A DNA stretch of 64,000 bases. It comes from Perlabentimonas gracilis (GTDB lineage: Bacteria > Bacteroidota > Bacteroidia > Bacteroidales > Tenuifilaceae). The stretch lies in NCBI RefSeq assembly GCF_011174675.1, contig NZ_JAANIG010000004.1, positions 1 through 64,000 of the forward strand, in the 5' to 3' direction. Both the position numbers and the translations under genes were made by a program. Of this stretch, positions 1 through 64,000 are shown one piece after another. The notes beneath the pieces are model-generated. The model made no database searches, had not been told where the DNA came from, and saw only the letters and a list, made by a program, of their open reading frames with translations. Position 1 is the stretch's first letter. Every line of letters starts with the position of its first letter.

Positions 1-114
1 ATTAAAAGGGTGCGCAAGCAATCTGCTCACGCACCATGAACCTTCGGTATAACAGTCACCATCGGTCGTTTGTCCGTTGGTAAAAATAAATAATAAAATT
101 GTAAAAAAAATGCT

Positions 115-135
115 TGGTTATTTAGGGTTAAAACA
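115..135 (+). repeat. 21-bp direct repeat, copy 1
   Basis: An exact 21-base match to 3159-3179 (core ttatttagggttaaaac). Each copy lies at the truncated 5' edge of a broken gene: here the AlbA/Fic-type fragment that opens at 132, and at 3159 the N-terminally truncated AbiEii gene. The identity is seen directly. That the copies mark recombination or insertion boundaries is inference. Confidence 0.6.
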
Positions 136-590
136 AGGATAGGACATATTTTCAAGTTCAGTTTTTTATTCATCCCGAATTTGCAAAAAAGGAGAACTTA
201 GTCGAAGGGTTTGAAGCGACTAAGTCAACGACTAAGTCAACGACTAAGTCAACGACAATAGAAGAGAAGACGCTACTCGTTTTTATTGACAATGAACTAT
301 CTGTTGATGTTAGAGACAAGTGGGCTGGTTTTCTTATAGAGAAGTTACAAAAAGTATTAACCTTGCTTAATAATGCAAAGGTACAGCAAAAAAGAAGCAC
401 TCTGCTTGCAGCAATAGAGTTAAAAAACCATACCGATAATGCAAATCGTTATATTGCTCCTCTCATTGATGCGGGTTTGATAGACCTTACAATTAAGGAT
501 AAGCCGCAAAGTCAAAATCAGAGATACATAATAACTACCAAGGGGTTGCAGTTGCTCAATGCGATTAGTAGTTCAAGTAACTCATTTTAG
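132..590 (+). pseudogene. C-terminal fragment of Fic/AlbA_2-type ATP-binding regulator
   Basis: The reading frame is open from just after a stop at 129-131 to the stop at 590 but has no convincing start. It begins in the middle of a domain with residues TYFQVQFFIHPEFAKKENL. A low-complexity linker follows with three 12-base repeats encoding TKST (about 219-254), then a winged-helix region with LLAAIELKNHTDNANRYIAPLIDAGLI and a final YIITTKGLQLL wing. The layout of a short strand, a T/K-rich repeat linker and a wHTH is typical of the C-termini of AlbA_2/HATPase_c_4 and Fic-associated regulators of Bacteroidota. The catalytic or ATP-binding N-terminal part is missing, so this is a remnant. A GTG/TTG-started 75-residue peptide at 363-590 could still be translated, but I see no reason to treat it as a gene. 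Confidence 0.55.
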
Positions 591-604
591 TTCTTTCTTA
601 TCAG

Positions 605-1161
605 ATGTACCTTAACCTTCCACAACCTCAGTTCAGAAACATTTCCGAAGGATTTATGGTAACAGTTTTTTCTGAAGGATTAACAGATAAAGTCCCCGAT
701 AAGGTCCCCGATAACCTCACTGAGAATCAATACAGAATACTTGAACTAGTTTCAGTAAACAATAGAGTTTCTATGTCTGAGATTGCAAATGAAAATTGGT
801 ATTTCTAAACGAAACACCCATTATAAAACATTAGTAATCTGAATGATGTACATCAAATGGGTGTTCCCTGCCTTACTGCGTATAGCAGGCAGGCATCTGT
901 ACCTTTAAAAACAAAACAAAGAACAGATGAAACCCTCACCCAAGGAAGCTAACACAAAAGGGGATGAACAAAACATGAGGGTTCCACAAGCGATAGAGCG
1001 ACTTCTCAAACCTAACGATGCAGATAACTATATTTCAGTCATATAACTAACGTTTATTCTTGTGAAAAGTACTTGACAATATCAACAAGTTAAAATCACA
1101 TGGATTAATAAACCGAGTCGACCCAGCCAAAGGCGGACACTGGCAACTCGTCAATAAATAG
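605..1161 (+). pseudogene. Second AlbA_2-type regulator remnant, interrupted
   Basis: Two pieces together resemble the end of one AlbA_2/HATPase_c_4-type transcriptional regulator. Piece one (605-808) reads LNLPQPQFRNISEGFMVTVF, then a repeated DKVPDKVPD linker and the first helices of a winged helix (ENQYRILELVSVNNRVSMSEIANE). Piece two (1066-1161) reads VLDNINKLKSHGLINRVDPAKGGHWQLVNK, which is the recognition helix and wing expected to follow. About 257 bases of unrelated sequence with inverted repeats separate them, and the two pieces are in different frames. The family assignment rests on the linker and the PAKGGHW wing pattern. The disruption is seen directly; its cause is not. Confidence 0.55.
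813..865. repeat. Inverted repeat inside the broken regulator
   Basis: Arms aacacccatt (813-822) and aatgggtgtt (856-865) are perfect complements. They lie at the start of the segment that separates the two halves of the winged-helix remnant. A further cctgcc/ggcagg pair follows at about 868-895. The rest of the 300-base stretch up to 1065 holds only a possible 39-residue ORF (927-1046) with no recognisable family. The segment could be a small non-autonomous insertion, but no clear target duplication was found. Confidence 0.4.
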
Positions 1162-1296
1162 TTTTTGCACGCAATGTACATTAGTACAAAACATCAAACA
1201 TCTAATATCCAATTTCTAATATCCAATTTCAATATCAATATCAAACACAGATCCTAGAACGCTAAAAAAAGAACATAGAACGTAAAACGCTAACCC

Positions 1297-2289
1297 ATGC
1301 TTCTTCACACAATATCATTCATAATTCTTTTACTATCACTACTAGTTTACTTCAAGCTAGCCGATAAGTTTAATATTATCGATAAGCCCAACGAGCGTAG
1401 CTCCCACTCATATATCACCATAAGGGGAGGTGGAGTGATTTTCACCCTTGCAGCAATTCTATGGTATTTTCTTTATGGATTTAATGAGACCTATATTATT
1501 GGAGCGCTGGTTGCCATTGCGCTAATTAGTTTTTTGGATGATGTGATGGTACTATCGAACAAGATTAGGATATCCATACACATTCTTGCCGTTTCGGTGC
1601 TTTTCTGGCAAATACAAGTATTTGAACTTCCTTGGTACGTTGTTATAATTACGTACCTATTTACCATTGGCTGGATTAATGCCTTTAACTTTATGGATGG
1701 TATAAACGGAATTACACCCTTTTATGGGCTTACCACTTTGGGCTCGTTACTTTGGATATCACAAACAACAGATTTTCTGCAGATTGATAATGGCAACCAT
1801 TTAGTAGTTCTGCTATTTATTTCGTTGATAATATTTTCGTTTTTCAATGCCCGTAAGCGAGCCAAAACCTTTGCCGGGGATATCGGCAGCGTGGGTATGG
1901 CATTTCTGTTGGCCTGGTTTATCATCAAGCTAATTCTTGAAACAGGTAGGATTGAATACATTCTACTCGTTATAGTTTATGGCATCGATAGCGTAATAAC
2001 AATTATCTACAGGCTAAAACGAAAGGAAAATATTTTTCAAGCACACCGCACCCACCTATACCAATACCTAAGCAACGAGCTGCGATTACCCCACGTTCTA
2101 GTATCAACTCTTTATGCAATCATTCAGCTTATAATAAACATAACTACCATAATTTTAATTGATAAAGGGATAATGACCATTCCTATTTTCATTTCATTAC
2201 TAATTCTTCTATCTGCAATATACCTACTGGTTCGATACATAGTAACAAAACGAATTAAACAAATAGCCCAGCTGTACGCAAAACGATGA
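1297..2289 (+). CDS. WecA/MraY-like polyprenyl-phosphate sugar-1-phosphate transferase
   Basis: A 330-residue polytopic membrane protein of glycosyltransferase family 4. It would transfer a sugar-1-phosphate from a UDP-sugar to undecaprenyl phosphate to start a surface glycan. Hallmarks are the early DKPNERSSHSYITIRGGG segment, FMDGINGI (about residues 132-139, the catalytic NxxNxxDGxxG-type loop), AGDIGSVGMAFLLAW (about 192) and the cytoplasmic HRTHLYQYL motif (about 248), matching the HRxHLYQ motif of WecA-type enzymes. About ten hydrophobic segments are visible. The ATG at 1297 is the only sensible start. The leader just upstream is built from aacgtaaaacgc-like repeats. The next gene is a broken NeuD-like gene and Wzi/CapD genes lie downstream, which supports a role in capsule or O-antigen synthesis. 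The exact sugar cannot be read from sequence. Confidence 0.88.
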   Translation: MLLHTISFIILLLSLLVYFKLADKFNIIDKPNERSSHSYITIRGGGVIFTLAAILWYFLYGFNETYIIGALVAIALISFLDDVMVLSNKIRISIHILAVSVLFWQIQVFELPWYVVIITYLFTIGWINAFNFMDGINGITPFYGLTTLGSLLWISQTTDFLQIDNGNHLVVLLFISLIIFSFFNARKRAKTFAGDIGSVGMAFLLAWFIIKLILETGRIEYILLVIVYGIDSVITIIYRLKRKENIFQAHRTHLYQYLSNELRLPHVLVSTLYAIIQLIINITTIILIDKGIMTIPIFISLLILLSAIYLLVRYIVTKRIKQIAQLYAKR

Positions 2290-2353
2290 GGCGGTGAAGT
2301 AATAATGCGATGCGAACGTAGAACGCCAAACGTAAAACGCGAAACGTAAAATT

Positions 2354-3000
2354 ATGTCACAAAATTTCTATATAATCGGTGCAAGAGGGTTGGGTCGCGA
2401 AATGGCTGCAACCCGTTCTTGTTTTAAAGAGGAACCAATCTTTGATGTAATAGGTTTTTTTGATGATAATCAGCCAGTAGGCAAGATCATTAACAATTTA
2501 AAAGTCCTCGGCGGTATTGAATTTCTAAAATCCATTGATTCAGCAAGTGTATTTTTGGGTATTGGAAACCCCACGATAAGAGAACAAATCAACACAAGCT
2601 TAAGTGAGCATAATATCTCCTTCCCAACCATCATTCACCCCAACGCAAGTATTACGCTAAAGAGTTTGCTAACATAGAAAAAGGTTGCTACATAGCCGAT
2701 AGCTGCATACTTACTACAAATATCTCAATTGGTAAATTCACATACCTGTTACCCGGAGTAACTTTAAGCCACGATTCTACCTTAGGCAATTTTTGCACAC
2801 TAATGCCAGGAGTAAGAATCAGCAGCGGTGCAACCATAGGCAATGGCGTAACAATTGGCACTGGCTCAATAATTGCAAAACCTGTTTTCATTTGCGATGG
2901 AGCAATAATCCCTCCCGGCAGCATAATCACTTCAAACATTGAATTGCCCAATACAAACAGCCTAGAAGGTTCTGGTTATTCATTTGAAGTTGGAGTATAA
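2354..3000 (+). pseudogene. NeuD/PglD-like sugar O/N-acyltransferase, frameshifted
   Basis: The first frame (2354-2677) encodes the N-terminal Rossmann-like part: FYIIGARGLGREMAATRS, FFDDNQ, VFLGIGNPTIREQI and HPNAS. It ends at a stop just after ITLKSLLT. The second frame, picked up near 2656 (KEFANIEKGCYIADSCILTTNISIGKF), runs to 3000 and supplies the left-handed beta-helix of hexapeptide repeats (GATIGNGVTIGTGSIIAKPVF). Joined, they give a normal-length protein of about 215 residues in the NeuD/PglD family, which acetylates sialic acid or amino sugars. The needed shift is -1, or equally one missing base. There is no strong slippery heptamer, so a true mutation or an assembly error is more likely than recoding. 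It sits just downstream of the WecA-like gene. Confidence 0.8.
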
Positions 3001-3155
3001 TCTTAGACGTAGCAATGAAATTCATAGCCCTTAGGATACCATTGCACCAGAAATATTATTCGCTAAAACGCAAGAAAAAGGACACTTAAATTCCACAGAG
3101 TAAAAGTATGTAAACGAATTATTGGATACCGACTGGGTATCACCAAGAGAATCTA

Positions 3156-3626
3156 ATGTGGTTATTTAGGGTTAAAACACCCGAGTTTCTATTCGACCTA
3201 AATCTTTCTGGACATAAAGAGGAACGCTTTCTAATAAAGATTGAAGCGGAGGATCAGAATTACCAGTACGATTCAAAACTTGCCACTATACAGGCCTGTG
3301 GATTTTTCTTTGGTATCCCGGTACCACCCGATGAGGTTCTTTGTGCTTTGAAGATATCTGCTCTGCTCAACCGTTCAAAAGGCAGAGATTTTTACGATGT
3401 TATATTTCTTCTTGGGCAAACACTCCCCGATTTTGGTTTTCTACAACAAAAGTTGGGCATTAAGAATATGAGTGAATTAAAGGATGCTCTTGAAAAATAT
3501 CTTACAAAGGTCGATTTAAATCATAAAGTGAAAGACTTTGAGCATCTACTTTTTGAAAAACGAAATGCAAAAAAGATACTTCTGTTTCCTGTGATGGTTA
3601 AATCTTTAATTGAAAAAGATTTTTAA
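3156..3626 (+). pseudogene. AbiEii/AbiGii-family nucleotidyltransferase, C-terminal fragment
   Basis: 156 residues resembling the C-terminal half of AbiEii-type toxin nucleotidyltransferases (MNT/COG2253 group). Visible features are the IKIEAEDQ segment, VPPDEVLCALKISALLNRSKGRDFYDVIFLL (the conserved K and RxKGRDxYD motif) and a helical C-terminus. Full-length members are about 250-300 residues and begin with a GGT/S...D nucleotidyltransferase core. That core, with the metal-binding aspartates, is absent. No AbiEi-type antitoxin lies next to it. The opening codons coincide with the second copy of a 21-bp direct repeat (3159-3179), which suggests that the 5' part was lost in a rearrangement. 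Probably non-functional. Confidence 0.7.
3159..3179 (+). repeat. 21-bp direct repeat, copy 2
   Basis: Identical to 115-135. It overlaps the apparent first codons of the truncated AbiEii gene, so those codons are probably not original coding sequence. Confidence 0.6.
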
Positions 3627-3707
3627 ACAATAAGGGGTAAATTGACAAAGAATAACAGCAGAACTAAACTGGGTAAACGTGTTTACATACCTGTCCCTTA
3701 GCGACAG

Positions 3708-3816
3708 AATATTGGCAGAAAATAATGACATACGAATAAATATGTGCCGTTAGGTACAGAATATTCCGAGTCTAACGGCACGGGCATTTCAAACACTGCC
3801 AATATTTTTTATGCCC
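3708..3816. repeat. Nested palindromic (REP/MITE-like) intergenic element
   Basis: Three inverted repeats are present. The outer pair is aatattggcag (3708-3718) with ctgccaatatt (3796-3806). Inside it gtgccgttag (3744-3753) pairs with ctaacggcac (3772-3781). A short gggcat (3782-3787)/atgccc (3811-3816) pair straddles the outer arm. The motif ttag-ac-agaatatt also occurs twice as a direct repeat (about 3699-3714 and 3750-3766). Similar gtgccgtta/taacggcac palindromes are familiar interspersed repeats in this phylum. No transposase is nearby, so a non-autonomous element or structured repeat is the best reading. Confidence 0.5.
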
Positions 3817-3844
3817 ATAACCCTAAAAACCCAAAATAAAACAT

Positions 3845-3852
3845 TATATTTG
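3845..3852 (+). promoter_or_regulatory. -7 promoter element for DUF4143 ATPase
   Basis: TATATTTG matches the Bacteroidota -7 consensus TAnnTTTG. It ends at the G of a possible GTG start (3852), so transcription would begin downstream of that codon. This argues for the ATG at 3870. Confidence 0.5.
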
Positions 3853-3869
3853 TGGATATACCCATAAAA

Positions 3870-5084
3870 ATGATTTCAAGACCAGTATATATACAGCAAC
3901 TAAAAAACTTTATCAATAAACCTCAGGTAAAGATCATTACCGGAATCAGACGTTCGGGAAAGTCAACCGTATTAAATTTGCTCAGAGAAGAGTTAATGAA
4001 TATGGGAGTTAAAGGAAAGCAGGTTATCTCCATAAATTTTGAAAGTTTTGCTTTTTCTGAGCTATCAACCGCTCGCAGTTTGTATAAATATGTACAGAAA
4101 AAGATACAGCAGTCACAAAGATATTACCTCTTATTAGACGAAATTCAGGAGGTACAGGGTTGGGAGAAGGCTGTAAATTCCTTTTTAGTTGATTTTGATG
4201 TCGATATTTACCTTACGGGGTCTAATTCTCACCTGCTTTCTTCCGAGTTAGCTACCTATTTGACAGGGCGTTATGTTGAAATTCCTGTTTTCACAATTTC
4301 TTACAGGGAATTCCTGAATTTCAGACAACATTATTTTCCAAATGAAAAGATGCAGGGTAATCCTTTTGTTCATTACCTAAGAATGGGAGGTTTTCCCGTT
4401 ATTCATACAGTAAATTATGACGAGGAAACAGCCTATAAAGTGGTTCGGGATATTTATTCTTCCGTTATTCTGAGAGATACAGTACAACGATACAAAATAC
4501 GTGATGTGGAGCTATTGGAACGTGTAGTCAAATATGCTTTTGACAATATAGGCAACACCTTTTCGGGCAAAAATGTAGCAGACTATTTCAAAAACCAGCA
4601 ACGTAAAGTCGATATCAATACCATCTATAACTATCTACATGCCCTAGAAGGCGCCTTTATTCTATACCGTGTCCCCCGGTACGATATTAAGGGAAGAGAG
4701 GTGCTCAAAACCCAGGAAAAGTTTTATGTGAGTGATATTTCACTTGTTTATGCAACATTGGGTTATAGAGACAGAATGATTTCGGGAATCTTGGAAAATA
4801 TTGTTTTTCTGGAACTCAAAAGGAGAGGTTATCAAGTATATGTTGGAAAGTTTCATACTAAGGAAATTGACTTTATAGCTGAAAAACAGGGAGAAAAAAT
4901 TTATATACAAGTAGCTTATAAATTAGAAAGCCAACAAACCGCGGACCGGGAATTTTTTCCTTTGTTAAATATTGACGATCAACACCCTAAGTATGTAGTT
5001 ACTATGGATGATTTTTGGAAGGATTCCATAGAAGGAGTAAAGCATTTGTATATCAGTGATTTTTTGATGAGAGAAACATTATGA
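3870..5084 (+). CDS. AAA-type ATPase with C-terminal DUF4143
   Basis: A 404-residue protein from the ATG at 3870. An 18-base-longer GTG form overlaps the promoter and is unlikely. The N-terminal half is an AAA_14 P-loop ATPase with Walker A ITGIRRSGKSTVLN (about residues 25-38), Walker B YYLLLDEIQEVQGWEKAV (about 90-107), then YLTGSNSHLLS and the conserved PVFTISYREFLNF. The C-terminal DUF4143 part has an HTH-like region and a PD-(D/E)xK-like core ending with EIDFIAEKQGEKIYIQVAY. These proteins are widespread and variable in number; proposed roles include nucleic acid binding or accessory functions, but none is settled. It appears complete. It stands alone in the accessory region, with repeats on both sides. 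Confidence 0.88.
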   Translation: MISRPVYIQQLKNFINKPQVKIITGIRRSGKSTVLNLLREELMNMGVKGKQVISINFESFAFSELSTARSLYKYVQKKIQQSQRYYLLLDEIQEVQGWEKAVNSFLVDFDVDIYLTGSNSHLLSSELATYLTGRYVEIPVFTISYREFLNFRQHYFPNEKMQGNPFVHYLRMGGFPVIHTVNYDEETAYKVVRDIYSSVILRDTVQRYKIRDVELLERVVKYAFDNIGNTFSGKNVADYFKNQQRKVDINTIYNYLHALEGAFILYRVPRYDIKGREVLKTQEKFYVSDISLVYATLGYRDRMISGILENIVFLELKRRGYQVYVGKFHTKEIDFIAEKQGEKIYIQVAYKLESQQTADREFFPLLNIDDQHPKYVVTMDDFWKDSIEGVKHLYISDFLMRETL

Positions 5085-6024
5085 TTTCACTAATTATAGT
5101 TAGTCCATTAACACTACCTTCTTCTCCACTAAAAACCATCCTGCGCTCCTCCTAGTCACCCTTTCCAATTGCCACACTAATTTTTCACTTCATAGTAAGG
5201 TACACTCAAACAACTATTCGACCAAGGCCTCTGCCTCCCATCCGGCTCCAACATGACCGAAAAAGACATGCTGCGCATTAAAGAGTTGTTGGATAGAGTG
5301 TTTTTGTAGTTTGTCTGAACGCTCCTGCCTGACTGAGGTTTTCGGCAGGCGGAAGGCGTACGTTAAACTTAGAACACTAAACTTTAAACCTTAAACCCTA
5401 AACCTTAAACGTAGAACGGTGAAGCGATGAGGCGATGAGGCGGACATAAAACGTAGAATGGATAAAAACCACAGTGTAACTCAGTGTCATACACAGTGAG
5501 ACTCAGTGTAACAGATTAACGAAGAACGATGAGGAGATGAGGCGATGAGGCGGACATAAAACGTAGAATGGATAAAAACCACAGTGTAACTCAGTGTCAT
5601 ACACAGTGAGACTCAGTGTAACAGATTAACGAAGAACGATGAGGAGATGAGGCGATGAGGCGAGCACTCAACGTAAAACGTAAAACGTAGAACATAGAAC
5701 GCTCCTGCCTAACTAACGTTTGCGGCAGGCAGGGATGACGCTGATTTAACAGATTTACGCAGATAAATGCTAAAAGCCAGAGGAACGATTAGGCGATAAT
5801 GTGATGTGGCGGGAAGGCGAACGTTAAACTTAGAACACTGAACTTTAAACCCTAAACCTTAAACCTTAAACCTTAAACCTTAAACGTAAACGCTAAACGG
5901 TGAGGCGAAAGCCAAACTTAGAACGCAGTACGGTAATAGCCAATAGCCAAAGGCTAAGCACTTAACGCAAAACTAGATTTAAAATATTCTGCCTAATTTT
6001 TCGTTAAAGGAATTGGAATTGCAG
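5085..6024. repeat. Gene-free, repeat-packed spacer
   Basis: I see no gene here. It is a mosaic of degenerate modules that recur around this locus: a cctgcc...ggcagg hairpin module (5324-5350 and 5705-5733), a module containing gttaaacttagaaca and ctttaaacc (about 5361-5390 and 5822-5850, again at 7045 and 7171), runs of ccttaaa heptamers, aacgtaaaacg-type decamers and ggcgatga octamers, plus a 110-bp tandem repeat listed separately. Base composition is low in GC and stops occur in all frames. Confidence 0.7.
5426..5662. repeat. 110-bp tandem repeat, about 2.15 copies
   Basis: The period is exactly 110 bases: 5443 aligns with 5553, and identity runs from 5426 through 5662. The unit contains gaggcgatgaggcgg, then cagtgtaactcagtgt and cacagtgagactcagtgt, which are themselves near-palindromic and internally repeated, and ends with aacgaagaacgatgagg. 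It is non-coding, and copies are too long and too few for a CRISPR. Confidence 0.9.
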
Positions 6025-6032
6025 TATCTTTG
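6025..6032 (+). promoter_or_regulatory. -7 element upstream of DUF2281 gene
   Basis: TATCTTTG matches TAnnTTTG and lies 16 bases before the ATG at 6049, giving a short leader. Confidence 0.5.
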
Positions 6033-6048
6033 CATAAACATATAAATT

Positions 6049-6264
6049 ATGCACTACACTGATATAATTATATACACCAAACTATCTGGTTTGCCGTTGA
6101 ACTTAAAGTTAGAGGTTGAGGATTTTATTGACTATCTGAAGTTTAAATCCTCAACACCTAAAGAAGACACAGGGCGAAGGCAGCCGGGTAAAGCAAAAGG
6201 ATTAATCAGCATTAAAAACAACTTCGATGATCCTACTGAGGGTTTCAATGAGTATATGCAATAA
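6049..6264 (+). CDS. DUF2281-family small protein (antitoxin-like)
   Basis: 71 residues. The N-terminal half, KLSGLPLNLKLEVEDFIDYLKFK, is the characteristic DUF2281 helix pair. A basic linker GRRQPGKAKGLI and an acidic tail DDPTEGFNEYM follow. Proteins of this family are commonly encoded just upstream of PIN-domain toxins and are thought to act as their antitoxins; the tail would bind the toxin. Here the next gene is a different small protein, so the cognate toxin may have been lost or the protein may work with the VapC at 6527. A -7 element lies just upstream. Confidence 0.7.
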   Translation: MHYTDIIIYTKLSGLPLNLKLEVEDFIDYLKFKSSTPKEDTGRRQPGKAKGLISIKNNFDDPTEGFNEYMQ

Positions 6265-6363
6265 ACCCGACTTCAATATAATTTATTTATTTAAAACCTA
6301 TTAAAAAGAATTAAGAGTAAGTAAAAAAGTTGAATCGACCATTAACATTAATATTTTTTCTCA

Positions 6364-6540
6364 ATGGATAATACGCTAATTGTAATTAAACGAACTAGCA
6401 CGCGCAAACAACTAGATGAGGCATTGCGTAAGATTAAAAGTCGTAAAAAGTTTAATGCCAAAAAATACCTTGGCTCTATTAAGTCAGTATTTGGTGATGC
6501 AATTGATTATCAAAAAAAACTGAGAGATGAGTGGGCATAG
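6364..6540 (+). CDS. 58-residue putative antitoxin preceding VapC
   Basis: A small basic protein (MDNTLIVIKR...KKLRDEWA). Its stop codon lies inside the start of the PIN-domain gene, with a 14-base overlap that indicates translational coupling. The sequence has KSRKKFNAKKYLGSIK and then a short acidic/aromatic helix DAIDYQKKLRDEW, the arrangement seen in small VapB-like partners of Bacteroidota PIN toxins. I do not recognise a named DNA-binding domain. The assignment as antitoxin rests on size and coupling. A start at 6364 gives the only complete frame. Confidence 0.65.
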   Translation: MDNTLIVIKRTSTRKQLDEALRKIKSRKKFNAKKYLGSIKSVFGDAIDYQKKLRDEWA

Positions 6541-6898
6541 TTTCTTGGTTGATACCAACATGCTGATTCTGCTTTTAAATGGGAATAATCGTGTTGCAGA
6601 ATTGCTAGATGGATGTAGATTATACATTTCCTTTATTACAGAACTGGAACTACTTAGTGCACACGGTTTGCAACAGAATCAGATTGAGACAATAGAGAAC
6701 TTACTTGCCGATTGCATTATTGTTGATATTAATCCAAGTATCAAAAATGCAACAATTTCAATTCGAAGCAAAAATAGGATTAAACTCCCTGATGCAATTA
6801 TTGCTGCTACTGCTACTACACTTGAAATCCCCCTTGTAACTGCCGACAAAGACTTTAAATCCCTTGAAGATTTAACCCTAATTCTTTTTGAACTATAG
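6527..6898 (+). CDS. VapC-like PIN-domain toxin
   Basis: A 123-residue PIN-domain ribonuclease. The four acidic positions are visible: D in FLVDTNMLI (residue 9), E in FITELELL (about 38), D in KLPDAIIAATA (about 88) and D in LVTADKDF (about 106). Such toxins cleave tRNA or rRNA in an Mg-dependent manner when their antitoxin is degraded. Its start overlaps the end of the 58-residue gene in another frame. Length and motifs suggest it is intact. Confidence 0.88.
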   Translation: MSGHSFLVDTNMLILLLNGNNRVAELLDGCRLYISFITELELLSAHGLQQNQIETIENLLADCIIVDINPSIKNATISIRSKNRIKLPDAIIAATATTLEIPLVTADKDFKSLEDLTLILFEL

Positions 6899-7202
6899 AC
6901 ATTTGACTAAGGTCTGTCCTTGCCCTCAGGTTTAAATACAACCCTGCAAACTATGCAACGCATTAAGGAGGTTTTGATAGGGTGTTTGTGTAGTTTATCT
7001 GAACGCTCCTGCCTGACTGACGTTTTCGGCAGGCGAGAAGGCGAACGTTAAACTTAGAACACTGAACTTTAAACCCTAAACCTTAAACCTTAAACGTAAA
7101 CGTAAACGCTAAACGTAGAACGGTGAAGCGATAAGGCGATGATGTGATTATACAATAAGGCGGAGAGGCGAACGTTAAACTTAGAACACTGAACTTTAAA
7201 CC

Positions 7203-7265
7203 CTTAAACCTTAAACCTTAAACCTTAAACCTTAAACCTTAAACCTTAAACCTTAAACCTTAAAC
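7203..7265. repeat. Nine perfect CTTAAAC heptamers
   Basis: Nine uninterrupted tandem copies of cttaaac. Shorter runs of the same or near-identical heptamer (ccctaaa, ccttaaa) occur at about 5383-5410, 5848-5885 and 7066-7090. The unit resembles plant-type telomere repeats, but this is a chromosomal intergenic location. Copy number is expected to vary between strains. Confidence 0.9.
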
Positions 7266-7272
7266 CTAGAAC

Positions 7273-7368
7273 GGTGATGCGGTGATGCGGTGATGCGGTG
7301 ATGCGGTGAGACGGTGAGACGGTGAGATGGTGAGATGGTGAGATGGTGAGATGGTGAGACGGTGAGAC
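7273..7368. repeat. Twelve-copy octamer array GGTGANRY
   Basis: Twelve contiguous octamers in a block pattern: ggtgatgc x4, ggtgagac x2, ggtgagat x4, ggtgagac x2, followed by a partial ggtgtgcg. It follows the heptamer array by seven bases and ends about 90 bases before the Wzi -7 element. The block structure suggests local slippage plus point mutation and homogenisation. Confidence 0.9.
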
Positions 7369-7459
7369 GGTGTGCGAACGCCAAACCCTAAACGCCAAAC
7401 GTTTACCTACCACACGATAGTGAAGGTAGGCAGAACGCTTATATCTAAATTCTTTTCCC

Positions 7460-7467
7460 TAACTTTG
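7460..7467 (+). promoter_or_regulatory. -7 element of Wzi-like gene
   Basis: TAACTTTG, 18 bases before the ATG at 7486. The octamer array lies about 90 bases upstream, so array length is unlikely to alter promoter spacing directly. Confidence 0.55.
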
Positions 7468-7485
7468 CACATCCTAAAAAAAATT

Positions 7486-9000
7486 ATGATAAGATACTGC
7501 ATAACTTTCACAGCATTAATTCTGCTATCAATCAACATTACTAGTGCACAAGCAGATTCGAGCAGGCTCCAAAGTGATATTACCCTATTATCTACTTTTG
7601 GCACGTCCAACGATCAAAGCTTTTGGCTAACCCACAATCGCTGGGGCATTTTTGATGATGCCAGTGCCAACGGGCTTTTCCTGGGCTCAGCAAATTATAG
7701 CATTGATAACAATAAAACTTTTAGCCTAGGGGCAGGTCTCGACATCGTGGCAAGAACCTCGGCTAATTCAAAAGTGTACATTCAGCAAGGATATATTGAG
7801 TCGAAGTTAGGATTCGTGCACCTTGAGGTTGGGCGTAAACAATCCATCCCTGGCATTGACTTGGGAGAACTATCATCGGGATCGGTAGCCATAAGCAATA
7901 ACACCGTTCCAATTCCCAGCATTGTTGTTTCAGTACCCGAATTTACTGAAATTCCATACACATTTGGCTTACTTGAATTCAAAGGACACTTTACCCACGG
8001 ATGGCTCGATGATTCACGCTTCGTTACCGAAGCCTACTTTCATAACAAGTCGTTTCACGTGCAGCTGGGTGGTGATTTTTGGATAAACGGATACTGGGGT
8101 ATTAACCACACGGCAATATGGGGTGGCAATTCCCCTATACATGGTGAGCTACCCAGTTCACTATCCGATTTTTTAAGGGTGGTAGTTGCCAAGGAAGGGG
8201 CAGATGGCTCACCCGCCAATGAGGTTAACGCGCTGGGATTCCATTCTGGGGTATGGAATTGGGGAATAAAAGCCTCTTTTGGACAAGCAAAAGCACACCT
8301 ATACTACCAGCATATTTTCACCGATGGGTCGGGTATGCGCTACCGGAATAAGTTTGATGGCCTATGGGGAGCACGTGTCGAGAATCCATTTCAACAAAAA
8401 TATATCACCGAAATCCTTTACGAATTTATTTATACTCTACACCAAAGTGGCCCAGGATTATCAGACCCGAATCCAAATGATCAGCCATGGTTTTGCGATA
8501 AGCCCAACTGTGGATATCCTTATGGAGGCCGCGACAATTACTACAACAACGGTATGTACCGCTCGGGGCACTCATACCTTGGAATGTCATTGGGTTCACC
8601 ATTTTTCATGACACAGCATCAGCTCGATAAGGTTGATCCCAGCATACAAACATACAGCTCAGTACATTTTGTAAGCAACAGGAATATTGTTCACCACTTT
8701 GGGGTTAAGGGAGAGGTATTGCCAACGCTATCATACAGATTTATGACATCATATGCCCGATACTTTGGAACATACAATGGGCTTAATATGGGAACACTTT
8801 GGGGTAGCATAGACCCAAGTGTGGATAGCGAAGAGTATTTCTTTAATCCCAACCAAAGGCAATGGTACTTTATGCTGGAATCGAGTTGGCAACCCAAGCA
8901 AAACCTACCATTATCCCTAAATTTAACATTTGCAGCCGATAAAGGTGACCTTTTCAATAGCTTAGGATTTTTGGCAGGAATAACCTGGACCATTTTGTAA
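7486..9000 (+). CDS. Wzi-like capsule assembly outer-membrane protein
   Basis: 504 residues from the ATG at 7486, chosen because a clear signal peptide starts there (MIRYCITFTALILLSINITSAQA) and a promoter precedes it. The mature protein is rich in alternating aromatic and polar strands, as in an outer-membrane beta-barrel. It contains the Wzi-type features of an opening QSFWLTHNRWGIF, followed by GRKQ, ELSSGSVAISNNTVPIPSI and HFTHGWLDD. Wzi binds newly exported capsular polysaccharide and helps anchor it to the cell surface. With the WecA-like, NeuD-like and CapD-like genes it forms a dispersed glycan locus, although the wzx/wzy and glycosyltransferase genes are not in this window. Confidence 0.85.
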   Translation: MIRYCITFTALILLSINITSAQADSSRLQSDITLLSTFGTSNDQSFWLTHNRWGIFDDASANGLFLGSANYSIDNNKTFSLGAGLDIVARTSANSKVYIQQGYIESKLGFVHLEVGRKQSIPGIDLGELSSGSVAISNNTVPIPSIVVSVPEFTEIPYTFGLLEFKGHFTHGWLDDSRFVTEAYFHNKSFHVQLGGDFWINGYWGINHTAIWGGNSPIHGELPSSLSDFLRVVVAKEGADGSPANEVNALGFHSGVWNWGIKASFGQAKAHLYYQHIFTDGSGMRYRNKFDGLWGARVENPFQQKYITEILYEFIYTLHQSGPGLSDPNPNDQPWFCDKPNCGYPYGGRDNYYNNGMYRSGHSYLGMSLGSPFFMTQHQLDKVDPSIQTYSSVHFVSNRNIVHHFGVKGEVLPTLSYRFMTSYARYFGTYNGLNMGTLWGSIDPSVDSEEYFFNPNQRQWYFMLESSWQPKQNLPLSLNLTFAADKGDLFNSLGFLAGITWTIL

Positions 9001-9215
9001 ATAGCTTCATACTCACAACACCACGTAAACTATTAAACACTAGGATTTTTAATTCCATAAACGTAATTAGGCAGTTTAGCAACATCGTTGCCAAGATGGT
9101 CAAACAAAAAGGGGGCACGGATCTATTTCGGCTTAACTTGGTACGAAATTTGTTTAAACTGGGTTATCGCTGAAAAGCAGTGATCAGTATCACATAAAAA
9201 AGGAAAAGCAAACGG

Positions 9216-9245
9216 TTGCATATTCATTTAAAACTGTTAGCTTTG
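9216..9245 (+). promoter_or_regulatory. Promoter of the CapD/PglF-like gene
   Basis: TTG at 9216-9218 and TAGCTTTG at 9238-9245, separated by 19 bases, fit the Bacteroidota -33/-7 pattern. The gene starts at 9272. The 270 bases between the Wzi stop and this gene hold no other feature that I can recognise. Confidence 0.6.
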
Positions 9246-9271
9246 TAATAGCAAACACAAACCACAACATT

Positions 9272-11221
9272 ATGAACCTTTTTACAGCAAAGGAAATGTG
9301 GCTTAGGAGTATCATTAAGCAGTACTCCCAACGATTTGTACCCAGCTGGTACATTTTTGCTTTTGATATGCTTGTTGTTTTTTCATCGCTATTCATTGCC
9401 TACGCTGTAAGGCTCAACTTCTACCTTCATCAGCTCGATTTTTCAAGCATTGCCATTCAGGCAATTATCATTACATACATTTATGCCGTTAGCTTTGTAA
9501 TTTTCCGCTCGTACTCAGGCATAATCCGGCATACTGGTTTTACAGATGCATTGAAAATTCTACAGGCAAACGGTACGGCATTCATTGTAATTGCAGCTGC
9601 TATTTTTGGGCTTAGGTTTGCCAATAGTTCATTGGCAAAGGAAATATCCTTTGGTGCACTGGTTATCCACTTCCTTTTGGCCTACTTCTTTATGATGGGC
9701 GCTCGTATTATTGTAAAAACAACCTATCACTTTATTGCCGGCTCTAGAAAAAAGGAGTTTAAAAAAGTACTTATATTCGGAGCAGGGGCATCCGGTATCC
9801 TAACCAGGAATGCATTGATGCAAGATATCTACATCTCGTATAGTGTAAATGCCTTTGTTGATGAGAACCAAGGGAAAATTGGCAAAATGTTGGAGGGTAT
9901 AAGAATTCTTCCTCCAGAACAAGTCTTTACCAAGGAGTACATTGATAAGCATGAGATTGACCAGCTAATTATATCAATTCAAAATCTTTGTCCTGAGAAG
10001 CAACGCACAATTGTTGAGGAGGCACTTGACCTTGATCTTGAGGTAAAGGTGGTTCCTTCCATCGACAAGTGGATTAACGGTCAGCTCAGCTCAGAGCAAA
10101 TTAGAAAAGTTAATATTGAAGAACTTTTACAGCGCGACCCCATTAAAATGGACAGCAGCAACGTATCAAAATATATTTTTGGTAAATCTGTCCTTATTAC
10201 CGGAGCTGCAGGGTCAATAGGCTCGGGACTGGTCCGCCAGGTTTTAGCATACCGTCCGGCTAAACTTATACTACTCGATCAGGCCGAATCCGCTTTATAC
10301 GACATTCAAACTGAGATAAGCAACTCTAACGAACTTAACAAATACAGCCACTTGGCCGAGTACGTAATTGCCAGCATTAAGGATAAATTCCGTATGCAGC
10401 AAATTTTCGAAACATACAAACCCGATATAATTTTCCACGCTGCTGCGTACAAGCACGTACCGTTGATGGAGAACAATCCGTACGAAGCATTACTGGTTAA
10501 CGTCTTCGGTACACGAACCATTGCCGACATGGCGGTGAAACATAAGGTTAAGAAGTTCGTAATGATTTCCACCGACAAGGCGGTTAACCCTACCAACGTC
10601 ATGGGGGCATCGAAACGTATTGCCGAAATTTACACTCAGTCCTTAAGCAACGGTAATACACAGTTTATAACCACTCGTTTTGGAAACGTACTTGATTCAA
10701 ATGGATCGGTAGTTCCACTTTTCCGAAAGCAAATTGAAAAGGGTGGCCCTGTTACAGTAACACATAAGGAGATTACTCGTTACTTTATGACAATACCCGA
10801 GGCATGTAACTTGGTATTGGAGGCGGGAGCTATGGGACAAGGTGGTGAGATATTCGTTTTTGATATGGGCCGTCCGGTTAAGATATACGACATGGCTTGC
10901 AAGATGATAAAACTATCGGGATTAGAGATAGGGAAAGATATTCAGATTAAGGAGATTGGACTTCGCCCTGGTGAGAAACTTTACGAAGAGCTTCTCAACA
11001 ACGAGGAGAACACCTTACCAACTTACCATCCAAAAATACTACGCGCCAAGGTTAGGGAGTACGACAAGAGCGTTATTCAAAGGAATTTTGACGATCTTAC
11101 CCACCTAATTATTGAGGCCAATGTATTTGAGCTAGTTGCCAAAATGAAAGAAATTGTACCTGAATTTGTAAGCAACAACTCCATTTACGATGTGCTTGAC
11201 AAGCAAAAAGTAAGCGGGTAA
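9272..11221 (+). CDS. CapD/PglF-type membrane nucleotide-sugar 4,6-dehydratase
   Basis: 649 residues. Four N-terminal membrane helices (about residues 22-150) are followed by a CoA_binding_3-like Rossmann domain (VLIFGAGASGILTRNAL, about 168) and a C-terminal SDR domain. That domain has the NAD-binding TGAAGSIGSGL (about 309), FHAAAYKHVPLMENNP (about 390) and STDKAVNPTNVMGASKR (about 432). The last of these carries the methionine in place of the usual catalytic tyrosine, which is typical of the FlaA1/PglF/WbpM group. These enzymes convert UDP-GlcNAc to a UDP-4-keto-6-deoxy sugar for capsule, O-antigen or glycoprotein synthesis. Length is normal. It has its own promoter and a strong terminator. 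Confidence 0.93.
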   Translation: MNLFTAKEMWLRSIIKQYSQRFVPSWYIFAFDMLVVFSSLFIAYAVRLNFYLHQLDFSSIAIQAIIITYIYAVSFVIFRSYSGIIRHTGFTDALKILQANGTAFIVIAAAIFGLRFANSSLAKEISFGALVIHFLLAYFFMMGARIIVKTTYHFIAGSRKKEFKKVLIFGAGASGILTRNALMQDIYISYSVNAFVDENQGKIGKMLEGIRILPPEQVFTKEYIDKHEIDQLIISIQNLCPEKQRTIVEEALDLDLEVKVVPSIDKWINGQLSSEQIRKVNIEELLQRDPIKMDSSNVSKYIFGKSVLITGAAGSIGSGLVRQVLAYRPAKLILLDQAESALYDIQTEISNSNELNKYSHLAEYVIASIKDKFRMQQIFETYKPDIIFHAAAYKHVPLMENNPYEALLVNVFGTRTIADMAVKHKVKKFVMISTDKAVNPTNVMGASKRIAEIYTQSLSNGNTQFITTRFGNVLDSNGSVVPLFRKQIEKGGPVTVTHKEITRYFMTIPEACNLVLEAGAMGQGGEIFVFDMGRPVKIYDMACKMIKLSGLEIGKDIQIKEIGLRPGEKLYEELLNNEENTLPTYHPKILRAKVREYDKSVIQRNFDDLTHLIIEANVFELVAKMKEIVPEFVSNNSIYDVLDKQKVSG

Positions 11222-11254
11222 TAGCCCTAGTAACTAGCTGGATATACAAACTTA

Positions 11255-11284
11255 AACCTCGAGGCAACTCGAGGTTGTTTTTTT
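11255..11284 (+). terminator. Terminator after CapD-like gene
   Basis: Stem aacctcgag (11255-11263) / ctcgaggtt (11268-11276) with a gcaa loop, then a T-rich run. Confidence 0.85.
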
Positions 11285-11354
11285 ATAGCTAAAAGCCTCA
11301 AAACTCAGCTTAAAGTCCCTCCATTACAAACTATAGCTTAAAAATAAACCCACT

Positions 11355-11362
11355 TAACTTTG
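11355..11362 (+). promoter_or_regulatory. Candidate promoter of the CheR-Sia signalling cluster
   Basis: TAACTTTG matches the -7 consensus. It lies 180 bases before the first ATG of the cluster, so the transcript would carry a long leader. The remainder of the leader (to 11542) is AT-rich and I see no riboswitch-like structure. Confidence 0.4.
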
Positions 11363-11542
11363 TTGTTTAGATAAGTATTTATATTTTTAGCAAGTTTATT
11401 GGGATTACTATATCTATTTGGGTAGCCCTTAATTTCAGCAACTATTTATTACCAGCAGTAACTAGTTAGTTCCGTTCTGCGTAATAGTACTCATATAAGA
11501 ACCGATTAGTCGGAATACATTGATATCGTAACGTTTTTTTAT

Positions 11543-12382
11543 ATGGTTATAACCGATCAAGACCTTCAATACTTCGTAACCACCCTAAAGAACTCATCAA
11601 AATACGATTTCAGCGAGTATTCCGATAAGTCCTTAAAACGTAGGCTGCAAAAGGTACTCACCGATTTCAACCTCGATATTACTGGCCTTATATCTGCAAT
11701 AAAAAACAAGCCTGAGTTTACAGAGAAGATTGTAAAAGAGATAACGGTAAACACAACCGAACTGTTCCGCGACCCACAGGTTTGGCATACACTTCGCTCA
11801 AGGATCTTGCCCCGATTCAAAAACAACAAGAACATTAACATATGGCACGCCGGATGCTCCACGGGGCAAGAGGTGTACTCTATGATGATACTTTTAAACG
11901 AGATGGGGATGCTCGACAAGGCCAAAATCTTTGCATCGGATCTAAATTCCGATGTGCTGGAAGCAGCCAAAAAGGGCGAGTACAAGTATAGGTTTAACAT
12001 TGCGTACCTCGATAATTTCGATAAGGTTATTAAGCAAAACCCACTGAACTACGAAGAGTTTAACGACGTACCCTACGAAACGTATTTCGACATCGACAAG
12101 TCTCGAGATACCATCACCATGAAGAAATACCTAACGGAGAAACCCATATTTCGTAAGCACGACCTGGTTAAGGATGGCAACCTCTTTTTCGCAAAGTTCG
12201 ACCTAATCCTTTGTCGAAACGTAATAATATATTTTAATTACACGTTGCAGAACAAAGTTTTCGATCTGTTTCACTCAAACCTTTACAACAAGGGAATCCT
12301 TTTGCTTGGCATGCACGAAACAATACTTGGCCCTTGGGCCAATAAGTTCGAGAAGATGGGTCAAGCATACATCAAGAAGTAG
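11543..12382 (+). CDS. CheR-type SAM-dependent glutamate methyltransferase
   Basis: 279 residues, normal for CheR. The N-terminal helical CheR_N domain (about 1-70, DFSEYSDKSLKRRLQKVL) is followed by the methyltransferase domain. This has VNTTELFRDPQVWHTLR (about 69), the SAM-binding loop IWHAGCSTGQEVYSMMILL (about 102), the second acidic motif FASDLNSDVLEAAKKGEY (about 132) and LILCRNVIIYFN (about 221). All residues normally required for SAM binding are present, so it should be active. It is the first gene of a closely spaced cluster; the next gene, 27 bases away, encodes a membrane sensor with Glu/Gln-rich coiled coils. No chemotaxis kinase or MCP is in the window, so the target is more likely the adjacent sensors than a flagellar receptor. 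Confidence 0.9.
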   Translation: MVITDQDLQYFVTTLKNSSKYDFSEYSDKSLKRRLQKVLTDFNLDITGLISAIKNKPEFTEKIVKEITVNTTELFRDPQVWHTLRSRILPRFKNNKNINIWHAGCSTGQEVYSMMILLNEMGMLDKAKIFASDLNSDVLEAAKKGEYKYRFNIAYLDNFDKVIKQNPLNYEEFNDVPYETYFDIDKSRDTITMKKYLTEKPIFRKHDLVKDGNLFFAKFDLILCRNVIIYFNYTLQNKVFDLFHSNLYNKGILLLGMHETILGPWANKFEKMGQAYIKK

Positions 12383-12409
12383 AATAAAAATTTCTATAAC
12401 CTAACAATT

Positions 12410-14788
12410 ATGAAATTGTTAAACAAACTAAGCATGAAACGCAAAATCCAACTGGTTGTTGGGTTGTTCTTGCTTTTCCTATTTACATTATCGGCTCTAA
12501 CACTTTATACTTTCTCACTTAAGCGAGTTGAACGGTCTATAAATCTCCAATCCACCGTGTATCTCGATAAACTTTCTGCAATAATAGCCGAAGTAGACAA
12601 ACATAACGAGCAAGGCTTTAACCATAACGATTACATTGCCCTTAAGCCCCATTTTAACAAACCCGCCTTTTTCTCAACCGACTATCCATTCATGGTTAAT
12701 ACCGAGGGGCTATACAGTATTCATCTGTACAAAGAGGGGCATCGATTCCCAAGGGAACTGCTCAACCAAATGTTTTCAAACCCTCAAGGTGAGGGCTCTA
12801 TTAGTCATACCGAACTAGTGAACAATAAAGAGCAAAGTGTGCTAATCTTCTACAAAAAGATAGAACAGTACAATGCGTTTATCGGCTTACCTATTAATAT
12901 AAACGAGGCAACCCAAGACATAAGGGGGAATCGGTCGATAATGATTCTACTCGTGCTACTAGGTTCAATAGCTATTGTCCTCATAATAAACATAACGCTA
13001 AAGCCAACTCTTGACTCCATTGCAAAAGTTAATCGCAGTGTTAGCCTAATGGCCAAAGGGGAAACACCAGAAACTATTGCACACCACTCCGATGATGAGG
13101 TTGGTATGATTATACAATCACTCAATCGGCTTATTGAAGGATTAACCAAAACCGCTGCCTTTGCCAGCGATATTGGGCAAAATACCTTGAGCAGCGAGTT
13201 CACCCCCCTTGGCCCCAAGGATAAGTTGGGTAACGCCCTGCTGGATATGCGCAAAAATCTTAAGAAAGCCTTGGACGAGGAGCAAAAACGTAAACATGAA
13301 GACGAACAGCGGAACTGGGTGAATTCGGGCTTGGCAAAGTTTGCCGATATACTTCGCCAAAATAATAACAACCTGCAAGCACTTGCCGACAATGTTACTC
13401 AGAACCTGCTAGACTACCTCAACGCAAACCAAGGCGGATTATTTATCCTTAACGAGGACGATGAGGACAAACCTCAACTTGAACTACTCTCGGCCTTTGC
13501 CTACAATCGTAAAAAGTTTAGACAAAAAACCATATTGATAGGTGAAGGATTGGTTGGAAACTGCGCCCTCGAAAAGCACACTGTTCACCTAAAGGAAATC
13601 CCTGAGAACTATCTCGATATCACATCAGGACTTGGCGAAGCACCACCCCGATCACTTCTAATTGTACCACTAAAATTGGAGGACAAAGTATTTGGAGTTT
13701 TAGAACTAGCCTCGTTCAATAATTTTAGCCCGTACGAAATCGAGTTTATTGAGAAGATTGGCGAGAGCATTGCCTCTACCCTATCGGCCGTGAAAAACAG
13801 CATTCGTACAACCCAACTGCTTGAGCAATCGCAGCAGCAACGAGAAGAGATGGCTGCTCAGGAAGAGGAGATGCGGCAGAATATGGAGGAGATGCAAGCC
13901 ACTCAGGAAGAGATGTCGCGCAAAACAATCGAGATGGAGGGTATGACCTCGGCCATAAACCAGTCGCTACTTTTCGCCGAACTTGCAGACGACGGCTCGT
14001 TCCTCAATATCAATACTAACATCCTAGACCTGCTCGATTACTCGCGCAGCGAAATGGAAGAGAGACCTTTGCAATCGATAATTCATCCATACGATGCCAA
14101 TAGTTTTACCAACTCATGGAGAGGCATTATTACTGGCGAAACGTTTAAGGGCACATTGCGCTGGGTGAACAGAAACAACGATGAGCTTTACGTGCTCTGC
14201 AGTATCACCCCTGCTTTTGATGAGAGTGGAGAAATCTTCAAGATATTCCTCCTAGGACAAGACATAACCTCATCGAAACAAATTGAGATAAAAGCCCAGG
14301 AACAGGCCGAAGAGATTGAGCGGAACCTTATTGAACTCCAAGCAGAACAAGAGCTTGCTCAAGAACGCGAGGAAGAAATCGCAGCCCTACTAAAAGCCTT
14401 GGACACCACCTGCTTGGTAACCGAATTTGAGCCCAACGGTAGAATAACGTTTATCAACAGGCGCAACGAGGAAGTTCTGGGTGATGCTAAGGAAAAAATT
14501 ATTGGTAGGCTCCACTCCGAGCTCGATTTTGAGGCAAAAAACAGCCCTGAGAGGTACAACCAATTCTGGGCCAAACTTCTCGAAGGCACTCCTCAGCAAA
14601 GAGAATTCTCACTAAAAACTAGCGGCAAGCAGGTATGGATATCGGAACACTACACACCAATTCAGAACACTGAGGGTCAGGTGGTGAAAATAATTAACAT
14701 AGGAATTGATATTAGCAAGGGGAAAAACGCCGAGTTACTGCTTCAGCAGCAGGTAGAGGAACTCTCGAAACAGCTTAGAAGCAAGTAG
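12410..14788 (+). CDS. Membrane sensor: sensory loop, HAMP, GAF, coiled coil, two PAS domains
   Basis: 792 residues. TM1 is about 13-36, an extracytoplasmic sensory segment about 37-175, TM2 about 176-196, HAMP about 197-250 and GAF about 305-460 (IGEGLVGNCAL...EIPENYLDITSGLG...LLIVPL). A Glu/Gln-rich coiled coil lies at about 465-515 (EEMAAQEEEMRQNMEEMQATQEEM), PAS1 about 515-630, a second coiled coil about 632-660 and PAS2 about 665-775. It has no histidine kinase, GGDEF, MCP signalling hairpin or phosphatase, so it must pass its signal by protein contact or by modification. The coiled coil resembles methylation helices, and CheR and CheB genes flank it, so it is a plausible methyl-acceptor. 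That link is inference. Confidence 0.85.
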   Translation: MKLLNKLSMKRKIQLVVGLFLLFLFTLSALTLYTFSLKRVERSINLQSTVYLDKLSAIIAEVDKHNEQGFNHNDYIALKPHFNKPAFFSTDYPFMVNTEGLYSIHLYKEGHRFPRELLNQMFSNPQGEGSISHTELVNNKEQSVLIFYKKIEQYNAFIGLPININEATQDIRGNRSIMILLVLLGSIAIVLIINITLKPTLDSIAKVNRSVSLMAKGETPETIAHHSDDEVGMIIQSLNRLIEGLTKTAAFASDIGQNTLSSEFTPLGPKDKLGNALLDMRKNLKKALDEEQKRKHEDEQRNWVNSGLAKFADILRQNNNNLQALADNVTQNLLDYLNANQGGLFILNEDDEDKPQLELLSAFAYNRKKFRQKTILIGEGLVGNCALEKHTVHLKEIPENYLDITSGLGEAPPRSLLIVPLKLEDKVFGVLELASFNNFSPYEIEFIEKIGESIASTLSAVKNSIRTTQLLEQSQQQREEMAAQEEEMRQNMEEMQATQEEMSRKTIEMEGMTSAINQSLLFAELADDGSFLNINTNILDLLDYSRSEMEERPLQSIIHPYDANSFTNSWRGIITGETFKGTLRWVNRNNDELYVLCSITPAFDESGEIFKIFLLGQDITSSKQIEIKAQEQAEEIERNLIELQAEQELAQEREEEIAALLKALDTTCLVTEFEPNGRITFINRRNEEVLGDAKEKIIGRLHSELDFEAKNSPERYNQFWAKLLEGTPQQREFSLKTSGKQVWISEHYTPIQNTEGQVVKIINIGIDISKGKNAELLLQQQVEELSKQLRSK

Positions 14789-14809
14789 CATTAATCAAAA
14801 CACTAAGAA

Positions 14810-15646
14810 ATGACTAGATACGAAATAGGCATTGTTGAAACGCGAAACGTCATAAAAACGTTGCTAGATACCTACAGCTACGATTTTAGGGACTTTGCCC
14901 TTACTTCGTTCAAGCGTAGGCTCGAGGATGTTATTATGAAGAATGGGCTGAGGGATTCTGAAGGGCTAATCGGCAGGTTGCTGAACAACAAAGACTTCCT
15001 CGAGCATTTTCTTAAGGATATTACACCCGAAACCACCGAAATGTTCCGCGACCCTTCGCTATGGCGTAGCTTGCGCGAGGAGATAATACCTGCAATTGTT
15101 AAATCCAGCTCCAAGCTCAAAATTTGGGTTGCTGCCTTCGATTCGGGTGAGGAGATATACTCGCTTTGTATCCTTCTAAAAGAAATGGATCTGCTGGATA
15201 AGTTCGAGGTTTTTGCCTCAACCATAAGCGATGAGGTGACAAAAAAAATCAAATCGGGCCGATTAGACATTAAGCAACTTGAGGTCAACGAAGCCAACTA
15301 CGAACGATCGAACGGTACAAAACGCTACACCGATTACCACACCACGGCTAACAGTAGCGGCACTATAATAATTGACACAAGCTTGGTTGACAACGTTAAG
15401 TTTGTTAAGCAAGACACTCTGTTTTCCAACGCCCCATCGGGTATGAGGCTAGTCCTATTCCGTAACCAGCTAATATACTTCAACCAGCTACTGCAGGACA
15501 AAACCCTTACTGCCGTTCACGGCAGTATGGTTCCGGGTGGATATTTGGCGCTAGGGGCTAAGGAAACTTTGGAAAATACAAATTCAAGCAATAAATTTAC
15601 AGTGGTAAACGATGCCGAAAAAATATATAAGAAAAAAGTAGGCTAA
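14810..15646 (+). CDS. Degenerate CheR paralogue (probable pseudo-methyltransferase)
   Basis: 278 residues. It aligns along its length with the CheR at 11543 (YDFRDFALTSFKRRLEDV, ITPETTEMFRDPSLWRSLR, IYFNQLLQDK, LALGAKETL). Key SAM-site residues differ: HAGCSTGQEVYS is replaced by VAAFDSGEEIYS, FASDLN by FASTIS, and LCRNVIIYF by LFRNQLIYF. Loss of the GxS/TG loop glycine and of the acidic ribose-contact residue suggests that it no longer binds SAM well. It may act as a binding or regulatory subunit. The frame is intact, and it sits 21 bases after the sensor and 12 before CheB, so it is maintained as part of the operon rather than decaying. Confidence 0.8.
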   Translation: MTRYEIGIVETRNVIKTLLDTYSYDFRDFALTSFKRRLEDVIMKNGLRDSEGLIGRLLNNKDFLEHFLKDITPETTEMFRDPSLWRSLREEIIPAIVKSSSKLKIWVAAFDSGEEIYSLCILLKEMDLLDKFEVFASTISDEVTKKIKSGRLDIKQLEVNEANYERSNGTKRYTDYHTTANSSGTIIIDTSLVDNVKFVKQDTLFSNAPSGMRLVLFRNQLIYFNQLLQDKTLTAVHGSMVPGGYLALGAKETLENTNSSNKFTVVNDAEKIYKKKVG

Positions 15647-15658
15647 CTCATAAACAGA

Positions 15659-16219
15659 ATGTACAAAGCATTAATCATAGGAGGTTCAGCAGGAAGTTTT
15701 CAGGTGATAACTCGTATTTTGAGCTCGTTGCCAGCAAACTTCCCTCTACCCGTGCTACTTAGCCTGCATAGGCTTAAGCACGTTCGGAGCGGTTTTGTTG
15801 AGGCACTCTCCATAAAATCGGCAATTCCTGTGGTTGAGCCTTTCGATAAGGATCAGATAAAACCCGGTAAAGCATACCTCGCTCCGGCCAACTACCATAT
15901 GTTTATCGAACTTGGCAACAAAATTGCCCTGTCGACAGAGCCACCTGTAAACCACTCTAGACCCTCTATCGATTTGTCTTTCGTTACCGCCGCACAGGTT
16001 TACCGCGAAAAACTAATTGGCATTATCCTATCCGGAGCAAACAAGGACGGTGCTTATGGCCTAAAAAAGGTTAGCGATTACGGGGGCGTTACCATTGTTC
16101 AGGATCCTATGGAATGCCAGGTTAAAACAATGACCGAGTCGGCACTCAAAATAACCAAGGTAGACCATGTTATGAAAACTGACCAAATAATCAGATTTTT
16201 ACAAAACATTAAACAATAG
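15659..16219 (+). CDS. Stand-alone CheB-type methylesterase domain
   Basis: 186 residues, only the catalytic CheB domain without the usual N-terminal receiver domain. The triad is recognisable: Ser in IIGGSAGSF (about residue 10), His in LSLHRLKHVRSGF (about 37) and Asp in LSGANKDGAYGL (about 130). PGKAYLAPANYHM (about 65) is the conserved family segment. It should remove methyl esters from, or deamidate, glutamyl residues. With no receiver domain it cannot be phosphorylated by a CheA-type kinase, which fits the lack of CheA here. Together with the CheR genes it gives a reversible methylation pair. Confidence 0.9.
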   Translation: MYKALIIGGSAGSFQVITRILSSLPANFPLPVLLSLHRLKHVRSGFVEALSIKSAIPVVEPFDKDQIKPGKAYLAPANYHMFIELGNKIALSTEPPVNHSRPSIDLSFVTAAQVYREKLIGIILSGANKDGAYGLKKVSDYGGVTIVQDPMECQVKTMTESALKITKVDHVMKTDQIIRFLQNIKQ

Positions 16220-16229
16220 TAGATGCCCT

Positions 16230-17027
16230 ATGAAAATCTTCTCTACCAACTCAAGATTTAGCTACGGCATCCTGCTGGTATTGCTGGTTATTAGCATATC
16301 AGGCATATTCTTTAGCCTACACAACCAGATAATCCAAGCGCAGGCCAAAACACCCCTATTGGCGGTTCTATTTACCATTGTTTCTATTGCCCTAGCCATA
16401 CTCATTTTCCAAAGGCTTATAGCAGGTATTAGCGTAAACAACAACTACGTTAAAGAACTGGAACAACTCAAGAAGGCCATTCTGGAGAGGACAAGGCAAG
16501 AAGAGGCGGCTCAAGAAGATTTTGTGGAACAGCAGGCAGCTATAGACCATGAAGCCGAGGCCATAGCATATATTCCTAAAGAGAAATTTGATAGCGAAGA
16601 GAAATTTCTAGAGGTACTCCTCTCCAATATTGCAAAGACTAACGATATTGTACAATCCATTGCCTTTAAAAAGAATGAAGAAACAAGTATGTTCGAGATG
16701 ATAGCATCTTACGCCTACTACTCCGAAAGCGCCCCCCCCACATTTGCCGACGGCGAAACCCTACCGGGGCAGGTGGCTAAGAACCAAGTAGCGCTTAACC
16801 TTTCGGAAGTCCCTAACGATTATATAACCGTTCTTTCAGGGCTAGGCAAAGGAACACCCAAGCATCTTTTAATCGTTCCTATTATCAGTAGCGAACACAT
16901 ATCAACCGGAGTTTTGGAGTTTGCCTCGTTTAAGGAGTTTACATCAGATAAGGTTAAGACTCTCGAAAAGCTTGGGCTGCTTCTTAACGAGCATATTAGT
17001 AGAATTGGCAATAGCATAGAGGAATAA
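16230..17027 (+). CDS. Membrane-anchored GAF-domain protein
   Basis: 265 residues. Two membrane helices (about 11-31 and 43-63) and a Glu-rich coiled coil (about 75-115) are followed by a GAF domain (about 125-262). The GAF domain shares the pattern GETLPGQVA...LSEVPNDYITVLSGLG...HLLIVPI...GVLEFASF with those of the sensor at 12410 and the phosphatase at 17029. It has no output domain. It starts 10 bases after CheB and ends one base before the next gene's ATG, so it is translationally close to the phosphatase and may pair with it. The GAF ligand cannot be inferred. Confidence 0.75.
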   Translation: MKIFSTNSRFSYGILLVLLVISISGIFFSLHNQIIQAQAKTPLLAVLFTIVSIALAILIFQRLIAGISVNNNYVKELEQLKKAILERTRQEEAAQEDFVEQQAAIDHEAEAIAYIPKEKFDSEEKFLEVLLSNIAKTNDIVQSIAFKKNEETSMFEMIASYAYYSESAPPTFADGETLPGQVAKNQVALNLSEVPNDYITVLSGLGKGTPKHLLIVPIISSEHISTGVLEFASFKEFTSDKVKTLEKLGLLLNEHISRIGNSIEE

Positions 17028-17028
17028 T

Positions 17029-19641
17029 ATGAAAGATCATAACATCACCTCATCGGAGAACTCACGAAGAGCAATAACCCAAAGGGTTGTAGTTGCGGGA
17101 ATTGTGGGCCTAATAACCCTCATTGCCGCCTGGATTCTGGAATTTACCGTACAAGAAATCCCGTTCTCCCTTAGGGGAGTTGGAACAATCCACAGGTCAA
17201 ACCCCTCTTTGTGGCTTATCAATCTGCTACCCCTTGTTCTTGTATACATCACCTACATCAATGTAAAGCGACATCAGGAAAAGGTGTCTTTTCTAGAGAA
17301 TGAGCTTCGGCAAAAGGATCAGGATATTAACAAAAATGCTCTATTCGCTAAAACCATAGGCGAAGGCAATTACAAAGCACCATTCCAAATTAGCGACGAG
17401 GACGATATTTTAGGAAAATCGCTGCTAGTTATGCGCGACAACCTGCTCGAGAACAACAAGAAGGAGGCCGAGCAAAACTGGATTTCGAAGGGCAAAGATG
17501 ATGTGTCGTACATCTTAAGGTTGCACAACAACCTCGAGGAGTTGTCGTACGAAGTGTTGGTTAAGCTTATTAAGTATATCAACATTATTCAGGGGGCACT
17601 TTATTTGTACAACGAGGAGAAAAATGTGCTGGTAAACCTGGCCACCTACGCATATAACCGCAAAAAATTCTTTAGCCAAGAGTTTCGAATTGGTGAAGGG
17701 CTGATTGGACAATGCGCCTACGAGCAGGATATTATTTACCGCACCGAGATTCCCGACGACTACGTATCGATTACCTCTGGTATTTTAGGCGATAAAAAAC
17801 CCAAAAGCATCCTAATAGTTCCGCTGGTTACCGATGAAAAACTTCAAGGGGTTATTGAGTTTGCCTCGCTCGACGACCAGATTCCGGAGCTCACAATTCG
17901 TTTCCTTAAGGAAATGGGCGAAATTATTGCCAGAACCATTTTCAACCTTCGCATAAATCAAAAAACGGAGAAACTGCTTCAGGAAGCTCAACAGATGACG
18001 CAGGAACTCAAAGAGAATGAGGAAGAGCTTCGTCAGAATGCCGAGGAGATGAGAGCTACCCATGAAGAGCTTGAGAAATCGAACCTTCAGCTTGAGTCGA
18101 AAATACAGGAGGTTGAGAATGCACAGAAGAGGCTACACTCGCTACTTGAGAACGCATCTGAAATCATATCGATCTATAGCAGTAGCCAGAAGTTAACATA
18201 TATCAGCCCATCGGTTACCAAGATACTGGGCTATACTCCTCAGGAGATGATGAGCGGCAAGGATATGGATCGTCTTACCCGCAGGGGCGAACAGGACATA
18301 ACCGAGATGTTTCAAAAATTGCTGGAAGCGCCCATGGTGCCCATCACCATTCAGTACACCTTTATGAAGAAGGATGGAACCAAGCTCTTCCTGGAGGTTA
18401 CTGGTAGAAACCTGCTTGATGACCCTGCCATAAATGGCATTATTCTCAACTCACAAGACATTACCGAGCGTAAACGAGCCGAAAAGGAAGAGAGAATGCG
18501 TAGCAAGATGCAAGCCCTATCGGAGAATTCACCCGATATGATTATGCGTTTGAACACCAGCGGCCAATTCTTCTATGCTAACCCGATGGTTGAGGAATAC
18601 CTTGGAATTCCCGTTAAAGAGTTGATCAATCAAACCCTGAACTCGGTCGATTTGAACGAAGTGCTTTCTAACTACTTTAAGGAAACCATAAAGAACATAA
18701 GAAACACCAAAACCCAAGTCGAGAGCGACTTAACCTTCAACTCAAAGCTTGGCGAAACCATCATGCACATCTCGGCCATCCCCGAGTTTAACGAGAATGA
18801 GCTGGAGACCATTCTGTTCGTGAGCCACGACATCACCGAGGCCAAGAGAATTGAGCAGGAAATACAGGATAAGAACCGAAAAATTACTGAGAGTATCAAC
18901 TACGCGCAGCGTATTCAAACCTCTATCCTACCAAATAACCGAATCATAAGGCAATACCTTCCCAAATCGTTTATATACTATAGGCCTCGCGATGTAGTTA
19001 GCGGCGACTTCCCTTGGTTCTTCGTAAAAGACGATTATATCTATATTGCTGCTGTTGACTGTACTGGCCACGGGGTTCCTGGTGCCCTACTTTCGTTCAT
19101 AGGCTACTTCATCCTCAACAACGTAGTGGACCACGACTCAGGCTATTCGGCAAGCAAAGTGCTAGACCTGCTGCACTATGGTGTTCGGAAAACCCTTAAG
19201 CAGGATCGTCCCGATGCCGATGCTCGCGATGGAATGGACATTGCGCTATGTAAAATAAACCTTAAAACAAAAGAGCTACAGTACTCCGGGGCTCATCGCC
19301 CGCTTTACCTTGTCAGAGATAACGAGCTGCAAGAGTTCAAGGGCGATCGTAAGGCCATTGGAGGGATCCCTCATCCCAAAAAGGAAGAGAAAGATTTCAC
19401 CAACTATACCCTTGAAATAAAGCCCAACGACAAGATATTCTTCTTCTCCGATGGCATGCCCGATCAGATTGGTGGTGACGATAATCGGAAGTACAGCCCT
19501 GCTAGGGTTAGGGAGCATATAATGGGAAACCAAACGCTAACTATGCCTCAGTTTAACGACCTTTTTGCAAAGGATTTTGAGGCCTATATGGGTAACAACA
19601 AGCAAATTGATGACGTACTATTAATAGGAATTCAATTCTAA
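17029..19641 (+). CDS. GAF-PAS-PAS-SpoIIE (PP2C) phosphatase, SiaA/RsbU-like
   Basis: 870 residues. Two TM helices lie at about 19-40 and 62-80. A HAMP-like linker runs about 85-150, GAF about 165-310, and a Glu-rich coiled coil about 312-372 (ELKENEEELRQNAEEMRATHEEL). PAS1 is about 373-485, PAS2 about 495-620 and the SpoIIE/PP2C phosphatase about 635-870. Metal-site aspartates are visible in RDVVSGDF (about 658), AAVDCTGHGVPGA (about 672), FFFSDGMPDQIGG (about 804) and QIDDVLLIGI (about 859). Such enzymes dephosphorylate a Ser/Thr on a partner-switch protein; the likely substrate is the SiaC homologue encoded two genes on. It differs from Pseudomonas SiaA in having GAF/PAS inputs. Confidence 0.88.
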   Translation: MKDHNITSSENSRRAITQRVVVAGIVGLITLIAAWILEFTVQEIPFSLRGVGTIHRSNPSLWLINLLPLVLVYITYINVKRHQEKVSFLENELRQKDQDINKNALFAKTIGEGNYKAPFQISDEDDILGKSLLVMRDNLLENNKKEAEQNWISKGKDDVSYILRLHNNLEELSYEVLVKLIKYINIIQGALYLYNEEKNVLVNLATYAYNRKKFFSQEFRIGEGLIGQCAYEQDIIYRTEIPDDYVSITSGILGDKKPKSILIVPLVTDEKLQGVIEFASLDDQIPELTIRFLKEMGEIIARTIFNLRINQKTEKLLQEAQQMTQELKENEEELRQNAEEMRATHEELEKSNLQLESKIQEVENAQKRLHSLLENASEIISIYSSSQKLTYISPSVTKILGYTPQEMMSGKDMDRLTRRGEQDITEMFQKLLEAPMVPITIQYTFMKKDGTKLFLEVTGRNLLDDPAINGIILNSQDITERKRAEKEERMRSKMQALSENSPDMIMRLNTSGQFFYANPMVEEYLGIPVKELINQTLNSVDLNEVLSNYFKETIKNIRNTKTQVESDLTFNSKLGETIMHISAIPEFNENELETILFVSHDITEAKRIEQEIQDKNRKITESINYAQRIQTSILPNNRIIRQYLPKSFIYYRPRDVVSGDFPWFFVKDDYIYIAAVDCTGHGVPGALLSFIGYFILNNVVDHDSGYSASKVLDLLHYGVRKTLKQDRPDADARDGMDIALCKINLKTKELQYSGAHRPLYLVRDNELQEFKGDRKAIGGIPHPKKEEKDFTNYTLEIKPNDKIFFFSDGMPDQIGGDDNRKYSPARVREHIMGNQTLTMPQFNDLFAKDFEAYMGNNKQIDDVLLIGIQF

Positions 19642-19679
19642 ATTGATTATTATCGGTAAATTATTTAATTTTACGGGCT

Positions 19680-20255
19680 ATGGATAAAAGAAATGTTAAA
19701 GGTTTTCTGGAGTTTGTCTACGACTTCTACAAGTCGATGAAAGCTCATGAAATCACTCTCGTGTACGAGGGCGAAATAACACACCAGATCACCAAGGCCT
19801 TCACCTCCCTCACCGAATCGAATATGGCCAAGGAGGAGGAGTCGAACTCGGTGCAAAAAAAGGTGTTCCACGTAATGGTTGAGTGCCTGCAAAACATCAG
19901 TAAGCACGCCGACAGCTTTGGCTCCGACGACTTTCTGTTTGCTGGCCGAGGAATATTCATGGTGAGCAAAGGCGAAATTGAGTACCATGTTACCACGGGT
20001 AACGTGATTGAGAACTCAAAAATCGATGAGCTAACTAAAATCCTCGATCACATCAACACCCTCGACAAGGATGGCCTTAAAGAGCTGTACAAAACCCAAA
20101 TGCGTGAGGGGAGGCTCTCGGAGAAAGGTGGTGCAGGACTAGGTTTTATTGATATTGCACGTAAAACCGGTCGTAAGCTCGATTACCATTTTCTTCCCAT
20201 CGATGAGGAAACGCATTTCTTCATTCTAACCTCAACCATTTCGCGAAACGAGTAA
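19680..20255 (+). CDS. siaB: SiaB-family protein kinase (DUF6272)
   Basis: 191 residues. A GHKL-like fold is suggested by an N-box type helix VFHVMVECLQNISKHAD (about 60-77) and a late glycine motif GGAGLGFIDIARKTG (about 148-162). This matches the SiaB family, which phosphorylates SiaC. In Pseudomonas the SiaA phosphatase and SiaB kinase set the phosphorylation state of SiaC. Here the SpoIIE gene is immediately upstream and the SiaC gene 11 bases downstream, the same order as the known module. No SiaD diguanylate cyclase follows. Confidence 0.85.
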   Translation: MDKRNVKGFLEFVYDFYKSMKAHEITLVYEGEITHQITKAFTSLTESNMAKEEESNSVQKKVFHVMVECLQNISKHADSFGSDDFLFAGRGIFMVSKGEIEYHVTTGNVIENSKIDELTKILDHINTLDKDGLKELYKTQMREGRLSEKGGAGLGFIDIARKTGRKLDYHFLPIDEETHFFILTSTISRNE

Positions 20256-20266
20256 ATAATTGAGTT

Positions 20267-20650
20267 ATGGAAACCATAAAGATTCTGGGTACGGACGATA
20301 CCCCCACCGTAATTTTAGATGCTGATAACGACATCTTCGAAATATCTGGCCGTTCGCTGCCCGAAGATGTAACAGCCTTTTACGATCCAATATTAAATTG
20401 GCTCGACGAGTACGCATCAAGCCCCAATGCCAAAACGGTATTTACCTTTAAGCTGGTGTATTTCAACACAGCAAGCTCAAAACTGCTGCTCGACATCCTC
20501 ATGAAGCTCGAGGAGATGCACGAAGACGGTAAGGATGTGCTGGTTAAATGGTACTACCCCGAAGACGATGAAGATATGCAGGAAGCAGGCGAAGAGTATG
20601 CTGATATCGTTGACGTACCTTTTGAACAGGTTAGCTACACATTAAGCTAG
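20267..20650 (+). CDS. siaC: SiaC-family regulatory phosphoprotein (DUF1987)
   Basis: 127 residues, full length. The conserved segment FKLVYFNTASSKLLLDIL places Thr at residue 68, the same position as the reported phosphorylated threonine of Pseudomonas SiaC. It should be phosphorylated by the SiaB-like kinase and dephosphorylated by the SpoIIE phosphatase encoded upstream, and then bind a target in one of the two states. In Pseudomonas the target is a diguanylate cyclase. None is present here; the next gene, 45 bases away, is an ABC transporter, which may be the target (inference). Confidence 0.88.
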   Translation: METIKILGTDDTPTVILDADNDIFEISGRSLPEDVTAFYDPILNWLDEYASSPNAKTVFTFKLVYFNTASSKLLLDILMKLEEMHEDGKDVLVKWYYPEDDEDMQEAGEEYADIVDVPFEQVSYTLS

Positions 20651-20695
20651 CACCAAGTTTACTACTAACAATTGGGAAACCAGTAAAACTAGTCC

Positions 20696-23600
20696 ATGAG
20701 CGAGGAAATTCTCAAGGCTTTAATGCAGCTCTTTGCAATTATTGCAAAGCAGGACGAAGGCGTTGAATCCAACGAACGTGATTACGTTGTGAATTTCCTG
20801 ATGCAGCAGGTAAACGACGAGGCCGTTGAAGAGTACATAAAGCTTTTTGATCAGCACGCAGGACTAAACGACGAAAAAAACGGAGAAGAGGAGGATGGGC
20901 AGCCCAAAAAGGTGAAGCTTACCTCGGTAAAGGACTCGGTTAAAATTTTGGGGATCTGTAAAAAGATCAACAAAACCCTAACGCAAAAGCAGAAAGTGGT
21001 TGTACTGGTTCGCTTGTTCGAGCTGGTAAACGCCGACCGTAAATTTACCGACCAACGTATGGCCATTATAAACACCGTGGCCGACGTGTTTAAGCTCTCC
21101 AAGGAAGAATTTACCGATATTGAAAACTTTGTAATAAACAACGACCCCAAGGAACTCGACTTCTCAAGCATTTTAACCATCCATGATAAGCCCGAGGTAG
21201 GTGAAAACTGCAAGCACATCACCACTGAGGCTCTCGATGGCTTTCTATACATCCTGCAGATCAAAAGTGAAGACCTTTACTTCCTTCGCTACACAGGCCA
21301 TGAGGATGTATTCCTCAACGGCCTTCCCATAAACAACAAGCGTATTTATCTTTTTGCCAACGGCAGCTCCATTAAGCTGCCCAAGGGCAAACCCATTTAC
21401 TACACCGATGTTGTTGCCCACTACCTAGCCGACTCCACCAGCATCCGAATATCTTACAATGTTGAAGATGTAGGTTTTAGGTTTAAATCGGGAGACGTAG
21501 GTCTCCGTAACATTAGCTTTAGCGAGGAGCAAGGTAAACTTATAGGTATTATGGGCGCCAGCGGTGCTGGCAAAACAACCCTGCTCAACGTATTGGCAGG
21601 CATTGAGGCGCCAACCACCGGAAAGGTAAAGATAAACGGTGTTGATCTCCACAATGAAAGTGATCAGCTTGAAGGAGTTATAGGTGTTATTCCACAGGAT
21701 GACCTACTGATTGAGGAGCTAACGGTTTTTCAGAACCTATACTACAACGCCAAGCTATGCTTCAAGGATAAATCGGACGAGGAGTTAACTGAGCTTGTGC
21801 ACAAAACCCTTCAGAATCTAGGCCTATATGAGCGCAAGGATCTTAAGGTAGGATCGCCGCTTAACAAGATGATCTCGGGCGGACAGCGTAAAAGGTTAAA
21901 CATTGCCCTTGAACTTATTCGCGAGCCCGCTATTCTTTTTGTTGACGAGCCAACCTCCGGGCTTTCGTCGCGAGACTCAGAAAACGTGATGGATCTCCTA
22001 AGGGAGCTTACCCTTAAGGGAAAGCTTATATTCGTGGTGATTCACCAGCCATCGTCAGACATCTACAAGATGTTTGATAATATGATGATTCTGGACACCG
22101 GAGGTTTCATGATTTACTACGGAAACCCTGTAGAAGCCGTAATGTACTTCAAGCGGCTCGACATGCAGATCAATAGCGATCAGGGTGAATGCCCCACATG
22201 TGGTAACGTAAACCCCGAGCTTATCTTCAATATTATTGAGGCCAAGGTAGTGGATGAATTTGGAAGGTACACGCCCATTCGCAAGGTATCGCCTCCCAAG
22301 TGGTACGATTATTTCAGCGAGAATATAAAGCTAAAAGAGATTCATGACGAGAGTGAACCACCACCCAAATCGCTCAATATCCCCTCAAGGCTAAAGCAGT
22401 TCTTTATCTATACCACGCGCGATTTTTTGTCGAAGATAAGCAACACCCAGTACATTGTGCTAAACCTGCTTGAGACCCCAATTCTTGGGTTTATCCTAGC
22501 CTATGTAATTAGATATATTGCCGACCCTAACTCCAACGTTTACGTATTTAGCGAAAACGAGAATATACCCATATACATATTCATGGCGCTTATTGTTGCT
22601 CTATTCATTGGGCTAACCGTGAGCGCCGAGGAGATTTTTAGAGACAGGAAGCTTTTGAAACGAGAGGCTTTCCTCAACCTAAGCCGGACATCGTACCTGT
22701 TTAGTAAGATTTCAATACTGGTTGTGCTCTCGGCTATTCAAAGTATCACTTTTGTTCTTATAGCCAATGGTATACTGGAACTTTGGGGGATGAACTTTGA
22801 GTACTGGCTCGTACTGTTTTCCACGGCAATATTTGCCAACATGCTGGGGCTAAACATATCGGCCACATTCAACTCGGCAGTTACCATATACATTGTTATC
22901 CCGTTGGTAATGATTCCAATGATGGTGCTTTCGGGGGCAATGTTTAGCTTCGATAAGCTTAACCGGGCAGTGGGTAGCTTCGGACGAGTTCCACTCATTG
23001 CCGAGTTTATGGTTACCAAGTGGGGTTACGAGGCGCTTGTGGTTCACCAGTTCAAGAATAACGATTTCCACAAGACCTTTTACGACATTGAAAAGGTTGA
23101 ACGAAATGCCGACTACAAAACGGTTTACTACATACCCGAGCTCGAAAAAATTGTTACAGAGAGTCTCGATTTAATTGAAAGCCATAAAGAAGATCAAAAG
23201 AAAAAGAATAAGTTTGAGGATAACCTTCTCGTGCTTCGAAACTCCCTTTTTAAAGAATCCAACTTCCTTGCTCCAGCCATCCCGTATAGCTACCTCGACA
23301 AGCTCAACCCTGACCTGTTTGACTTTGAGGCTGCCTATGCAACCCTCGATTACCTGGATGAGCTGAAGAAGCATTACAGTAAGATTTTCCAAAGGGCAAA
23401 TCAACGTCGAGATGACATTATTTCGTATCTGATCTCAACAAACCCAAGGCAATACCAAGCTAAGCGACAAGCGTTTCATAACGAAAGCATTGCCGATTTG
23501 GTGACAAAGAAGTTTGAGAAAAACAAAATTCTTCAATACAAAGGGGAGCTAGTACAGCAATACGACCCTATTTATCGCGATCCTATACCCAACCATTCAC

Positions 23601-23788
23601 TCGATTTCCGCTCTCACTTCCTGGCACCACGCAAGCATTTCCTTGGAAACTACTACGATACGTTTTGGTTCAATATTTGCTTCATATGGTTCATGACAGC
23701 AATTCTATACATCACCCTATACTTTGAAGCCCTTAAAAAGCTAATCGATTTTTTTGGTAAAATTAAATTACCCAAACTCAGAAAATAA
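20696..23788 (+). CDS. TerB-like N-terminus fused to ABCG-type ABC transporter
   Basis: 1030 residues. The N-terminal helical domain (about 1-155) has a TerB/DjlA-like pattern (LFAIIAKQDEGVESNERDYV ... RLFELVNADRKFTDQRMAIINTVADVF). A beta-rich linker (about 165-260) is possibly FHA-like. The ABC ATPase has Walker A GIMGASGAGKTTLL (about 285), signature ISGGQRKRLN (about 392), Walker B ILFVDEPTSG (about 412) and the switch His in VIHQPSSD (about 448). A CPTC motif occurs near 499. About five TM helices lie between 590 and 785 (ABC2_membrane), then a large insert and a last TM at about 990-1010. This is a half-transporter of the ABCG/White type that would dimerise. Substrate is unknown. Confidence 0.85.
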   Translation: MSEEILKALMQLFAIIAKQDEGVESNERDYVVNFLMQQVNDEAVEEYIKLFDQHAGLNDEKNGEEEDGQPKKVKLTSVKDSVKILGICKKINKTLTQKQKVVVLVRLFELVNADRKFTDQRMAIINTVADVFKLSKEEFTDIENFVINNDPKELDFSSILTIHDKPEVGENCKHITTEALDGFLYILQIKSEDLYFLRYTGHEDVFLNGLPINNKRIYLFANGSSIKLPKGKPIYYTDVVAHYLADSTSIRISYNVEDVGFRFKSGDVGLRNISFSEEQGKLIGIMGASGAGKTTLLNVLAGIEAPTTGKVKINGVDLHNESDQLEGVIGVIPQDDLLIEELTVFQNLYYNAKLCFKDKSDEELTELVHKTLQNLGLYERKDLKVGSPLNKMISGGQRKRLNIALELIREPAILFVDEPTSGLSSRDSENVMDLLRELTLKGKLIFVVIHQPSSDIYKMFDNMMILDTGGFMIYYGNPVEAVMYFKRLDMQINSDQGECPTCGNVNPELIFNIIEAKVVDEFGRYTPIRKVSPPKWYDYFSENIKLKEIHDESEPPPKSLNIPSRLKQFFIYTTRDFLSKISNTQYIVLNLLETPILGFILAYVIRYIADPNSNVYVFSENENIPIYIFMALIVALFIGLTVSAEEIFRDRKLLKREAFLNLSRTSYLFSKISILVVLSAIQSITFVLIANGILELWGMNFEYWLVLFSTAIFANMLGLNISATFNSAVTIYIVIPLVMIPMMVLSGAMFSFDKLNRAVGSFGRVPLIAEFMVTKWGYEALVVHQFKNNDFHKTFYDIEKVERNADYKTVYYIPELEKIVTESLDLIESHKEDQKKKNKFEDNLLVLRNSLFKESNFLAPAIPYSYLDKLNPDLFDFEAAYATLDYLDELKKHYSKIFQRANQRRDDIISYLISTNPRQYQAKRQAFHNESIADLVTKKFEKNKILQYKGELVQQYDPIYRDPIPNHSLDFRSHFLAPRKHFLGNYYDTFWFNICFIWFMTAILYITLYFEALKKLIDFFGKIKLPKLRK

Positions 23789-23849
23789 TTTTTTTGTATC
23801 TTTACTTGACATATTAAAAGCGAGGAACTAAAATTAACGACCTTTAGCT

Positions 23850-24764
23850 ATGCATAAGAAACTAATCTTCATAATATCAATTGCTCTAGTAACCACTTCA
23901 TCGTGCCGGTTTTTCAACTCCGATCGAAATATGAGCCGCGAAGAGTTTGATATCCCCGATGAACTTTTTGAAGACAAGCCCCTAGAAGTTTCCTCCGAGG
24001 TTATTGACGAGATGATTCAGAATGTTTCATCTCCTGTAGAAACTGCAGCGCTTATTAAAGGTCTAAACATCCCTTTCAATCGCGACTACATCGCCAAAAC
24101 CCAATTCGACAAGAACCTAAACACAAGTTTCCAAAAGGCTATGGGCTTAGGAATTTACGGAGCAGGCCTTGGGTATATCAATATGTATGAACGAACATCA
24201 CTAGTAATAAACTACATTACTACCATCAAATCGCTTGCCGATGGCATACAGGTGGGTCAGTTCTTCGATTTTTCAACCCTAAACCGAATCGCAACCAACA
24301 AGGAGAACCTTGACTCGCTGATGCTCATTTCGCAGCAAAGCTTTAACAGAATAGACAATTACCTTCGCGAAACCAATAGGCCCCACCTTAGCATCGTAAT
24401 TGTTGCAGGGGTTTGGATTGAAGGGCTATACATATCTACAAGGGTTGCACAGGACTCAAAAAACCCTAGGATTAATGAGATTATTGGCGAGCAAAAGGTA
24501 ACCATGAACACCCTTATGCTGCTGCTTAACAACTACAAGTACGATCCGAGCATTGCAGCACTTATTAAGGATATGGAAGAACTACAGGAACTCTACCGCG
24601 ATGTTCGAATAACCTACGAATACGGAGACCCCGTTTCTGTTGAAAAGGATGGCGTGCTAACCTTCCAGCAAAATGATACTCAGACAATCCATATGTCTGA
24701 CGAAACGCTAGATAAAATCATTAAGAAGGTGCAGACCATAAGGAACGGTTTACTACAAGTATAA
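23850..24764 (+). CDS. Lipoprotein of unknown function
   Basis: 304 residues. The N-terminal signal MHKKLIFIISIALVTTSSC ends in a cysteine that fits a lipobox. The mature part is mostly helical and Leu/Asp/Asn-rich, with no family I can name (features: QFDKNLNTSFQKAMGLGIYGAGLGYINMYE and VVIVAGVWIEGLYISTRVA). It follows the ABC transporter by 61 bases and precedes a second exported protein by 19 bases, so it probably belongs to the same unit and acts at the envelope. Confidence 0.7.
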   Translation: MHKKLIFIISIALVTTSSCRFFNSDRNMSREEFDIPDELFEDKPLEVSSEVIDEMIQNVSSPVETAALIKGLNIPFNRDYIAKTQFDKNLNTSFQKAMGLGIYGAGLGYINMYERTSLVINYITTIKSLADGIQVGQFFDFSTLNRIATNKENLDSLMLISQQSFNRIDNYLRETNRPHLSIVIVAGVWIEGLYISTRVAQDSKNPRINEIIGEQKVTMNTLMLLLNNYKYDPSIAALIKDMEELQELYRDVRITYEYGDPVSVEKDGVLTFQQNDTQTIHMSDETLDKIIKKVQTIRNGLLQV

Positions 24765-24783
24765 TTCTGAAATCTTTGGAACT

Positions 24784-25224
24784 ATGAAAAATATATTCTT
24801 TGCTTTTTTTATTACAACGGCTTTAATGCTTGGTTTTGCCAATGTATCGAAAGCTCAGTCGGAGGACGATCTGGTTGAGATATGTGGTATGATTGCTGGA
24901 GATGCCACCTTTCTTAAAGATTTTAGAATCCGCCTAGATGCTGGGGACCCCCCACCCATCCAACGGTTCTCTGTGATACTTCGCAAAGGGATTAAATATC
25001 GCTTTTCGGTTTGTAACTCCAAGGATTATGAAGGAAAAGTTGTTCTTCAGCTGCTCGACAACAACAGGCTACTTGCTACCACCTACATTGTGGCCACAGG
25101 TGCCGACCACCCATCGATAGAGTATGTTTGTACTCGAACTGGCGCCTACCACCTATTCTTTAACTTTAGAGATGGTAAGCCAGGGCTTGCTGTTGGGCTA
25201 CTTTCGCTGGTTGAGACAATGTAA
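24784..25224 (+). CDS. Small secreted protein of unknown function
   Basis: 146 residues with a signal peptide (MKNIFFAFFITTALMLGFANVSKAQ, cleavage after KAQ). The mature part is about 120 residues, beta-rich, with two cysteines (ICGM and SVCNS) and a third near VCTRTGAY. This pattern recalls small carbohydrate-binding or prepeptidase C-terminal-like beta sandwiches (KYRFSVCNSKDYEG...GAYHLFFNF), but I cannot assign a family. It is the last gene of the signalling cluster, followed by a terminator. Confidence 0.65.
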   Translation: MKNIFFAFFITTALMLGFANVSKAQSEDDLVEICGMIAGDATFLKDFRIRLDAGDPPPIQRFSVILRKGIKYRFSVCNSKDYEGKVVLQLLDNNRLLATTYIVATGADHPSIEYVCTRTGAYHLFFNFRDGKPGLAVGLLSLVETM

Positions 25225-25251
25225 GGCTCTATTCCAACACCATATACATAT

Positions 25252-25275
25252 AGCAGCCTCTGGCTGCTTTTTTTG
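25252..25275 (+). terminator. Terminator of the CheR-Sia-ABC cluster
   Basis: Stem agcagcc (25252-25258) / ggctgct (25262-25268), then a T run. Confidence 0.85.
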
Positions 25276-25285
25276 TGCAGGATAT

Positions 25286-25327
25286 ACAAAAACAAGAGAC
25301 CCAGCAAGCAATGGCTTACTGGGTCTC
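25286..25327 (-). terminator. Terminator of tRNA-Asn
   Basis: Inverted repeat gagacccag (25296-25304) / ctgggtctc (25319-25327). On the minus strand it is followed by a T-rich run (complement of 25286-25295). It lies seven bases past the tRNA 3' end. Confidence 0.75.
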
Positions 25328-25333
25328 TTGAGC

Positions 25334-25406
25334 TCCTCATCTAGGACTTGAACCTAGGACCCCCTGATTAACAGTCAGGTGCTCTAACCAACTGAGCTAA
25401 TGAGGA
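25334..25406 (-). tRNA. tRNA-Asn (anticodon GTT)
   Basis: 73 bases. Read on the minus strand it has acceptor TCCTCAT/ATGAGGA, D-arm GCTC...GAGC, anticodon arm CCTGA-CTGTTAA-TCAGG with GTT, and T-arm CTAGG-TTCAAGT-CCTAG. All stems pair. The CCA end is not encoded. Confidence 0.97.
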
Positions 25407-25548
25407 ATGTTGGCAACGGCTTCCCGTTTTGCGAGTGCAAATATAAATCCTTTAATTATTCTGGCAAAATTTTTCTGGGGAATATTGCAAAATTTTTCTT
25501 CATCTATTTGCAGGTCTAAGAAATTGAGTGAATATCAGCATTAATAGC

Positions 25549-25556
25549 TAACTTTG
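25549..25556 (+). promoter_or_regulatory. -7 element of PfkB kinase gene
   Basis: TAACTTTG, 25 bases before the GTG start at 25582. Confidence 0.5.
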
Positions 25557-25581
25557 TGGGGCAAAATAAAAAAATTAAATC

Positions 25582-26574
25582 GTGAAAATATTCGGAATAG
25601 GTAATGCGCTGGTGGATATAATGACTAGCCTTGAGAGTGATAGTCTACTTGAGACACTTAACCTGCCCAAAGGCAGTATGCAGATTGTAAATGACAAAAC
25701 TATAGCCAAGGCGCTAGAGCAAACCAAAGGCCTAAAGCAGTCGCTTGCATCGGGAGGAAGCGCGGCCAACACCATAAACGGATTGGCTAACCTAGGTATG
25801 GAAACGGCCTTTGTGGGCAAGGTGGGAAACGATGAGCTAGGAAACTTCTTTCGAAGCGATATGCAAAAAGCAGGGATTAGCCCACAACTACTCCTGGGTA
25901 AAGCATCAACGGGAACAGCCTTGGCCCTTGTTTCGCCCGACTCCGAAAGAACCTTTGCCGTGAATCTTGGCGCTGCCATTGAAATGACTGCTGAAGATAT
26001 TACCACCAGTCTTTTTGAAGGGTACAACTACTTTCATATTGAAGGCTACCTGGTGCAAAACCATAGCCTTATTGAAAAGGCACTGAAGGTAGCCAAGGCC
26101 TCGGGGCTAAAGGTATCGCTCGACTTAGCCAGCTACAACGTGGTGGAGTCGAACCTTGACTTCCTGCAAAGGATGGTTAAAGAGTATGTAGATATTGTTT
26201 TTGCCAACGAAGAGGAGGCCAAAGCGTTTACTCTGAAATTGCCCGAAGAGGCTCTCGACATGCTTGCTGAAATTGCCGAAATTGCTGTAGTGAAAATTGG
26301 CGCAAAGGGTTCATTAATTAAGAAGGGAAACGATAAATATAGCGTAGGGGTTGTTAAAGCCAACGCTATTGACACCACCGGTGCAGGCGACTTATACGCT
26401 TCGGGTTTTCTGTATGGGCTATCGAAAAACCTGCCCCTTGACACCTGCGGAAGAATAGGGGCCGTGCTATCGGGAAAAGTAATTGAAGTAATGGGTCCAA
26501 AGATGGACGAAGAGACATGGAAAATGCTAAAGGTGAACATTGCCAAGGTTGAAACAGGAGAACTTAGCTTTTAA
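25582..26574 (+). CDS. PfkB-family sugar/adenosine kinase
   Basis: 330 residues, from a GTG start. This is a ribokinase-fold enzyme: an N-terminal GIGNALVDI, a GG motif (SGGSAANTINGLANLG, about residues 55-70), FANEEEAKAF and the C-terminal catalytic signature ANAIDTTGAGDLYASGFLYGL (about 258-278), with Asp as base and the GAGD anion hole. It is most like Bacteroidota adenosine kinases, but substrate choice within PfkB cannot be settled by eye. It appears monocistronic, with the convergent AAG glycosylase gene three bases past its stop. Confidence 0.88.
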   Translation: MKIFGIGNALVDIMTSLESDSLLETLNLPKGSMQIVNDKTIAKALEQTKGLKQSLASGGSAANTINGLANLGMETAFVGKVGNDELGNFFRSDMQKAGISPQLLLGKASTGTALALVSPDSERTFAVNLGAAIEMTAEDITTSLFEGYNYFHIEGYLVQNHSLIEKALKVAKASGLKVSLDLASYNVVESNLDFLQRMVKEYVDIVFANEEEAKAFTLKLPEEALDMLAEIAEIAVVKIGAKGSLIKKGNDKYSVGVVKANAIDTTGAGDLYASGFLYGLSKNLPLDTCGRIGAVLSGKVIEVMGPKMDEETWKMLKVNIAKVETGELSF

Positions 26575-26577
26575 GGT

Positions 26578-27057
26578 CTAGTCTAAGTCTATCCAAAATC
26601 GCCAAGGAATAGATGCCCAATAATTCCCCGCATAATCTACACCTATGCGGGGGCCTTTATTTATGGAGGGGGTAAATTCTGTTGGCTCAAACCATATCCT
26701 TGTCGACTCGGTATAGTCCTCACCATAAAAACTTCTATCTACCTCCAGCATACGCGTTAACCTGCCCGGCCCGTTACACCCTTTAACGCCCCTAATCAAA
26801 ACTGCCTGCGGCTGATTTTCGGAGCCAGTTACCACGTTGAGCATCCAGTGCATACCATATACTAAGTAAACGTACGCATATCCGCCTTCAGAAAACATGA
26901 TTTCTGTTCGCGCTGTTCTGCCCTTACTCGCATGACAGGCTAAATCTTCGCCACCCTTGTAAGCTTCAACCTCTGTCACAATATACTTTTCAATTAGTCC
27001 GCTAGGATAACGCCTAACCAAATGCTGACCCAAAATTTGAGGAGCCACCACTAGCAC
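26578..27057 (-). CDS. DNA-3-methyladenine glycosylase (AAG/Mpg family)
   Basis: Removes alkylated purines in base excision repair. Family motifs are LLGQHLVRR-like (ILGQHLVRR), VTEVEAYKGGEDLACHAS (catalytic Glu), GRTARTEIMFSEGGYAYVYLVYGMHWMLNVV and NGPGRLTRML. The GTG at 27057 yields 159 residues but omits the expected N-terminal segment. The same frame continues upstream as IIKRFFCRDV up to a stop near 27106, matching the usual RxFF.RD(T/V)L start of the family, but contains no ATG, GTG or TTG. The real start may be an ATT at 27084 or 27081. C-terminal half normal. Confidence 0.88.
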   Translation of the reverse strand: MLVVAPQILGQHLVRRYPSGLIEKYIVTEVEAYKGGEDLACHASKGRTARTEIMFSEGGYAYVYLVYGMHWMLNVVTGSENQPQAVLIRGVKGCNGPGRLTRMLEVDRSFYGEDYTESTRIWFEPTEFTPSINKGPRIGVDYAGNYWASIPWRFWIDLD

Positions 27058-27197
27058 ATCGCGACAAAAAAATCTTTTAATAATCGCTGCATAAAAAAAG
27101 AAAATCTACAACACTAAAGATAGTAGTAATAAACAGGCCATGAGTAACGGGGACAAAAGTATAAAACTGTTGATTAAAAATTAATTAGTTGTTTGCC

Positions 27198-27227
27198 TTG
27201 TAGTTTAAATAATTAGCTGTATTTTTG
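27198..27227 (+). promoter_or_regulatory. Promoter and leader of rplM operon
   Basis: TTG (27198-27200) and TATTTTTG (27220-27227) with a 19-base spacer. The roughly 65-nt leader before rplM could carry an L13-type autoregulatory structure, as found in this phylum, but I cannot confirm a fold. Confidence 0.55.
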
Positions 27228-27300
27228 CATCCCGCTTATTATAGCCGTTTGGATCACGGACAATTAACAGGTATTAACTTAAAACAGAGGAGTTTAAAAC

Positions 27301-27756
27301 GTGAACACACTAAGTTACAAAACAGTATCGGCCAACGATGCCACTGTTACAAAAGAGTGGTTTGTGGTAGATGCTACCAACGAAGTGTTAGGGCGATTGG
27401 CCAGCGAAGTTGCGAAACTTTTACGCGGCAAGCACAAGCCCAGCTTCACCCCTCACGTAGATTGTGGGGACAATGTAATCATCATCAACGCCGAAAAGGT
27501 GCGCCTAACTGGCAACAAGATGGATGATAAGCTTTACTACCATTACACTGGCTACCCAGGAGGTAAGCGCAGCGCAACGCCAAAGGATTGGCTGAAACGT
27601 AAGCCCACTGCCATTATTGAGCACGCCGTAAAGGGAATGCTTCCCAAGAATCGTTTGGGCTCAAAAATTTATGGTAATCTTTACGTATACGCCGGATCTG
27701 AGCACAGCCATGAGGCTCAGAAACCTAAGGAAATTAAGTTAAACTCAATTAAGTAA
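27301..27756 (+). CDS. rplM: 50S ribosomal protein L13
   Basis: 151 residues from a GTG. Typical L13 features are WFVVDATNEVLGRLASEVAKLLRGKHKP, FTPHVDCGDNVIIINAEKV, YYHYTGYPGGKR and AVKGMLPKNRLG. It is the first gene of a ribosomal operon, followed after five bases by rpsI, the standard L13-S9 pairing. Confidence 0.97.
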   Translation: MNTLSYKTVSANDATVTKEWFVVDATNEVLGRLASEVAKLLRGKHKPSFTPHVDCGDNVIIINAEKVRLTGNKMDDKLYYHYTGYPGGKRSATPKDWLKRKPTAIIEHAVKGMLPKNRLGSKIYGNLYVYAGSEHSHEAQKPKEIKLNSIK

Positions 27757-27761
27757 CAGCT

Positions 27762-28148
27762 ATGCAGGTAATTAATGCAACGGGTAGAAGAAAGAGCGCT
27801 GTAGCACGTGTTTATCTTCTTGAAGGCAAAGGCAACATCACCATCAACGGTAAAGACATTAAGGACTATTTCCCATCGGTACTTATGCAGTACGTGGTAA
27901 AGCAACCCCTTGACGTGCTTAACCTAATTGGTAACTACGATGTAAAAGCAAACCTTGATGGCGGTGGTGTAAAAGGACAAGCCGAAGCGCTTCGTTTAGG
28001 TATAGCCCGCGCACTAGTGGAGCTAAACGCCGAGCACAAGCCTACCCTTAAAGCCAACGGATTTATGACCCGCGACCCACGCGAAGTAGAGCGTAAAAAG
28101 CCAGGTCAACCCAAGGCAAGGAAGAAATTCCAGTTCAGCAAGCGTTAA
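27762..28148 (+). CDS. rpsI: 30S ribosomal protein S9
   Basis: 128 residues, with ATGRRKSAVARVYL at the start, the GGGVKGQAEALRLGIARAL segment and the C-terminal RKKPGQPKARKKFQFSKR tail that reaches the P-site tRNA. Complete. Confidence 0.97.
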   Translation: MQVINATGRRKSAVARVYLLEGKGNITINGKDIKDYFPSVLMQYVVKQPLDVLNLIGNYDVKANLDGGGVKGQAEALRLGIARALVELNAEHKPTLKANGFMTRDPREVERKKPGQPKARKKFQFSKR

Positions 28149-28262
28149 TCGCTTATTATTAAATGTTTTGGCAACAGCCTCGAGCTGTAAATTGCTAGGA
28201 CTTTCGAACCTTTCGAAGCTACCAAGCGATTGCCAATTAAATCAAACTTTAAACAAACAAAA

Positions 28263-29111
28263 ATGCCAAGAACAGATTTTAAAGAGCTACTTGATGCAGG
28301 TGTTCACTTTGGTCACCTAAAGCGCAAGTGGAACCCCAAAATGGCTCCATACATCTTCATGGAGCGCAATGGAATTCACATCATCGACCTCCAGAAAACT
28401 GCCGTTAAGATTGACGAGGCAGCCACAGCCATGAAGCAAATCGCAAAGTCGGGTCGCAAAGTACTTTTTGTTGCCACCAAGAAACAGGCTAAAGAGATTG
28501 TTGCCGACAAGGTTAAAGAGGTAAATATGCCTTACGTTACCGAACGTTGGCCCGGTGGTATGCTAACCAACTTCCCAACCATCCGCAAGGCTGTAAAGAA
28601 GATGACCTCCATTGACAAGATGTTTGCTGAGGGAACATTCACCAACCTATCGAAGCGCGAAAAGCTGCAGATTACTCGTCAGCGCGCGAAACTTGAGAAA
28701 AACTTAGGCTCAATTGCCGATTTAAATAGACTACCCGCTGCCCTTTTTGTGATTGACGTTCAAAAAGAGTACATCGCCGTTAACGAAGCTAAAAAGCTTA
28801 ACATACCGGTATTCGCAATGGTTGATACCTGCTGTGATCCTACTCCAATTGACTTTGTAATACCAGCCAACGACGATGCATCTAAATCTATTTCCCTTAT
28901 CGTAGACACTATGGTAAAGGCTATCCAAGAGGGATTAGATGAGCGCAAGAACGAAAAGGACAAAGAAACTCCTGACACCGACAGCGACAGTGCTGATGAT
29001 AAGCCAACCCGCACTAGGGCCAGAAAAAGCGCAAAGCCAGCTAAAGCCAGCTCCAATAAGGAAGAAAAACCTGAGGTAAAAGCTGCAGAAGGTGAGTCAG
29101 AGAAAGAGTAA
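28263..29111 (+). CDS. rpsB: 30S ribosomal protein S2
   Basis: 282 residues from the ATG at 28263, where the family's usual beginning (M-RTDFKELLDAGVHFGH) occurs; a longer in-frame version at 28230 adds non-conserved residues. The S2 core (KRKWNPKMAPYIF, TERWPGGMLTNF, RLPAALFVIDVQKE, IPVFAMVDTCCDPTPIDFVIPANDDA) is followed by a lysine/acidic-rich tail (about residues 225-282) typical of Bacteroidota S2. Confidence 0.96.
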   Translation: MPRTDFKELLDAGVHFGHLKRKWNPKMAPYIFMERNGIHIIDLQKTAVKIDEAATAMKQIAKSGRKVLFVATKKQAKEIVADKVKEVNMPYVTERWPGGMLTNFPTIRKAVKKMTSIDKMFAEGTFTNLSKREKLQITRQRAKLEKNLGSIADLNRLPAALFVIDVQKEYIAVNEAKKLNIPVFAMVDTCCDPTPIDFVIPANDDASKSISLIVDTMVKAIQEGLDERKNEKDKETPDTDSDSADDKPTRTRARKSAKPAKASSNKEEKPEVKAAEGESEKE

Positions 29112-29141
29112 TTAGTTAAATCTTTTTTAAAACAAAATACA

Positions 29142-29972
29142 ATGTCTGAAGTAAAAACAGCCGATATAGCCAAACTCCGTAAGCTTACGGGAGCAGGTAT
29201 GATGGATTGCAAAAAAGCCCTTCAAGAATCAAATGGCGATATTGATAAAGCCATTGAACTTATTCGTGAACGCGGTAAGGCAATTGCTAACAAGCGCGCC
29301 GATCGTGAAGCCAGTGAAGGCGCTGCACTCGCTGCTACCTCAGCCGACAAAAAGATTGGTGCCGTTGTTGCTCTTAACTGCGAAACCGACTTTGTGGCCA
29401 AGAACGATGACTTTGTGGGTCTAACTAACAACATCCTAAAAGTAGCCATTGAGAACAAGCCAGCCGATCTTGAGGCGCTTAAGGCCCTTAAGATTGACGG
29501 ACGTGCAATCGGCGATTTGGTATTGGATCAGTCAGGTATTACCGGCGAAAAGTTCGAACTATCGTTCTACGAGCTAATCGAAGGCGAAGTGGTTGTACCA
29601 TATATCCACCCAGGCAACAAGCTTGCTTGTATAGTTGCCTTCAACAAAGGCGGCTTTGACGAGCAGGTGGGTAAAGATGTAGCTATGCAGGTTGCTGCTA
29701 TGAACCCTGTAGCAGTTGATACCGATGATGTTCCTGAAAAGGTACGTCAACAAGAGTTTGAAATTGGCCGCGAGCAAGCTCGCCTTGAGGGTAAGCCAGA
29801 GAATATGCTCGACAAGATTGCCCAAGGTAAACTGCAGAAGTTTTACAAGGAGAGCACCCTAATGAATCAGGATTTCATTAAGGACAGCAAGATGACTATC
29901 TCTGCATACTTAAAGAGCATTAATGCAGACCTAAAGGTTATTGCATTTAAGCGTGTTTCGCTTAATGCATAG
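29142..29972 (+). CDS. tsf: Elongation factor Ts
   Basis: 276 residues. The N-terminal UBA-like LRKLTGAGMMDCKKALQESNGDIDKAIELIRERG and core NCETDFVAKNDDF are conserved. It recharges EF-Tu with GTP. It lies 30 bases after rpsB, the usual rpsB-tsf order, and is the last gene before a strong terminator. Confidence 0.97.
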   Translation: MSEVKTADIAKLRKLTGAGMMDCKKALQESNGDIDKAIELIRERGKAIANKRADREASEGAALAATSADKKIGAVVALNCETDFVAKNDDFVGLTNNILKVAIENKPADLEALKALKIDGRAIGDLVLDQSGITGEKFELSFYELIEGEVVVPYIHPGNKLACIVAFNKGGFDEQVGKDVAMQVAAMNPVAVDTDDVPEKVRQQEFEIGREQARLEGKPENMLDKIAQGKLQKFYKESTLMNQDFIKDSKMTISAYLKSINADLKVIAFKRVSLNA

Positions 29973-29992
29973 TACATAATACTTTTAAAAAA

Positions 29993-30020
29993 AGCTGCCT
30001 ATATTGGCAGCTTTTTTTTT
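29993..30020 (+). terminator. Terminator of the rplM-tsf operon
   Basis: Stem agctgcc (29993-29999) / ggcagct (30006-30012), then a run of T. Confidence 0.88.
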
Positions 30021-30074
30021 GCTCATTAAGCCTATTTATTATATTTTGCCGCCTCTTCACCTAAAACAAATGAG

Positions 30075-32915
30075 ATGATCCTCAAAAGAATAGCTTTTAC
30101 CATTGCACTGGCCCTTCTAGTTGCATCAAGTTTACGCTCACAAAGCAAACCCGATGTTGTATTTGGCGAATACCGCGAAGCCCCAGCCGATACGGCTTGG
30201 TATGTTCCCTACCGTTTGGTGAACCAGCAGCAGTACCAAAAGGCTTATGAAAAGTTCAAATCTATTCAAACAAGATACCATGAGCAATCGAACTTTAAGG
30301 ACTATCTTTTTGTGGCCAATCAGTACTCCTACTGGATATATACCCACCGGCAAAGGGATAAGGCAAAGGAGATTTTGCTCAATGCCGTAGATATGGCCAA
30401 GGAACATCTGGGTGCTAAACACATCGAAATGCTAATTGGCTACTATAACCTTGCCATACTTGAGCCCAATGTGACCGATAAAATACCTTGGTACGAGGCT
30501 TTTCTCAATAACTACTCAAAAGATGACTACCCACGGTTTGGCTTTATTATCAATCGCGATATTGGGTCGAGGTACTATTCCTTAGGCCAGTACAAAAAGG
30601 CGTGGGAACACTGGGATGCCTGTATCAATGATTTTGACATGCCCACTTCTTCCATTTCGGATCTTTACGCTGCCATTGGGGGTAATATTGCTGCCCACGA
30701 TATTGAGATGGCCATTGAATATCTAACCAAATCGATAGAACTACTCGACAAGTCAAAAGACGATGTGGGTATGGAGATTATCCTTAGCGATAATATTGGC
30801 CGGTTCTACCTTCAGAATGCCGATTACAACAATGCAATTAAGTTTTGCGCTAGGGCCAACGAACTGTTAAAAAGCAACAGGGATCTCAGCGATTATAAAA
30901 TGCTGAATCGCCACAACCGATACACCACAATTATCGAATCGTACATTAGGCTGGGGGATTTCGAAAGTGCCGAGATATACCTTAAGGAGCTACGAGAAGA
31001 ACTCCCTGGCTTTGCTAACCCTAAGGTTAGCGAGGGCTTGGCAGTTTTTTATGAGAGTATGCTGTACCGAATGAGCAGCCAATACGATATGGCTAGCAAA
31101 AAGCTTGATGAGTTTTATAAAATATATATCGATATTTACAAAAGCCCCTTATCGCCTACCCTTGTAAATTACTATCTGGATAAGGCCGATATTTATCACA
31201 AAACCAATAGCTACACAAAGGCAATTGCATACTATGAGAATACTTTAAAGACCATAGGATTTAACCACTACCAAAGCATTGACGACAACTTTAAGCTATT
31301 GCCGCCCGAAAGTTTTCACAACCTTTACATTCCTTACGTTCGCGATATACTTCTTAGCATGCTGGAAACTTATAGGCTAAAGCTAAGCGAGGAGGCCAAC
31401 GAGGATGAACTTCAGCATATGTTGAAGCTGGTTTCGTATACAAATCTGATAATAAAGTACCACTACAGTGGTATTGCCGACGAAAGGTTGGCCATGGAGG
31501 CCAGCACCAACCTAAAAAAAACATCTTACTACGGAATGTATGCTGCTTGGAAATTGTCAGAAGGCAACAAAACATACATCGATACAGCATTTGTGCTCTC
31601 GGACAACCCACGGGCTTTCAACCTAAACTTCCAGCGAAACATTGCCAAGAGCTACTCATCCGATAGCGCACAGCAGGTGCTTAAAAGGATTACAGAGCTG
31701 ACCAACCAAATTGCCAACATAGAGTTAGGTGATGAAAATGACCATCTATTTGAGCTAAGGAAACAGCTATATAGGGCAAAAGTAGATCTGTCGGATAAGT
31801 ACAGCACCAACCTTGTGTTTATGGATAACACCGCAAATGCTTTAGCGGTAAAACCATTGCTGAAGGAATCAGCAGCAGCCATTCAGTATTTAGCAAAGGG
31901 CGACACGCTATTCATCATTGGCAAGAACCAAGGTATGTCGATGTTTGAGCTTGTGGTTGAAGAGAATATCCTTCAAAAATTACGGGGTTTTTCCAGAGAT
32001 ATTAGAACTGGAGGTTCTAGTAGTCAATATCAGCAAGAGCTTTATAACCTGCTTATAAAGCCTGTAGAAGCTGTAGTTCTAGGTAATAACAAGCTACATA
32101 TATTCCCCGATGAGAGCCTAATGGAAGTTCCCTTTGAAATGCTTACCAATACGAAAGGGGAAATGCTCATAAAGAATTACAGCATAGAGTACCTCTACTC
32201 TACAAAGGGATTTTCAAGCAGTGAGAAGTTAGAACGCTTCAACCTGCTTGCGGTTGCCCCATCATTTGAGGAAGTTGAAATTATACCTCAAACCATGCTT
32301 AGCCAGGCAAATACTTACGACAAGGAGATATTTAGAACAAGCAACAACAGAACAATGCTTGTTGCGCTACCTCATTCGCAATCGGAGGTAGAAGAGATTA
32401 GCCGATTATTCGATTCAAACAAAATGTCGGTTAAGCAGATTGTTGGATCGGAAGCCACCAAGGAGAGGTTCATGGAACAGGTTCCAAACCACAACATCAT
32501 TCATATTGCGAGTCACGGTGTGAGTGGAGATCGGTTTAATAGTGGGCTATTCTTCTACTCATCGGGAAGCGATAAGTTGAGCAACCATTTCTTACGCATG
32601 CCCGAACTTTTTAATCTGGAAACAAATGCCAACTTGGTTGTGCTATCGGCATGCAAAACGGGTATTGGAGAAATTTTGGAGGGTGAGGGCGTAATGGCTT
32701 TACCCCGAGGGTTTATTTATGCAGGTGCTCAAAATGTTATAGCTTCGCTATGGAAGGTACACGATCAAAAAACCAAGGAACTAATGATCCTATTCTACCG
32801 CTTCATACTTCAAGGGTACAGCTACTCCGACGCCCTTAGGCTTGCCAAGTTGGAATGTATATCGCAAGGTTATCTTCCTCTCGATTGGGCAGGTTTTATC
32901 CTAATCAAGGGGTGA
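30075..32915 (+). CDS. Exported TPR-CHAT protein
   Basis: 946 residues. A signal peptide (MILKRIAFTIALALLVASSLRSQ) is followed by a long helical region with TPR-like pairs (about 50-520), a coiled linker and a C-terminal CHAT domain (about 620-946). The caspase-like dyad is visible as His in NHNIIHIASHGVSG (about 813-821) and Cys in LVVLSACKTGIGEILEGEGV (about 856). The segment GVMALPRGFIYAGAQNVIASLWKVHD is a strong CHAT match. CHAT proteins are peptidases; some act in defence, but signal-peptide-bearing TPR-CHAT proteins of Bacteroidota are of unknown function. It lies between two core translation operons with its own spacing, and looks intact. Confidence 0.85.
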   Translation: MILKRIAFTIALALLVASSLRSQSKPDVVFGEYREAPADTAWYVPYRLVNQQQYQKAYEKFKSIQTRYHEQSNFKDYLFVANQYSYWIYTHRQRDKAKEILLNAVDMAKEHLGAKHIEMLIGYYNLAILEPNVTDKIPWYEAFLNNYSKDDYPRFGFIINRDIGSRYYSLGQYKKAWEHWDACINDFDMPTSSISDLYAAIGGNIAAHDIEMAIEYLTKSIELLDKSKDDVGMEIILSDNIGRFYLQNADYNNAIKFCARANELLKSNRDLSDYKMLNRHNRYTTIIESYIRLGDFESAEIYLKELREELPGFANPKVSEGLAVFYESMLYRMSSQYDMASKKLDEFYKIYIDIYKSPLSPTLVNYYLDKADIYHKTNSYTKAIAYYENTLKTIGFNHYQSIDDNFKLLPPESFHNLYIPYVRDILLSMLETYRLKLSEEANEDELQHMLKLVSYTNLIIKYHYSGIADERLAMEASTNLKKTSYYGMYAAWKLSEGNKTYIDTAFVLSDNPRAFNLNFQRNIAKSYSSDSAQQVLKRITELTNQIANIELGDENDHLFELRKQLYRAKVDLSDKYSTNLVFMDNTANALAVKPLLKESAAAIQYLAKGDTLFIIGKNQGMSMFELVVEENILQKLRGFSRDIRTGGSSSQYQQELYNLLIKPVEAVVLGNNKLHIFPDESLMEVPFEMLTNTKGEMLIKNYSIEYLYSTKGFSSSEKLERFNLLAVAPSFEEVEIIPQTMLSQANTYDKEIFRTSNNRTMLVALPHSQSEVEEISRLFDSNKMSVKQIVGSEATKERFMEQVPNHNIIHIASHGVSGDRFNSGLFFYSSGSDKLSNHFLRMPELFNLETNANLVVLSACKTGIGEILEGEGVMALPRGFIYAGAQNVIASLWKVHDQKTKELMILFYRFILQGYSYSDALRLAKLECISQGYLPLDWAGFILIKG

Positions 32916-32966
32916 TTAACGCGGTATATATATTTTTCACTATTTTTACATCACAAAACGATAAAG

Positions 32967-33677
32967 ATGAGCAAATACAAAAGAGTTCTACTCAAGCTAA
33001 GCGGTGAGGCTCTAATGGGTAACGACACCTATGGCATCAACACGGAAGTACTAAACACTTATGCCCTGCAGGTTAAGGAGGTGGTTGATCAAGGAGTTGA
33101 GGTAGGCATTGTGATTGGTGGAGGAAATATCTTTAGGGGACTAAGCGGCGTTTCGAAAGGATTTGACCGAGTGAAAGGCGACCAGATGGGTATGCTAGCC
33201 ACGGTAATCAATAGCCTTGCCCTGCAAAGCACCATTGAGAGCGTTGGTGGCAAAGCAAAGGTTTTTACCGCCACAAAGATGGAACCTGTTGGCGAGCTAT
33301 ACTCCAAGGCAAAGGTGCTGGAGGCTTTTCGCCAGGGCTATGCAGCAATTATAGCCGGGGGTACTGGTAATCCTTTCTTCACTACCGATACGGCATCAGC
33401 TTTACGTGGGGTTGAGATTGAAGCCGAAGCCTTACTAAAGGGAACCCGGGTTGATGGTATTTACACAGCCGATCCCGAAAAGGATCCCAAAGCAACAAAA
33501 TACAACACCATCACCTTCGACCAGGCATACGAGCAAAGGCTAAAGGTTATGGATTTAACAGCTTTCACTATGTGTAGCGAGAACAACCTACCCATAGTTG
33601 TGTTCGATATGAACACCCCAGGTAACCTAAAGAAGATAGTTTTTGGAGAAAATATTGGTACTTTGGTAAAAAAATAA
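32967..33677 (+). CDS. pyrH: UMP kinase
   Basis: 236 residues of the amino-acid-kinase fold: YKRVLLKLSGEALMG, GIVIGGGNIFRG, DQMGMLATVINSLALQ, AGGTGNPFFTTDTASALRGVEI and DGIYTADPEKDP. It phosphorylates UMP to UDP. The frr gene follows 30 bases on, a common pyrH-frr pair. Confidence 0.96.
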   Translation: MSKYKRVLLKLSGEALMGNDTYGINTEVLNTYALQVKEVVDQGVEVGIVIGGGNIFRGLSGVSKGFDRVKGDQMGMLATVINSLALQSTIESVGGKAKVFTATKMEPVGELYSKAKVLEAFRQGYAAIIAGGTGNPFFTTDTASALRGVEIEAEALLKGTRVDGIYTADPEKDPKATKYNTITFDQAYEQRLKVMDLTAFTMCSENNLPIVVFDMNTPGNLKKIVFGENIGTLVKK

Positions 33678-33707
33678 ATACTTTTATAGTCTAAACACTC
33701 TACAATT

Positions 33708-34271
33708 ATGACTGAAGAAGTTAATTTCTGCATAGAGGAAGCCAAAGAGCGTATGGAAAAAGCCATAGCGCATCTTGAAAATGAGCTTCGTGTAATTAGG
33801 GCCGGTAAGGCCAACCCATCGATGCTATCGGGGATTATGGTTGATTACTACGGCACCATGACACCTCTCCAGCAGGTATCGAACGTGGGAACTCTAGATG
33901 CTAGAACTATTACAGTTCAGCCATGGGAAAAAGCAATGATTGCCCCAATAGAAAAAGCAATTCTTGGTGCAAATCTGGGTTTTAATCCACAGAACAACGG
34001 CGAGGTAATTCGAATTGCCGTACCGCCTTTAACTGAGGAAAGACGTAAGCAGCTGGTTAAGCAGGTGAAAGCCGAGGGCGAGAATGCCCGCGTGAGTATT
34101 CGTAACGCACGCCGCGATGCTAACGACGAGTTTAAAAAGATGCAAAAGGATGGTCTGCCTGAAGATATGGCTAAAGATGCCGAGGGCGAGGTACAAAAGA
34201 TGACAGACACTTTTAACAAGAAGGTAGAGGAGTTACTCCAAAAGAAAGAGGAAGAGATACTCACTGTATAA
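33708..34271 (+). CDS. frr: Ribosome recycling factor
   Basis: 187 residues. It has the typical start EAKERMEKAIAHLENELRVIRAGKANPSMLSGI, DYYG-TPLQQVSNV, PPLTEERRKQLVKQVK and RNARRDAND. It splits post-termination ribosomes with EF-G. Confidence 0.96.
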   Translation: MTEEVNFCIEEAKERMEKAIAHLENELRVIRAGKANPSMLSGIMVDYYGTMTPLQQVSNVGTLDARTITVQPWEKAMIAPIEKAILGANLGFNPQNNGEVIRIAVPPLTEERRKQLVKQVKAEGENARVSIRNARRDANDEFKKMQKDGLPEDMAKDAEGEVQKMTDTFNKKVEELLQKKEEEILTV

Positions 34272-34280
34272 AGAACAAAA

Positions 34281-34304
34281 AAGCCGCTTAAGCGGCTTTT
34301 TTTA
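34281..34304. terminator. Terminator after frr
   Basis: Stem aagccgct/agcggctt (34281-34288/34291-34298), T run to 34304. It overlaps the stop of the convergent gene and may serve both directions (A run on the other side at 34275-34282). Confidence 0.85.
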
Positions 34305-35468
34305 CACCCTTTCCATTCGCAGAATTCGGGCAGCAATATCGAGCCCCAACGATAAGTTTCCAGGAACTATCAGGTGATGATTTCCCAGAGGGGCATTGGT
34401 AAAATAATCAATTACATTGGGCGGAACGGCAACAGCAAGCTGCGTTCTGCAGCCCATTTTTTGGTAAGGTTCATCGAGAACTTTTCCAGTACCAACAAAA
34501 AGCTTGCTGAGGGTATGGTCGAGCCTAAGGATAGTAACCTCATCGGCTTTTAGATTGCCCTTAATGGCAAGGCCTTTACCCGATTCAAAATGTGTGTTTA
34601 GCTCAAAATTAACAAGTAAGTTAGCGGGTATGGTACAGTGTGAGAACAATACACGATTAGAATTCACGTGAGTAACATTGGCAATCCATGGTACTATACC
34701 AAACATTTCTTTAACGAGCATCATCCCCAGCATGCTACAGGTATCGCCCTCGCATCCGGCGGGAATACCATCCATTGAGAGCTTTGAAAGACCAAGGCAG
34801 GCTGTTGTTTTGCGTGAGGTAACCAGCGAGAAGCACTCCACTGTAACAGCATTAAGAGCAAAATCTTGAACCACCTTCGAAATGGCCTCGTAAACCCTTC
34901 CCGTTTCACGCAGCGACTTAGTATCGCTATGCTTAAAAAAAGCCATGTACTCGGGCGCGACCTCCTTTACCTCATCAACATTAACTTTACTCCAGGGGAT
35001 ATCAATCTGCTCAACACCCAGCTTTGTCTTTATTATAAATGGGTCGATATTGGAGTTGACCAACCAGTCCGAAGCCTCACCAATTAGCCCAAACCGTTGA
35101 CCTTTTAACCGATTAAGCCCACTTTTAATGGCATGTAAATACTCAACCATTTCAATTGCTTTAAAACTGGTAAAATCGACCAAAAGGCTCGAGATTCTAT
35201 TCTGGTTCATCCAGGCCTTCACCTCTGTAGCAGCCGCCCATGAGTTATCGGTGCCTGTGGCCAATAGAAGGTAAAAGCCGTTTTCGCGCACCGATTGCAG
35301 CGCAACCCGCTCGGAACCGCCTGTGAGAAACACCAAGATCTCAGGATCTTTATCGACATACTCAACCCTATCGCGATGAAAAACCTTTTGCAGTCGCTTT
35401 TTACCCTTTGAGAATGTATTGATATCAGCAGCAGGGAAAGCCAGTAGTTTTGCCCTAAGTTTATCCAT
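34302..35468 (-). CDS. L-fucose/L-arabinose isomerase-family protein
   Basis: 388 residues. The C-terminal half has clear sugar-isomerase features: CLGLSKLSMDGIPAGCEGDTCSMLGMMLVKEMFG (an acidic metal ligand in CEGD) and NRVLFSHCTIP (the metal-binding His in the HC.IP motif). GLIGEASDWLV is in the N-terminal part. It is shorter than bona fide FucI (about 590 residues) and no fucose or arabinose genes are nearby, so substrate and even catalysis are uncertain. In the same direction as the serine hydrolase gene just upstream (27-base gap), so possibly co-transcribed. Confidence 0.7.
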   Translation of the reverse strand: MDKLRAKLLAFPAADINTFSKGKKRLQKVFHRDRVEYVDKDPEILVFLTGGSERVALQSVRENGFYLLLATGTDNSWAAATEVKAWMNQNRISSLLVDFTSFKAIEMVEYLHAIKSGLNRLKGQRFGLIGEASDWLVNSNIDPFIIKTKLGVEQIDIPWSKVNVDEVKEVAPEYMAFFKHSDTKSLRETGRVYEAISKVVQDFALNAVTVECFSLVTSRKTTACLGLSKLSMDGIPAGCEGDTCSMLGMMLVKEMFGIVPWIANVTHVNSNRVLFSHCTIPANLLVNFELNTHFESGKGLAIKGNLKADEVTILRLDHTLSKLFVGTGKVLDEPYQKMGCRTQLAVAVPPNVIDYFTNAPLGNHHLIVPGNLSLGLDIAARILRMERV

Positions 35469-35495
35469 ATTTTACACTTTTAACAGCTTAGCGCG

Positions 35496-36656
35496 CTAGT
35501 TTCCTGTAGTCTCAACAATATCCATTGCAATATCGAGGTACTGATACACATCAATAGGGTGCCCCCCAATGCGCTCGTCATGGCGAATATGCCCAAGGCG
35601 CACTGCAATCATATTAAGCTCAGGCACAACAAATATGTACTGGCCCATAATGCCACGTGCAAAAATAACATGACGATCACGTTGTTTAGCAAACCACCAC
35701 TGATGACCATATCGCTCTGTGGGAATGCCTCCCAACTCCTTATCGGCTAAGTATAGCGTGGGCTGTAGCGTTTCGTTCATATATTTTTGGGAGATCAGCT
35801 GCTCACCCTCCCAGTTACCCTTATGAAGGATTAGTCGGCCAAGGCGAGCAAAATCTCTGGCATTGGAGTTAAAGCAGCAGTATGCCTTCTCTATCCCATC
35901 CTCCTTATCGAGGCTCCAAAGCGCGTTATGCTCTGCACCAATCTTGCTCCATATCTTCTCCGACATGTACTCACTAACGGTTTTGCCAGATGCCTGGGCA
36001 ACAATTAGCGATAGCAGCTGCGTGTCGCCACTTAGGTAGTCGAACTGCCGTCCCGGTTCATTTATAACCGTTTGATTTATGACCAAATCGCGCAGAAACT
36101 TGCCATAGTAGGCCTGAGTAGTTGTTGAGAAAAGGCTTGCGTAGGCCTCGTCCCAGCTCAGGCCAGAGCTCATGGTAATTAAATGTCGAATGGTGATATT
36201 TGCCTTAGCACCCTCGCTAAACTCAGGCAAAAAGTCAGATACAGGTTGGTCAAGGCTCTCGATGTATCCATCATCAATGGCACAACCAATAAGCAAGCTG
36301 ATAAAGCTTTTGGCCATGGAGAAAGAATTGGAGTACGAATCATCGCCATACCCTTCCCAATACGACTCAAAAAGAAGCAGGGAATCCTGAGCAACGAGGA
36401 AGGCAACGGTTCTGGTATCGGTAAGTTCACCTAGCTGTTTGTCGGATAAACTATACGAGTTGTAGCTTGGTGACACCCCCCAGGGCTGTGATTCACCCTT
36501 AGCCACCACTCTGTTGGCAAAAATGCTGTAATGATGAATTTTGGCCTTTTGGTAACGCAGCGCTTTTACGATGTAATGATTTTGAGGAACAGATAAAAAT
36601 ATTCCCAACGCAACCACCACCAGCGCAATTAGGCCAAGTGTAATCTTCCTTTTCAT
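35496..36656 (-). CDS. Class C beta-lactamase-like serine hydrolase
   Basis: 386 residues with an N-terminal membrane anchor (about 5-23). The SxxK nucleophile motif is FSMAKSFISLLIG (about 112). ITIRHLITMSSGLSWDE and FDYLSGDTQLLS supply the Tyr motif, and RYGHQWWF is the usual later segment. It is closest to the 6-aminohexanoate-dimer hydrolase/EstB-type group. Predicted periplasmic or inner-membrane anchored. Substrate unknown. Confidence 0.85.
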   Translation of the reverse strand: MKRKITLGLIALVVVALGIFLSVPQNHYIVKALRYQKAKIHHYSIFANRVVAKGESQPWGVSPSYNSYSLSDKQLGELTDTRTVAFLVAQDSLLLFESYWEGYGDDSYSNSFSMAKSFISLLIGCAIDDGYIESLDQPVSDFLPEFSEGAKANITIRHLITMSSGLSWDEAYASLFSTTTQAYYGKFLRDLVINQTVINEPGRQFDYLSGDTQLLSLIVAQASGKTVSEYMSEKIWSKIGAEHNALWSLDKEDGIEKAYCCFNSNARDFARLGRLILHKGNWEGEQLISQKYMNETLQPTLYLADKELGGIPTERYGHQWWFAKQRDRHVIFARGIMGQYIFVVPELNMIAVRLGHIRHDERIGGHPIDVYQYLDIAMDIVETTGN

Positions 36657-36696
36657 AGCGTTAAGTTTAAATGTATGAACAAAATTTGTTGATTAC

Positions 36697-37728
36697 CTAG
36701 TTGGATTCAAGTATTTCGAACAGCTCATCGAGTTTAGGCGTAAGGATAATCTCCGTGCGGCGATTCTTTTGCCTTGCCTCGGCTGTTTTTTGAATATCTA
36801 CCGGATGATACTGGCTACGACCCGAGGCTGTAACCCTAGCGGGGTCAATCTTTGAACCGTCAAGCAGAATCCGTACGATTGAAGTGGCGCGCTTTACGCT
36901 AAGATCCCAGTTGTCGAGCAGTTCGCCTCTTTGAGGGAAAGGTAACTCATCGGTATGCCCCTCAACCATAATATTAATATCGGGCGATTGCTCAAGCACA
37001 GTTACTAGCTGCTTAAGCGCTCGTACTCCGTTGGCATCAACGGTATGACTCCCCGATTTAAACATCAGCTGCTCATCGAGCGACACGTAAACCTTTCCGT
37101 TTTTAAGCTGCACGCTCAAGCCTTTGCCTTCGAAGCCGAAAAGCGCATCGGCTACGGTTCTACGTAATGCCATAACAGCTGAGTCCTTTCGGGCAAGGAT
37201 TTGTTCCATCTCCAAAATTCGCGCATTCCGCTCATCAAGGTCACCCTTAACCTGATTAAGATAAGTTTGCATCTCTTCAAGGCTTTTCCTTCTAACATTT
37301 AGCTGCCGCTCCAGCTCCTTAAGCGCATCCTCCTTAACCTGAAGTTCTGCTTGGGTCTCCTGCAGCTGTGATAATACCCTGCGGGTTTCTTTCTGACTTC
37401 CAGTCATAATGTTCTTCTGAAGATCTTGCAACTCTGCATATCTACTACTTAACCTCTCATTATCATCTTTTAACCTATTCATTTCAACCGAACGAGATAG
37501 GCTGTCGGCCACTAGCTGGTCGTACTCTGCCTTCAACACCTTATACTTGCTTTCGTACTCCTTAACGCTAATACCTAGCGCTTCATTTTCTATTGAGAAG
37601 CGTTCCCGCTCCTCTTCACATTTCACATTTTTGTCTTGAAGAGCCTGAAACTCCTTTGCAGGCACACACGAATTGAGAAACAAACCAGCAAACATTGCGG
37701 TAATTAGAAATAACCTTAATGATCTCAT
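36697..37728 (-). CDS. OmpA-family peptidoglycan-binding lipoprotein
   Basis: 343 residues from the ATG at 37728, chosen because a lipoprotein signal starts there (MRSLRLFLITAMFAGLFLNSC). A long coiled coil (about 35-200) connects to the C-terminal OmpA domain (about 215-335), with MVEGHTDELPFP (Asp) and WDLSVKRATSIVRILL (Arg), the diaminopimelate-binding residues. It probably links the outer membrane to peptidoglycan. Divergent from dxs. Confidence 0.88.
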   Translation of the reverse strand: MRSLRLFLITAMFAGLFLNSCVPAKEFQALQDKNVKCEEERERFSIENEALGISVKEYESKYKVLKAEYDQLVADSLSRSVEMNRLKDDNERLSSRYAELQDLQKNIMTGSQKETRRVLSQLQETQAELQVKEDALKELERQLNVRRKSLEEMQTYLNQVKGDLDERNARILEMEQILARKDSAVMALRRTVADALFGFEGKGLSVQLKNGKVYVSLDEQLMFKSGSHTVDANGVRALKQLVTVLEQSPDINIMVEGHTDELPFPQRGELLDNWDLSVKRATSIVRILLDGSKIDPARVTASGRSQYHPVDIQKTAEARQKNRRTEIILTPKLDELFEILESN

Positions 37729-37923
37729 CGAAATATTTTTTAGGGTATTTGGATATGTATAACTACTACAAATATAGCAATACTTGGTATTCAATCCGTT
37801 CTGTTGCCGAATTAGTATGCCGATATTTATCAACAAAGCATTACGTGCCCACCCAATAAACAGGTAGTTGAAGCACATTAGGTAGAGACTGGGTTTTTCA
37901 ACAATAAATTTTTAAATTTGTTA

Positions 37924-37931
37924 TAACTTTG
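37924..37931 (+). promoter_or_regulatory. -7 element of dxs
   Basis: TAACTTTG, 14-17 bases before the two candidate ATGs at 37946 and 37949. Confidence 0.5.
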
Positions 37932-37945
37932 CCTCAAAATAGAAT

Positions 37946-39868
37946 ATGATGGAATTGCTCTACCAGTATCTGCATAACATAAATTCTCCCTTGGACTTGA
38001 AAAAGTTGAAGCCTGAGGAACTGGTGGAGGTGAGCCATGAGCTAAGGCAGTTTATTATTGATGTGGTCTCATCCAATCCCGGTCACTTTGGTGCAAGCCT
38101 TGGAGTTGTGGAATTAACGGTGGCTCTGCACTACATCTTTAATACTCCCGACGATAGGATTATTTGGGATGTTGGGCATCAGGCGTATGGACACAAGATA
38201 CTTACAGGCCGACGTGATGTTTTTCACACCAACCGCAAGTACAACGGAATAAGCGGTTTCCCCAAGCGAAGCGAAAGCGATTACGACTCGTTTGGTACCG
38301 GACATAGCGGCACCTCTATTTCGGCTGCGCTTGGTATGGCCATTGGATCAAATCTAAAGTCGGAACAAAGGCATACAGTGGCCATTATTGGCGACGGTTC
38401 AATGACTGGCGGAATAGCATTTGAGGGGCTTAACCATGGCGGATCGCAAAAGAACAACCTACTTGTTATCCTAAACGATAACAACATGGCTATTGACCCT
38501 AATGTAGGAGCCCTTAAGGAATATTTGCTTGACATAACTACATCGCAAACCTACAATAAGATTAAAAGCGATGTATGGAACCTATTGGGGAAGCTAAACA
38601 AGATTGGCCCTGGCACCCGCTCGCTTGTTCAAAAGTTTGAGAATGCACTCAAGTCGGCGCTACTTAAGCAGAGCAACCTTTTTGAGTCGCTAGGCTTTAG
38701 ATACTTTGGCCCTGTTGATGGGCACGATGTGGTTTACCTTGCACAGGTACTCAAGGACTTAAAAAACATTCCTGGGCCCAAACTTTTACATTGCGTTACT
38801 GTAAAGGGCAAGGGCTTTAGCCCGGCTGAGCAGAATCAAACGGCATGGCATGCTCCTGGGGTATTCGACAAGACCACCGGGCAAAGGATAGTGATAACCT
38901 CCGACAAGCCCACCCCACCCCGTTTTCAGGATGTATTTGGGCATACCATGGTGGAACTAGCAGAGCAAAACGAAAAAATTGTGGGTATTACCCCAGCGAT
39001 GCCCAGCGGTTGCTCGCTAAACATCATGATGGAGAAAATGCCCGACCGTACCTTTGATGTTGGCATTGCCGAGCAGCATGCCGTTACCTTTGCCGCTGGC
39101 CTTGCAGCCGAGGGGCTTGTACCGTTTTGCAACATCTACTCATCGTTCATGCAGCGGGCATACGATCAGGTAATACATGATGTTGCCCTGCAAAACCTAA
39201 ATGTAGTTTTTTGTCTCGACCGGGGTGGTTTGGTTGGCGAAGATGGTGCTACGCACCATGGCGTTTACGATTTGGCCTATATGCGAACAGTTCCCAATAT
39301 GGTGGTGTGCTCGCCACTTAACGAGGAGGAGCTTCGCAACATGATGTTTACTGCCCAACAGCCCAATATGGGACCTTGGAGCATCCGATATCCGAGAGGG
39401 AATGGGTCAATGCCCGAATGGCAAAAGCCCTTCAAAACCATTGAGGTTGGAACAGGTAAAATACTTAGAGAAGGCCATGACCTAGCCATACTTTCGGTTG
39501 GTCCACTGGGCATTCAAACAGCCAAAGCAATTGACAAGCTTGCCACCGAGGGTATTTCGGTTGCGCATTACGATATGCGATTTGTTAAACCCCTTGACAC
39601 AAACCTACTGTCTGGTATTGGGAAACAGTTTAAAACTATTATCACCATAGAGGATGGCGCGCTAATGGGTGGATTTGGATCGGCGGTGCTCGAGTGGCTA
39701 AACGACAATGGGTTTGGCACAAGGGTTATCAGGCTAGGAATTCCCGACAGGTTTGTTGAGCATGGCACACCACAGGAACTGTACCACGAGTGTGGCATTG
39801 ATGCCGAAGGGATTTATGAGTCGGCCAAACGAGTAACAATTAAAAAAGTGGTTGGCAAAGTGGTATAA
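37946..39868 (+). CDS. dxs: 1-deoxy-D-xylulose-5-phosphate synthase
   Basis: 640 residues. The first enzyme of the MEP isoprenoid pathway. Motifs are GHFGASLGVVELTVALHYIF, DVGHQAYGHKILTGR, the thiamine diphosphate motif GDGSMTGGIAFEGLNHGG...NDNNM, and the transketolase second half (VGIAEQHAVTFAAGLA, DRGGLVGEDGATHHGVYDLAY). The C-terminal transketolase domain is complete. Two adjacent ATGs (37946, 37949) make the exact start ambiguous by one residue. Confidence 0.96.
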   Translation: MMELLYQYLHNINSPLDLKKLKPEELVEVSHELRQFIIDVVSSNPGHFGASLGVVELTVALHYIFNTPDDRIIWDVGHQAYGHKILTGRRDVFHTNRKYNGISGFPKRSESDYDSFGTGHSGTSISAALGMAIGSNLKSEQRHTVAIIGDGSMTGGIAFEGLNHGGSQKNNLLVILNDNNMAIDPNVGALKEYLLDITTSQTYNKIKSDVWNLLGKLNKIGPGTRSLVQKFENALKSALLKQSNLFESLGFRYFGPVDGHDVVYLAQVLKDLKNIPGPKLLHCVTVKGKGFSPAEQNQTAWHAPGVFDKTTGQRIVITSDKPTPPRFQDVFGHTMVELAEQNEKIVGITPAMPSGCSLNIMMEKMPDRTFDVGIAEQHAVTFAAGLAAEGLVPFCNIYSSFMQRAYDQVIHDVALQNLNVVFCLDRGGLVGEDGATHHGVYDLAYMRTVPNMVVCSPLNEEELRNMMFTAQQPNMGPWSIRYPRGNGSMPEWQKPFKTIEVGTGKILREGHDLAILSVGPLGIQTAKAIDKLATEGISVAHYDMRFVKPLDTNLLSGIGKQFKTIITIEDGALMGGFGSAVLEWLNDNGFGTRVIRLGIPDRFVEHGTPQELYHECGIDAEGIYESAKRVTIKKVVGKVV

Positions 39869-39967
39869 ATCGATATTCACACCAACATTTTTCGCATCAA
39901 TATCAGCTGCATTCTTGTCCAAAACAAAAAAAGCAATTATATTCGCACTCCAAAATAATTCTACCCT

Positions 39968-40051
39968 GCCCGGATGGCGGAATTGGTAGACGCGCTGGTC
40001 TCAAACACCAGTGATAGCAATATCGTGCCGGTTCGACCCCGGCTCCGGGTA
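39968..40051 (+). tRNA. tRNA-Leu (anticodon CAA)
   Basis: About 84 bases with the long variable arm of class II. Acceptor GCCCGGA/TCCGGGT, anticodon arm CTGGT-CTCAAAC-ACCAG (CAA), variable arm about 40010-40027, and T-arm GCCGG-TTCGACC-CCGGC. Discriminator A at 40051; no CCA encoded. Its 3' 36 bases plus the terminator are repeated 526 bases downstream. Confidence 0.96.
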
Positions 40052-40093
40052 CAAAAGCAAAGCCTTTAGCCAAATTTGGTTAAAGGCTTTTTT
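40032..40093 (+). repeat. 62-bp direct repeat, copy 1 (tRNA-Leu 3' end and terminator)
   Basis: Identical to 40558-40619 at every base. It runs from the T-loop TTCGACC through the acceptor end, spacer and T run. Confidence 0.97.
40059..40093 (+). terminator. Terminator of tRNA-Leu
   Basis: Stem aaagccttta (40059-40068)/taaaggcttt (40081-40090) with an inner ccaaa/tttgg pair and six T at 40088-40093. A second copy is at 40585-40619. Confidence 0.88.
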
Positions 40094-40108
40094 AAAACCG
40101 TGAGCATT

Positions 40109-40396
40109 ATGTACTACGTTTACGTAATCTCAAGCATCAACCGAAGTTACACCTACATCGGGCTGACAGATAACCCCAATAGGAGGATTGAGCAGCATAA
40201 CAAGGGCTACAACAGAACCACAAAACCTTACCGACCATTTCACACAATCCTCATCGAGGAGTTTGCTACAAGACCTCAAGCACGAGAACGCGAAAAACAC
40301 CTCAAAACAGGATGGGGGCGTCTAGCGCTAAAGAAAAAAATTGAGCAATATCGTGCCGGCCTGTCTGCCTCGCCTAACGGAGTTGGCGACAGGTAG
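40109..40396 (+). CDS. GIY-YIG nuclease-family protein
   Basis: 95 residues from the ATG at 40109, where the family's usual start occurs (MYYVYVISSINRSYTYIGLT, the Y-Y...YIG strands). NRRIEQHNKGYNRTTKPYRPFHTILIEEF and the conserved ATRPQAREREKHLKTGWGRLALKKKI follow, with catalytic-type Tyr, Arg and Glu positions present. It belongs to the single-domain UPF0213/YhbQ-like group. The natural end is probably at about IEQ. Beyond it, codons translate the partial tRNA-Leu copy (QYRAG) and the first palindromic repeat (LSASPNGVGDR). Start-to-tRNA distance is only 57 bases. Confidence 0.85.
   Translation: MYYVYVISSINRSYTYIGLTDNPNRRIEQHNKGYNRTTKPYRPFHTILIEEFATRPQAREREKHLKTGWGRLALKKKIEQYRAGLSASPNGVGDR
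40344..40359 (+). repeat. Internal 16-bp copy of tRNA-Leu variable/T-arm
   Basis: agcaatatcgtgccgg is identical to 40016-40031 of tRNA-Leu. It forms the left half of the split second tail copy and also encodes the last native-looking residues of the GIY-YIG protein. Confidence 0.85.
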
Positions 40397-40557
40397 ACCT
40401 GTCAGCATCGTCTGACCTGTAGTAAAACGAAGAGCAAAGCCTTGCGCTTCATCGGAGTTTATTGGGTAGGCGACAGGTAGACCTGTCTGCATCGTCTGAC
40501 GGAGTTGGCGACAGGTAGACCTGTCTGCCTCGCCTAACGGAGTTGGCGACAGGTAGA
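40360..40557. repeat. Palindromic repeat array, four units (38, 84, 38, 38 bp)
   Basis: Each unit starts cctgtc(t/a)gc and ends ggcgacaggtaga. Units are 40360-40397, 40398-40481, 40482-40519 and 40520-40557. Within a unit CCTG pairs with CAGG and TCGCC with GGCGA, giving hairpins. The 84-bp unit has an inserted segment including gaagagcaaagccttgcgcttc. The array separates the halves of the tRNA tail copy. No gene. Confidence 0.88.
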
Positions 40558-40619
40558 TTCGACCCCGGCTCCGGGTACAAAAGCAAAGCCTTTAGCCAAA
40601 TTTGGTTAAAGGCTTTTTT
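40558..40619 (+). repeat. 62-bp direct repeat, copy 2
   Basis: Perfect copy of 40032-40093, including a second terminator. It has no upstream tRNA body, so it cannot make a tRNA. Confidence 0.97.
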
Positions 40620-40680
40620 CTTCATCTACATACACAAAAAATTATTAATATCTTTATCGCCCTATAAAACCAATTTCATC

Positions 40681-41130
40681 ATGTCTGGCACAACAAACAT
40701 TCATCCCTACGGCGAAAAGCAACTCGACTTTGACAAACGTTACCTTGAGATGGCTCACATCTGGGCAAAAAACTCATACTGCATACGCAGGCAGGTTGGC
40801 GCACTAATTGTAAAGAACAGGATGATTATTTCAGATGGGTACAACGGAACGCCCAGCGGATTTGAGAACATCTGCGAAGACGAAGCTGGAAAAACTAAGC
40901 CATACGTTCTGCATGCCGAGGCAAATGCCATAACAAAGGTGGCCAAGTCGAACAATAGCAGCGATGGCGCTACGTTATACGTTACATCGGCACCATGCAT
41001 GGAGTGCTCCAAGCTAATAATCCAGGCTGGTATAAAACGAGTAGTTTACAGCGACGACTACAGGGCCACCGAAGGGCTTGAACTACTTCAACGTGCAGGT
41101 ATCGAAATACTAAAGATGGAAAAAGAGTAA
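40681..41130 (+). CDS. dCMP deaminase-family protein
   Basis: 149 residues from the ATG at 40681; a longer frame extends into the repeat array and is not credible. It has the zinc motif HAEANAI (about 80) and APCMECSKLIIQAG (about 103), SCIRRQVGALIV-like NSYCIRRQVGALIVKN and DGYNGTPSGF, matching deoxycytidylate deaminases (ComEB-like). It makes dUMP from dCMP for thymidylate synthesis. Directly upstream of the S41 protease, 58 bases apart. Confidence 0.9.
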   Translation: MSGTTNIHPYGEKQLDFDKRYLEMAHIWAKNSYCIRRQVGALIVKNRMIISDGYNGTPSGFENICEDEAGKTKPYVLHAEANAITKVAKSNNSSDGATLYVTSAPCMECSKLIIQAGIKRVVYSDDYRATEGLELLQRAGIEILKMEKE

Positions 41131-41188
41131 CAGCTTCTAATTGGCAGCATTAAAGGATATTTATAACAAACGACTATTACAATAGAGC

Positions 41189-42904
41189 ATGCAATACAAC
41201 AATCGGAAAAAAGATATCATATACCCAATTGCGCTAGCCGTGGTGCTGGGCGCAGGAATATGGCTAGGACTATTTATCAACCAAAAGCCCGAACGATCAA
41301 GCCTAACCGTTTACCCCCGGGCCGACAAGCTTTCGAGCATACTAAGCTACATCGAGAACCAATACGTTGACACTGTATCGATGGAAAACCTTGTTGAGTC
41401 GACCATTCCCACAATGCTTAAACACCTAGATCCTCACTCAGTTTACATTCCTGCTTCGGATCTACAAACGGTGAACGAACCTCTCGACGGAGGCTTCGAT
41501 GGCATAGGAGTTACATTTAATATGCCCAACGACACCGTGGTAATTATCTCAACCATCGTGGGTGGTCCATCGGAAAGAGTGGGACTACAACCAGGCGACA
41601 GGATTATCACCATTAACGATTCACTTGTTGCAGGAGTTAGCTTCAACCAGAACAACATTGTCACCATGCTCAAAGGGCCTACAGGCACCAAGGTAACTGT
41701 TGGTATCCTACGCCAGGGCCTAAACGAAATTGTTAATTTTGAGATTACCCGCGATAAGATACCAATCTACAGCGTTGACGTTAGCTTTATGCTCAATCAA
41801 GAGGTTGGATACATAAAAATATCCCGATTTGCCCGAACAACCTATTCCGAGTTTATTGAGGCAATAGATAAGCTGCAGGAGCAGGGTATGAAAAAAATAA
41901 TTATTGACCTGCGTAATAATAATGGTGGTTACCTTGATGCTGCCACAAATATTGCCAACGAGTTTTTGCCCGAGGGTAAGCTTATTGTTTACACCCAAGG
42001 AAAAGCAAGACCCCGCCAGAATGTATACTCCAACGCCCGGGGTAGATGTATCGACACGCCTGTGGCCATTATTATTGACGAGTTTTCGGCCTCGGCCAGC
42101 GAAATACTTGCCGGAGCACTGCAGGATAACGACAGGGGCATAGTTACTGGACGCCGATCGTTTGGCAAGGGGCTGGTGCAAGAGCAAGTGCTATTCTCCG
42201 ATGGGTCGGCACTTAGGCTAACCATTGCCAGATATTACACTCCAACAGGGCGAAGCATACAAAAGCCCTACGAACCGGGGAGCGACGAGTACTTCTACGA
42301 TATCAGCAATAGGTATCTGCATGGTGAATTCCAAGAGCGCGATAGCATTTACTTAGCAGACTCACTTAAATTTACCACGCCCGCCGGACGAACCGTTTAT
42401 GGAGGAGGAGGTATAATGCCCGACTTTTTCATCCCCCTCGATACCACAGGAGCCACCACCTACCTAAACCAAGTTGCACGCAGAAACCTAATTTACAGGT
42501 TTGCTTTTAGCTTTGCCGACAGACACAGGAAAAATATGGCCGAGATGAAATCGCATATCGAAATTGAGAATTATCTCGCTGGGAAAAACATTCTTGATCT
42601 GTTTGTTGACTACGCAAGACAACGAAACGTTGAGCCTAACTATGCAGATATAGAAAAATCCAAGCTTATTATCGAAACCCAGATTAAGGCCTACGTTGCC
42701 CGAATTCTGATTGACAACCAAGGCTTCTTCCCTATCTACACAAAAATTGACAACACCCTGCTTAAAACCATCGACATACTTGAAAAGGAAGACTTAACGC
42801 ATCTGTTCTCATCAGCTAATGATAGACCCAAGTCGCTGATGGAGATACAACTTGCAATGGCTAAAAATCAAGTCACCAAAGATATTATTGCCCTTGGGGC
42901 ATAA
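41189..42904 (+). CDS. S41-family C-terminal processing peptidase
   Basis: 571 residues. An N-terminal membrane anchor (about 11-30) is followed by a PDZ domain (about 85-175, DGIGVTFNMPNDTVVIISTIVGGPSERVGLQPGDRIITIND) and the tail-specific protease core. Serine and lysine lie in IIDEFSASASEILAGALQDNDRGIVTGRRSFGKGLVQ (about 290-330). The C-terminal extension (about 400-571) is typical of Bacteroidota CtpA. It degrades or processes periplasmic proteins. Confidence 0.93.
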   Translation: MQYNNRKKDIIYPIALAVVLGAGIWLGLFINQKPERSSLTVYPRADKLSSILSYIENQYVDTVSMENLVESTIPTMLKHLDPHSVYIPASDLQTVNEPLDGGFDGIGVTFNMPNDTVVIISTIVGGPSERVGLQPGDRIITINDSLVAGVSFNQNNIVTMLKGPTGTKVTVGILRQGLNEIVNFEITRDKIPIYSVDVSFMLNQEVGYIKISRFARTTYSEFIEAIDKLQEQGMKKIIIDLRNNNGGYLDAATNIANEFLPEGKLIVYTQGKARPRQNVYSNARGRCIDTPVAIIIDEFSASASEILAGALQDNDRGIVTGRRSFGKGLVQEQVLFSDGSALRLTIARYYTPTGRSIQKPYEPGSDEYFYDISNRYLHGEFQERDSIYLADSLKFTTPAGRTVYGGGGIMPDFFIPLDTTGATTYLNQVARRNLIYRFAFSFADRHRKNMAEMKSHIEIENYLAGKNILDLFVDYARQRNVEPNYADIEKSKLIIETQIKAYVARILIDNQGFFPIYTKIDNTLLKTIDILEKEDLTHLFSSANDRPKSLMEIQLAMAKNQVTKDIIALGA

Positions 42905-42926
42905 ACCTACGGTTAGGACATTACGA

Positions 42927-42967
42927 AAGGGTTACTCGGCAAATGAGCTGAGTAACCCTTTTGGTTT
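42927..42967 (+). terminator. Terminator after S41 protease
   Basis: Perfect 11-bp stem aagggttactc (42927-42937)/gagtaaccctt (42950-42960), then a T-rich tail. Confidence 0.8.
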
Positions 42968-43004
42968 AATGCGATAAGGTAATTCAATTATGCATAGCAA
43001 ATGG

Positions 43005-43035
43005 TTGAATTGTAACCTCGTATTTTGTATATTTG
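43005..43035 (+). promoter_or_regulatory. Promoter of the 235-residue hypothetical gene
   Basis: TTG (43005-43007) and TATATTTG (43028-43035) with a 20-base spacer. The position rules out the in-frame start at 42990 and supports the ATG at 43059. Confidence 0.6.
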
Positions 43036-43058
43036 GTAAAAACCCTAACCCCAATACC

Positions 43059-43766
43059 ATGGAAGCTATTAGACTTACAGAACGTTACGGGGGTGTTATC
43101 AAGGAAGAACCCTTGTCATGCATTAGCAACGATTTAATCCTAAAAAACACCTGCGTTATCGAAGCCGTGTCGCCATACTTTGGATATTACAATGAGGTAA
43201 AGAGTAACTCTCAGCCCAAAATGGTATACTTTATCCTCGATGGCTACTTCTCGCTGGAGGTTCTTACGCGAGCCACCATTAAAGTTCAGCAAAAGGTAAA
43301 GTTCCCCATCGATGCTGTTACAGGAACCATTACAATGAACAACCAAACATGTTACGTTATTCGTTTTCTAAATCTTGATAACTACAGCCACATCCAGATG
43401 ATTCAGCAATACTATATAGATGAGGGGCTATCATTCAAAAAGAAAACGATGTCTTTTTCGGAACAGATGGGACTTATTAAGCTAAGATGCTTTTTCAACC
43501 TTAAGCCAATGGGTGAGGGCATCTATTTAGATGAAGAAAAAACTAACATTGGCTACTTCGAGATTCCGCATAATATCCCATGGGAAGACTTTAAAAAGCT
43601 GACCACCGAGGTTAAATTCGACACCGATCTACTATACTTTGATGCCTCACGGGCATACCTTTTCGAACGTTGTAGCATCATTGATTTGGTGAAGATTTAT
43701 AGAGAGAATCTTTCGCCCGATAGGCTAATGGCTATCCGCGATCGATACCTAAAACTTATAGGATAA
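43059..43766 (+). CDS. Hypothetical protein
   Basis: 235 residues, soluble, without signal peptide or TM helix. I do not recognise the family. It opens MEAIRLTERYGGVIKEEPL, followed by alternating beta strands and helices, including YFILDGYFSLEVLTRATIKVQQKVKFPIDAVTGTITMNNQTCYVIRFLNL and a later FDTDLLYFDASRAYLFERCSIIDLVKIYRENL. It has its own promoter and ends about 100 bases before sdhC. No catalytic motif stands out. Confidence 0.7.
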   Translation: MEAIRLTERYGGVIKEEPLSCISNDLILKNTCVIEAVSPYFGYYNEVKSNSQPKMVYFILDGYFSLEVLTRATIKVQQKVKFPIDAVTGTITMNNQTCYVIRFLNLDNYSHIQMIQQYYIDEGLSFKKKTMSFSEQMGLIKLRCFFNLKPMGEGIYLDEEKTNIGYFEIPHNIPWEDFKKLTTEVKFDTDLLYFDASRAYLFERCSIIDLVKIYRENLSPDRLMAIRDRYLKLIG

Positions 43767-43866
43767 ACAGCTGAGTGCTCAAAAACATATAAATTTTACG
43801 CTCAAAAGCCCCATTTTAAAAGCAAATCGGCGTACCTTAATTCGCAAAATTTTAAAACAATACTCT

Positions 43867-44544
43867 ATGAATGGTATCTTCAGCTCCTCTGTTGGTAAGA
43901 AACTAATTATGAGCATTTCGGGACTATTCCTAATGCTCTTTTTATTGGTTCATCTTGGCACAAACCTCTTGCTGTTGGTAGGCGAAGGTGAGCTCTACAA
44001 CAAGGCCGCCCACACCCTTGCCACCACTCCCCTGCTAAAAGGGGTTGAACTACTGCTAGCGTTTGGCTTTATTTTCCACATAATATATGGAACCGTTCTA
44101 ACGCTAAAAAACAGAAAAGCCAGACCCGTACCCTACGCTAAAAGCGCATCGAACGATGTAACTACATGGTCGTCGCGCAATATGTATATTCTTGGGTTTA
44201 CCATCCTGGCCTTCTTGGTTCTCCATATGGTTAACTTTTTCATTAAGCTTCGCTTTGGAACGGTAGCTGAGGTTTCCTACGATGGAGGAATAACCCATAT
44301 TCACGACTCGTACAAGCTAGTGTCGGAGTTTTTCATTAGCTACTGGTGGTACAACGTAATTTACATCGTATCGGCCATATTTCTGGGCTTACACCTTAGC
44401 CATGGGTTTTGGAGTGCGTTCCAAACAGTTGGCCTCAACAATAGCAAATGGCTTAAACGCATCGAGGTTGTTTCGTATATCTACGCTGTGATAATTGCCA
44501 CAGGATTTACCATTATACCCATCTACTTCTGGTTTATCCACTAG
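43867..44544 (+). CDS. sdhC: Succinate dehydrogenase/fumarate reductase cytochrome b subunit
   Basis: 225 residues, five membrane helices, type B enzyme. Conserved His residues for haem occur in LVHLGTNLLL, FIFHIIYG, LVLHMVNFF and GLHLSHGFWSAFQ. It anchors the flavoprotein and iron-sulfur subunits and handles menaquinone. Operon order C-A-B with short gaps (36 and 29 bases). Confidence 0.93.
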   Translation: MNGIFSSSVGKKLIMSISGLFLMLFLLVHLGTNLLLLVGEGELYNKAAHTLATTPLLKGVELLLAFGFIFHIIYGTVLTLKNRKARPVPYAKSASNDVTTWSSRNMYILGFTILAFLVLHMVNFFIKLRFGTVAEVSYDGGITHIHDSYKLVSEFFISYWWYNVIYIVSAIFLGLHLSHGFWSAFQTVGLNNSKWLKRIEVVSYIYAVIIATGFTIIPIYFWFIH

Positions 44545-44580
44545 GAATAATTAGTTTGATAATATTGAAATTACTAGAAT

Positions 44581-46500
44581 ATGACAATGCTCAACGCAAA
44601 AATTCCCGATGGCCCATTGGCCGACAAGTGGACCAAGCATAAAAACTCGCTCCGTCTAGTAAACCCAGCCAACAAAAAGAAACTCGACATTATTGTGGTT
44701 GGAACAGGGCTGGCAGGATCGGGTGCTGCATCAACCCTAGCCGAGTTGGGTTACAACGTTAAGGTGTTCTGCTATCAGGATACCCCTCGCCGTGCCCACT
44801 CCGTGGCTGCACAGGGAGGTATTAATGCAGCCAAGAACTACAAAAACGATGGTGACAGCGTGTACCGCCTATTTTACGATATGATAAAGGGAGGCGACTA
44901 CCGTGCCCGCGAGGCCAACGTTTACCGCGCTGCTGAGGTGAGCAATCTGGTGATTGATCACTACACCGCACTAGGCGTTCCATTTGCCCGCGACTATGGT
45001 GGACTGCTCGACAACCGGTCGTTTGGAGGCGTGCAGGTTAGCCGCACCTTTTATGCCAAGGGTCAAACTGGCCAGCAGTGTATCCTGGGAGGATATAGCG
45101 CCTTGGTTAGACAAATGCAGACGGGCAAGGTTACCATGTACTCCCGCCGCGAGATGCTCGACCTGGTTGTTATAGATGGTAAGGCTCGGGGGATTGTTGT
45201 GCGCAACCTAATAACCGGCGAAATTGAGCGCCACTCAGCGCACGCTGTGGTATTGGCTACTGGTGGTTACGGCACAATTTACTACCTATCCACGCTAGCG
45301 GTAAACTCAAACGGATCGGCAGCATGGAAAGCACATAAACGCGGAGCGCTATTTGCTAACCCCAGCTTTATACAAATACACCCCACTTCTATCCCTGTGC
45401 TAAACGATTACCAGTGTAAGCTAACACTTATGAGCGAATCGCTTAGGAATGATGGCAGGGTTTGGGTGCCAAAAGCTAAAGGCGATAAGCGTAAGGGCAA
45501 CGACATACCAGAAGAGGAGCGCGATTACTACCTTGAGCGCCGATACCCTGCCTTTGGGAACCTTGTTCCCCGCGATGTAGCTTCAAGGGCAGCCAAGGAG
45601 CGTTGCGATGCAGGTTATGGAGTAGGTGAGTCTGGCCTATCGGTATTCCTCGATTTCCGCGATGCCATTCAGAAGCAGGGGAAAAAAGCCATTGAGGATA
45701 AGTACGGCAATCTCTTCGAGATGTACGAGAAGATTACAGGCGAATCGCCCTACGAAAGGCCTATGCGCATATATCCTGCTGGGCACTACACCATGGGAGG
45801 ACTTTGGGTCGATTACAACCTAATGACCACCATCCCGGGCCTTTTCGCCATCGGCGAGTCGAACTTTAGCGACCATGGCGCCAACCGCCTTGGAGCAAGC
45901 TCGCTTATGCAGTGTGCTGGCGATGGATATTTTATCCTCCCCTACACCATTACAGACTATCTGGCCGATGAGATAAAAACCCCGCGAATACAAACCGACC
46001 TACCCGAATTTGAGGATGCCGAGAAAAATGCCAAGGAGAGGATCTCTAAACTAATGGGGGTAAACGGAAAGCAAACAGTAACCTCATTCCATAAGCGGCT
46101 AGGCAAAATAATGTGGGATTACTGCGGGATGTACCGCAACGAGCAAGGACTATCAAAGGCTCTTGGGCTTATTGATGAGCTGGAGAGGGAATTCTGGGCC
46201 GATGTGAAAATCCCAGGGAAACCGGAGGAGTTGAATCAGGAGTTAGAAAAAGCAGGCCGTGTGGCCGACTACTTTGAGCTAGCCAAGCTCCTATGCCACG
46301 ATGCCCTTAACCGAAAGGAAAGCTGCGGAGCCCACTTCCGCGAGGAGAGCCAAACCGAGTCGGGCGAGGCCCAACGTAACGACGCCAGCTTCTCATACGT
46401 TGCCGCATGGGAGTACAAAGGACCAAAAAGCGAACCGGTTATGCATAAGGAAGAGCTGAACTACGAGTTTGTTAAGGTTCAGGAGCGAAGCTACAAATAA
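44581..46500 (+). CDS. sdhA: Succinate dehydrogenase/fumarate reductase flavoprotein subunit
   Basis: 639 residues. FAD-binding [19 protein letters not shown] (about 39), the covalent-flavin His region [16 protein letters not shown] (about 70), active-site segments [12 protein letters not shown] and [13 protein letters not shown], and C-terminal [12 protein letters not shown] are all present. Catalyses succinate/fumarate interconversion; direction in vivo cannot be told from sequence. Confidence 0.95.
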
Positions 46501-46529
46501 CCCATTAAGAAACTTAACACGATATAAGC

Positions 46530-47273
46530 ATGAAAGTTAAGCTAAAAATATGGCGTCAGAAGGATGCCAAGGCAAAAGGAAAATTCGAAACCTACTCCCT
46601 CGATAATGTATCGGTTGAGATGTCTTTTCTTGAGATGCTCGACTACCTCAACAGCCAGCTAATAACCGAAGGCAAGGAACCTGTGGCATATGAGCATGAC
46701 TGCCGCGAGGGTATTTGTGGTTGTTGCGGGCTATATATCAATGGGCGTCCCCATGGGTTACTAAGCAAAACCACCACCTGCGAGCTGTACATGCGCGAGT
46801 TTAGGGATGGCGAAACCATTACCATTGAGCCGTGGCGTGCAGCATCATTCCCAGTGATCAAGGATTTGATGGTGGAGCGAAATGCATTCGATAAGATCAT
46901 GCAGGCCGGAGGGTTTATATCGGTAAATGCAGGTCAGGCACAGGACGCAAATGCAATTCCCGTATCGAAAGTAAATGCCGACGAGGCCTTTGACGCAGCA
47001 TCATGCATTGGATGCGGCGCCTGTGTAGCTGCCTGCAAAAACTCATCGGCCATGCTGTTCATTGCGGCCAAGGTATCGCAGCTATCGCTCTTCCCCCAGG
47101 GCAAAATTGAGGCCAAGGAGAGGGTTAAAAAGATGGTGGATAAAATGGATGAGCTGGGATTTGGCAGCTGCACCAACACCCGGGCCTGCGAGGCCGAATG
47201 CCCCAAGGGCATCTCAATATCGCATATTGCTAGGCTCAACAGGGAATTCATTACAGCCAAAATTAGCGATTAG
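46530..47273 (+). CDS. sdhB: Succinate dehydrogenase/fumarate reductase iron-sulfur subunit
   Basis: 247 residues. An N-terminal [2Fe-2S] ferredoxin motif [15 protein letters not shown] plus a later Cys, and two C-terminal cluster motifs [19 protein letters not shown] and [15 protein letters not shown]. Complete. Transfers electrons between SdhA and the cytochrome b subunit. Confidence 0.95.
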
Positions 47274-47296
47274 AGCAATTGGGACTTCATTACAGT

Positions 47297-47335
47297 AAGG
47301 CTATTCTTCTGGGGTAGCCTTTTGTTTTTTTTGAT
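47297..47335 (+). terminator. Terminator of sdhCAB
   Basis: Stem aaggcta (47297-47303)/tagcctt (47315-47321), then T-rich sequence. Confidence 0.8.
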
Positions 47336-47371
47336 TTTACCTCACATCATAATGTAATACCCAAAAATATT

Positions 47372-47379
47372 TAACTTTG
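47372..47379 (+). promoter_or_regulatory. -7 element of TPR gene
   Basis: TAACTTTG; the first in-frame alternative start overlaps it, so the ATG at 47403 is used. Confidence 0.55.
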
Positions 47380-47402
47380 TGCTAGAACAAACCCATCGAT
47401 TT

Positions 47403-48644
47403 ATGAAAAAAGCAGCCATTGCATTCTTTATTCTTCTTGTTGTTGCCGGCGCAACCTTCGTCACCCTTAGGCCCCAGCTGGCCAAAAAGGCATACTATAG
47501 CGGACGCGAGCTCGCCGACTCGGCTCAATTCGAGCAGGCCATTGAGCAGTACAACAAGGCCATAAGGTACAAGAGCAGTATTGCCAACTACTACTTTGCC
47601 CGAGGCGAAGCCTACCTGGCTCTCGACCTTGACTCTATTGCCATAACCGATTTCAATAAGGCCATAGAGCTAAACCCTGGCCATTTCGACTACTTTTTAC
47701 AAAGAGGGATATCAAAGCGTAAGCTCAGGACGCTCGATGATGCAATGCAGGACATAAACCGAGCCATTGAGATGAACGACAGTAGCGCTGCCGCCTACTA
47801 TCAACGGGGACTACTTTTTGCTGCTCAAAACAACTACGATGCCGCCATCAAGGACTACAACCGTAGTATAGAGCTGGACGGATCGAACCTTGAAGCTTTT
47901 TACAGCCGAGGCGAAACAAGGGCGAACCTCGACGACTTTATGGGGGCCATAGCCGACTACGACAAGATGATTGAGGGCGCCGACGCACCTGCCGATGCCT
48001 ATAAGCAGCGTGGAATTTTCAAACTTAAAATACAGGATTTTGAAGGCGCCGAGAGTGACCTCACCCTAGCCGCCGAGCATGATGCAACCGATAAGGAGAC
48101 GCTTTATCAACTTGGCCAGGCTAAACACAACCTCAACAAGGTTGATGAGTCCATCGATATATTTAACCGCGTACTTAAGCTCGACCCCAACTACGATCTT
48201 GCCTACGGGGCAAGGGGTGGTGCACATCTTAAGAAGAACAATTTCCGCCAAGCCGTTTCCGATTTTACAAAGGCCGTTGAACTCAACCCTACCTACAAGA
48301 GAGCATACTACGGAAGAGGCATAGCCAAAGCAATGCAGCAGGATTACAAGGGCTCCATTACCGATTTCACTAAGGTTATTGAGCTTGATAAGGAGTTTGC
48401 CCAGGCCTACTACAACAGAGCCGTATCAAAGGCAATTCTTGGGCAGCACCAAGAAGCGCTTCCCGATTACGACTACATTATTAGTCGCGATAGCAGAAAT
48501 GCCGAGGCATTCTACAACAGGGGTATATCACGGATGAATGTTAGGGATACCGAAGGTGCCTGCAACGACTTTAGGCGCGCCGTAGAGCTAAACTACCAAC
48601 CTGCCGAACCCATGCTTAAGATGTACTGCCGTTCGCAGCAGTAA
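47403..48644 (+). CDS. Membrane-anchored TPR-repeat protein
   Basis: 413 residues from the ATG at 47403. One N-terminal TM helix (about 4-22) serves as anchor or uncleaved signal. About eleven 34-residue TPR units follow, for example EQAIEQYNKAIRYKSSIANYYFARGEAYLALDL and QAVSDFTKAVELNPTYKRAYYGRGIAKA. The repeats predict a periplasmic protein-protein scaffold. No catalytic domain, partner not evident from context. Confidence 0.85.
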   Translation: MKKAAIAFFILLVVAGATFVTLRPQLAKKAYYSGRELADSAQFEQAIEQYNKAIRYKSSIANYYFARGEAYLALDLDSIAITDFNKAIELNPGHFDYFLQRGISKRKLRTLDDAMQDINRAIEMNDSSAAAYYQRGLLFAAQNNYDAAIKDYNRSIELDGSNLEAFYSRGETRANLDDFMGAIADYDKMIEGADAPADAYKQRGIFKLKIQDFEGAESDLTLAAEHDATDKETLYQLGQAKHNLNKVDESIDIFNRVLKLDPNYDLAYGARGGAHLKKNNFRQAVSDFTKAVELNPTYKRAYYGRGIAKAMQQDYKGSITDFTKVIELDKEFAQAYYNRAVSKAILGQHQEALPDYDYIISRDSRNAEAFYNRGISRMNVRDTEGACNDFRRAVELNYQPAEPMLKMYCRSQQ

Positions 48645-48667
48645 TCTCTGCAAACATATTGCTAAAG

Positions 48668-48697
48668 AAAGTGCGGTTTGAATCGCGCTTTTTTTAT
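48668..48697 (+). terminator. Terminator after TPR gene
   Basis: Stem aagtgcg/cgcgctt (48669-48675/48684-48690, one G-T pair), then a T run. Confidence 0.75.
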
Positions 48698-48830
48698 GCT
48701 TGCGAGGTTACTTTAAATTAGGCCCTTACGGGAAACATGAAGTGGCATATTGATCCTGCTTTCTTGAATAAGAAAATCTACAATTATTTAAATGTGAAGT
48801 TTAGGTTCAATTCAAAACAATTGTAAAAAC

Positions 48831-48838
48831 TATATTTG
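48831..48838 (+). promoter_or_regulatory. -7 element of MFS gene
   Basis: TATATTTG, 47 bases before the ATG at 48886. Confidence 0.5.
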
Positions 48839-48885
48839 TGGCTTTTTCTAAGAATTAAACTACACACAAACAATAACTAATAAAC

Positions 48886-50115
48886 ATGAAAAAACCTTTC
48901 TTTGTTTCGAGATGGAGCATTCCTGTTGCAGGATTTTTGTTTACGCTAATGGTTGGGACAGCCTATGCGTGGGGTTCGTTCATTAACCCTATGGTTGAAC
49001 GATTTGGATGGACAAAAACAGAGGCTAATATACCCTTTCTTGTTTTTATTTTTTTGTCGGCAGTTATGACAATTCCTGCTGGAAGATTGCAGGATAGAAT
49101 TGGGCCCAGAAAAACAGGAATTTTGGCTGCTGTACTATTTCTAATATCGTATACCCTTGCATCTTTTGTTGGAAAATTTCCACACACATGGTACCTGGTT
49201 CTAACCTATGGTTTAATTGGAGGAACTGCAGGAGGAATCGGGTATGCCTGTGCTATACCACCTGCAAGAAAATGGTTTCCCGATTTCCCAGGGTTTGCAA
49301 TGGCTATCTCCGTTACAGGCATGGGTTTATCTGCGGTTATCTGGGCACCCTTAAAAGCAAAAATTCTTATCCCTGAATATGGAATTGAACAAACCTTCCT
49401 TATAATTGCAATTATTACCACAACAATCTCACTGTTTGCGTCGTGGCTAACAAGAAATCCACCCACAGGATGGAAACCAAATAATTGGAGCTCCGACACT
49501 TGCACAAAAAAATCAACGCATATTGTGGGCGAGTTCACTTCAAGAGAAATGCTTAGAAGCCCCAAATTCTGGTATATCTGGACAATTTTTACGCTAATCC
49601 TTTTTGGCGGCTTTGTATGTCTTACTTTAATTATTCCCTACGGCACGGAGGTGGTAAAACTTGAACCGGTGAATGCTGCCTTTGCCCTATCTATCTTTGC
49701 TTTTTTTAATGGTTTTGGACGACCATTAGCAGGGTTATTGGGGGATAAATTTGGGGCACTACAAGTTCTAATTGTTACATATGTTCTACAAACTCTAACG
49801 TTCTTCTTGTTTCCTGGCTTTGCAACCAGTCAAGCCGTACTGTATGTCTTTTCCGGATTTTTAGGATGGGGCTTTGCAGCATCCATGGCGTTATTCCCTA
49901 GTATAACCGCTACAAATTTTGGCACCAAGAACCTTGGGATGAACTACGGAATAGTATATACAGCCTTTGGTACCGGGGCAATTGCTTCAATTCTGGGATC
50001 ATGGCTCTATGATTCGACAGGTAGCTATAGCCCAGCATTTATTATAGGAGGCACCCTTGCGGGAATAGGGCTGGTTTTAGGAATAATGCTTAAGAAAAAG
50101 TACGGAGTTAGATAA
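48886..50115 (+). CDS. OFA-family MFS transporter
   Basis: 409 residues, about 12 TM helices. N-terminal motifs VAGFLFTLMVGTAYAWGSFINPM and IPAGRLQDRIGPRKTGIL (the MFS loop 2-3 motif), a GGTAGGIGYACAIPPARKWFPD segment and GRPLAGLLGDKFG in the second half are typical of the oxalate/formate antiporter family. The substrate is probably an organic anion, which cannot be specified. Complete, monocistronic. Confidence 0.88.
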   Translation: MKKPFFVSRWSIPVAGFLFTLMVGTAYAWGSFINPMVERFGWTKTEANIPFLVFIFLSAVMTIPAGRLQDRIGPRKTGILAAVLFLISYTLASFVGKFPHTWYLVLTYGLIGGTAGGIGYACAIPPARKWFPDFPGFAMAISVTGMGLSAVIWAPLKAKILIPEYGIEQTFLIIAIITTTISLFASWLTRNPPTGWKPNNWSSDTCTKKSTHIVGEFTSREMLRSPKFWYIWTIFTLILFGGFVCLTLIIPYGTEVVKLEPVNAAFALSIFAFFNGFGRPLAGLLGDKFGALQVLIVTYVLQTLTFFLFPGFATSQAVLYVFSGFLGWGFAASMALFPSITATNFGTKNLGMNYGIVYTAFGTGAIASILGSWLYDSTGSYSPAFIIGGTLAGIGLVLGIMLKKKYGVR

Positions 50116-50189
50116 TATCCCCAAAACACTGCTACTCAACCGTTCGACCAGATTGAATTTGCGGAGATATTAGGCTCTATATAGAAATA

Positions 50190-50232
50190 CAGACGGGCTG
50201 ACTCCTTGCCTAGCAAGGAGTCAGCCCGTCTG
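50190..50232. terminator. 20-bp perfect hairpin between convergent genes
   Basis: Arms 50190-50209 and 50213-50232 are perfect complements with a 3-base loop (cta). The stem begins cagacgggct. There is no strong T run on either side. It lies between the convergent MFS and TonB genes, so it probably acts as a bidirectional terminator or mRNA end stabiliser. Confidence 0.65.
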
Positions 50233-50252
50233 TAAGTTAGCACTAATGCAAT

Positions 50253-52648
50253 TTAGTGGTAAAATAGTCTCCTATACCATGGACTCTTTTCCCTTGGCTC
50301 TAAATCGAGCCGTTCCTTTCTATCGAAAAATATTTTGTAGGAAAAGGATGGTATAATAGGGAAGTAACTCTTTTGATAAAGCCCTAACTCTTGGCTTTGG
50401 CTATCTGACATGGCAGACTTTTCGAGGTAAAAATACACGTAAGGGTTTTGGCGGTTATAGGCGTTGTATATTGAGAAAGTCCACTGAGATTTATTGCCAT
50501 TACGCGTATGAGTATTATACTGCAAACCAAGATCGAGACGGTGGTAATTACGCATACGTGCACTGTTACGCTCTCCGTAAAGTAAAACTTCATATGCATC
50601 GAGGTCATTGGGAGAGGAACTTCTTATGTAAGGGGCATTGTGCCTACCTATTACTGGGGTAAACGGCAACCCTGTTTGGTAAACCCAGCTGGCTGTAAGT
50701 AACGTTTTTTAGTGAGTTTACGGCTTATGCTAATTGTTGCCGAATGAGGCCTATCGTACTCAAAAAGATACTCAACACCATTATTTATCTCGCTAAACTG
50801 GCGCGTTGTACGCGACCATGTGTAGCCAATAAAGCCCAACCAGTTGCCGTAGTTTTTCCTAACCAGCACCTCTGCCCCAATGGCTTTTCCTATTCCTCCG
50901 GTTACCACTTTGTTACGCCAAAACCCATCGCCCATGAGGTTGGTGTATCCCTCGCGATAGTTTGCAAGGTTGCTAAGGGTTTTGTGGTAAAAGCTAGTTT
51001 CAGCATCAAACATTCCGTTAGCAAAGTTCACCTTCCACCCCACAGCTAGCTGAGAGGTACTAGCATTTGGAATATCGGCACCCGATGGCAACCACACCTC
51101 GTTGCTATTCACTTCGCCCGATGTAAAGAGCAGATGCGAATACTGAGAAGCCTGCATATAGCTAAAATTGAGCTTGTTGTTTGGGTTCAGTCTAACGTCG
51201 AGGTTAAGCCGGGGCTCAAGCCCAATATGCGAGAAACCTTTGTTAGCAAAAACCACGCCTCGCAATCCTGCCTGTACCTCGAAAACTTTTAGAAACCTAA
51301 TTTGATTCTCAAGATATAAAGCCGATTCGGTTGAGGTTATTGTAGGCTCGCCAAACATCTCGGTTTGCGCTGAGCTAACCATATTGTTTGGGCTATGCAA
51401 GAGCAGTGTTGCTTGCGCACCAGCATGCAAAGTCCAATTGGGTAGCAACTCGTATTGCCAACCCGATTTGAACGACATATCCTGTACCGATGAGCGATAC
51501 TCCATTCCCTGAGAAATAGTATCGGTTAGAGATGAAATTGAGAATTGATTATTCTCACCTAGCCTATAACGAACGTAGGAAAGACTTTGGTTAGAGTATA
51601 GCTTTGGGGAGTGCACCCTGTTCCAATGAGCCGACACCATCCAGTTTCCCCAAACATTCTTCATATTAGAAAACTGCTGATACTGAGAACTGGTGTAAGT
51701 GTTCTTAACATTCAAATAATCGTCGCCATGATAAATGTTTAGGCTAAAAGAGTTCTTGCTATTTGGTCGCCAGGTAAACTTGCCGTTGATATCATGAAAA
51801 CCATAGTAAAACTTATATTTACCATTATCAATAAGGCTAGTTGCCAAAAGCATAAGCGGATCGGTAAGGGTTTTTCGGCCGGTAACAATAAATGTTGAGT
51901 TGGCAATTGGAGTAGGCCCCTCAATGCTTGCCGATATGTCGGTAAGCCCTAGGCTAAGCGTGCCCTTGGTATAGGTTGGGTTTCCTTCTCGCTGCGATAT
52001 ATCCATTATGGCAGAGAGTTTGCCACCGTACTTAGCTGGGAAGCCACCTTTGTAGACATCAATACTATTAATCATATCGGGATTAAAAACCGACATAAAC
52101 CCGCCAAAGTGGTTCACGTATATTAGGGCAACGTTATCGAGCAGATATAGGTTCTCGCCGGGATTTCCGCCCCTAACCAACACCAAACTCGACCCCTCGC
52201 TTTGTGTCTGTATTCCGGGCAGCAGCTGAATAGCTTTCATCACATCGGGTTTCGCCCCCAAGGAGGGAACCGACTGAAGCTCGAGCTGGCTAAGAGTAGC
52301 CACATTAAAAGGTGGACGCCGAGTATGGCTTATCACCACCTCATCAATCTGATTACCGGGGCATAACAAAACCTCAATAAGCGTATCGTTTGTAAAATTT
52401 ACTTTAAACTTTTTGGCCGTATAACCAACGTATGAAATTGTAATAGTGCCCCTACCCATTGGGGTAATGCTAAAGTAGCCTTTGGCATTGGCAATAGCGG
52501 CTCGGCTAGTACCATCCTCAACTACATGTGCACCAACTAGCACCTCGCGCGATAGGCTATCGCGGACAAATCCAGATATCCGCACCTGCGAATACAAACT
52601 ACCGCTAGATATCAGTAGCGCAGCAATTAGGAGTTTTATGTAACGCAT
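50253..52648 (-). pseudogene. TonB-dependent receptor (cassette 1), frameshifted near 3' end
   Basis: Together two frames make a receptor of about 798 residues, closely related to the intact one at 56008. The main frame (52648 to 50651) has a signal peptide, a carboxypeptidase-like regulatory domain (RISGFVRDSLSREVLVGAHV), the plug (LGAKPDVMKAIQLLPGIQTQSEGSSLVLVRGGNPGENLYLLDN) and most of the barrel. At a run of six T in the + strand (50705-50710) the frame slips: after RKLTKK the paralogue-like TLLTASWVYQTGLPFTPVIG continues in the -1 frame to the stop at 50253 (SYKIFFD...). One missing A in an A7 run explains it, so it may be a real mutation or an assembly error. Confidence 0.88.
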
Positions 52649-52670
52649 TCTTTATAAAATAAGCAATTAA

Positions 52671-53555
52671 TTACAACAGGGTTTTGGCTACATTCATTTG
52701 TGGAGTAATGGTATCGGAAACCGCCTTGGAGTATCCGGCAAAAATGCCGTAACCGCCCTTTACGTTTGAGTAGAGCGGAATTGAAGGTAAAGCACCCGTA
52801 AAAAAGTCGGGATATAGCGCATCGCCATAAAGCGAGAGCTGCTTTTGATAGCTATAGTAATGCTTGCATACCGAGCGTAGCTCAACAACAATCGGAGTAT
52901 AGTCTTCTATTTGGAGGTTAATACGCATGGTGTAGGTATCGGTTGGCACAAACTTGGTGTTAAAGAGGGTCAAATCAAGCCCCTCGCTAAGGAGTACGGG
53001 ATCGTCAATATTGGCAGGGGTAACGCGCCTTTCACTATCGCTCCATACAACAACCTCAAGGTAACTTGCATCGTGCTTACTAAAAGTAACCTCCACTGCA
53101 TTTTGCAAATCGCCCCAGTAGTTAAACCAAGCGTTCTTAATAAACTTAACTTTCTCTATGGGTGCAGCCAAGGGAACAATGGTTGTCGCCGAAACCAGCT
53201 CGTAGCCCGGGACGCTGACCTCGCATTTATACTCATTTCCCTGCTGCGCCTCGGAGGATGAGGTGTATAAACCGTTGCTGGTATGCTCTAGGGTCTCGAG
53301 GAGATGACCATTTTCATACAAATGCACCAGGGCATTGGTTACATCGGTTAGCTGCGCTGAGTCGATACTACCCGACAACGAAATATGCACCCACACCGGT
53401 TTTCCTGCTTCAACTATTCCACTGATAGTTGGTTTGGGAGTGTGGCTGGGAAATTCCCAATCTACCTCTTTGTCGCATGAGGGCATGGCAACAATCAGCA
53501 ACAAACTGGCAAACATACCGGTTAGTATATATTGTAAAGGTTTTTTGGTACTCAT
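52671..53555 (-). CDS. DUF4249 lipoprotein (cassette 1)
   Basis: 294 residues. A lipoprotein signal (LLLIVAMPSC) is followed by the DUF4249 pattern: PTISGIVEAGKPVWVHISLSGS, NALVHLYENGHLLETLEH, GLYTSSSEAQQGNEYKCEVSVPGY, and a late LRSVCKHYYSYQKQL segment and LYSNVKGGYGIFAGY ending. DUF4249 proteins occur next to TonB receptors and are thought to act as surface-exposed partners. The gene precedes the receptor by 22 bases. Paralogue of the gene at 58473. Confidence 0.88.
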   Translation of the reverse strand: MSTKKPLQYILTGMFASLLLIVAMPSCDKEVDWEFPSHTPKPTISGIVEAGKPVWVHISLSGSIDSAQLTDVTNALVHLYENGHLLETLEHTSNGLYTSSSEAQQGNEYKCEVSVPGYELVSATTIVPLAAPIEKVKFIKNAWFNYWGDLQNAVEVTFSKHDASYLEVVVWSDSERRVTPANIDDPVLLSEGLDLTLFNTKFVPTDTYTMRINLQIEDYTPIVVELRSVCKHYYSYQKQLSLYGDALYPDFFTGALPSIPLYSNVKGGYGIFAGYSKAVSDTITPQMNVAKTLL

Positions 53556-53564
53556 AAAAGTATA

Positions 53565-54149
53565 TTAAAACTTAACAGTTATACCGTACCTGAGGCAAGA
53601 CTCTAGCTTACGGCTTCTAATCCAATTATTAAACCCAAGCTCTGCAAATAAGCCCCAGTATCGGGTAAGATAAAAACTAGCGCATCCGTATAGGCCATAA
53701 TCAATGCCATGCCCTCTGAAAACACTACCCTCTGGCGCCACCAGACTTAGCCCACCAAATTTTGCAGTTAAATAGAGATCGAACCGAGGTTCTTCATTTT
53801 TGGCTATAAAGGGTAATAAGTGTAAATTAGCAGTAATACCGTATGAGTATGCATCGGAGTATATATAGTCAGCATCCCATGTGGTATTGTCAGCGGGGTC
53901 AAATCCCTCCTGATATTGAACATTACCAAACCGGCTATACCCAACATATGCACCAAGTTCTACAAATCTAGATACACCTTGGTTAGCCTCTAACCTAAAA
54001 TTCCCTAGCGTTAGCCTTTTAAGCGAATTCATATAATCAGGTTTGGTACTGTGACCTAGTTTTATGTTTGTCCGTTTGTAAAGGTAACTTTCTTGAGCTT
54101 GGGAGAAGCTTAAGACAAAAAGTAAACTAAAAAGAGATACTATTCTCAT
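53565..54149 (-). CDS. Small outer-membrane beta-barrel-like protein (cassette 1)
   Basis: 194 residues from the ATG at 54149, where a signal peptide begins (MRIVSLFSLLFVLSFSQAQ). The mature protein has alternating hydrophobic strands (NFRLEANQGVSRFVELGAYVGYSRFG, SYGITANLHLLPFIA, PRFDLYLTAKFGGLSL, YGLYGCASFYLTRYWGLFAELGF) and ends with a terminal aromatic (VKF). It resembles the protein at 59404. Probably a small porin-like or structural barrel. No enzyme motif. Confidence 0.75.
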   Translation of the reverse strand: MRIVSLFSLLFVLSFSQAQESYLYKRTNIKLGHSTKPDYMNSLKRLTLGNFRLEANQGVSRFVELGAYVGYSRFGNVQYQEGFDPADNTTWDADYIYSDAYSYGITANLHLLPFIAKNEEPRFDLYLTAKFGGLSLVAPEGSVFRGHGIDYGLYGCASFYLTRYWGLFAELGFNNWIRSRKLESCLRYGITVKF

Positions 54150-54216
54150 ATGAATTATATTGCTATTTGTAAAAAGGATTAAACATTTAGACCATATCTT
54201 GCAGAAAAAAATTCTA

Positions 54217-54250
54217 TTAACTGCCATGGGCAGTTGCCCATGGCAGTTAA
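54217..54250 (-). terminator. Long perfect hairpin after lipoprotein gene
   Basis: 16-bp arms (54217-54232 / 54235-54250) with core ctgccatggg. On the minus strand a T-rich run follows a few bases later (complement of 54204-54216). It separates the lipoprotein gene from the barrel gene of cassette 1. Confidence 0.7.
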
Positions 54251-54347
54251 TGATTAAAATTTATTAAAGATCTATCAAAACATAAAAATATAAACTAAGA
54301 ACTTAATTGATAATTGTTTATTTTCTAATGTCAATATAACATTCTAA

Positions 54348-55379
54348 CTAAAGAAGTAGATGTGGGTTAAGGGATCTCGTAGCCTCAACTCCTTTATGGT
54401 TCTTCCCCCACATATAATATGCATCTACTGTCTGATCAGGAATAAATGAACCATAACCAACTCTACCTCCTTTAATTATTTGCTCGTGAATCCGACAGTA
54501 GTCTTTGGGGAAATCCCAATAATGGTACTCGGGGACACCATTGTATAACGCCCTAACTTTAAATTTTCCGCTAATGCTAACTTTTGCATAACTCCACCAA
54601 AGTTTTTTTTCGTATCCTCTTACTTTAACAATATTATAACGGTATGTAACTGGTACTGAACTGTTGCTATCCATAGGGTCAGCAAGTTCTGTTCTATGCT
54701 GATAATCTAAGCTAATTGTTGTCTTTACAGCGTCACGACCAATTTCTTCCCACTTTGTAGCGAAAAATGTACCAGGACCATAAATGTTTTTAACTGAAAT
54801 ATCATAATTATTTTTTGAATCATTTTGTTTAGAACTCATACACGCTTCAACTTCTTTTAATGTTTGAGCGTTTTTAAGAATTTCTTTGTTCTGCACACTT
54901 ATTGAAGCAACACCTTCCTCAAACACCTTATAAGCAGTCCCCCCAATAGCGTACATCATATCTCTGTTTAACAAATATCGATTCGAATGTTTTTCTAAGG
55001 CTACCTCAAGAACATAATCGCCAGACTCCATTTTCTCAAGTTTCAGGAATCTGTTGTTATTATTTACAAATTCCATCAGTCCCTCTATAGTCGTAAAGTC
55101 TTTTTGCTTAACATTTTCATACATTTCATCACACATTCTCCCAAACGACTTAAACCCTTGTTGTTCTTCCCACAATCTCAGTTCGTCCTCATCAAGGGTA
55201 AGTACTTTATTAAGCGCAGATGAATACTCCTCGTAATCCTTTAAAACCAACATCTCTTTTTCATCCATTTGAGCATCGGGAACCAATCCCTCATCCTTGC
55301 TACATCCGCTAAATACTGTTAAAACTGCTGTAACTAGCGTAATTATTGCTACACTTGTAAAACTTTTAATTCTACTCAT
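54348..55379 (-). CDS. Cassette lipoprotein A (unknown family), copy 1
   Basis: 343 residues from the ATG at 55379, at the beginning of a lipoprotein signal (MSRIKSFTSVAIITLVTAVLTVFSGC). Motifs shared with copy 2 at 60857 are KEMLVLKDYEEY (there TEMLVFKDYEEY), GFKSFGRMCDEMY (there GYKSFGRVCDEFY) and an AYKVFE/AYKKLD segment. The N-terminal third is conserved while the C-terminal domain differs greatly. I cannot name the family. The leader upstream is conserved between the two copies (55380-55719). An in-frame ATG at 55466 exists within the leader in both copies; I judge it unused because it would add a charged stretch before the signal peptide. Confidence 0.75.
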   Translation of the reverse strand: MSRIKSFTSVAIITLVTAVLTVFSGCSKDEGLVPDAQMDEKEMLVLKDYEEYSSALNKVLTLDEDELRLWEEQQGFKSFGRMCDEMYENVKQKDFTTIEGLMEFVNNNNRFLKLEKMESGDYVLEVALEKHSNRYLLNRDMMYAIGGTAYKVFEEGVASISVQNKEILKNAQTLKEVEACMSSKQNDSKNNYDISVKNIYGPGTFFATKWEEIGRDAVKTTISLDYQHRTELADPMDSNSSVPVTYRYNIVKVRGYEKKLWWSYAKVSISGKFKVRALYNGVPEYHYWDFPKDYCRIHEQIIKGGRVGYGSFIPDQTVDAYYMWGKNHKGVEATRSLNPHLLL

Positions 55380-55677
55380 CGTAATAGTTTTTAATTCGAC
55401 TTTAATTAGTTGAGTTGGCCTCACCTCCCAGAGTGATTTAGTAGTTGTTCTATGGGGGTGGGGCATTTTTTTGCCAGCTTTTGGGCTGCTGCTGGCCTCC
55501 CTCCTTACTTGTTTTAAGGGCTAAGGTAATCCCCTGCACCAAGTAGTTTACCTTATAATTTCGGGGCGGTATCAACCCCGCCATATGGCCTATTGCCTTG
55601 AAATGGCATATGGGTATTAGATTTAATAAAAACTTCTGCTTATTATGAATATTATTATGTGATTAGTAATGTATTTC
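55380..55677 (-). promoter_or_regulatory. Conserved ~300-nt leader of lipoprotein copy 1
   Basis: Bases 55380-55620 are nearly identical to 61859-62099, more alike than the coding regions. On the minus strand it holds candidate hairpins: catatgcc/ggccatatg (about 55580-55612), gcgggg/ccgccccg (about 55562-55583) and ggccagcag.../...agctggc (about 55474-55499). The last is followed by A rather than T, so it is not a standard terminator. It lies between a predicted promoter at 55684 and the ATG. A structured regulatory 5' UTR is inferred. No gene is seen here. Confidence 0.6.
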
Positions 55678-55683
55678 TGTAAA

Positions 55684-55719
55684 CAAAACTAGCACTTTAT
55701 ATCGATATAACCCCCCCCC
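55684..55719 (-). promoter_or_regulatory. Promoter with G9 tract at -33 and spacer palindrome, copy 1
   Basis: On the minus strand, TAGTTTTG (complement of 55684-55691) fits TAnnTTTG. The 12-base palindrome tatatcgatata (55698-55709) fills the spacer. A run of nine G (C on + at 55711-55719) occupies the place where the -33 box is expected. Same layout at 62164-62198. Confidence 0.55.
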
Positions 55720-55744
55720 GTATTTACGTGTTATAAAACACACC

Positions 55745-56007
55745 CCCGCTTCCGCACGAGTCCCCTCGTGTGGCTTTTGCCCCAGCAAAAACATTACCTA
55801 GCCATAATAGCACTTATGTCAACATCGAAAATATAACCATCTTCTTTGCTTCGTTACCACGCGTGGGGACACGCGCGGCAGCGGTGACTGCTTAGCTGAA
55901 ACTAACCCTAAGGCAAAGAGTTACCGTGTTTGGCTCCTCACGGGGTGACAGTTTGCTAAGCAGATATTCGCCCCGTGAGTAAAAAAATTCATTAGTACAC
56001 CTCAGCA
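55745..56007. other. Structured spacer with interleaved inverted repeats
   Basis: No gene. It contains cacgag/ctcgtg (about 55756-55770) and two interleaved perfect 9-bp pairs: ctgcttagc (55888-55896) with gctaagcag (55955-55963), and ctcacgggg (55937-55945) with ccccgtgag (55971-55979). The order A-B-A'-B' is that of an H-type pseudoknot. It lies downstream of the TonB gene on the minus strand. Confidence 0.6.
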
Positions 56008-58467
56008 TTACTCATCAAAATACAACCAGCTTCTCCCTCTCCCCTGCTCCTTCCTTTTCTCTTTTCGTTCCTGCTTTCTTTTTGATTTTAGCTGGCGGAA
56101 GGCCTTAATATCATCAAAAAAGACCTTGTACGAAATGGTGGGGAGAATTGGGAAAAAGCTCAACTGGTAGAGCGAGTAAGGTTCTGCATGATTATAATCT
56201 AATCGCGGAACTCGAGTATTGTACTGCTCAGTATCGTGCGTAAACATATAGCTATAAGGATTTTGCCTGTTGTAGGCATTGTACACGGCAAATGTCCACT
56301 GCGCCTTGTTGCCATACTTGGTTTGGGTTGTGTAATTTAGCGCTAAATCGAGGCGATGGTAAAATCGCATACGCTCGCTATTCCTCTCGCCATAAATAAA
56401 TGCCTCGTAGTAGTAGGTATCATCACCCAGGCGTGTTAGGCTTGGCACATAAGCCCTACCATAAACGGGCGTAAAGGGTAAGCCCGACTGGAGCACCCAC
56501 GAAGCGCTGAGCGACATCTTATCGCTAATTTTGCGATTAAGGGTAAGCGATAGGTTATGCGGCCGATCGTAATCGAACAGATACTGCTTACCATCATTTA
56601 TATTGGGATATTTACGAGTTGACTGCGACCAGCTATACCCCATGAAACCAGTCCAGTTTCCCCGTGTTTTACGCACAAACAGCTCCACGCCATAGGCCTC
56701 GCCCTCGCCCTCTGGCTCTACCTTGTTGCGCCAATTGCCATCGCCCATTAGCGATGTGTAGCCCTCGCGGTAGGTGGCAATATTACGCAAAGTTTTGTGG
56801 TATGCGCTCAACTCAACATCCCACATTCCCTTACCAAAAAAGCCACGCCAGCCTGCTGCAACCTGCTGGGTTGATGCAGGGCTAATGCCACTGCCTGCCG
56901 GCACCCACACCTCGTTGCTCATGATCTCGCCCTGGGTAAATAGCAGGTGCGAGAATTGATTGGCCTTCATGTAGCTAGCGTTAAGGGTATGGTTAGCCCC
57001 TACATGGATGTTGAGGTTTGCTCTGGGCTCAATTTTAAATGTGCTATACTGCTCCGATAGGTAACCCGCAGCACGTGCCCCTATGCGCAATGAAAGTATT
57101 TTGGGGAATTCTAGCTTGGCCTCGGAATATGCCGATGGTTCAAGCGTATTTATGGTAGGCTGACTAGTTGCCGCCGGATTGTTTGATATGTATATATTAT
57201 TGGGGTTGTACCTAAGGTATGCAGTGTGTAGGCCAAAATCGACACCCAAATTTTCGTGTAGTTCAGCTTTTAAATCCCACTTGTAGGAGATATCCTGTAC
57301 TATGGATTTAAAGTTCCGCTTAAACTCAAACTTTGAGTCGGGGTCGGTGTTAGAATAATTCTGGTTATTTTTCAACCTATAGCGCACATATGAAAGGCTT
57401 TGCGTAGAGTATAAACTAGGGCTGTGCACTCGGTTCCATCGGGCCGATAGCAACCAGTTTCCCCACACGTTTGAGAGCCGTGCCCTTTCGCTACCCGAAT
57501 TACTGCGGGTATAGTACCACCAGTTTATATAGTCATCGCCCTGATAAAGGTTTACGCTTAGGGTGTTTTGGGTATCGGGTCGCCAAGTAAATTTCCCATT
57601 CACATCATGAAAACCGTACGACAGTATATAATCGCCCCCACCCGAAATCTTACTGGCTAATGCAAGTAATGGGTCAACCAGCGTTTTTCGACCAGCAACA
57701 ATAAAGGTTGAATTTTTTATTGGGGTGGGCCCTTCAAGCAGAAAAGAGGCATCGGTTATGCCAATGCTGTATGCACCCTTTAGCGTGTTTACATTACCCT
57801 GGCGTTGGGCAATATCCATAATTGACGACAGCTTGCCTCCGTAACAGGATGGAAATCCGCCCTTATACACCTTAATATTATTAATAATATCGGAATTAAA
57901 AACCGAGGTAAATCCGCCCAAATGGTTTACATAAATTAGCGCAATATTATCGAACAGGTACAGGTTCTCGCCCGGATTGCCACCACGCACCAGAATGGTG
58001 CTTGAGCCCTCGTTCTGCGACTGTATGCCGGGGAGTAGCTGAATGGCCTTCATCACATCGGGCTTTGCCCCCAGCGAGGGCAGCTGCTGCAGTTCCTGGT
58101 TGCTAAGCGATGCCACGCTATGGGTATGTCGCTTGGTATGGGTTACCACCACCTCGTCGATACTATTCTGTGGGTGCAAGAGTATGGTTACGAGCGAATC
58201 TGTTGGCGTATTAAGGTTTATTGTCGCTGGCTTATAGCCCACAAACGATACCGCTAGCTTGCTGTTGGCCTGCACATTGATGCTGAAATAGCCAGTGTTA
58301 TCGGTAGGGACTACCCGCATACGGGTGCTATCAATTATATGCGCCCCCACCAGCACCTCGCGGGTGAGGCTATCACGCACAAATCCGGCAATACGTTGCT
58401 GTGCAACCACAGAAAAGCATACGCTACAAAGCAATGCTGCTGCTACGAGGTATTTAAAAATCTTCAC
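56008..58467 (-). CDS. TonB-dependent receptor (cassette 2), intact
   Basis: 819 residues. Signal peptide (MKIFKYLVAAALLCSVCFSVVAQ), carboxypeptidase-regulatory-like domain (about 24-105, RIAGFVRDSLTREVLVGAHI), plug (about 110-220, LGAKPDVMKAIQLLPGIQSQNEGSSTILVRGGNPGENLYLFDN), then a 22-strand-type barrel ending SYKVFFDDI and a basic cytosol-unlike tail rich in K/R/E (about 785-819). Imports a ligand across the outer membrane with TonB energy. Its paired DUF4249 gene lies 5 bases upstream. Confidence 0.92.
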   Translation of the reverse strand: MKIFKYLVAAALLCSVCFSVVAQQRIAGFVRDSLTREVLVGAHIIDSTRMRVVPTDNTGYFSINVQANSKLAVSFVGYKPATINLNTPTDSLVTILLHPQNSIDEVVVTHTKRHTHSVASLSNQELQQLPSLGAKPDVMKAIQLLPGIQSQNEGSSTILVRGGNPGENLYLFDNIALIYVNHLGGFTSVFNSDIINNIKVYKGGFPSCYGGKLSSIMDIAQRQGNVNTLKGAYSIGITDASFLLEGPTPIKNSTFIVAGRKTLVDPLLALASKISGGGDYILSYGFHDVNGKFTWRPDTQNTLSVNLYQGDDYINWWYYTRSNSGSERARLSNVWGNWLLSARWNRVHSPSLYSTQSLSYVRYRLKNNQNYSNTDPDSKFEFKRNFKSIVQDISYKWDLKAELHENLGVDFGLHTAYLRYNPNNIYISNNPAATSQPTINTLEPSAYSEAKLEFPKILSLRIGARAAGYLSEQYSTFKIEPRANLNIHVGANHTLNASYMKANQFSHLLFTQGEIMSNEVWVPAGSGISPASTQQVAAGWRGFFGKGMWDVELSAYHKTLRNIATYREGYTSLMGDGNWRNKVEPEGEGEAYGVELFVRKTRGNWTGFMGYSWSQSTRKYPNINDGKQYLFDYDRPHNLSLTLNRKISDKMSLSASWVLQSGLPFTPVYGRAYVPSLTRLGDDTYYYEAFIYGERNSERMRFYHRLDLALNYTTQTKYGNKAQWTFAVYNAYNRQNPYSYMFTHDTEQYNTRVPRLDYNHAEPYSLYQLSFFPILPTISYKVFFDDIKAFRQLKSKRKQERKEKRKEQGRGRSWLYFDE

Positions 58468-58472
58468 AATGC

Positions 58473-59393
58473 TTAGTTATTAGGGTCAATAATTTCCGAT
58501 GTTACTGATGAATACCCTGTGAGTATCCCGTAGCCATTCTGCACGTTGCTATAGAGATTATAACTACCCGTTACTCCAACCGATAGTAGTGGCTCGCTGG
58601 TTGCCACCTCGTACAGGTACTGCTGCTTTATAAATTTGTAGTAGCTGTGGCAAATGGTACGCAACTCAACCTGTACAGGGTAAAGATTGGTTACCCAGCC
58701 AGCATTATTATGGTTTGAGGCGCTGCCCGTTGAGTAATTAATGGTCATGGTGTAGGTGCTACCCTCAATTAACTCATTGCTAAACACGGCTATGGGCAAG
58801 CCCTCGTTGAGCAGAACAGGGTCAACAAAATTGAAAGGATGAGCTGCACTTGTATAATCCTCGTGCTCAAAAAGCCTAATAGCCACCTCGTAGTATAAGG
58901 TTGTATCGGGTAAATTATCGAAAGTTACCTTAACGGCAGGATAGGTTAACCCCTCCTCATCGACGCCAGCCCTATTGATATGCTCAAATTTTACTATGTT
59001 CTGATGCTTGGGAATAACCGTAGAGCATATGGCTGTTGGGTAGCCGGGTATAGTAACCTCACAGCGGTACTCCCTATCCTCCTGTGCAACGAGCTGCGAT
59101 TGGTAAAGCCCATCGCCAATGTACTCAAGCGTTTCGGCTAATTCATTGTTGACGTATAGAGTAACCTCAGCGTTATCTACATCAGGGGTTGGCTTGGCAG
59201 TAAAACTCACTGCCTTTGAAACCTGAATTGTAACGGGGCTTCCGCTCTTAATAACGCCATTAACAACGGGCTTTTGCTCAAATTCGGGTGGGTTCCAGTC
59301 GAGCTTTTTGTAGCAGCTACTGAAAAGAAACACCCAAACCAAGAAAAACCCTACAACACCTCGTATTCCCTTGTTATCAAAACTTATAAGCAT
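58473..59393 (-). CDS. DUF4249 lipoprotein (cassette 2)
   Basis: 306 residues. The lipoprotein signal is a hydrophobic helix ending VFLFSSC. The body is DUF4249-like (KPVVNGVIKSGSPVTIQVSKAVSF, VTLYVNNELAETLEYIGDGLYQSQL, REYRCEVTIPGYPTAIC, LRTICHSYYKFIKQQYLY, LYSNVQNGYGILTGYSSV). It is clearly a paralogue of 52671. It overlaps operationally with the TonB gene (5-base gap). Confidence 0.88.
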   Translation of the reverse strand: MLISFDNKGIRGVVGFFLVWVFLFSSCYKKLDWNPPEFEQKPVVNGVIKSGSPVTIQVSKAVSFTAKPTPDVDNAEVTLYVNNELAETLEYIGDGLYQSQLVAQEDREYRCEVTIPGYPTAICSTVIPKHQNIVKFEHINRAGVDEEGLTYPAVKVTFDNLPDTTLYYEVAIRLFEHEDYTSAAHPFNFVDPVLLNEGLPIAVFSNELIEGSTYTMTINYSTGSASNHNNAGWVTNLYPVQVELRTICHSYYKFIKQQYLYEVATSEPLLSVGVTGSYNLYSNVQNGYGILTGYSSVTSEIIDPNN

Positions 59394-59403
59394 ACGTTAT
59401 ATT

Positions 59404-59934
59404 TTAAAACTTAAATGATAAACCGTACCTGAGATTTGTATAACTACCATAACCAAACTCACCATAAACACCAAAATGACGAGTAAGGTAATATGCCGCA
59501 CCTGCGTAAACCCCGTAATCGGAGAAGTACTTATGAGGCAGGGGTGAAAAGTTTTTTCTTTCGGGATTAATACCCCCAAGTTTCCCCGAAACATAAAGGT
59601 CAAACCGTACTTTCTTCTCCTTAACAACTAGTGGTAGGATATGAAAATTAGCATTCAGCCCATAGTTAGTGGCTGCGTAACCTGATATTGTCGCACGGCT
59701 TCCCACAATTTGTATATCTTCATAGAAACCAAACCCTGCGTAAACCCCAACCTCAATAAAAGGAAGCATTTTATAGTTAACCTCAACCCTAAAGTTTGGG
59801 AGGTTACTATTTGTGCCCTCTTGGTTACTAAGGGCAAAACCCAACTTAGCATTAATCCTTTTGGGCACGGTATTAACCTGAGCAAAGGTGTTAATTGATA
59901 TTAGCAACGAGGCTAAAAGCAAAAGTCTTTTCAT
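59404..59934 (-). CDS. Small outer-membrane beta-barrel-like protein (cassette 2)
   Basis: 176 residues from the ATG at 59934, the start of a signal peptide (MKRLLLLASLLISINTFAQ). Strand pattern and final aromatic (LSFKF) as in 53565: NFRVEVNYKMLPFIEVGVYAGFGF, NYGLNANFHILPLVV, VRFDLYVSGKLGGI, YGVYAGAAYYLTRHFGVYGEFGYG. Same position in the cassette. Confidence 0.75.
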   Translation of the reverse strand: MKRLLLLASLLISINTFAQVNTVPKRINAKLGFALSNQEGTNSNLPNFRVEVNYKMLPFIEVGVYAGFGFYEDIQIVGSRATISGYAATNYGLNANFHILPLVVKEKKVRFDLYVSGKLGGINPERKNFSPLPHKYFSDYGVYAGAAYYLTRHFGVYGEFGYGSYTNLRYGLSFKF

Positions 59935-60096
59935 TTGGTTGTTTTTTTGAAGTTCACAACTCACAGTATTCAGTAGCAAAACTGTGGCAAAATCAGTTTT
60001 GCAGAAAGATGAAACTGTTTGATGGAAAATCAATATATTATTGGGTTCTATAAAATATACAAAATTAATTACTAGCCAGTTCTCCCCTGTTTATAG

Positions 60097-60708
60097 CTAT
60101 ATCTTAATCACAATACCAGCTGATAATCTCGAACTGCTATCGTTGTAAAAATGCCCCGCCGAGCAGCCTATATTTATACCCAGCCATTGGGTAAAGAAAT
60201 AACTTGCGCTTAGCCCAACACCATACTCAGAGAAAGGGCCATTCCACGATTCCTCCCAATTCTCACCATCCCCTTCGGTCCATTTTGCCGATACCACTCC
60301 TACTTTAGCATGGGTGGAAAATTTAAAACGGAGATTATCTTTACCTGTAATCAGTGGCAGCAGGTCGTACCGAATTGCTAAACCATAAAATAGGGTGTTG
60401 CTGGTTAAATAGACACCACCTGTGGGTATGGCCTTGTGAGGCATGGTAGAGTATGCTAAATAGGTACCAACCTGCAAATTACTTAAAACATCAAAGTTTA
60501 CCTTAATAACTGGTGCTGCTTCGGGTAGGGATGTTTCTGCAACATTTCCATCTGCTAAAGTTTGACTCCCCCTTTTTTCGGCTGTAACCTCATAAACACC
60601 TAAGGTTATCGAAACCCGCCTATTACTTTCGGGATTACTAGCAATAGAATTAGCCGAGTACAAAAAGCTACAAACTACAATAGCAAACACCATTAATGCT
60701 CTTTTCAT
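60097..60708 (-). CDS. Third small outer-membrane barrel-like protein
   Basis: 203 residues, signal peptide (MKRALMVFAIVVCSFLYSANSIAS). It has similar strand segments (VKINFDVLSNLQVGTYLAYS-like, LFYGLAIRYDLLPLITG, LRFKFSTHAKVGVVS, EYGVGLSASYFFTQWLGINIGCSAGHFY) and ends KI. A paralogue of the other two barrels but more divergent. Only cassette 2 has this extra gene. Confidence 0.75.
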   Translation of the reverse strand: MKRALMVFAIVVCSFLYSANSIASNPESNRRVSITLGVYEVTAEKRGSQTLADGNVAETSLPEAAPVIKVNFDVLSNLQVGTYLAYSTMPHKAIPTGGVYLTSNTLFYGLAIRYDLLPLITGKDNLRFKFSTHAKVGVVSAKWTEGDGENWEESWNGPFSEYGVGLSASYFFTQWLGINIGCSAGHFYNDSSSRLSAGIVIKI

Positions 60709-60856
60709 AAGGTTTATTGGTTTAGTTGTAATCTTTACTTACCATATCAATCAATTTCGAGGAATATGTTTATCCCCCAATTAACAAATTGAAAAAGTTA
60801 AAAGAGCAAGAATACAAAAGAGTGACCTTGCTCATTTTAACGATTCTCGTATATTT

Positions 60857-61858
60857 TTATTGTTGAAATGTTTTCTCACAACCCATACTGTTTTTAGCAT
60901 GGGCATAATAATATGAGAAATAGGGTTTGTAATCCCATGTCAGTGCATCCGACTGCTTGTACTTGTCATCACCCCTATGAACAGCACCGTAAACATTCTT
61001 GTTTAATCCATCAGTAGTTACAACTCTTTCTTCATTTGATCTGTCGTCAATGCTTATTAGATGAATCTCATAATCTGTGTACAATTTTGTTTGAAACCAT
61101 ACTCCCAATCGTCGAAGATAGTTAGTAATTCTATACTCAGTTTCTCTATGTGTTTCTACTTTACCAGGTAGTGTATAATGAAATATTTCTGTTTGGATAA
61201 AAAGTTTTATTCGATATTTTTTATTTCCCACCCATTCGTCATCATGATCTTCATACTGCTCTTTTTTAGAAGTGTTTGGTTTTTCTTTATCAATTTCTTG
61301 AATTTTAAACAAAGGGTTATTCTGCACCTCGCCAACATTTTCTATCTGCTTTAGTTGTGCGATATTCTGAATTTCCGATGAAACCAAGACTCTATCAAGT
61401 TTTTTATAGGCGTAGTTACCAATAACATACATTTTTTCCTCATTTATCACAAATCGTGCCTCGTTATCAAACTCTTGAGGTAAACAGTAGGTTTCACCTG
61501 TATAATCGGTATGGAAAGTTAAATATTTACAATTTACCTCAACCATTTGATGAATGTCCTCTATACTCTTAATTTTGTTGATATTAATAGAGTAATAAAA
61601 CTCATCGCATACCCTCCCAAATGACTTGTAACCCATAGACTGCTCATACTCTACCAGTTCACACTCAGTCATGCTATTGGTTTTACTTACTGCTTGCGCA
61701 TACTCCTCATAATCCTTAAAAACCAACATCTCTGTTTTAGCCGTTTCGACATCGGGTACTAATTCCTTATCCTTGCTACATCCGCTATTAAATACTGTTA
61801 AAACCGTTGTTGCTAACGCAATCATTGCTACACTTGCAAAACTTTTAATTCTACTCAT
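60857..61858 (-). CDS. Cassette lipoprotein A (unknown family), copy 2
   Basis: 333 residues from the ATG at 61858 (MSRIKSFASVAMIALATTVLTVFNSGC, lipobox). The N-terminal third matches copy 1 strongly. The rest diverges and is rich in charged residues (KEQYEDHDDEW and so on), ending with YYYAHAKNSMGCEKTFQQ. The pattern of a conserved N-terminus and leader with a variable C-terminus suggests recombination or rapid change of the exposed domain. Function unknown. Confidence 0.75.
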   Translation of the reverse strand: MSRIKSFASVAMIALATTVLTVFNSGCSKDKELVPDVETAKTEMLVFKDYEEYAQAVSKTNSMTECELVEYEQSMGYKSFGRVCDEFYYSININKIKSIEDIHQMVEVNCKYLTFHTDYTGETYCLPQEFDNEARFVINEEKMYVIGNYAYKKLDRVLVSSEIQNIAQLKQIENVGEVQNNPLFKIQEIDKEKPNTSKKEQYEDHDDEWVGNKKYRIKLFIQTEIFHYTLPGKVETHRETEYRITNYLRRLGVWFQTKLYTDYEIHLISIDDRSNEERVVTTDGLNKNVYGAVHRGDDKYKQSDALTWDYKPYFSYYYAHAKNSMGCEKTFQQ

Positions 61859-62157
61859 CGTAATAGTTTTTAATTCGACATTAATTAGTTGAGTTGGCCT
61901 CACCTCCCAGAGTGATTTAGTAGTTGTTCTATGGGGGTGGGGCATTTTTTTTGCCAGCTTTTGGGCTGCTGCTGGCCTCCCTCCTTATTTGCTTTAAGGG
62001 CTATGGTTATCCCCTGCACCAAGTAGTTTACCTTATAATTTCGGGGCGGTATCAACCCCGCCATATGGCCTATTGCCTTGCAATGGCATATGGGTAATGG
62101 TTTAAATAAATGCTTTTGATTGTTTTATATATTATTATGTGATTAGTAATGTATATA
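61859..62157 (-). promoter_or_regulatory. Conserved ~300-nt leader of lipoprotein copy 2
   Basis: Second copy of the leader at 55380-55677, with only scattered substitutions in the first roughly 240 bases, then an AT-rich divergent part. The same hairpins are preserved. Confidence 0.6.
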
Positions 62158-62163
62158 TGTAAA

Positions 62164-62198
62164 CAAAAGTAGCACTTTATACCGGTATTACCCCCCCC
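62164..62198 (-). promoter_or_regulatory. Promoter with G8 tract at -33 and spacer palindrome, copy 2
   Basis: TACTTTTG (complement of 62164-62171), palindrome ataccggtat (62179-62188) and eight G on the minus strand (C at 62191-62198). The palindrome's core differs from copy 1 (ccgg versus tcga) but symmetry is kept. Confidence 0.55.
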
Positions 62199-62318
62199 TA
62201 AATTTATGTGTTAAAAAACACACACAAGTTCATTGAACAAATAATTACTTAGCAGAAAAGCAACACGTAATGGTAAAGGATTACCGTTGATGGTTTGCTG
62301 CTGGGTTGATGAGAGAAA

Positions 62319-62529
62319 AATCCTGACAGGTTTTAAAAACCTGTCAGGATTGGCATGCCGCAGTCTCCAACCAGCAACACTTGCTAATGATAGACCAACT
62401 CTGGTGCAACCCACCTTTGGCAGGTAAACCTGAGCCAGAAGAGGAATAGTAAAAACTTTACCGAGGGGTTAAATTTAAGGGCTAAAGCCCATTTTACTAA
62501 AGATTTTTCCCCTGCCCTAAAGGGCAGGG
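62319..62529. repeat. Cluster of interspersed palindromes
   Basis: Three hairpin-forming repeats of types common in this phylum: arms 62319-62334/62336-62351 (core cctgacagg...cctgtcagg), gggct/agccc (62479-62490) and ccctgccct/agggcaggg (62510-62529). The nearly 500 bases between the lipoprotein promoter and the EamA gene otherwise contain no gene that I can recognise. Confidence 0.65.
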
Positions 62530-62690
62530 TTATTGACAGCCCCTGCCTATTTACAATTTCAGATTCCTCGTTGGGCTAAGGGCTGTATCCCTGCAGAACG
62601 AAATAATCCGAGTGCGACGGTTGCTGAGCACTTCGGCTAGCACAGTGTAACACCTGCCGAAGCATAGTTGCGCTCGGACTTACAAAAGGG

Positions 62691-63602
62691 TTATAGCCCG
62701 CGCTTACGAATATTCCAGTTTAGTATTACCAGCGATAGCCCCACCAGCACCATTCCCAAAACAGCAATTAGCGTAGGATGCTCGTTGGGCAGCAGCAGCC
62801 AGCTTAGCACAGCACCAAGCACGGGAATAATAAATTTCCACATATTAAGGGTAGAGAGCTTAACGCCAGGACGTTTAAGCAATGTGTACCAAATGGATAT
62901 GGCTGCAGCGGAAAGGAAGCTAAGCCAACCTAGCGATAGCCAATACTCCAGCGGGAATGACCCCGACTGGTAACCCTCGGTTACCAACCCCAAGCCAAAA
63001 AGCAAAGCACCACCAAAAAGCATAGAGAATGAGCTGAGCACTAGTGGCGGAATACGACGCTTATCGGTAGCAACCAGCATATTACCAAAGCCTGCCAGCA
63101 GGTTATTGGCAATTAGTATTAGAATACCCACGCTCGCCATAGTACCAACAGCACCCATCTGCTTGCGCCCAAGGCTAATAACTACAATACCCAAAAGCCC
63201 CACCAAGATGCTCACCACCTTTCGCCGGTTAAGCGTATCGCCAGGCATGAAGAAATGAGCAACTATGGCTATAAAAAGTGGTCCCGAGCCAATGATCATA
63301 GCACCCAGCGCACCGGGAACCATATCAACCCCTCTGTAAAAAAGTGCGTACTGCAGAAAGGTTTGCACAAAGCCCACCAGTAGAATTTTGGAGATATTTT
63401 GCTTGGCAGCAGCTAGCTTTGCTCGCAAATTGGGGATAAATGGGAGAATTAGCAGTCCCGAAATAAAAAAACGAATTCCCGCAAACTGAAAGGGTGAAGT
63501 ATATTTAAGACCAATCTTAATGCCCACAAAGGCGGTTGACCACAGTATGCAGGCCACAATGGCAAGAAAGATGGTTGAGTTTAGTAATGGTTTTATCTTC
63601 AA
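62691..63602 (-). CDS. EamA/DMT-family transporter
   Basis: 303 residues, ten predicted membrane helices in two EamA halves (VACILWSTAFVGIKIGLKYTSPFQFAGIRFFISGLLILPF; LSLGWLSFLSAAAISIWYTLLKRPGVKLSTLNMWKFIIPVLGAVLSWLLL). A metabolite or drug exporter of unknown substrate. Complete. Confidence 0.88.
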   Translation of the reverse strand: MKIKPLLNSTIFLAIVACILWSTAFVGIKIGLKYTSPFQFAGIRFFISGLLILPFIPNLRAKLAAAKQNISKILLVGFVQTFLQYALFYRGVDMVPGALGAMIIGSGPLFIAIVAHFFMPGDTLNRRKVVSILVGLLGIVVISLGRKQMGAVGTMASVGILILIANNLLAGFGNMLVATDKRRIPPLVLSSFSMLFGGALLFGLGLVTEGYQSGSFPLEYWLSLGWLSFLSAAAISIWYTLLKRPGVKLSTLNMWKFIIPVLGAVLSWLLLPNEHPTLIAVLGMVLVGLSLVILNWNIRKRGL

Positions 63603-63705
63603 GACTATGGCTATATTTTATTTAGGTTGAAACAAACTATTAGAATATCGACAAATAATGTAGGGTTCGCAATTACGCACAAAGCTTATTGAACTCAAAC
63701 AATCG

Positions 63706-64000
63706 CTACGCCCATGGCGATGGATTAATGCTCTGATCCTGAATAAAGCCAGCATACCGCTCGGCAACCTGCGATAGCAATTCACTTAGCTCGTTGGGGC
63801 AATCGGTGGTTACCAGCTTAAGGCGCAACTCCTTAAAGTTTGGCAGGCCCTTGAAGTAGCTGGTTAGGTGACGGCGCAGCTCAAGTATTCCGCGGCGTTC
63901 GCCCTTAACCTCCATAGATTTGGCCAAATGCTCCTTTGCAATAGTTACCTTCTCCTCCACCGTAAAGGGCTTCATGAGCTCGCCCGTTTGTATGTAGTGT
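63706..64000 (-). CDS. dusB: tRNA-dihydrouridine synthase DusB, C-terminal part
   Basis: Partial at the window edge: the frame stays open to 64000 (HYIQTGELMKPFTVEEKVTIAKEHL, matching the H(Y)xxTGE...P(T)xxE(R/K) helix of Dus enzymes) and ends at 63706. The visible roughly 97 residues form the helical C-terminal domain (RRGILELRRHLTSYFKGLPNFKELRLKLV). The FMN-binding barrel lies outside the window. Confidence 0.85.
   Translation of the reverse strand, partial: HYIQTGELMKPFTVEEKVTIAKEHLAKSMEVKGERRGILELRRHLTSYFKGLPNFKELRLKLVTTDCPNELSELLSQVAERYAGFIQDQSINPSPWA

Follow-up and report, generated by a model that had tools for sequence, protein, structure and literature searches.

Adaptation by CheR and CheB is known from kinase-based chemosensing. 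The SiaABCD system of Pseudomonas aeruginosa combines a PP2C phosphatase, the SiaB kinase and SiaC, and, according to our alignments and the available part of the published account (PMC7647112), these components recur in the locus described here, with Thr68 of SiaC at the equal position. Proteins of the SiaC family (DUF1987) have been suggested to modulate adjacent proteins, as stated in the available text of PMC8457831, and a study of Campylobacterota, in the part available, merely cites SiaABCD (PMC9239204). Among the papers listed by non-exhaustive literature searches, we found neither a description of the gene combination of this locus nor an output of SiaC other than a diguanylate cyclase.

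We analysed a window of 64,000 nucleotides from Perlabentimonas gracilis. Eleven open reading frames occupy positions 11543–25224, all on the + strand and separated by ten gaps of 27, 21, 12, 10, 1, 38, 11, 45, 61 and 19 bases. The preliminary description of this DNA had listed eleven same-strand genes with short gaps; the reading frames proved real, all gaps fell within 1–61 bases, and the proposed gene names were backed by Pfam and NCBIfam matches. Terminator-like hairpins were found before the block, at the end of the upstream gene (11255–11276, +), and after it (25252–25268, +). These two were the only + strand matches with five G-C pairs in 11100–25620; over both strands, the hairpin scan returned 20 such sites, compared with 14.4 (sd 3.8) in shuffled sequences. 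A promoter-like site precedes the tenth gene (exp1), which counts against our main reading of the block below, and such sites were no commoner than in shuffles.

The block differs from SiaABCD in several respects. Its phosphatase senses through GAF-PAS-PAS domains and agrees with the SiaA model over the phosphatase part only; in addition, the block contains CheR/CheB and an ABCG transporter. Furthermore, not only SiaD is missing, as had been noticed from the sequence, but any GGDEF domain is absent from the genome (0 matches; 99.9% complete). Hence, SiaC cannot act via a SiaD-type enzyme here. The block resembles receptor adaptation in having a methyltransferase and a methylesterase with kept catalytic residues, and EExxAT in helical linkers. 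In contrast to chemosensory systems, however, it has no MCP domain, CheA or CheW, its CheB lacks a receiver, it contains a second, apparently decayed CheR, and the partner is a PP2C phosphatase. The absence of CheA, CheW, CheY and an MCP, already remarked upon in the preliminary description, was borne out by the Pfam and NCBIfam search of the block, which gave none of them among its domain matches. Stand-alone CheR adjacent to receiver-less CheB also occurs by hybrid-kinase-like genes in other Bacteroidota (loci L189–L194), and these pairs were the nearest by profile score among the CheR/CheB types examined. Their neighbour is a kinase (called from a sequence pattern only), whereas that of the block is a partner switch. 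Finally, the transporter shares its fold and the domain order NBD-TMD with ABCG transporters (7r88_A match), but its predicted model carries TerB and a beta domain at the N terminus, and a large helical loop ahead of the final membrane helix.

We tentatively read the block as a membrane-bound signalling operon in which a CheR/CheB-tuned PP2C partner switch controls an ABCG transporter, an interpretation that we place just short of probable. The phosphatase (PPM) and SiaB would determine how far SiaC is phosphorylated at Thr68, and the STAS-like SiaC would control the adjoining TerB-ABCG transporter, not a diguanylate cyclase. Together with the receiver-less CheB, CheR1 would reversibly methylate glutamates of the coiled-coil linker of PPM, at the GAF/PAS junction, and of the sensor SENS where present. 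As in the adaptation of chemotaxis, linker methylation would then reset the output of PPM to the background signal. CheR2 may serve as a partner without catalytic activity, and the membrane-anchored GAF protein as a regulator or anchor. The genes with their order and conservation, the kept catalytic residues, the co-occurrence and the lack of GGDEF in this genome are observed; in this scheme we infer the enzyme activities, the methylation target, the contact between SiaC and the transporter, and the transported substance.

PPM (17029–19641, +) is a membrane GAF-PAS-PAS-SpoIIE (PP2C) phosphatase of SiaA-like type (SpoIIE, 5e-18), with D660, D677, D808, D861 and D862 invariant in 16 of 16 sequences. 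It scored 168.9 of the 700 bits required by the SiaA equivalog NF038263, in the phosphatase (PP2C) part only. The SiaB-family kinase (19680–20255, +; NF038262 2.5e-52, 177 bits at a cut-off of 85) matches 6kko_A at 2e-13, and its E68 and N72 were invariant (84/84). SiaC (20267–20650, +; PF09345 5.2e-43) matches 6kko_C, with its site Thr68, in YFNTASSK, invariant in 77/77. The narrow equivalogs stayed under their cut-offs for both SiaB (87 of 225) and, in NCBIfam, SiaC (89.6 of 150). The SiaA/B/C-type switch proposed beforehand is supported by the SiaB and SiaC family matches and by the kept residues of all three proteins.

Upstream, CheR1 (11543–12382, +; PF01739 4.3e-38, CheR_N 1e-6) is a receptor-type glutamate O-methyltransferase in which R76, E110, D133 and N226 were invariant in 71/71 distinct orthologues; judged from these residues, it is probably active. 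CheR2 (14810–15646, +; PF01739 1.4e-26, without CheR_N) is a diverged paralogue that has aspartate at the position equivalent to D133 of CheR1 in only 2 of 72 orthologues, and is probably a catalytically decayed pseudo-methyltransferase. Loss of the motif I glycine in CheR2 was dropped as an argument, as the solved CheR 5ftw also has Ala there. CheB (15659–16219, +; PF01339 3.2e-49) consists of the methylesterase domain alone (186 aa, no receiver), and among 73 orthologues its Ser10 (70/70), His37 (72/72) and Asp130 (73/73) were kept at ungapped positions. The methylation enzymes of the preliminary description are therefore intact in their catalytic residues as regards CheR1 and CheB, but not CheR2. 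The next gene encodes a membrane-anchored GAF protein (16230–17027, +; GAF_2 1.8e-5, under the curated cut-off). In the linked loci that were counted, and in 17 stand-alone CheB loci, it is the gene after CheB; in locus L090 it was not found beside CheB.

We distinguish a core (PPM, SiaB, SiaC, the TerB-ABCG transporter, the lipoprotein exp1 and the small exported protein exp2) from a second unit upstream of it, the quartet CheR1-CheR2-CheB-GAF, to which the HAMP-GAF-PAS sensor SENS may be added. Gene order was counted only in loci with room, in two overlapping sets. A gene order confined to its own genome had been named in advance as grounds for abandoning the cluster; the core order was identical in 21/21 loci of one set and 58/60 of the other, and the block order was much the same in many uncultured relatives. 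This conservation rules out chance neighbours, and a single-genome oddity is excluded by the PPM orthologues that 114 of the order's 393 genomes encode. In raw genome counts, uncorrected for kinship, 106 of the 393 had PPM with matching CheB, 8 PPM only, 11 CheB only and 268 neither. The quartet lay away from the core in 17 genomes, intact in 16 and truncated at a contig end in the other; the unit is composed of two separable modules. At the unlinked quartet of locus L208, a weak 154-bit match to the PPM profile was seen 3.3 kb off.

Among 59 named loci with room, 17 kept CheR1-CheR2-CheB-GAF-PPM without SENS. SENS is therefore not essential, and PPM or the GAF protein would be the more constant candidate for methylation. 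In 7 of the 59, a CheR1-type gene adjoins SENS-PPM in opposite orientation while the quartet is elsewhere. The view that adaptation is lost where a locus has no CheB turned out to be wrong, as cluster-type CheB was found elsewhere in those genomes. It scored at least 254 bits in 21/21 genomes reached via named loci (the 17 whose quartet is separate from the core, and 4 others); of the 22 searched, only G030 was without. This genome keeps the core, CheR1, SENS and GAF but not cluster-type CheB (best 97 bits), so that CheB is dispensable in some lineages, which counts against our reading.

The ABC protein (20696–23788, +) is a TerB-(beta domain)-ABCG half-transporter (TerB 3e-9, ABC_tran 1e-32, ABC2_membrane 2e-20). 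Its domains and predicted model (pLDDT 83) have the NBD-TMD fold of ABCG proteins, with ABCG5 (7r88_A, E 4.5e-23) as best structure match. The transporter beside SiaC, as first described, is a recurrent arrangement: in 79 of the 81 loci with room, ABC was the next profiled gene after SiaC, at median gaps of 34 and 46 bases. The TerB part of ABC is more strongly conserved in orthologues (median 72%) than in its own paralogues (22–49%), and only 2 bases separate another ABC-exp1 copy from the receiver and kinase genes that precede it; both favour our main reading. An alternative that we regard as unlikely accepts the methylated sensor and the working switch, but places the target of SiaC elsewhere (e.g. 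an envelope or transcription regulator), the transporter being merely co-expressed. The genome encodes 16 SiaC and 7 SiaB copies, with SiaC mostly away from SiaB or phosphatases. These numbers suggest shared or distant targets, and hence SiaC may act on other proteins, contrary to the main reading. The recurrent neighbourhood of SiaC and ABC, and a TerB part conserved mainly in the cluster version, argue against this alternative. The putative FHA region of ABC (residues 152–250) had no Pfam match in 17 members, and its profile gave one PDB match, the Mek1 chain 5yyx (weak, E 0.59), which we take to be an FHA domain. In Rv1747-like ABC exporters, an FHA domain stands before the NBD.

SENS (12410–14788, +) is a membrane HAMP-GAF-PAS-PAS sensor by Pfam, with HAMP just under the cut-off, and its linker contains EEMQAT at residue 493. 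EExxAT is present in both linkers, in PPM as E339-E340-M-R-A343-T344, and Glu-Glu-x-x-Ala-Thr is the methylation consensus given for Tsr in the available part of PMC1079850. This lends indirect support to the methylation of the two coiled coils suggested in the preliminary description. If CheR1 and CheB instead modified another protein, PPM would answer only GAF/PAS ligands and there would be no methyl adaptation. We consider this quite unlikely, although the quartet can be unlinked without a cluster-type PPM alongside and G030 keeps its core without cluster-type CheB. It is opposed by the co-occurrence of CheB and PPM across genomes, by the consensus site in the PPM linker, by the 7 loci that retain a CheR1-type gene at SENS-PPM, and by better kept linker glutamates in linked PPMs: the Glu/Gln pair was present in 79/87 linked versus 15/43 unlinked PPMs. 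The strict motif, however, was broken in 20/87 linked PPMs, EExxAT also occurs in a SENS paralogue next to the che operon, and EExx[AS][ST] matched in 3/7 CheR-linked kinases and in all 14 MCPs examined. These points weigh against our reading, and the motif could simply be usual in coiled coils of this kind. As cluster-type CheB exists elsewhere in the genomes of CheB-less loci, the argument from motif loss was weakened, and it was re-tested by independent contrasts. The tree offered only eight such contrasts, and for the Glu pair they gave 3 for, 1 against and 4 ties; the Glu/Gln number at six heptad positions gave 5 for, 0 against and 3 ties.

Elsewhere, the genome has a separate che operon (receiver protein, CheA, CheW, CheR, CheD and a receiver-bearing CheB), and 15 of its MCPs exceed the cut-off. 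Hence, the CheR/CheB of the block are extra copies, and the separate operon rules out that they are the ordinary chemotaxis genes. According to the available part of PMC7390727, xZxxZ is the pattern of CheR-binding pentapeptides; this C-terminal end occurred in 6 of 14 MCPs examined (of the 15), but not in SENS (0/58), PPM (0/94) or GAF (0/77). That CheR1 and CheB modify these MCPs, the block being a shared transcript of chemotaxis adaptation enzymes beside an unrelated switch, fits the number of MCPs and the [EQ][EQ]xx[AS][ST] match (mostly EExSSS) in 14/14 examined, but is very improbable given the che operon's own CheR, CheD and CheB, the distribution of xZxxZ ends, the cluster CheB profile scores (88 bits on chemotaxis CheB versus 147–185 on CheB pairs beside kinase-like genes) and the 106 genomes that pair cluster-type CheB with PPM.

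If a CheR/CheB-tuned partner switch does control the transporter, the use of CheR/CheB on a PP2C system would imply an adaptation device portable between signalling logics. SiaC (DUF1987), present in 16 copies in a GGDEF-free genome, would gain an output beyond diguanylate cyclase, and a repeated, uncharacterised ABC-lipoprotein module would gain a regulator. More generally, it is conceivable, though we would not call it probable, that receptor-type glutamate methylation by CheR/CheB together with a pseudo-methyltransferase adapts a Ser/Thr phosphatase, not a histidine kinase. The phosphoprotein switch would thereby acquire a memory and gate an ABC transporter, in hosts that have SiaC and, where tested, no GGDEF enzyme.

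The last two genes encode exported proteins. Exp1 (23850–24764, +) is a predicted, mostly helical lipoprotein whose Cys19 is kept by at least 90% of the 46 sequences compared, and its paralogues lie near 4/5 other ABC copies. It had no Pfam family and no Foldseek match at E<=0.001, and its best VIA-align Z of 7.7 falls within what the tool describes as common among helical models. Exp2 (24784–25224, +) is a small protein without family or Pfam match and with a signal-peptide-like start by our own reading; in 79 of the 81 loci with room it is the last gene of the core.

The block at positions 11543-25224 of the forward strand contains eleven open reading frames with ten gaps of 1-61 bases, which bears out the closely spaced same-strand genes of the preliminary description; domain searches also agreed with the names it had given them. 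In order, they encode CheR1, the HAMP-GAF-PAS-PAS membrane sensor SENS (12410-14788), a second CheR copy (CheR2), a CheB without receiver, a membrane GAF protein, the GAF-PAS-PAS-SpoIIE phosphatase PPM (17029-19641), SiaB, SiaC, a TerB-ABCG transporter (ABC; 20696-23788) and two exported proteins, the predicted lipoprotein exp1 (23850-24764) and exp2 (24784-25224). We call PPM and the genes behind it the core, and CheR1-CheR2-CheB-GAF the quartet. Terminator-like hairpins flank the block on both sides, and the gap between ABC and exp1 contains one promoter-like site. Promoter-like sites were not enriched over shuffled sequences (27 found versus 26.4 expected), and hence the block is likely transcribed as one predicted unit.

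Conservation of gene order beyond the own genome, a check proposed earlier, was assessed in two sets of loci. Set A comprised 25 loci with PPM from the window and its relatives. Set B was made up of the 80 named loci that ranked best in a PPM scan, 79 of which were above the PPM threshold. Because some genomes are shared and set B was selected for its similarity to PPM, the two sets are not independent samples. The core genes PPM-SiaB-SiaC-ABC-exp1-exp2 stood in this order in 21 of 21 loci with downstream room in set A and in 58 of 60 in set B, where the exceptions were L104, whose SiaC scored under threshold, and L160, where PPM is not followed by the core genes. The complete upstream set was present in 22 of the 24 set A loci with upstream room; one locus lacked SENS, and genome G030 lacked CheR2 and CheB. 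Among the 59 such loci of set B, 25 carried CheR1-SENS-CheR2-CheB-GAF, 17 the same genes without SENS, and 17 other arrangements: SENS with a CheR1-type gene in opposite orientation (7), SENS alone (3), none of the upstream genes (3), and single cases of an inverted quartet (L155), CheR1-CheR2-GAF with CheB split over two ORFs (L135), GAF alone and two SENS. CheR2 was matched at E ≤ 0.001 in 32 of 40 genomes (own plus 39 relatives). In the 23 other family members it was missing only from G015 (63% complete), and in G013 the cluster match was interrupted by a contig end. The observation of the block is confirmed and strengthened, and its interpretation as a methylation-tuned switch acting on the transporter is partly supported. 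At several loci (L161, L163-L166, L171-L173 and similar), a second CheR1-type gene adjoined SENS-PPM in opposite orientation, and the quartet with its own CheR1 lay elsewhere.

The quartet and the core are two modules that travel together. Cluster-type CheB was sought in 22 genomes, and its surroundings were read in 20 stretches. In 17 genomes the quartet lay away from the core, with CheR1-CheR2-CheB-GAF in order in 16 stretches and an interruption by a contig end in the other (L206); in L212, the GAF gene runs into a contig end. Of the remaining three stretches, L210 was linked to a further PPM, L213 held another CheB type, and L214 was the inverted case of L155. We also examined a tool-drawn sample of 393 genomes of the order, in which PPM orthologues (E ≤ 1e-150) occurred in 114 genomes and cluster-type CheB in 117, taking for the latter a threshold of at least 254 bits that was placed, after viewing the scores, in the gap above the next match (212 bits). 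Both genes were present in 106 genomes, PPM only in 8, CheB only in 11 and neither in 268 (Fisher p = 2e-72, kinship ignored). The pair lay within 5 kb in 66 of the 106 genomes and did not in 40, partly owing to contig ends. Four of the eight PPM-only genomes belonged to one family (f8, which includes G030); one f8 genome, G796, had a diverged CheB (212 bits) beside PPM. Outside f8, three were 72-80% complete and the eighth, G695, 95%.

Residues R76, E110, D133 and N226 of CheR1 were kept in 71 of 71 distinct orthologues, and Ser10, His37 and Asp130 of CheB in every ungapped orthologue. We take these to be the active sites, consistent with alignments to solved CheR and CheB. The 72 orthologues of CheR2 largely kept the Arg (71), Gly (69), Glu (65) and Asn (70) positions, while the position aligned to the Asp of CheR1 was Asp in just two, and the domain search found no CheR_N domain in CheR2. 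We infer that CheR2 is a pseudo-enzyme partner. In the switch proteins, SiaB Glu68 and Asn72 (84/84), the PP2C Asp residues of PPM (16/16) and SiaC Thr68 (77/77) were invariant. The last is the counterpart of Thr68 in P. aeruginosa SiaC, which is set by SiaA and SiaB according to PMC7647112.

Candidate methylation sites matching the receptor consensus EExxAT, given for Tsr in PMC1079850, occur in the coiled-coil linkers between the GAF and PAS parts. The PPM linker reads E339-E340-M-R-A343-T344, with more Glu pairs one heptad off, and the SENS linker EEMQAT. Of the 142 distinct PPM sequences, 12 had an unknown linkage and were set aside; 87 of the others were linked to CheB and 43 were not. 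A Glu/Gln pair at 339/340 was present in 79 of 87 linked versus 15 of 43 unlinked sequences, and the strict hexapeptide in 67 versus 5. In eight independent, kinship-corrected contrasts, three favoured the association of the pair, one opposed it and four were ties; for Glu count these numbers were five, zero and three. Since the quartet is still present in the unlinked genomes, the trend fits a changed target of putative methylation without proving methylation. A relaxed motif was not exclusive to the block, since it matched all 14 MCPs examined (of 15 own) and three of the seven kinases linked to CheR that were inspected. This lowered our confidence slightly, and the best explanation, a CheR/CheB-tuned PP2C partner switch controlling the ABCG transporter, is tenable but falls a little short of probable. 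The C-terminal xZxxZ pentapeptide, a rule taken from PMC7390727, ended 6 of the 14 own MCPs (L177, L179, L181, L182, L184, L186) and none of 58 SENS, 94 PPM and 77 GAF proteins. The separate che operon of the own genome is directly followed by a GAF-PAS protein that resembles SENS, has the linker EELQATQEE and lacks an MCP domain (L175:13588-15870; G000:C100:65587-67869).

The absence of SiaD noted earlier extends to the whole own genome (99.9% complete), in which no GGDEF domain was found; SiaC therefore cannot act via SiaD here. PMC8457831 describes DUF1987 as structurally related to STAS domains and suggests that DUF1987 proteins modulate adjacent proteins. Of the 81 loci with room in sets A and B, 79 had ABC as the next profiled gene after SiaC. 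The AlphaFold model of ABC (pLDDT 83, pTM 0.69) matched human ABCG5 (7r88_A; E 4.5e-23), and structure comparison of exp1 (Foldseek, E ≤ 0.001; VIA-align) gave no significant solved relative. The own genome holds six near full-length ABC family members, the window's copy included. An exp1-like gene lies near four of the five paralogues (L026, L027, L029, L030); near three of those four there is, in addition, a small ORF with the look of an exported protein, which resembles exp2 by size and position only. ABC-exp1 is therefore a repeated transport module. The TerB part had a median identity of 72% among 80 cluster orthologues versus 22-49% in own paralogues, a larger drop than in the ATPase part (80% versus 49-70%), and TerB is therefore the leading candidate for a partner site specific to the cluster. 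The L030 copy starts 2 bases behind a weak-HisKA gene, itself behind receiver and hybrid kinase genes, and thus stands behind a different kind of switch; the whole arrangement, with its small exported ORF, spans L030:8319-16987 (G000:C28).

Judged from its sequences, the block resembles both CheR/CheB adaptation and the SiaABC partner switch in how it works, and is a full member of neither. Unlike SiaABCD, it has no SiaD, and its phosphatase scores below the SiaA equivalog cut-off; unlike a chemosensory pathway, it lacks CheA, CheW, an MCP and the CheB receiver. In other orders of Bacteroidota (L189-L194), CheR-CheB pairs stand beside kinase-like genes, recognised as kinases by pattern only. 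The cluster CheB profile scored 147-185 bits on these pairs versus 88 on chemotaxis CheB, and the methylation module may derive from such pairs. No description of such a composition was among the literature matches listed, a search with subscription papers and preprints mostly outside its scope.

The host genome (4.37 Mb, 100 contigs) encodes 16 SiaC, 7 SiaB matches, 4 CheR, 3 CheB and 15 MCPs above cut-off. The 15 further SiaC copies (C17, C18, C22, C29, C30, C40, C49, C59 and C81; L016-L025) lie mostly beside housekeeping genes, three of them in tandem at C30:31084-32283, and have Thr (7), Ser (7) or Asn (1) at the Thr68 position. Two SiaB copies (L032:9894-10472 and L031:9703-10287) adjoin neither SiaC nor a phosphatase. 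A third CheR/CheB set is a CheB-CheR-PAS fusion of 969 aa (G000:C17:26316-27680; L176:8248-11157).
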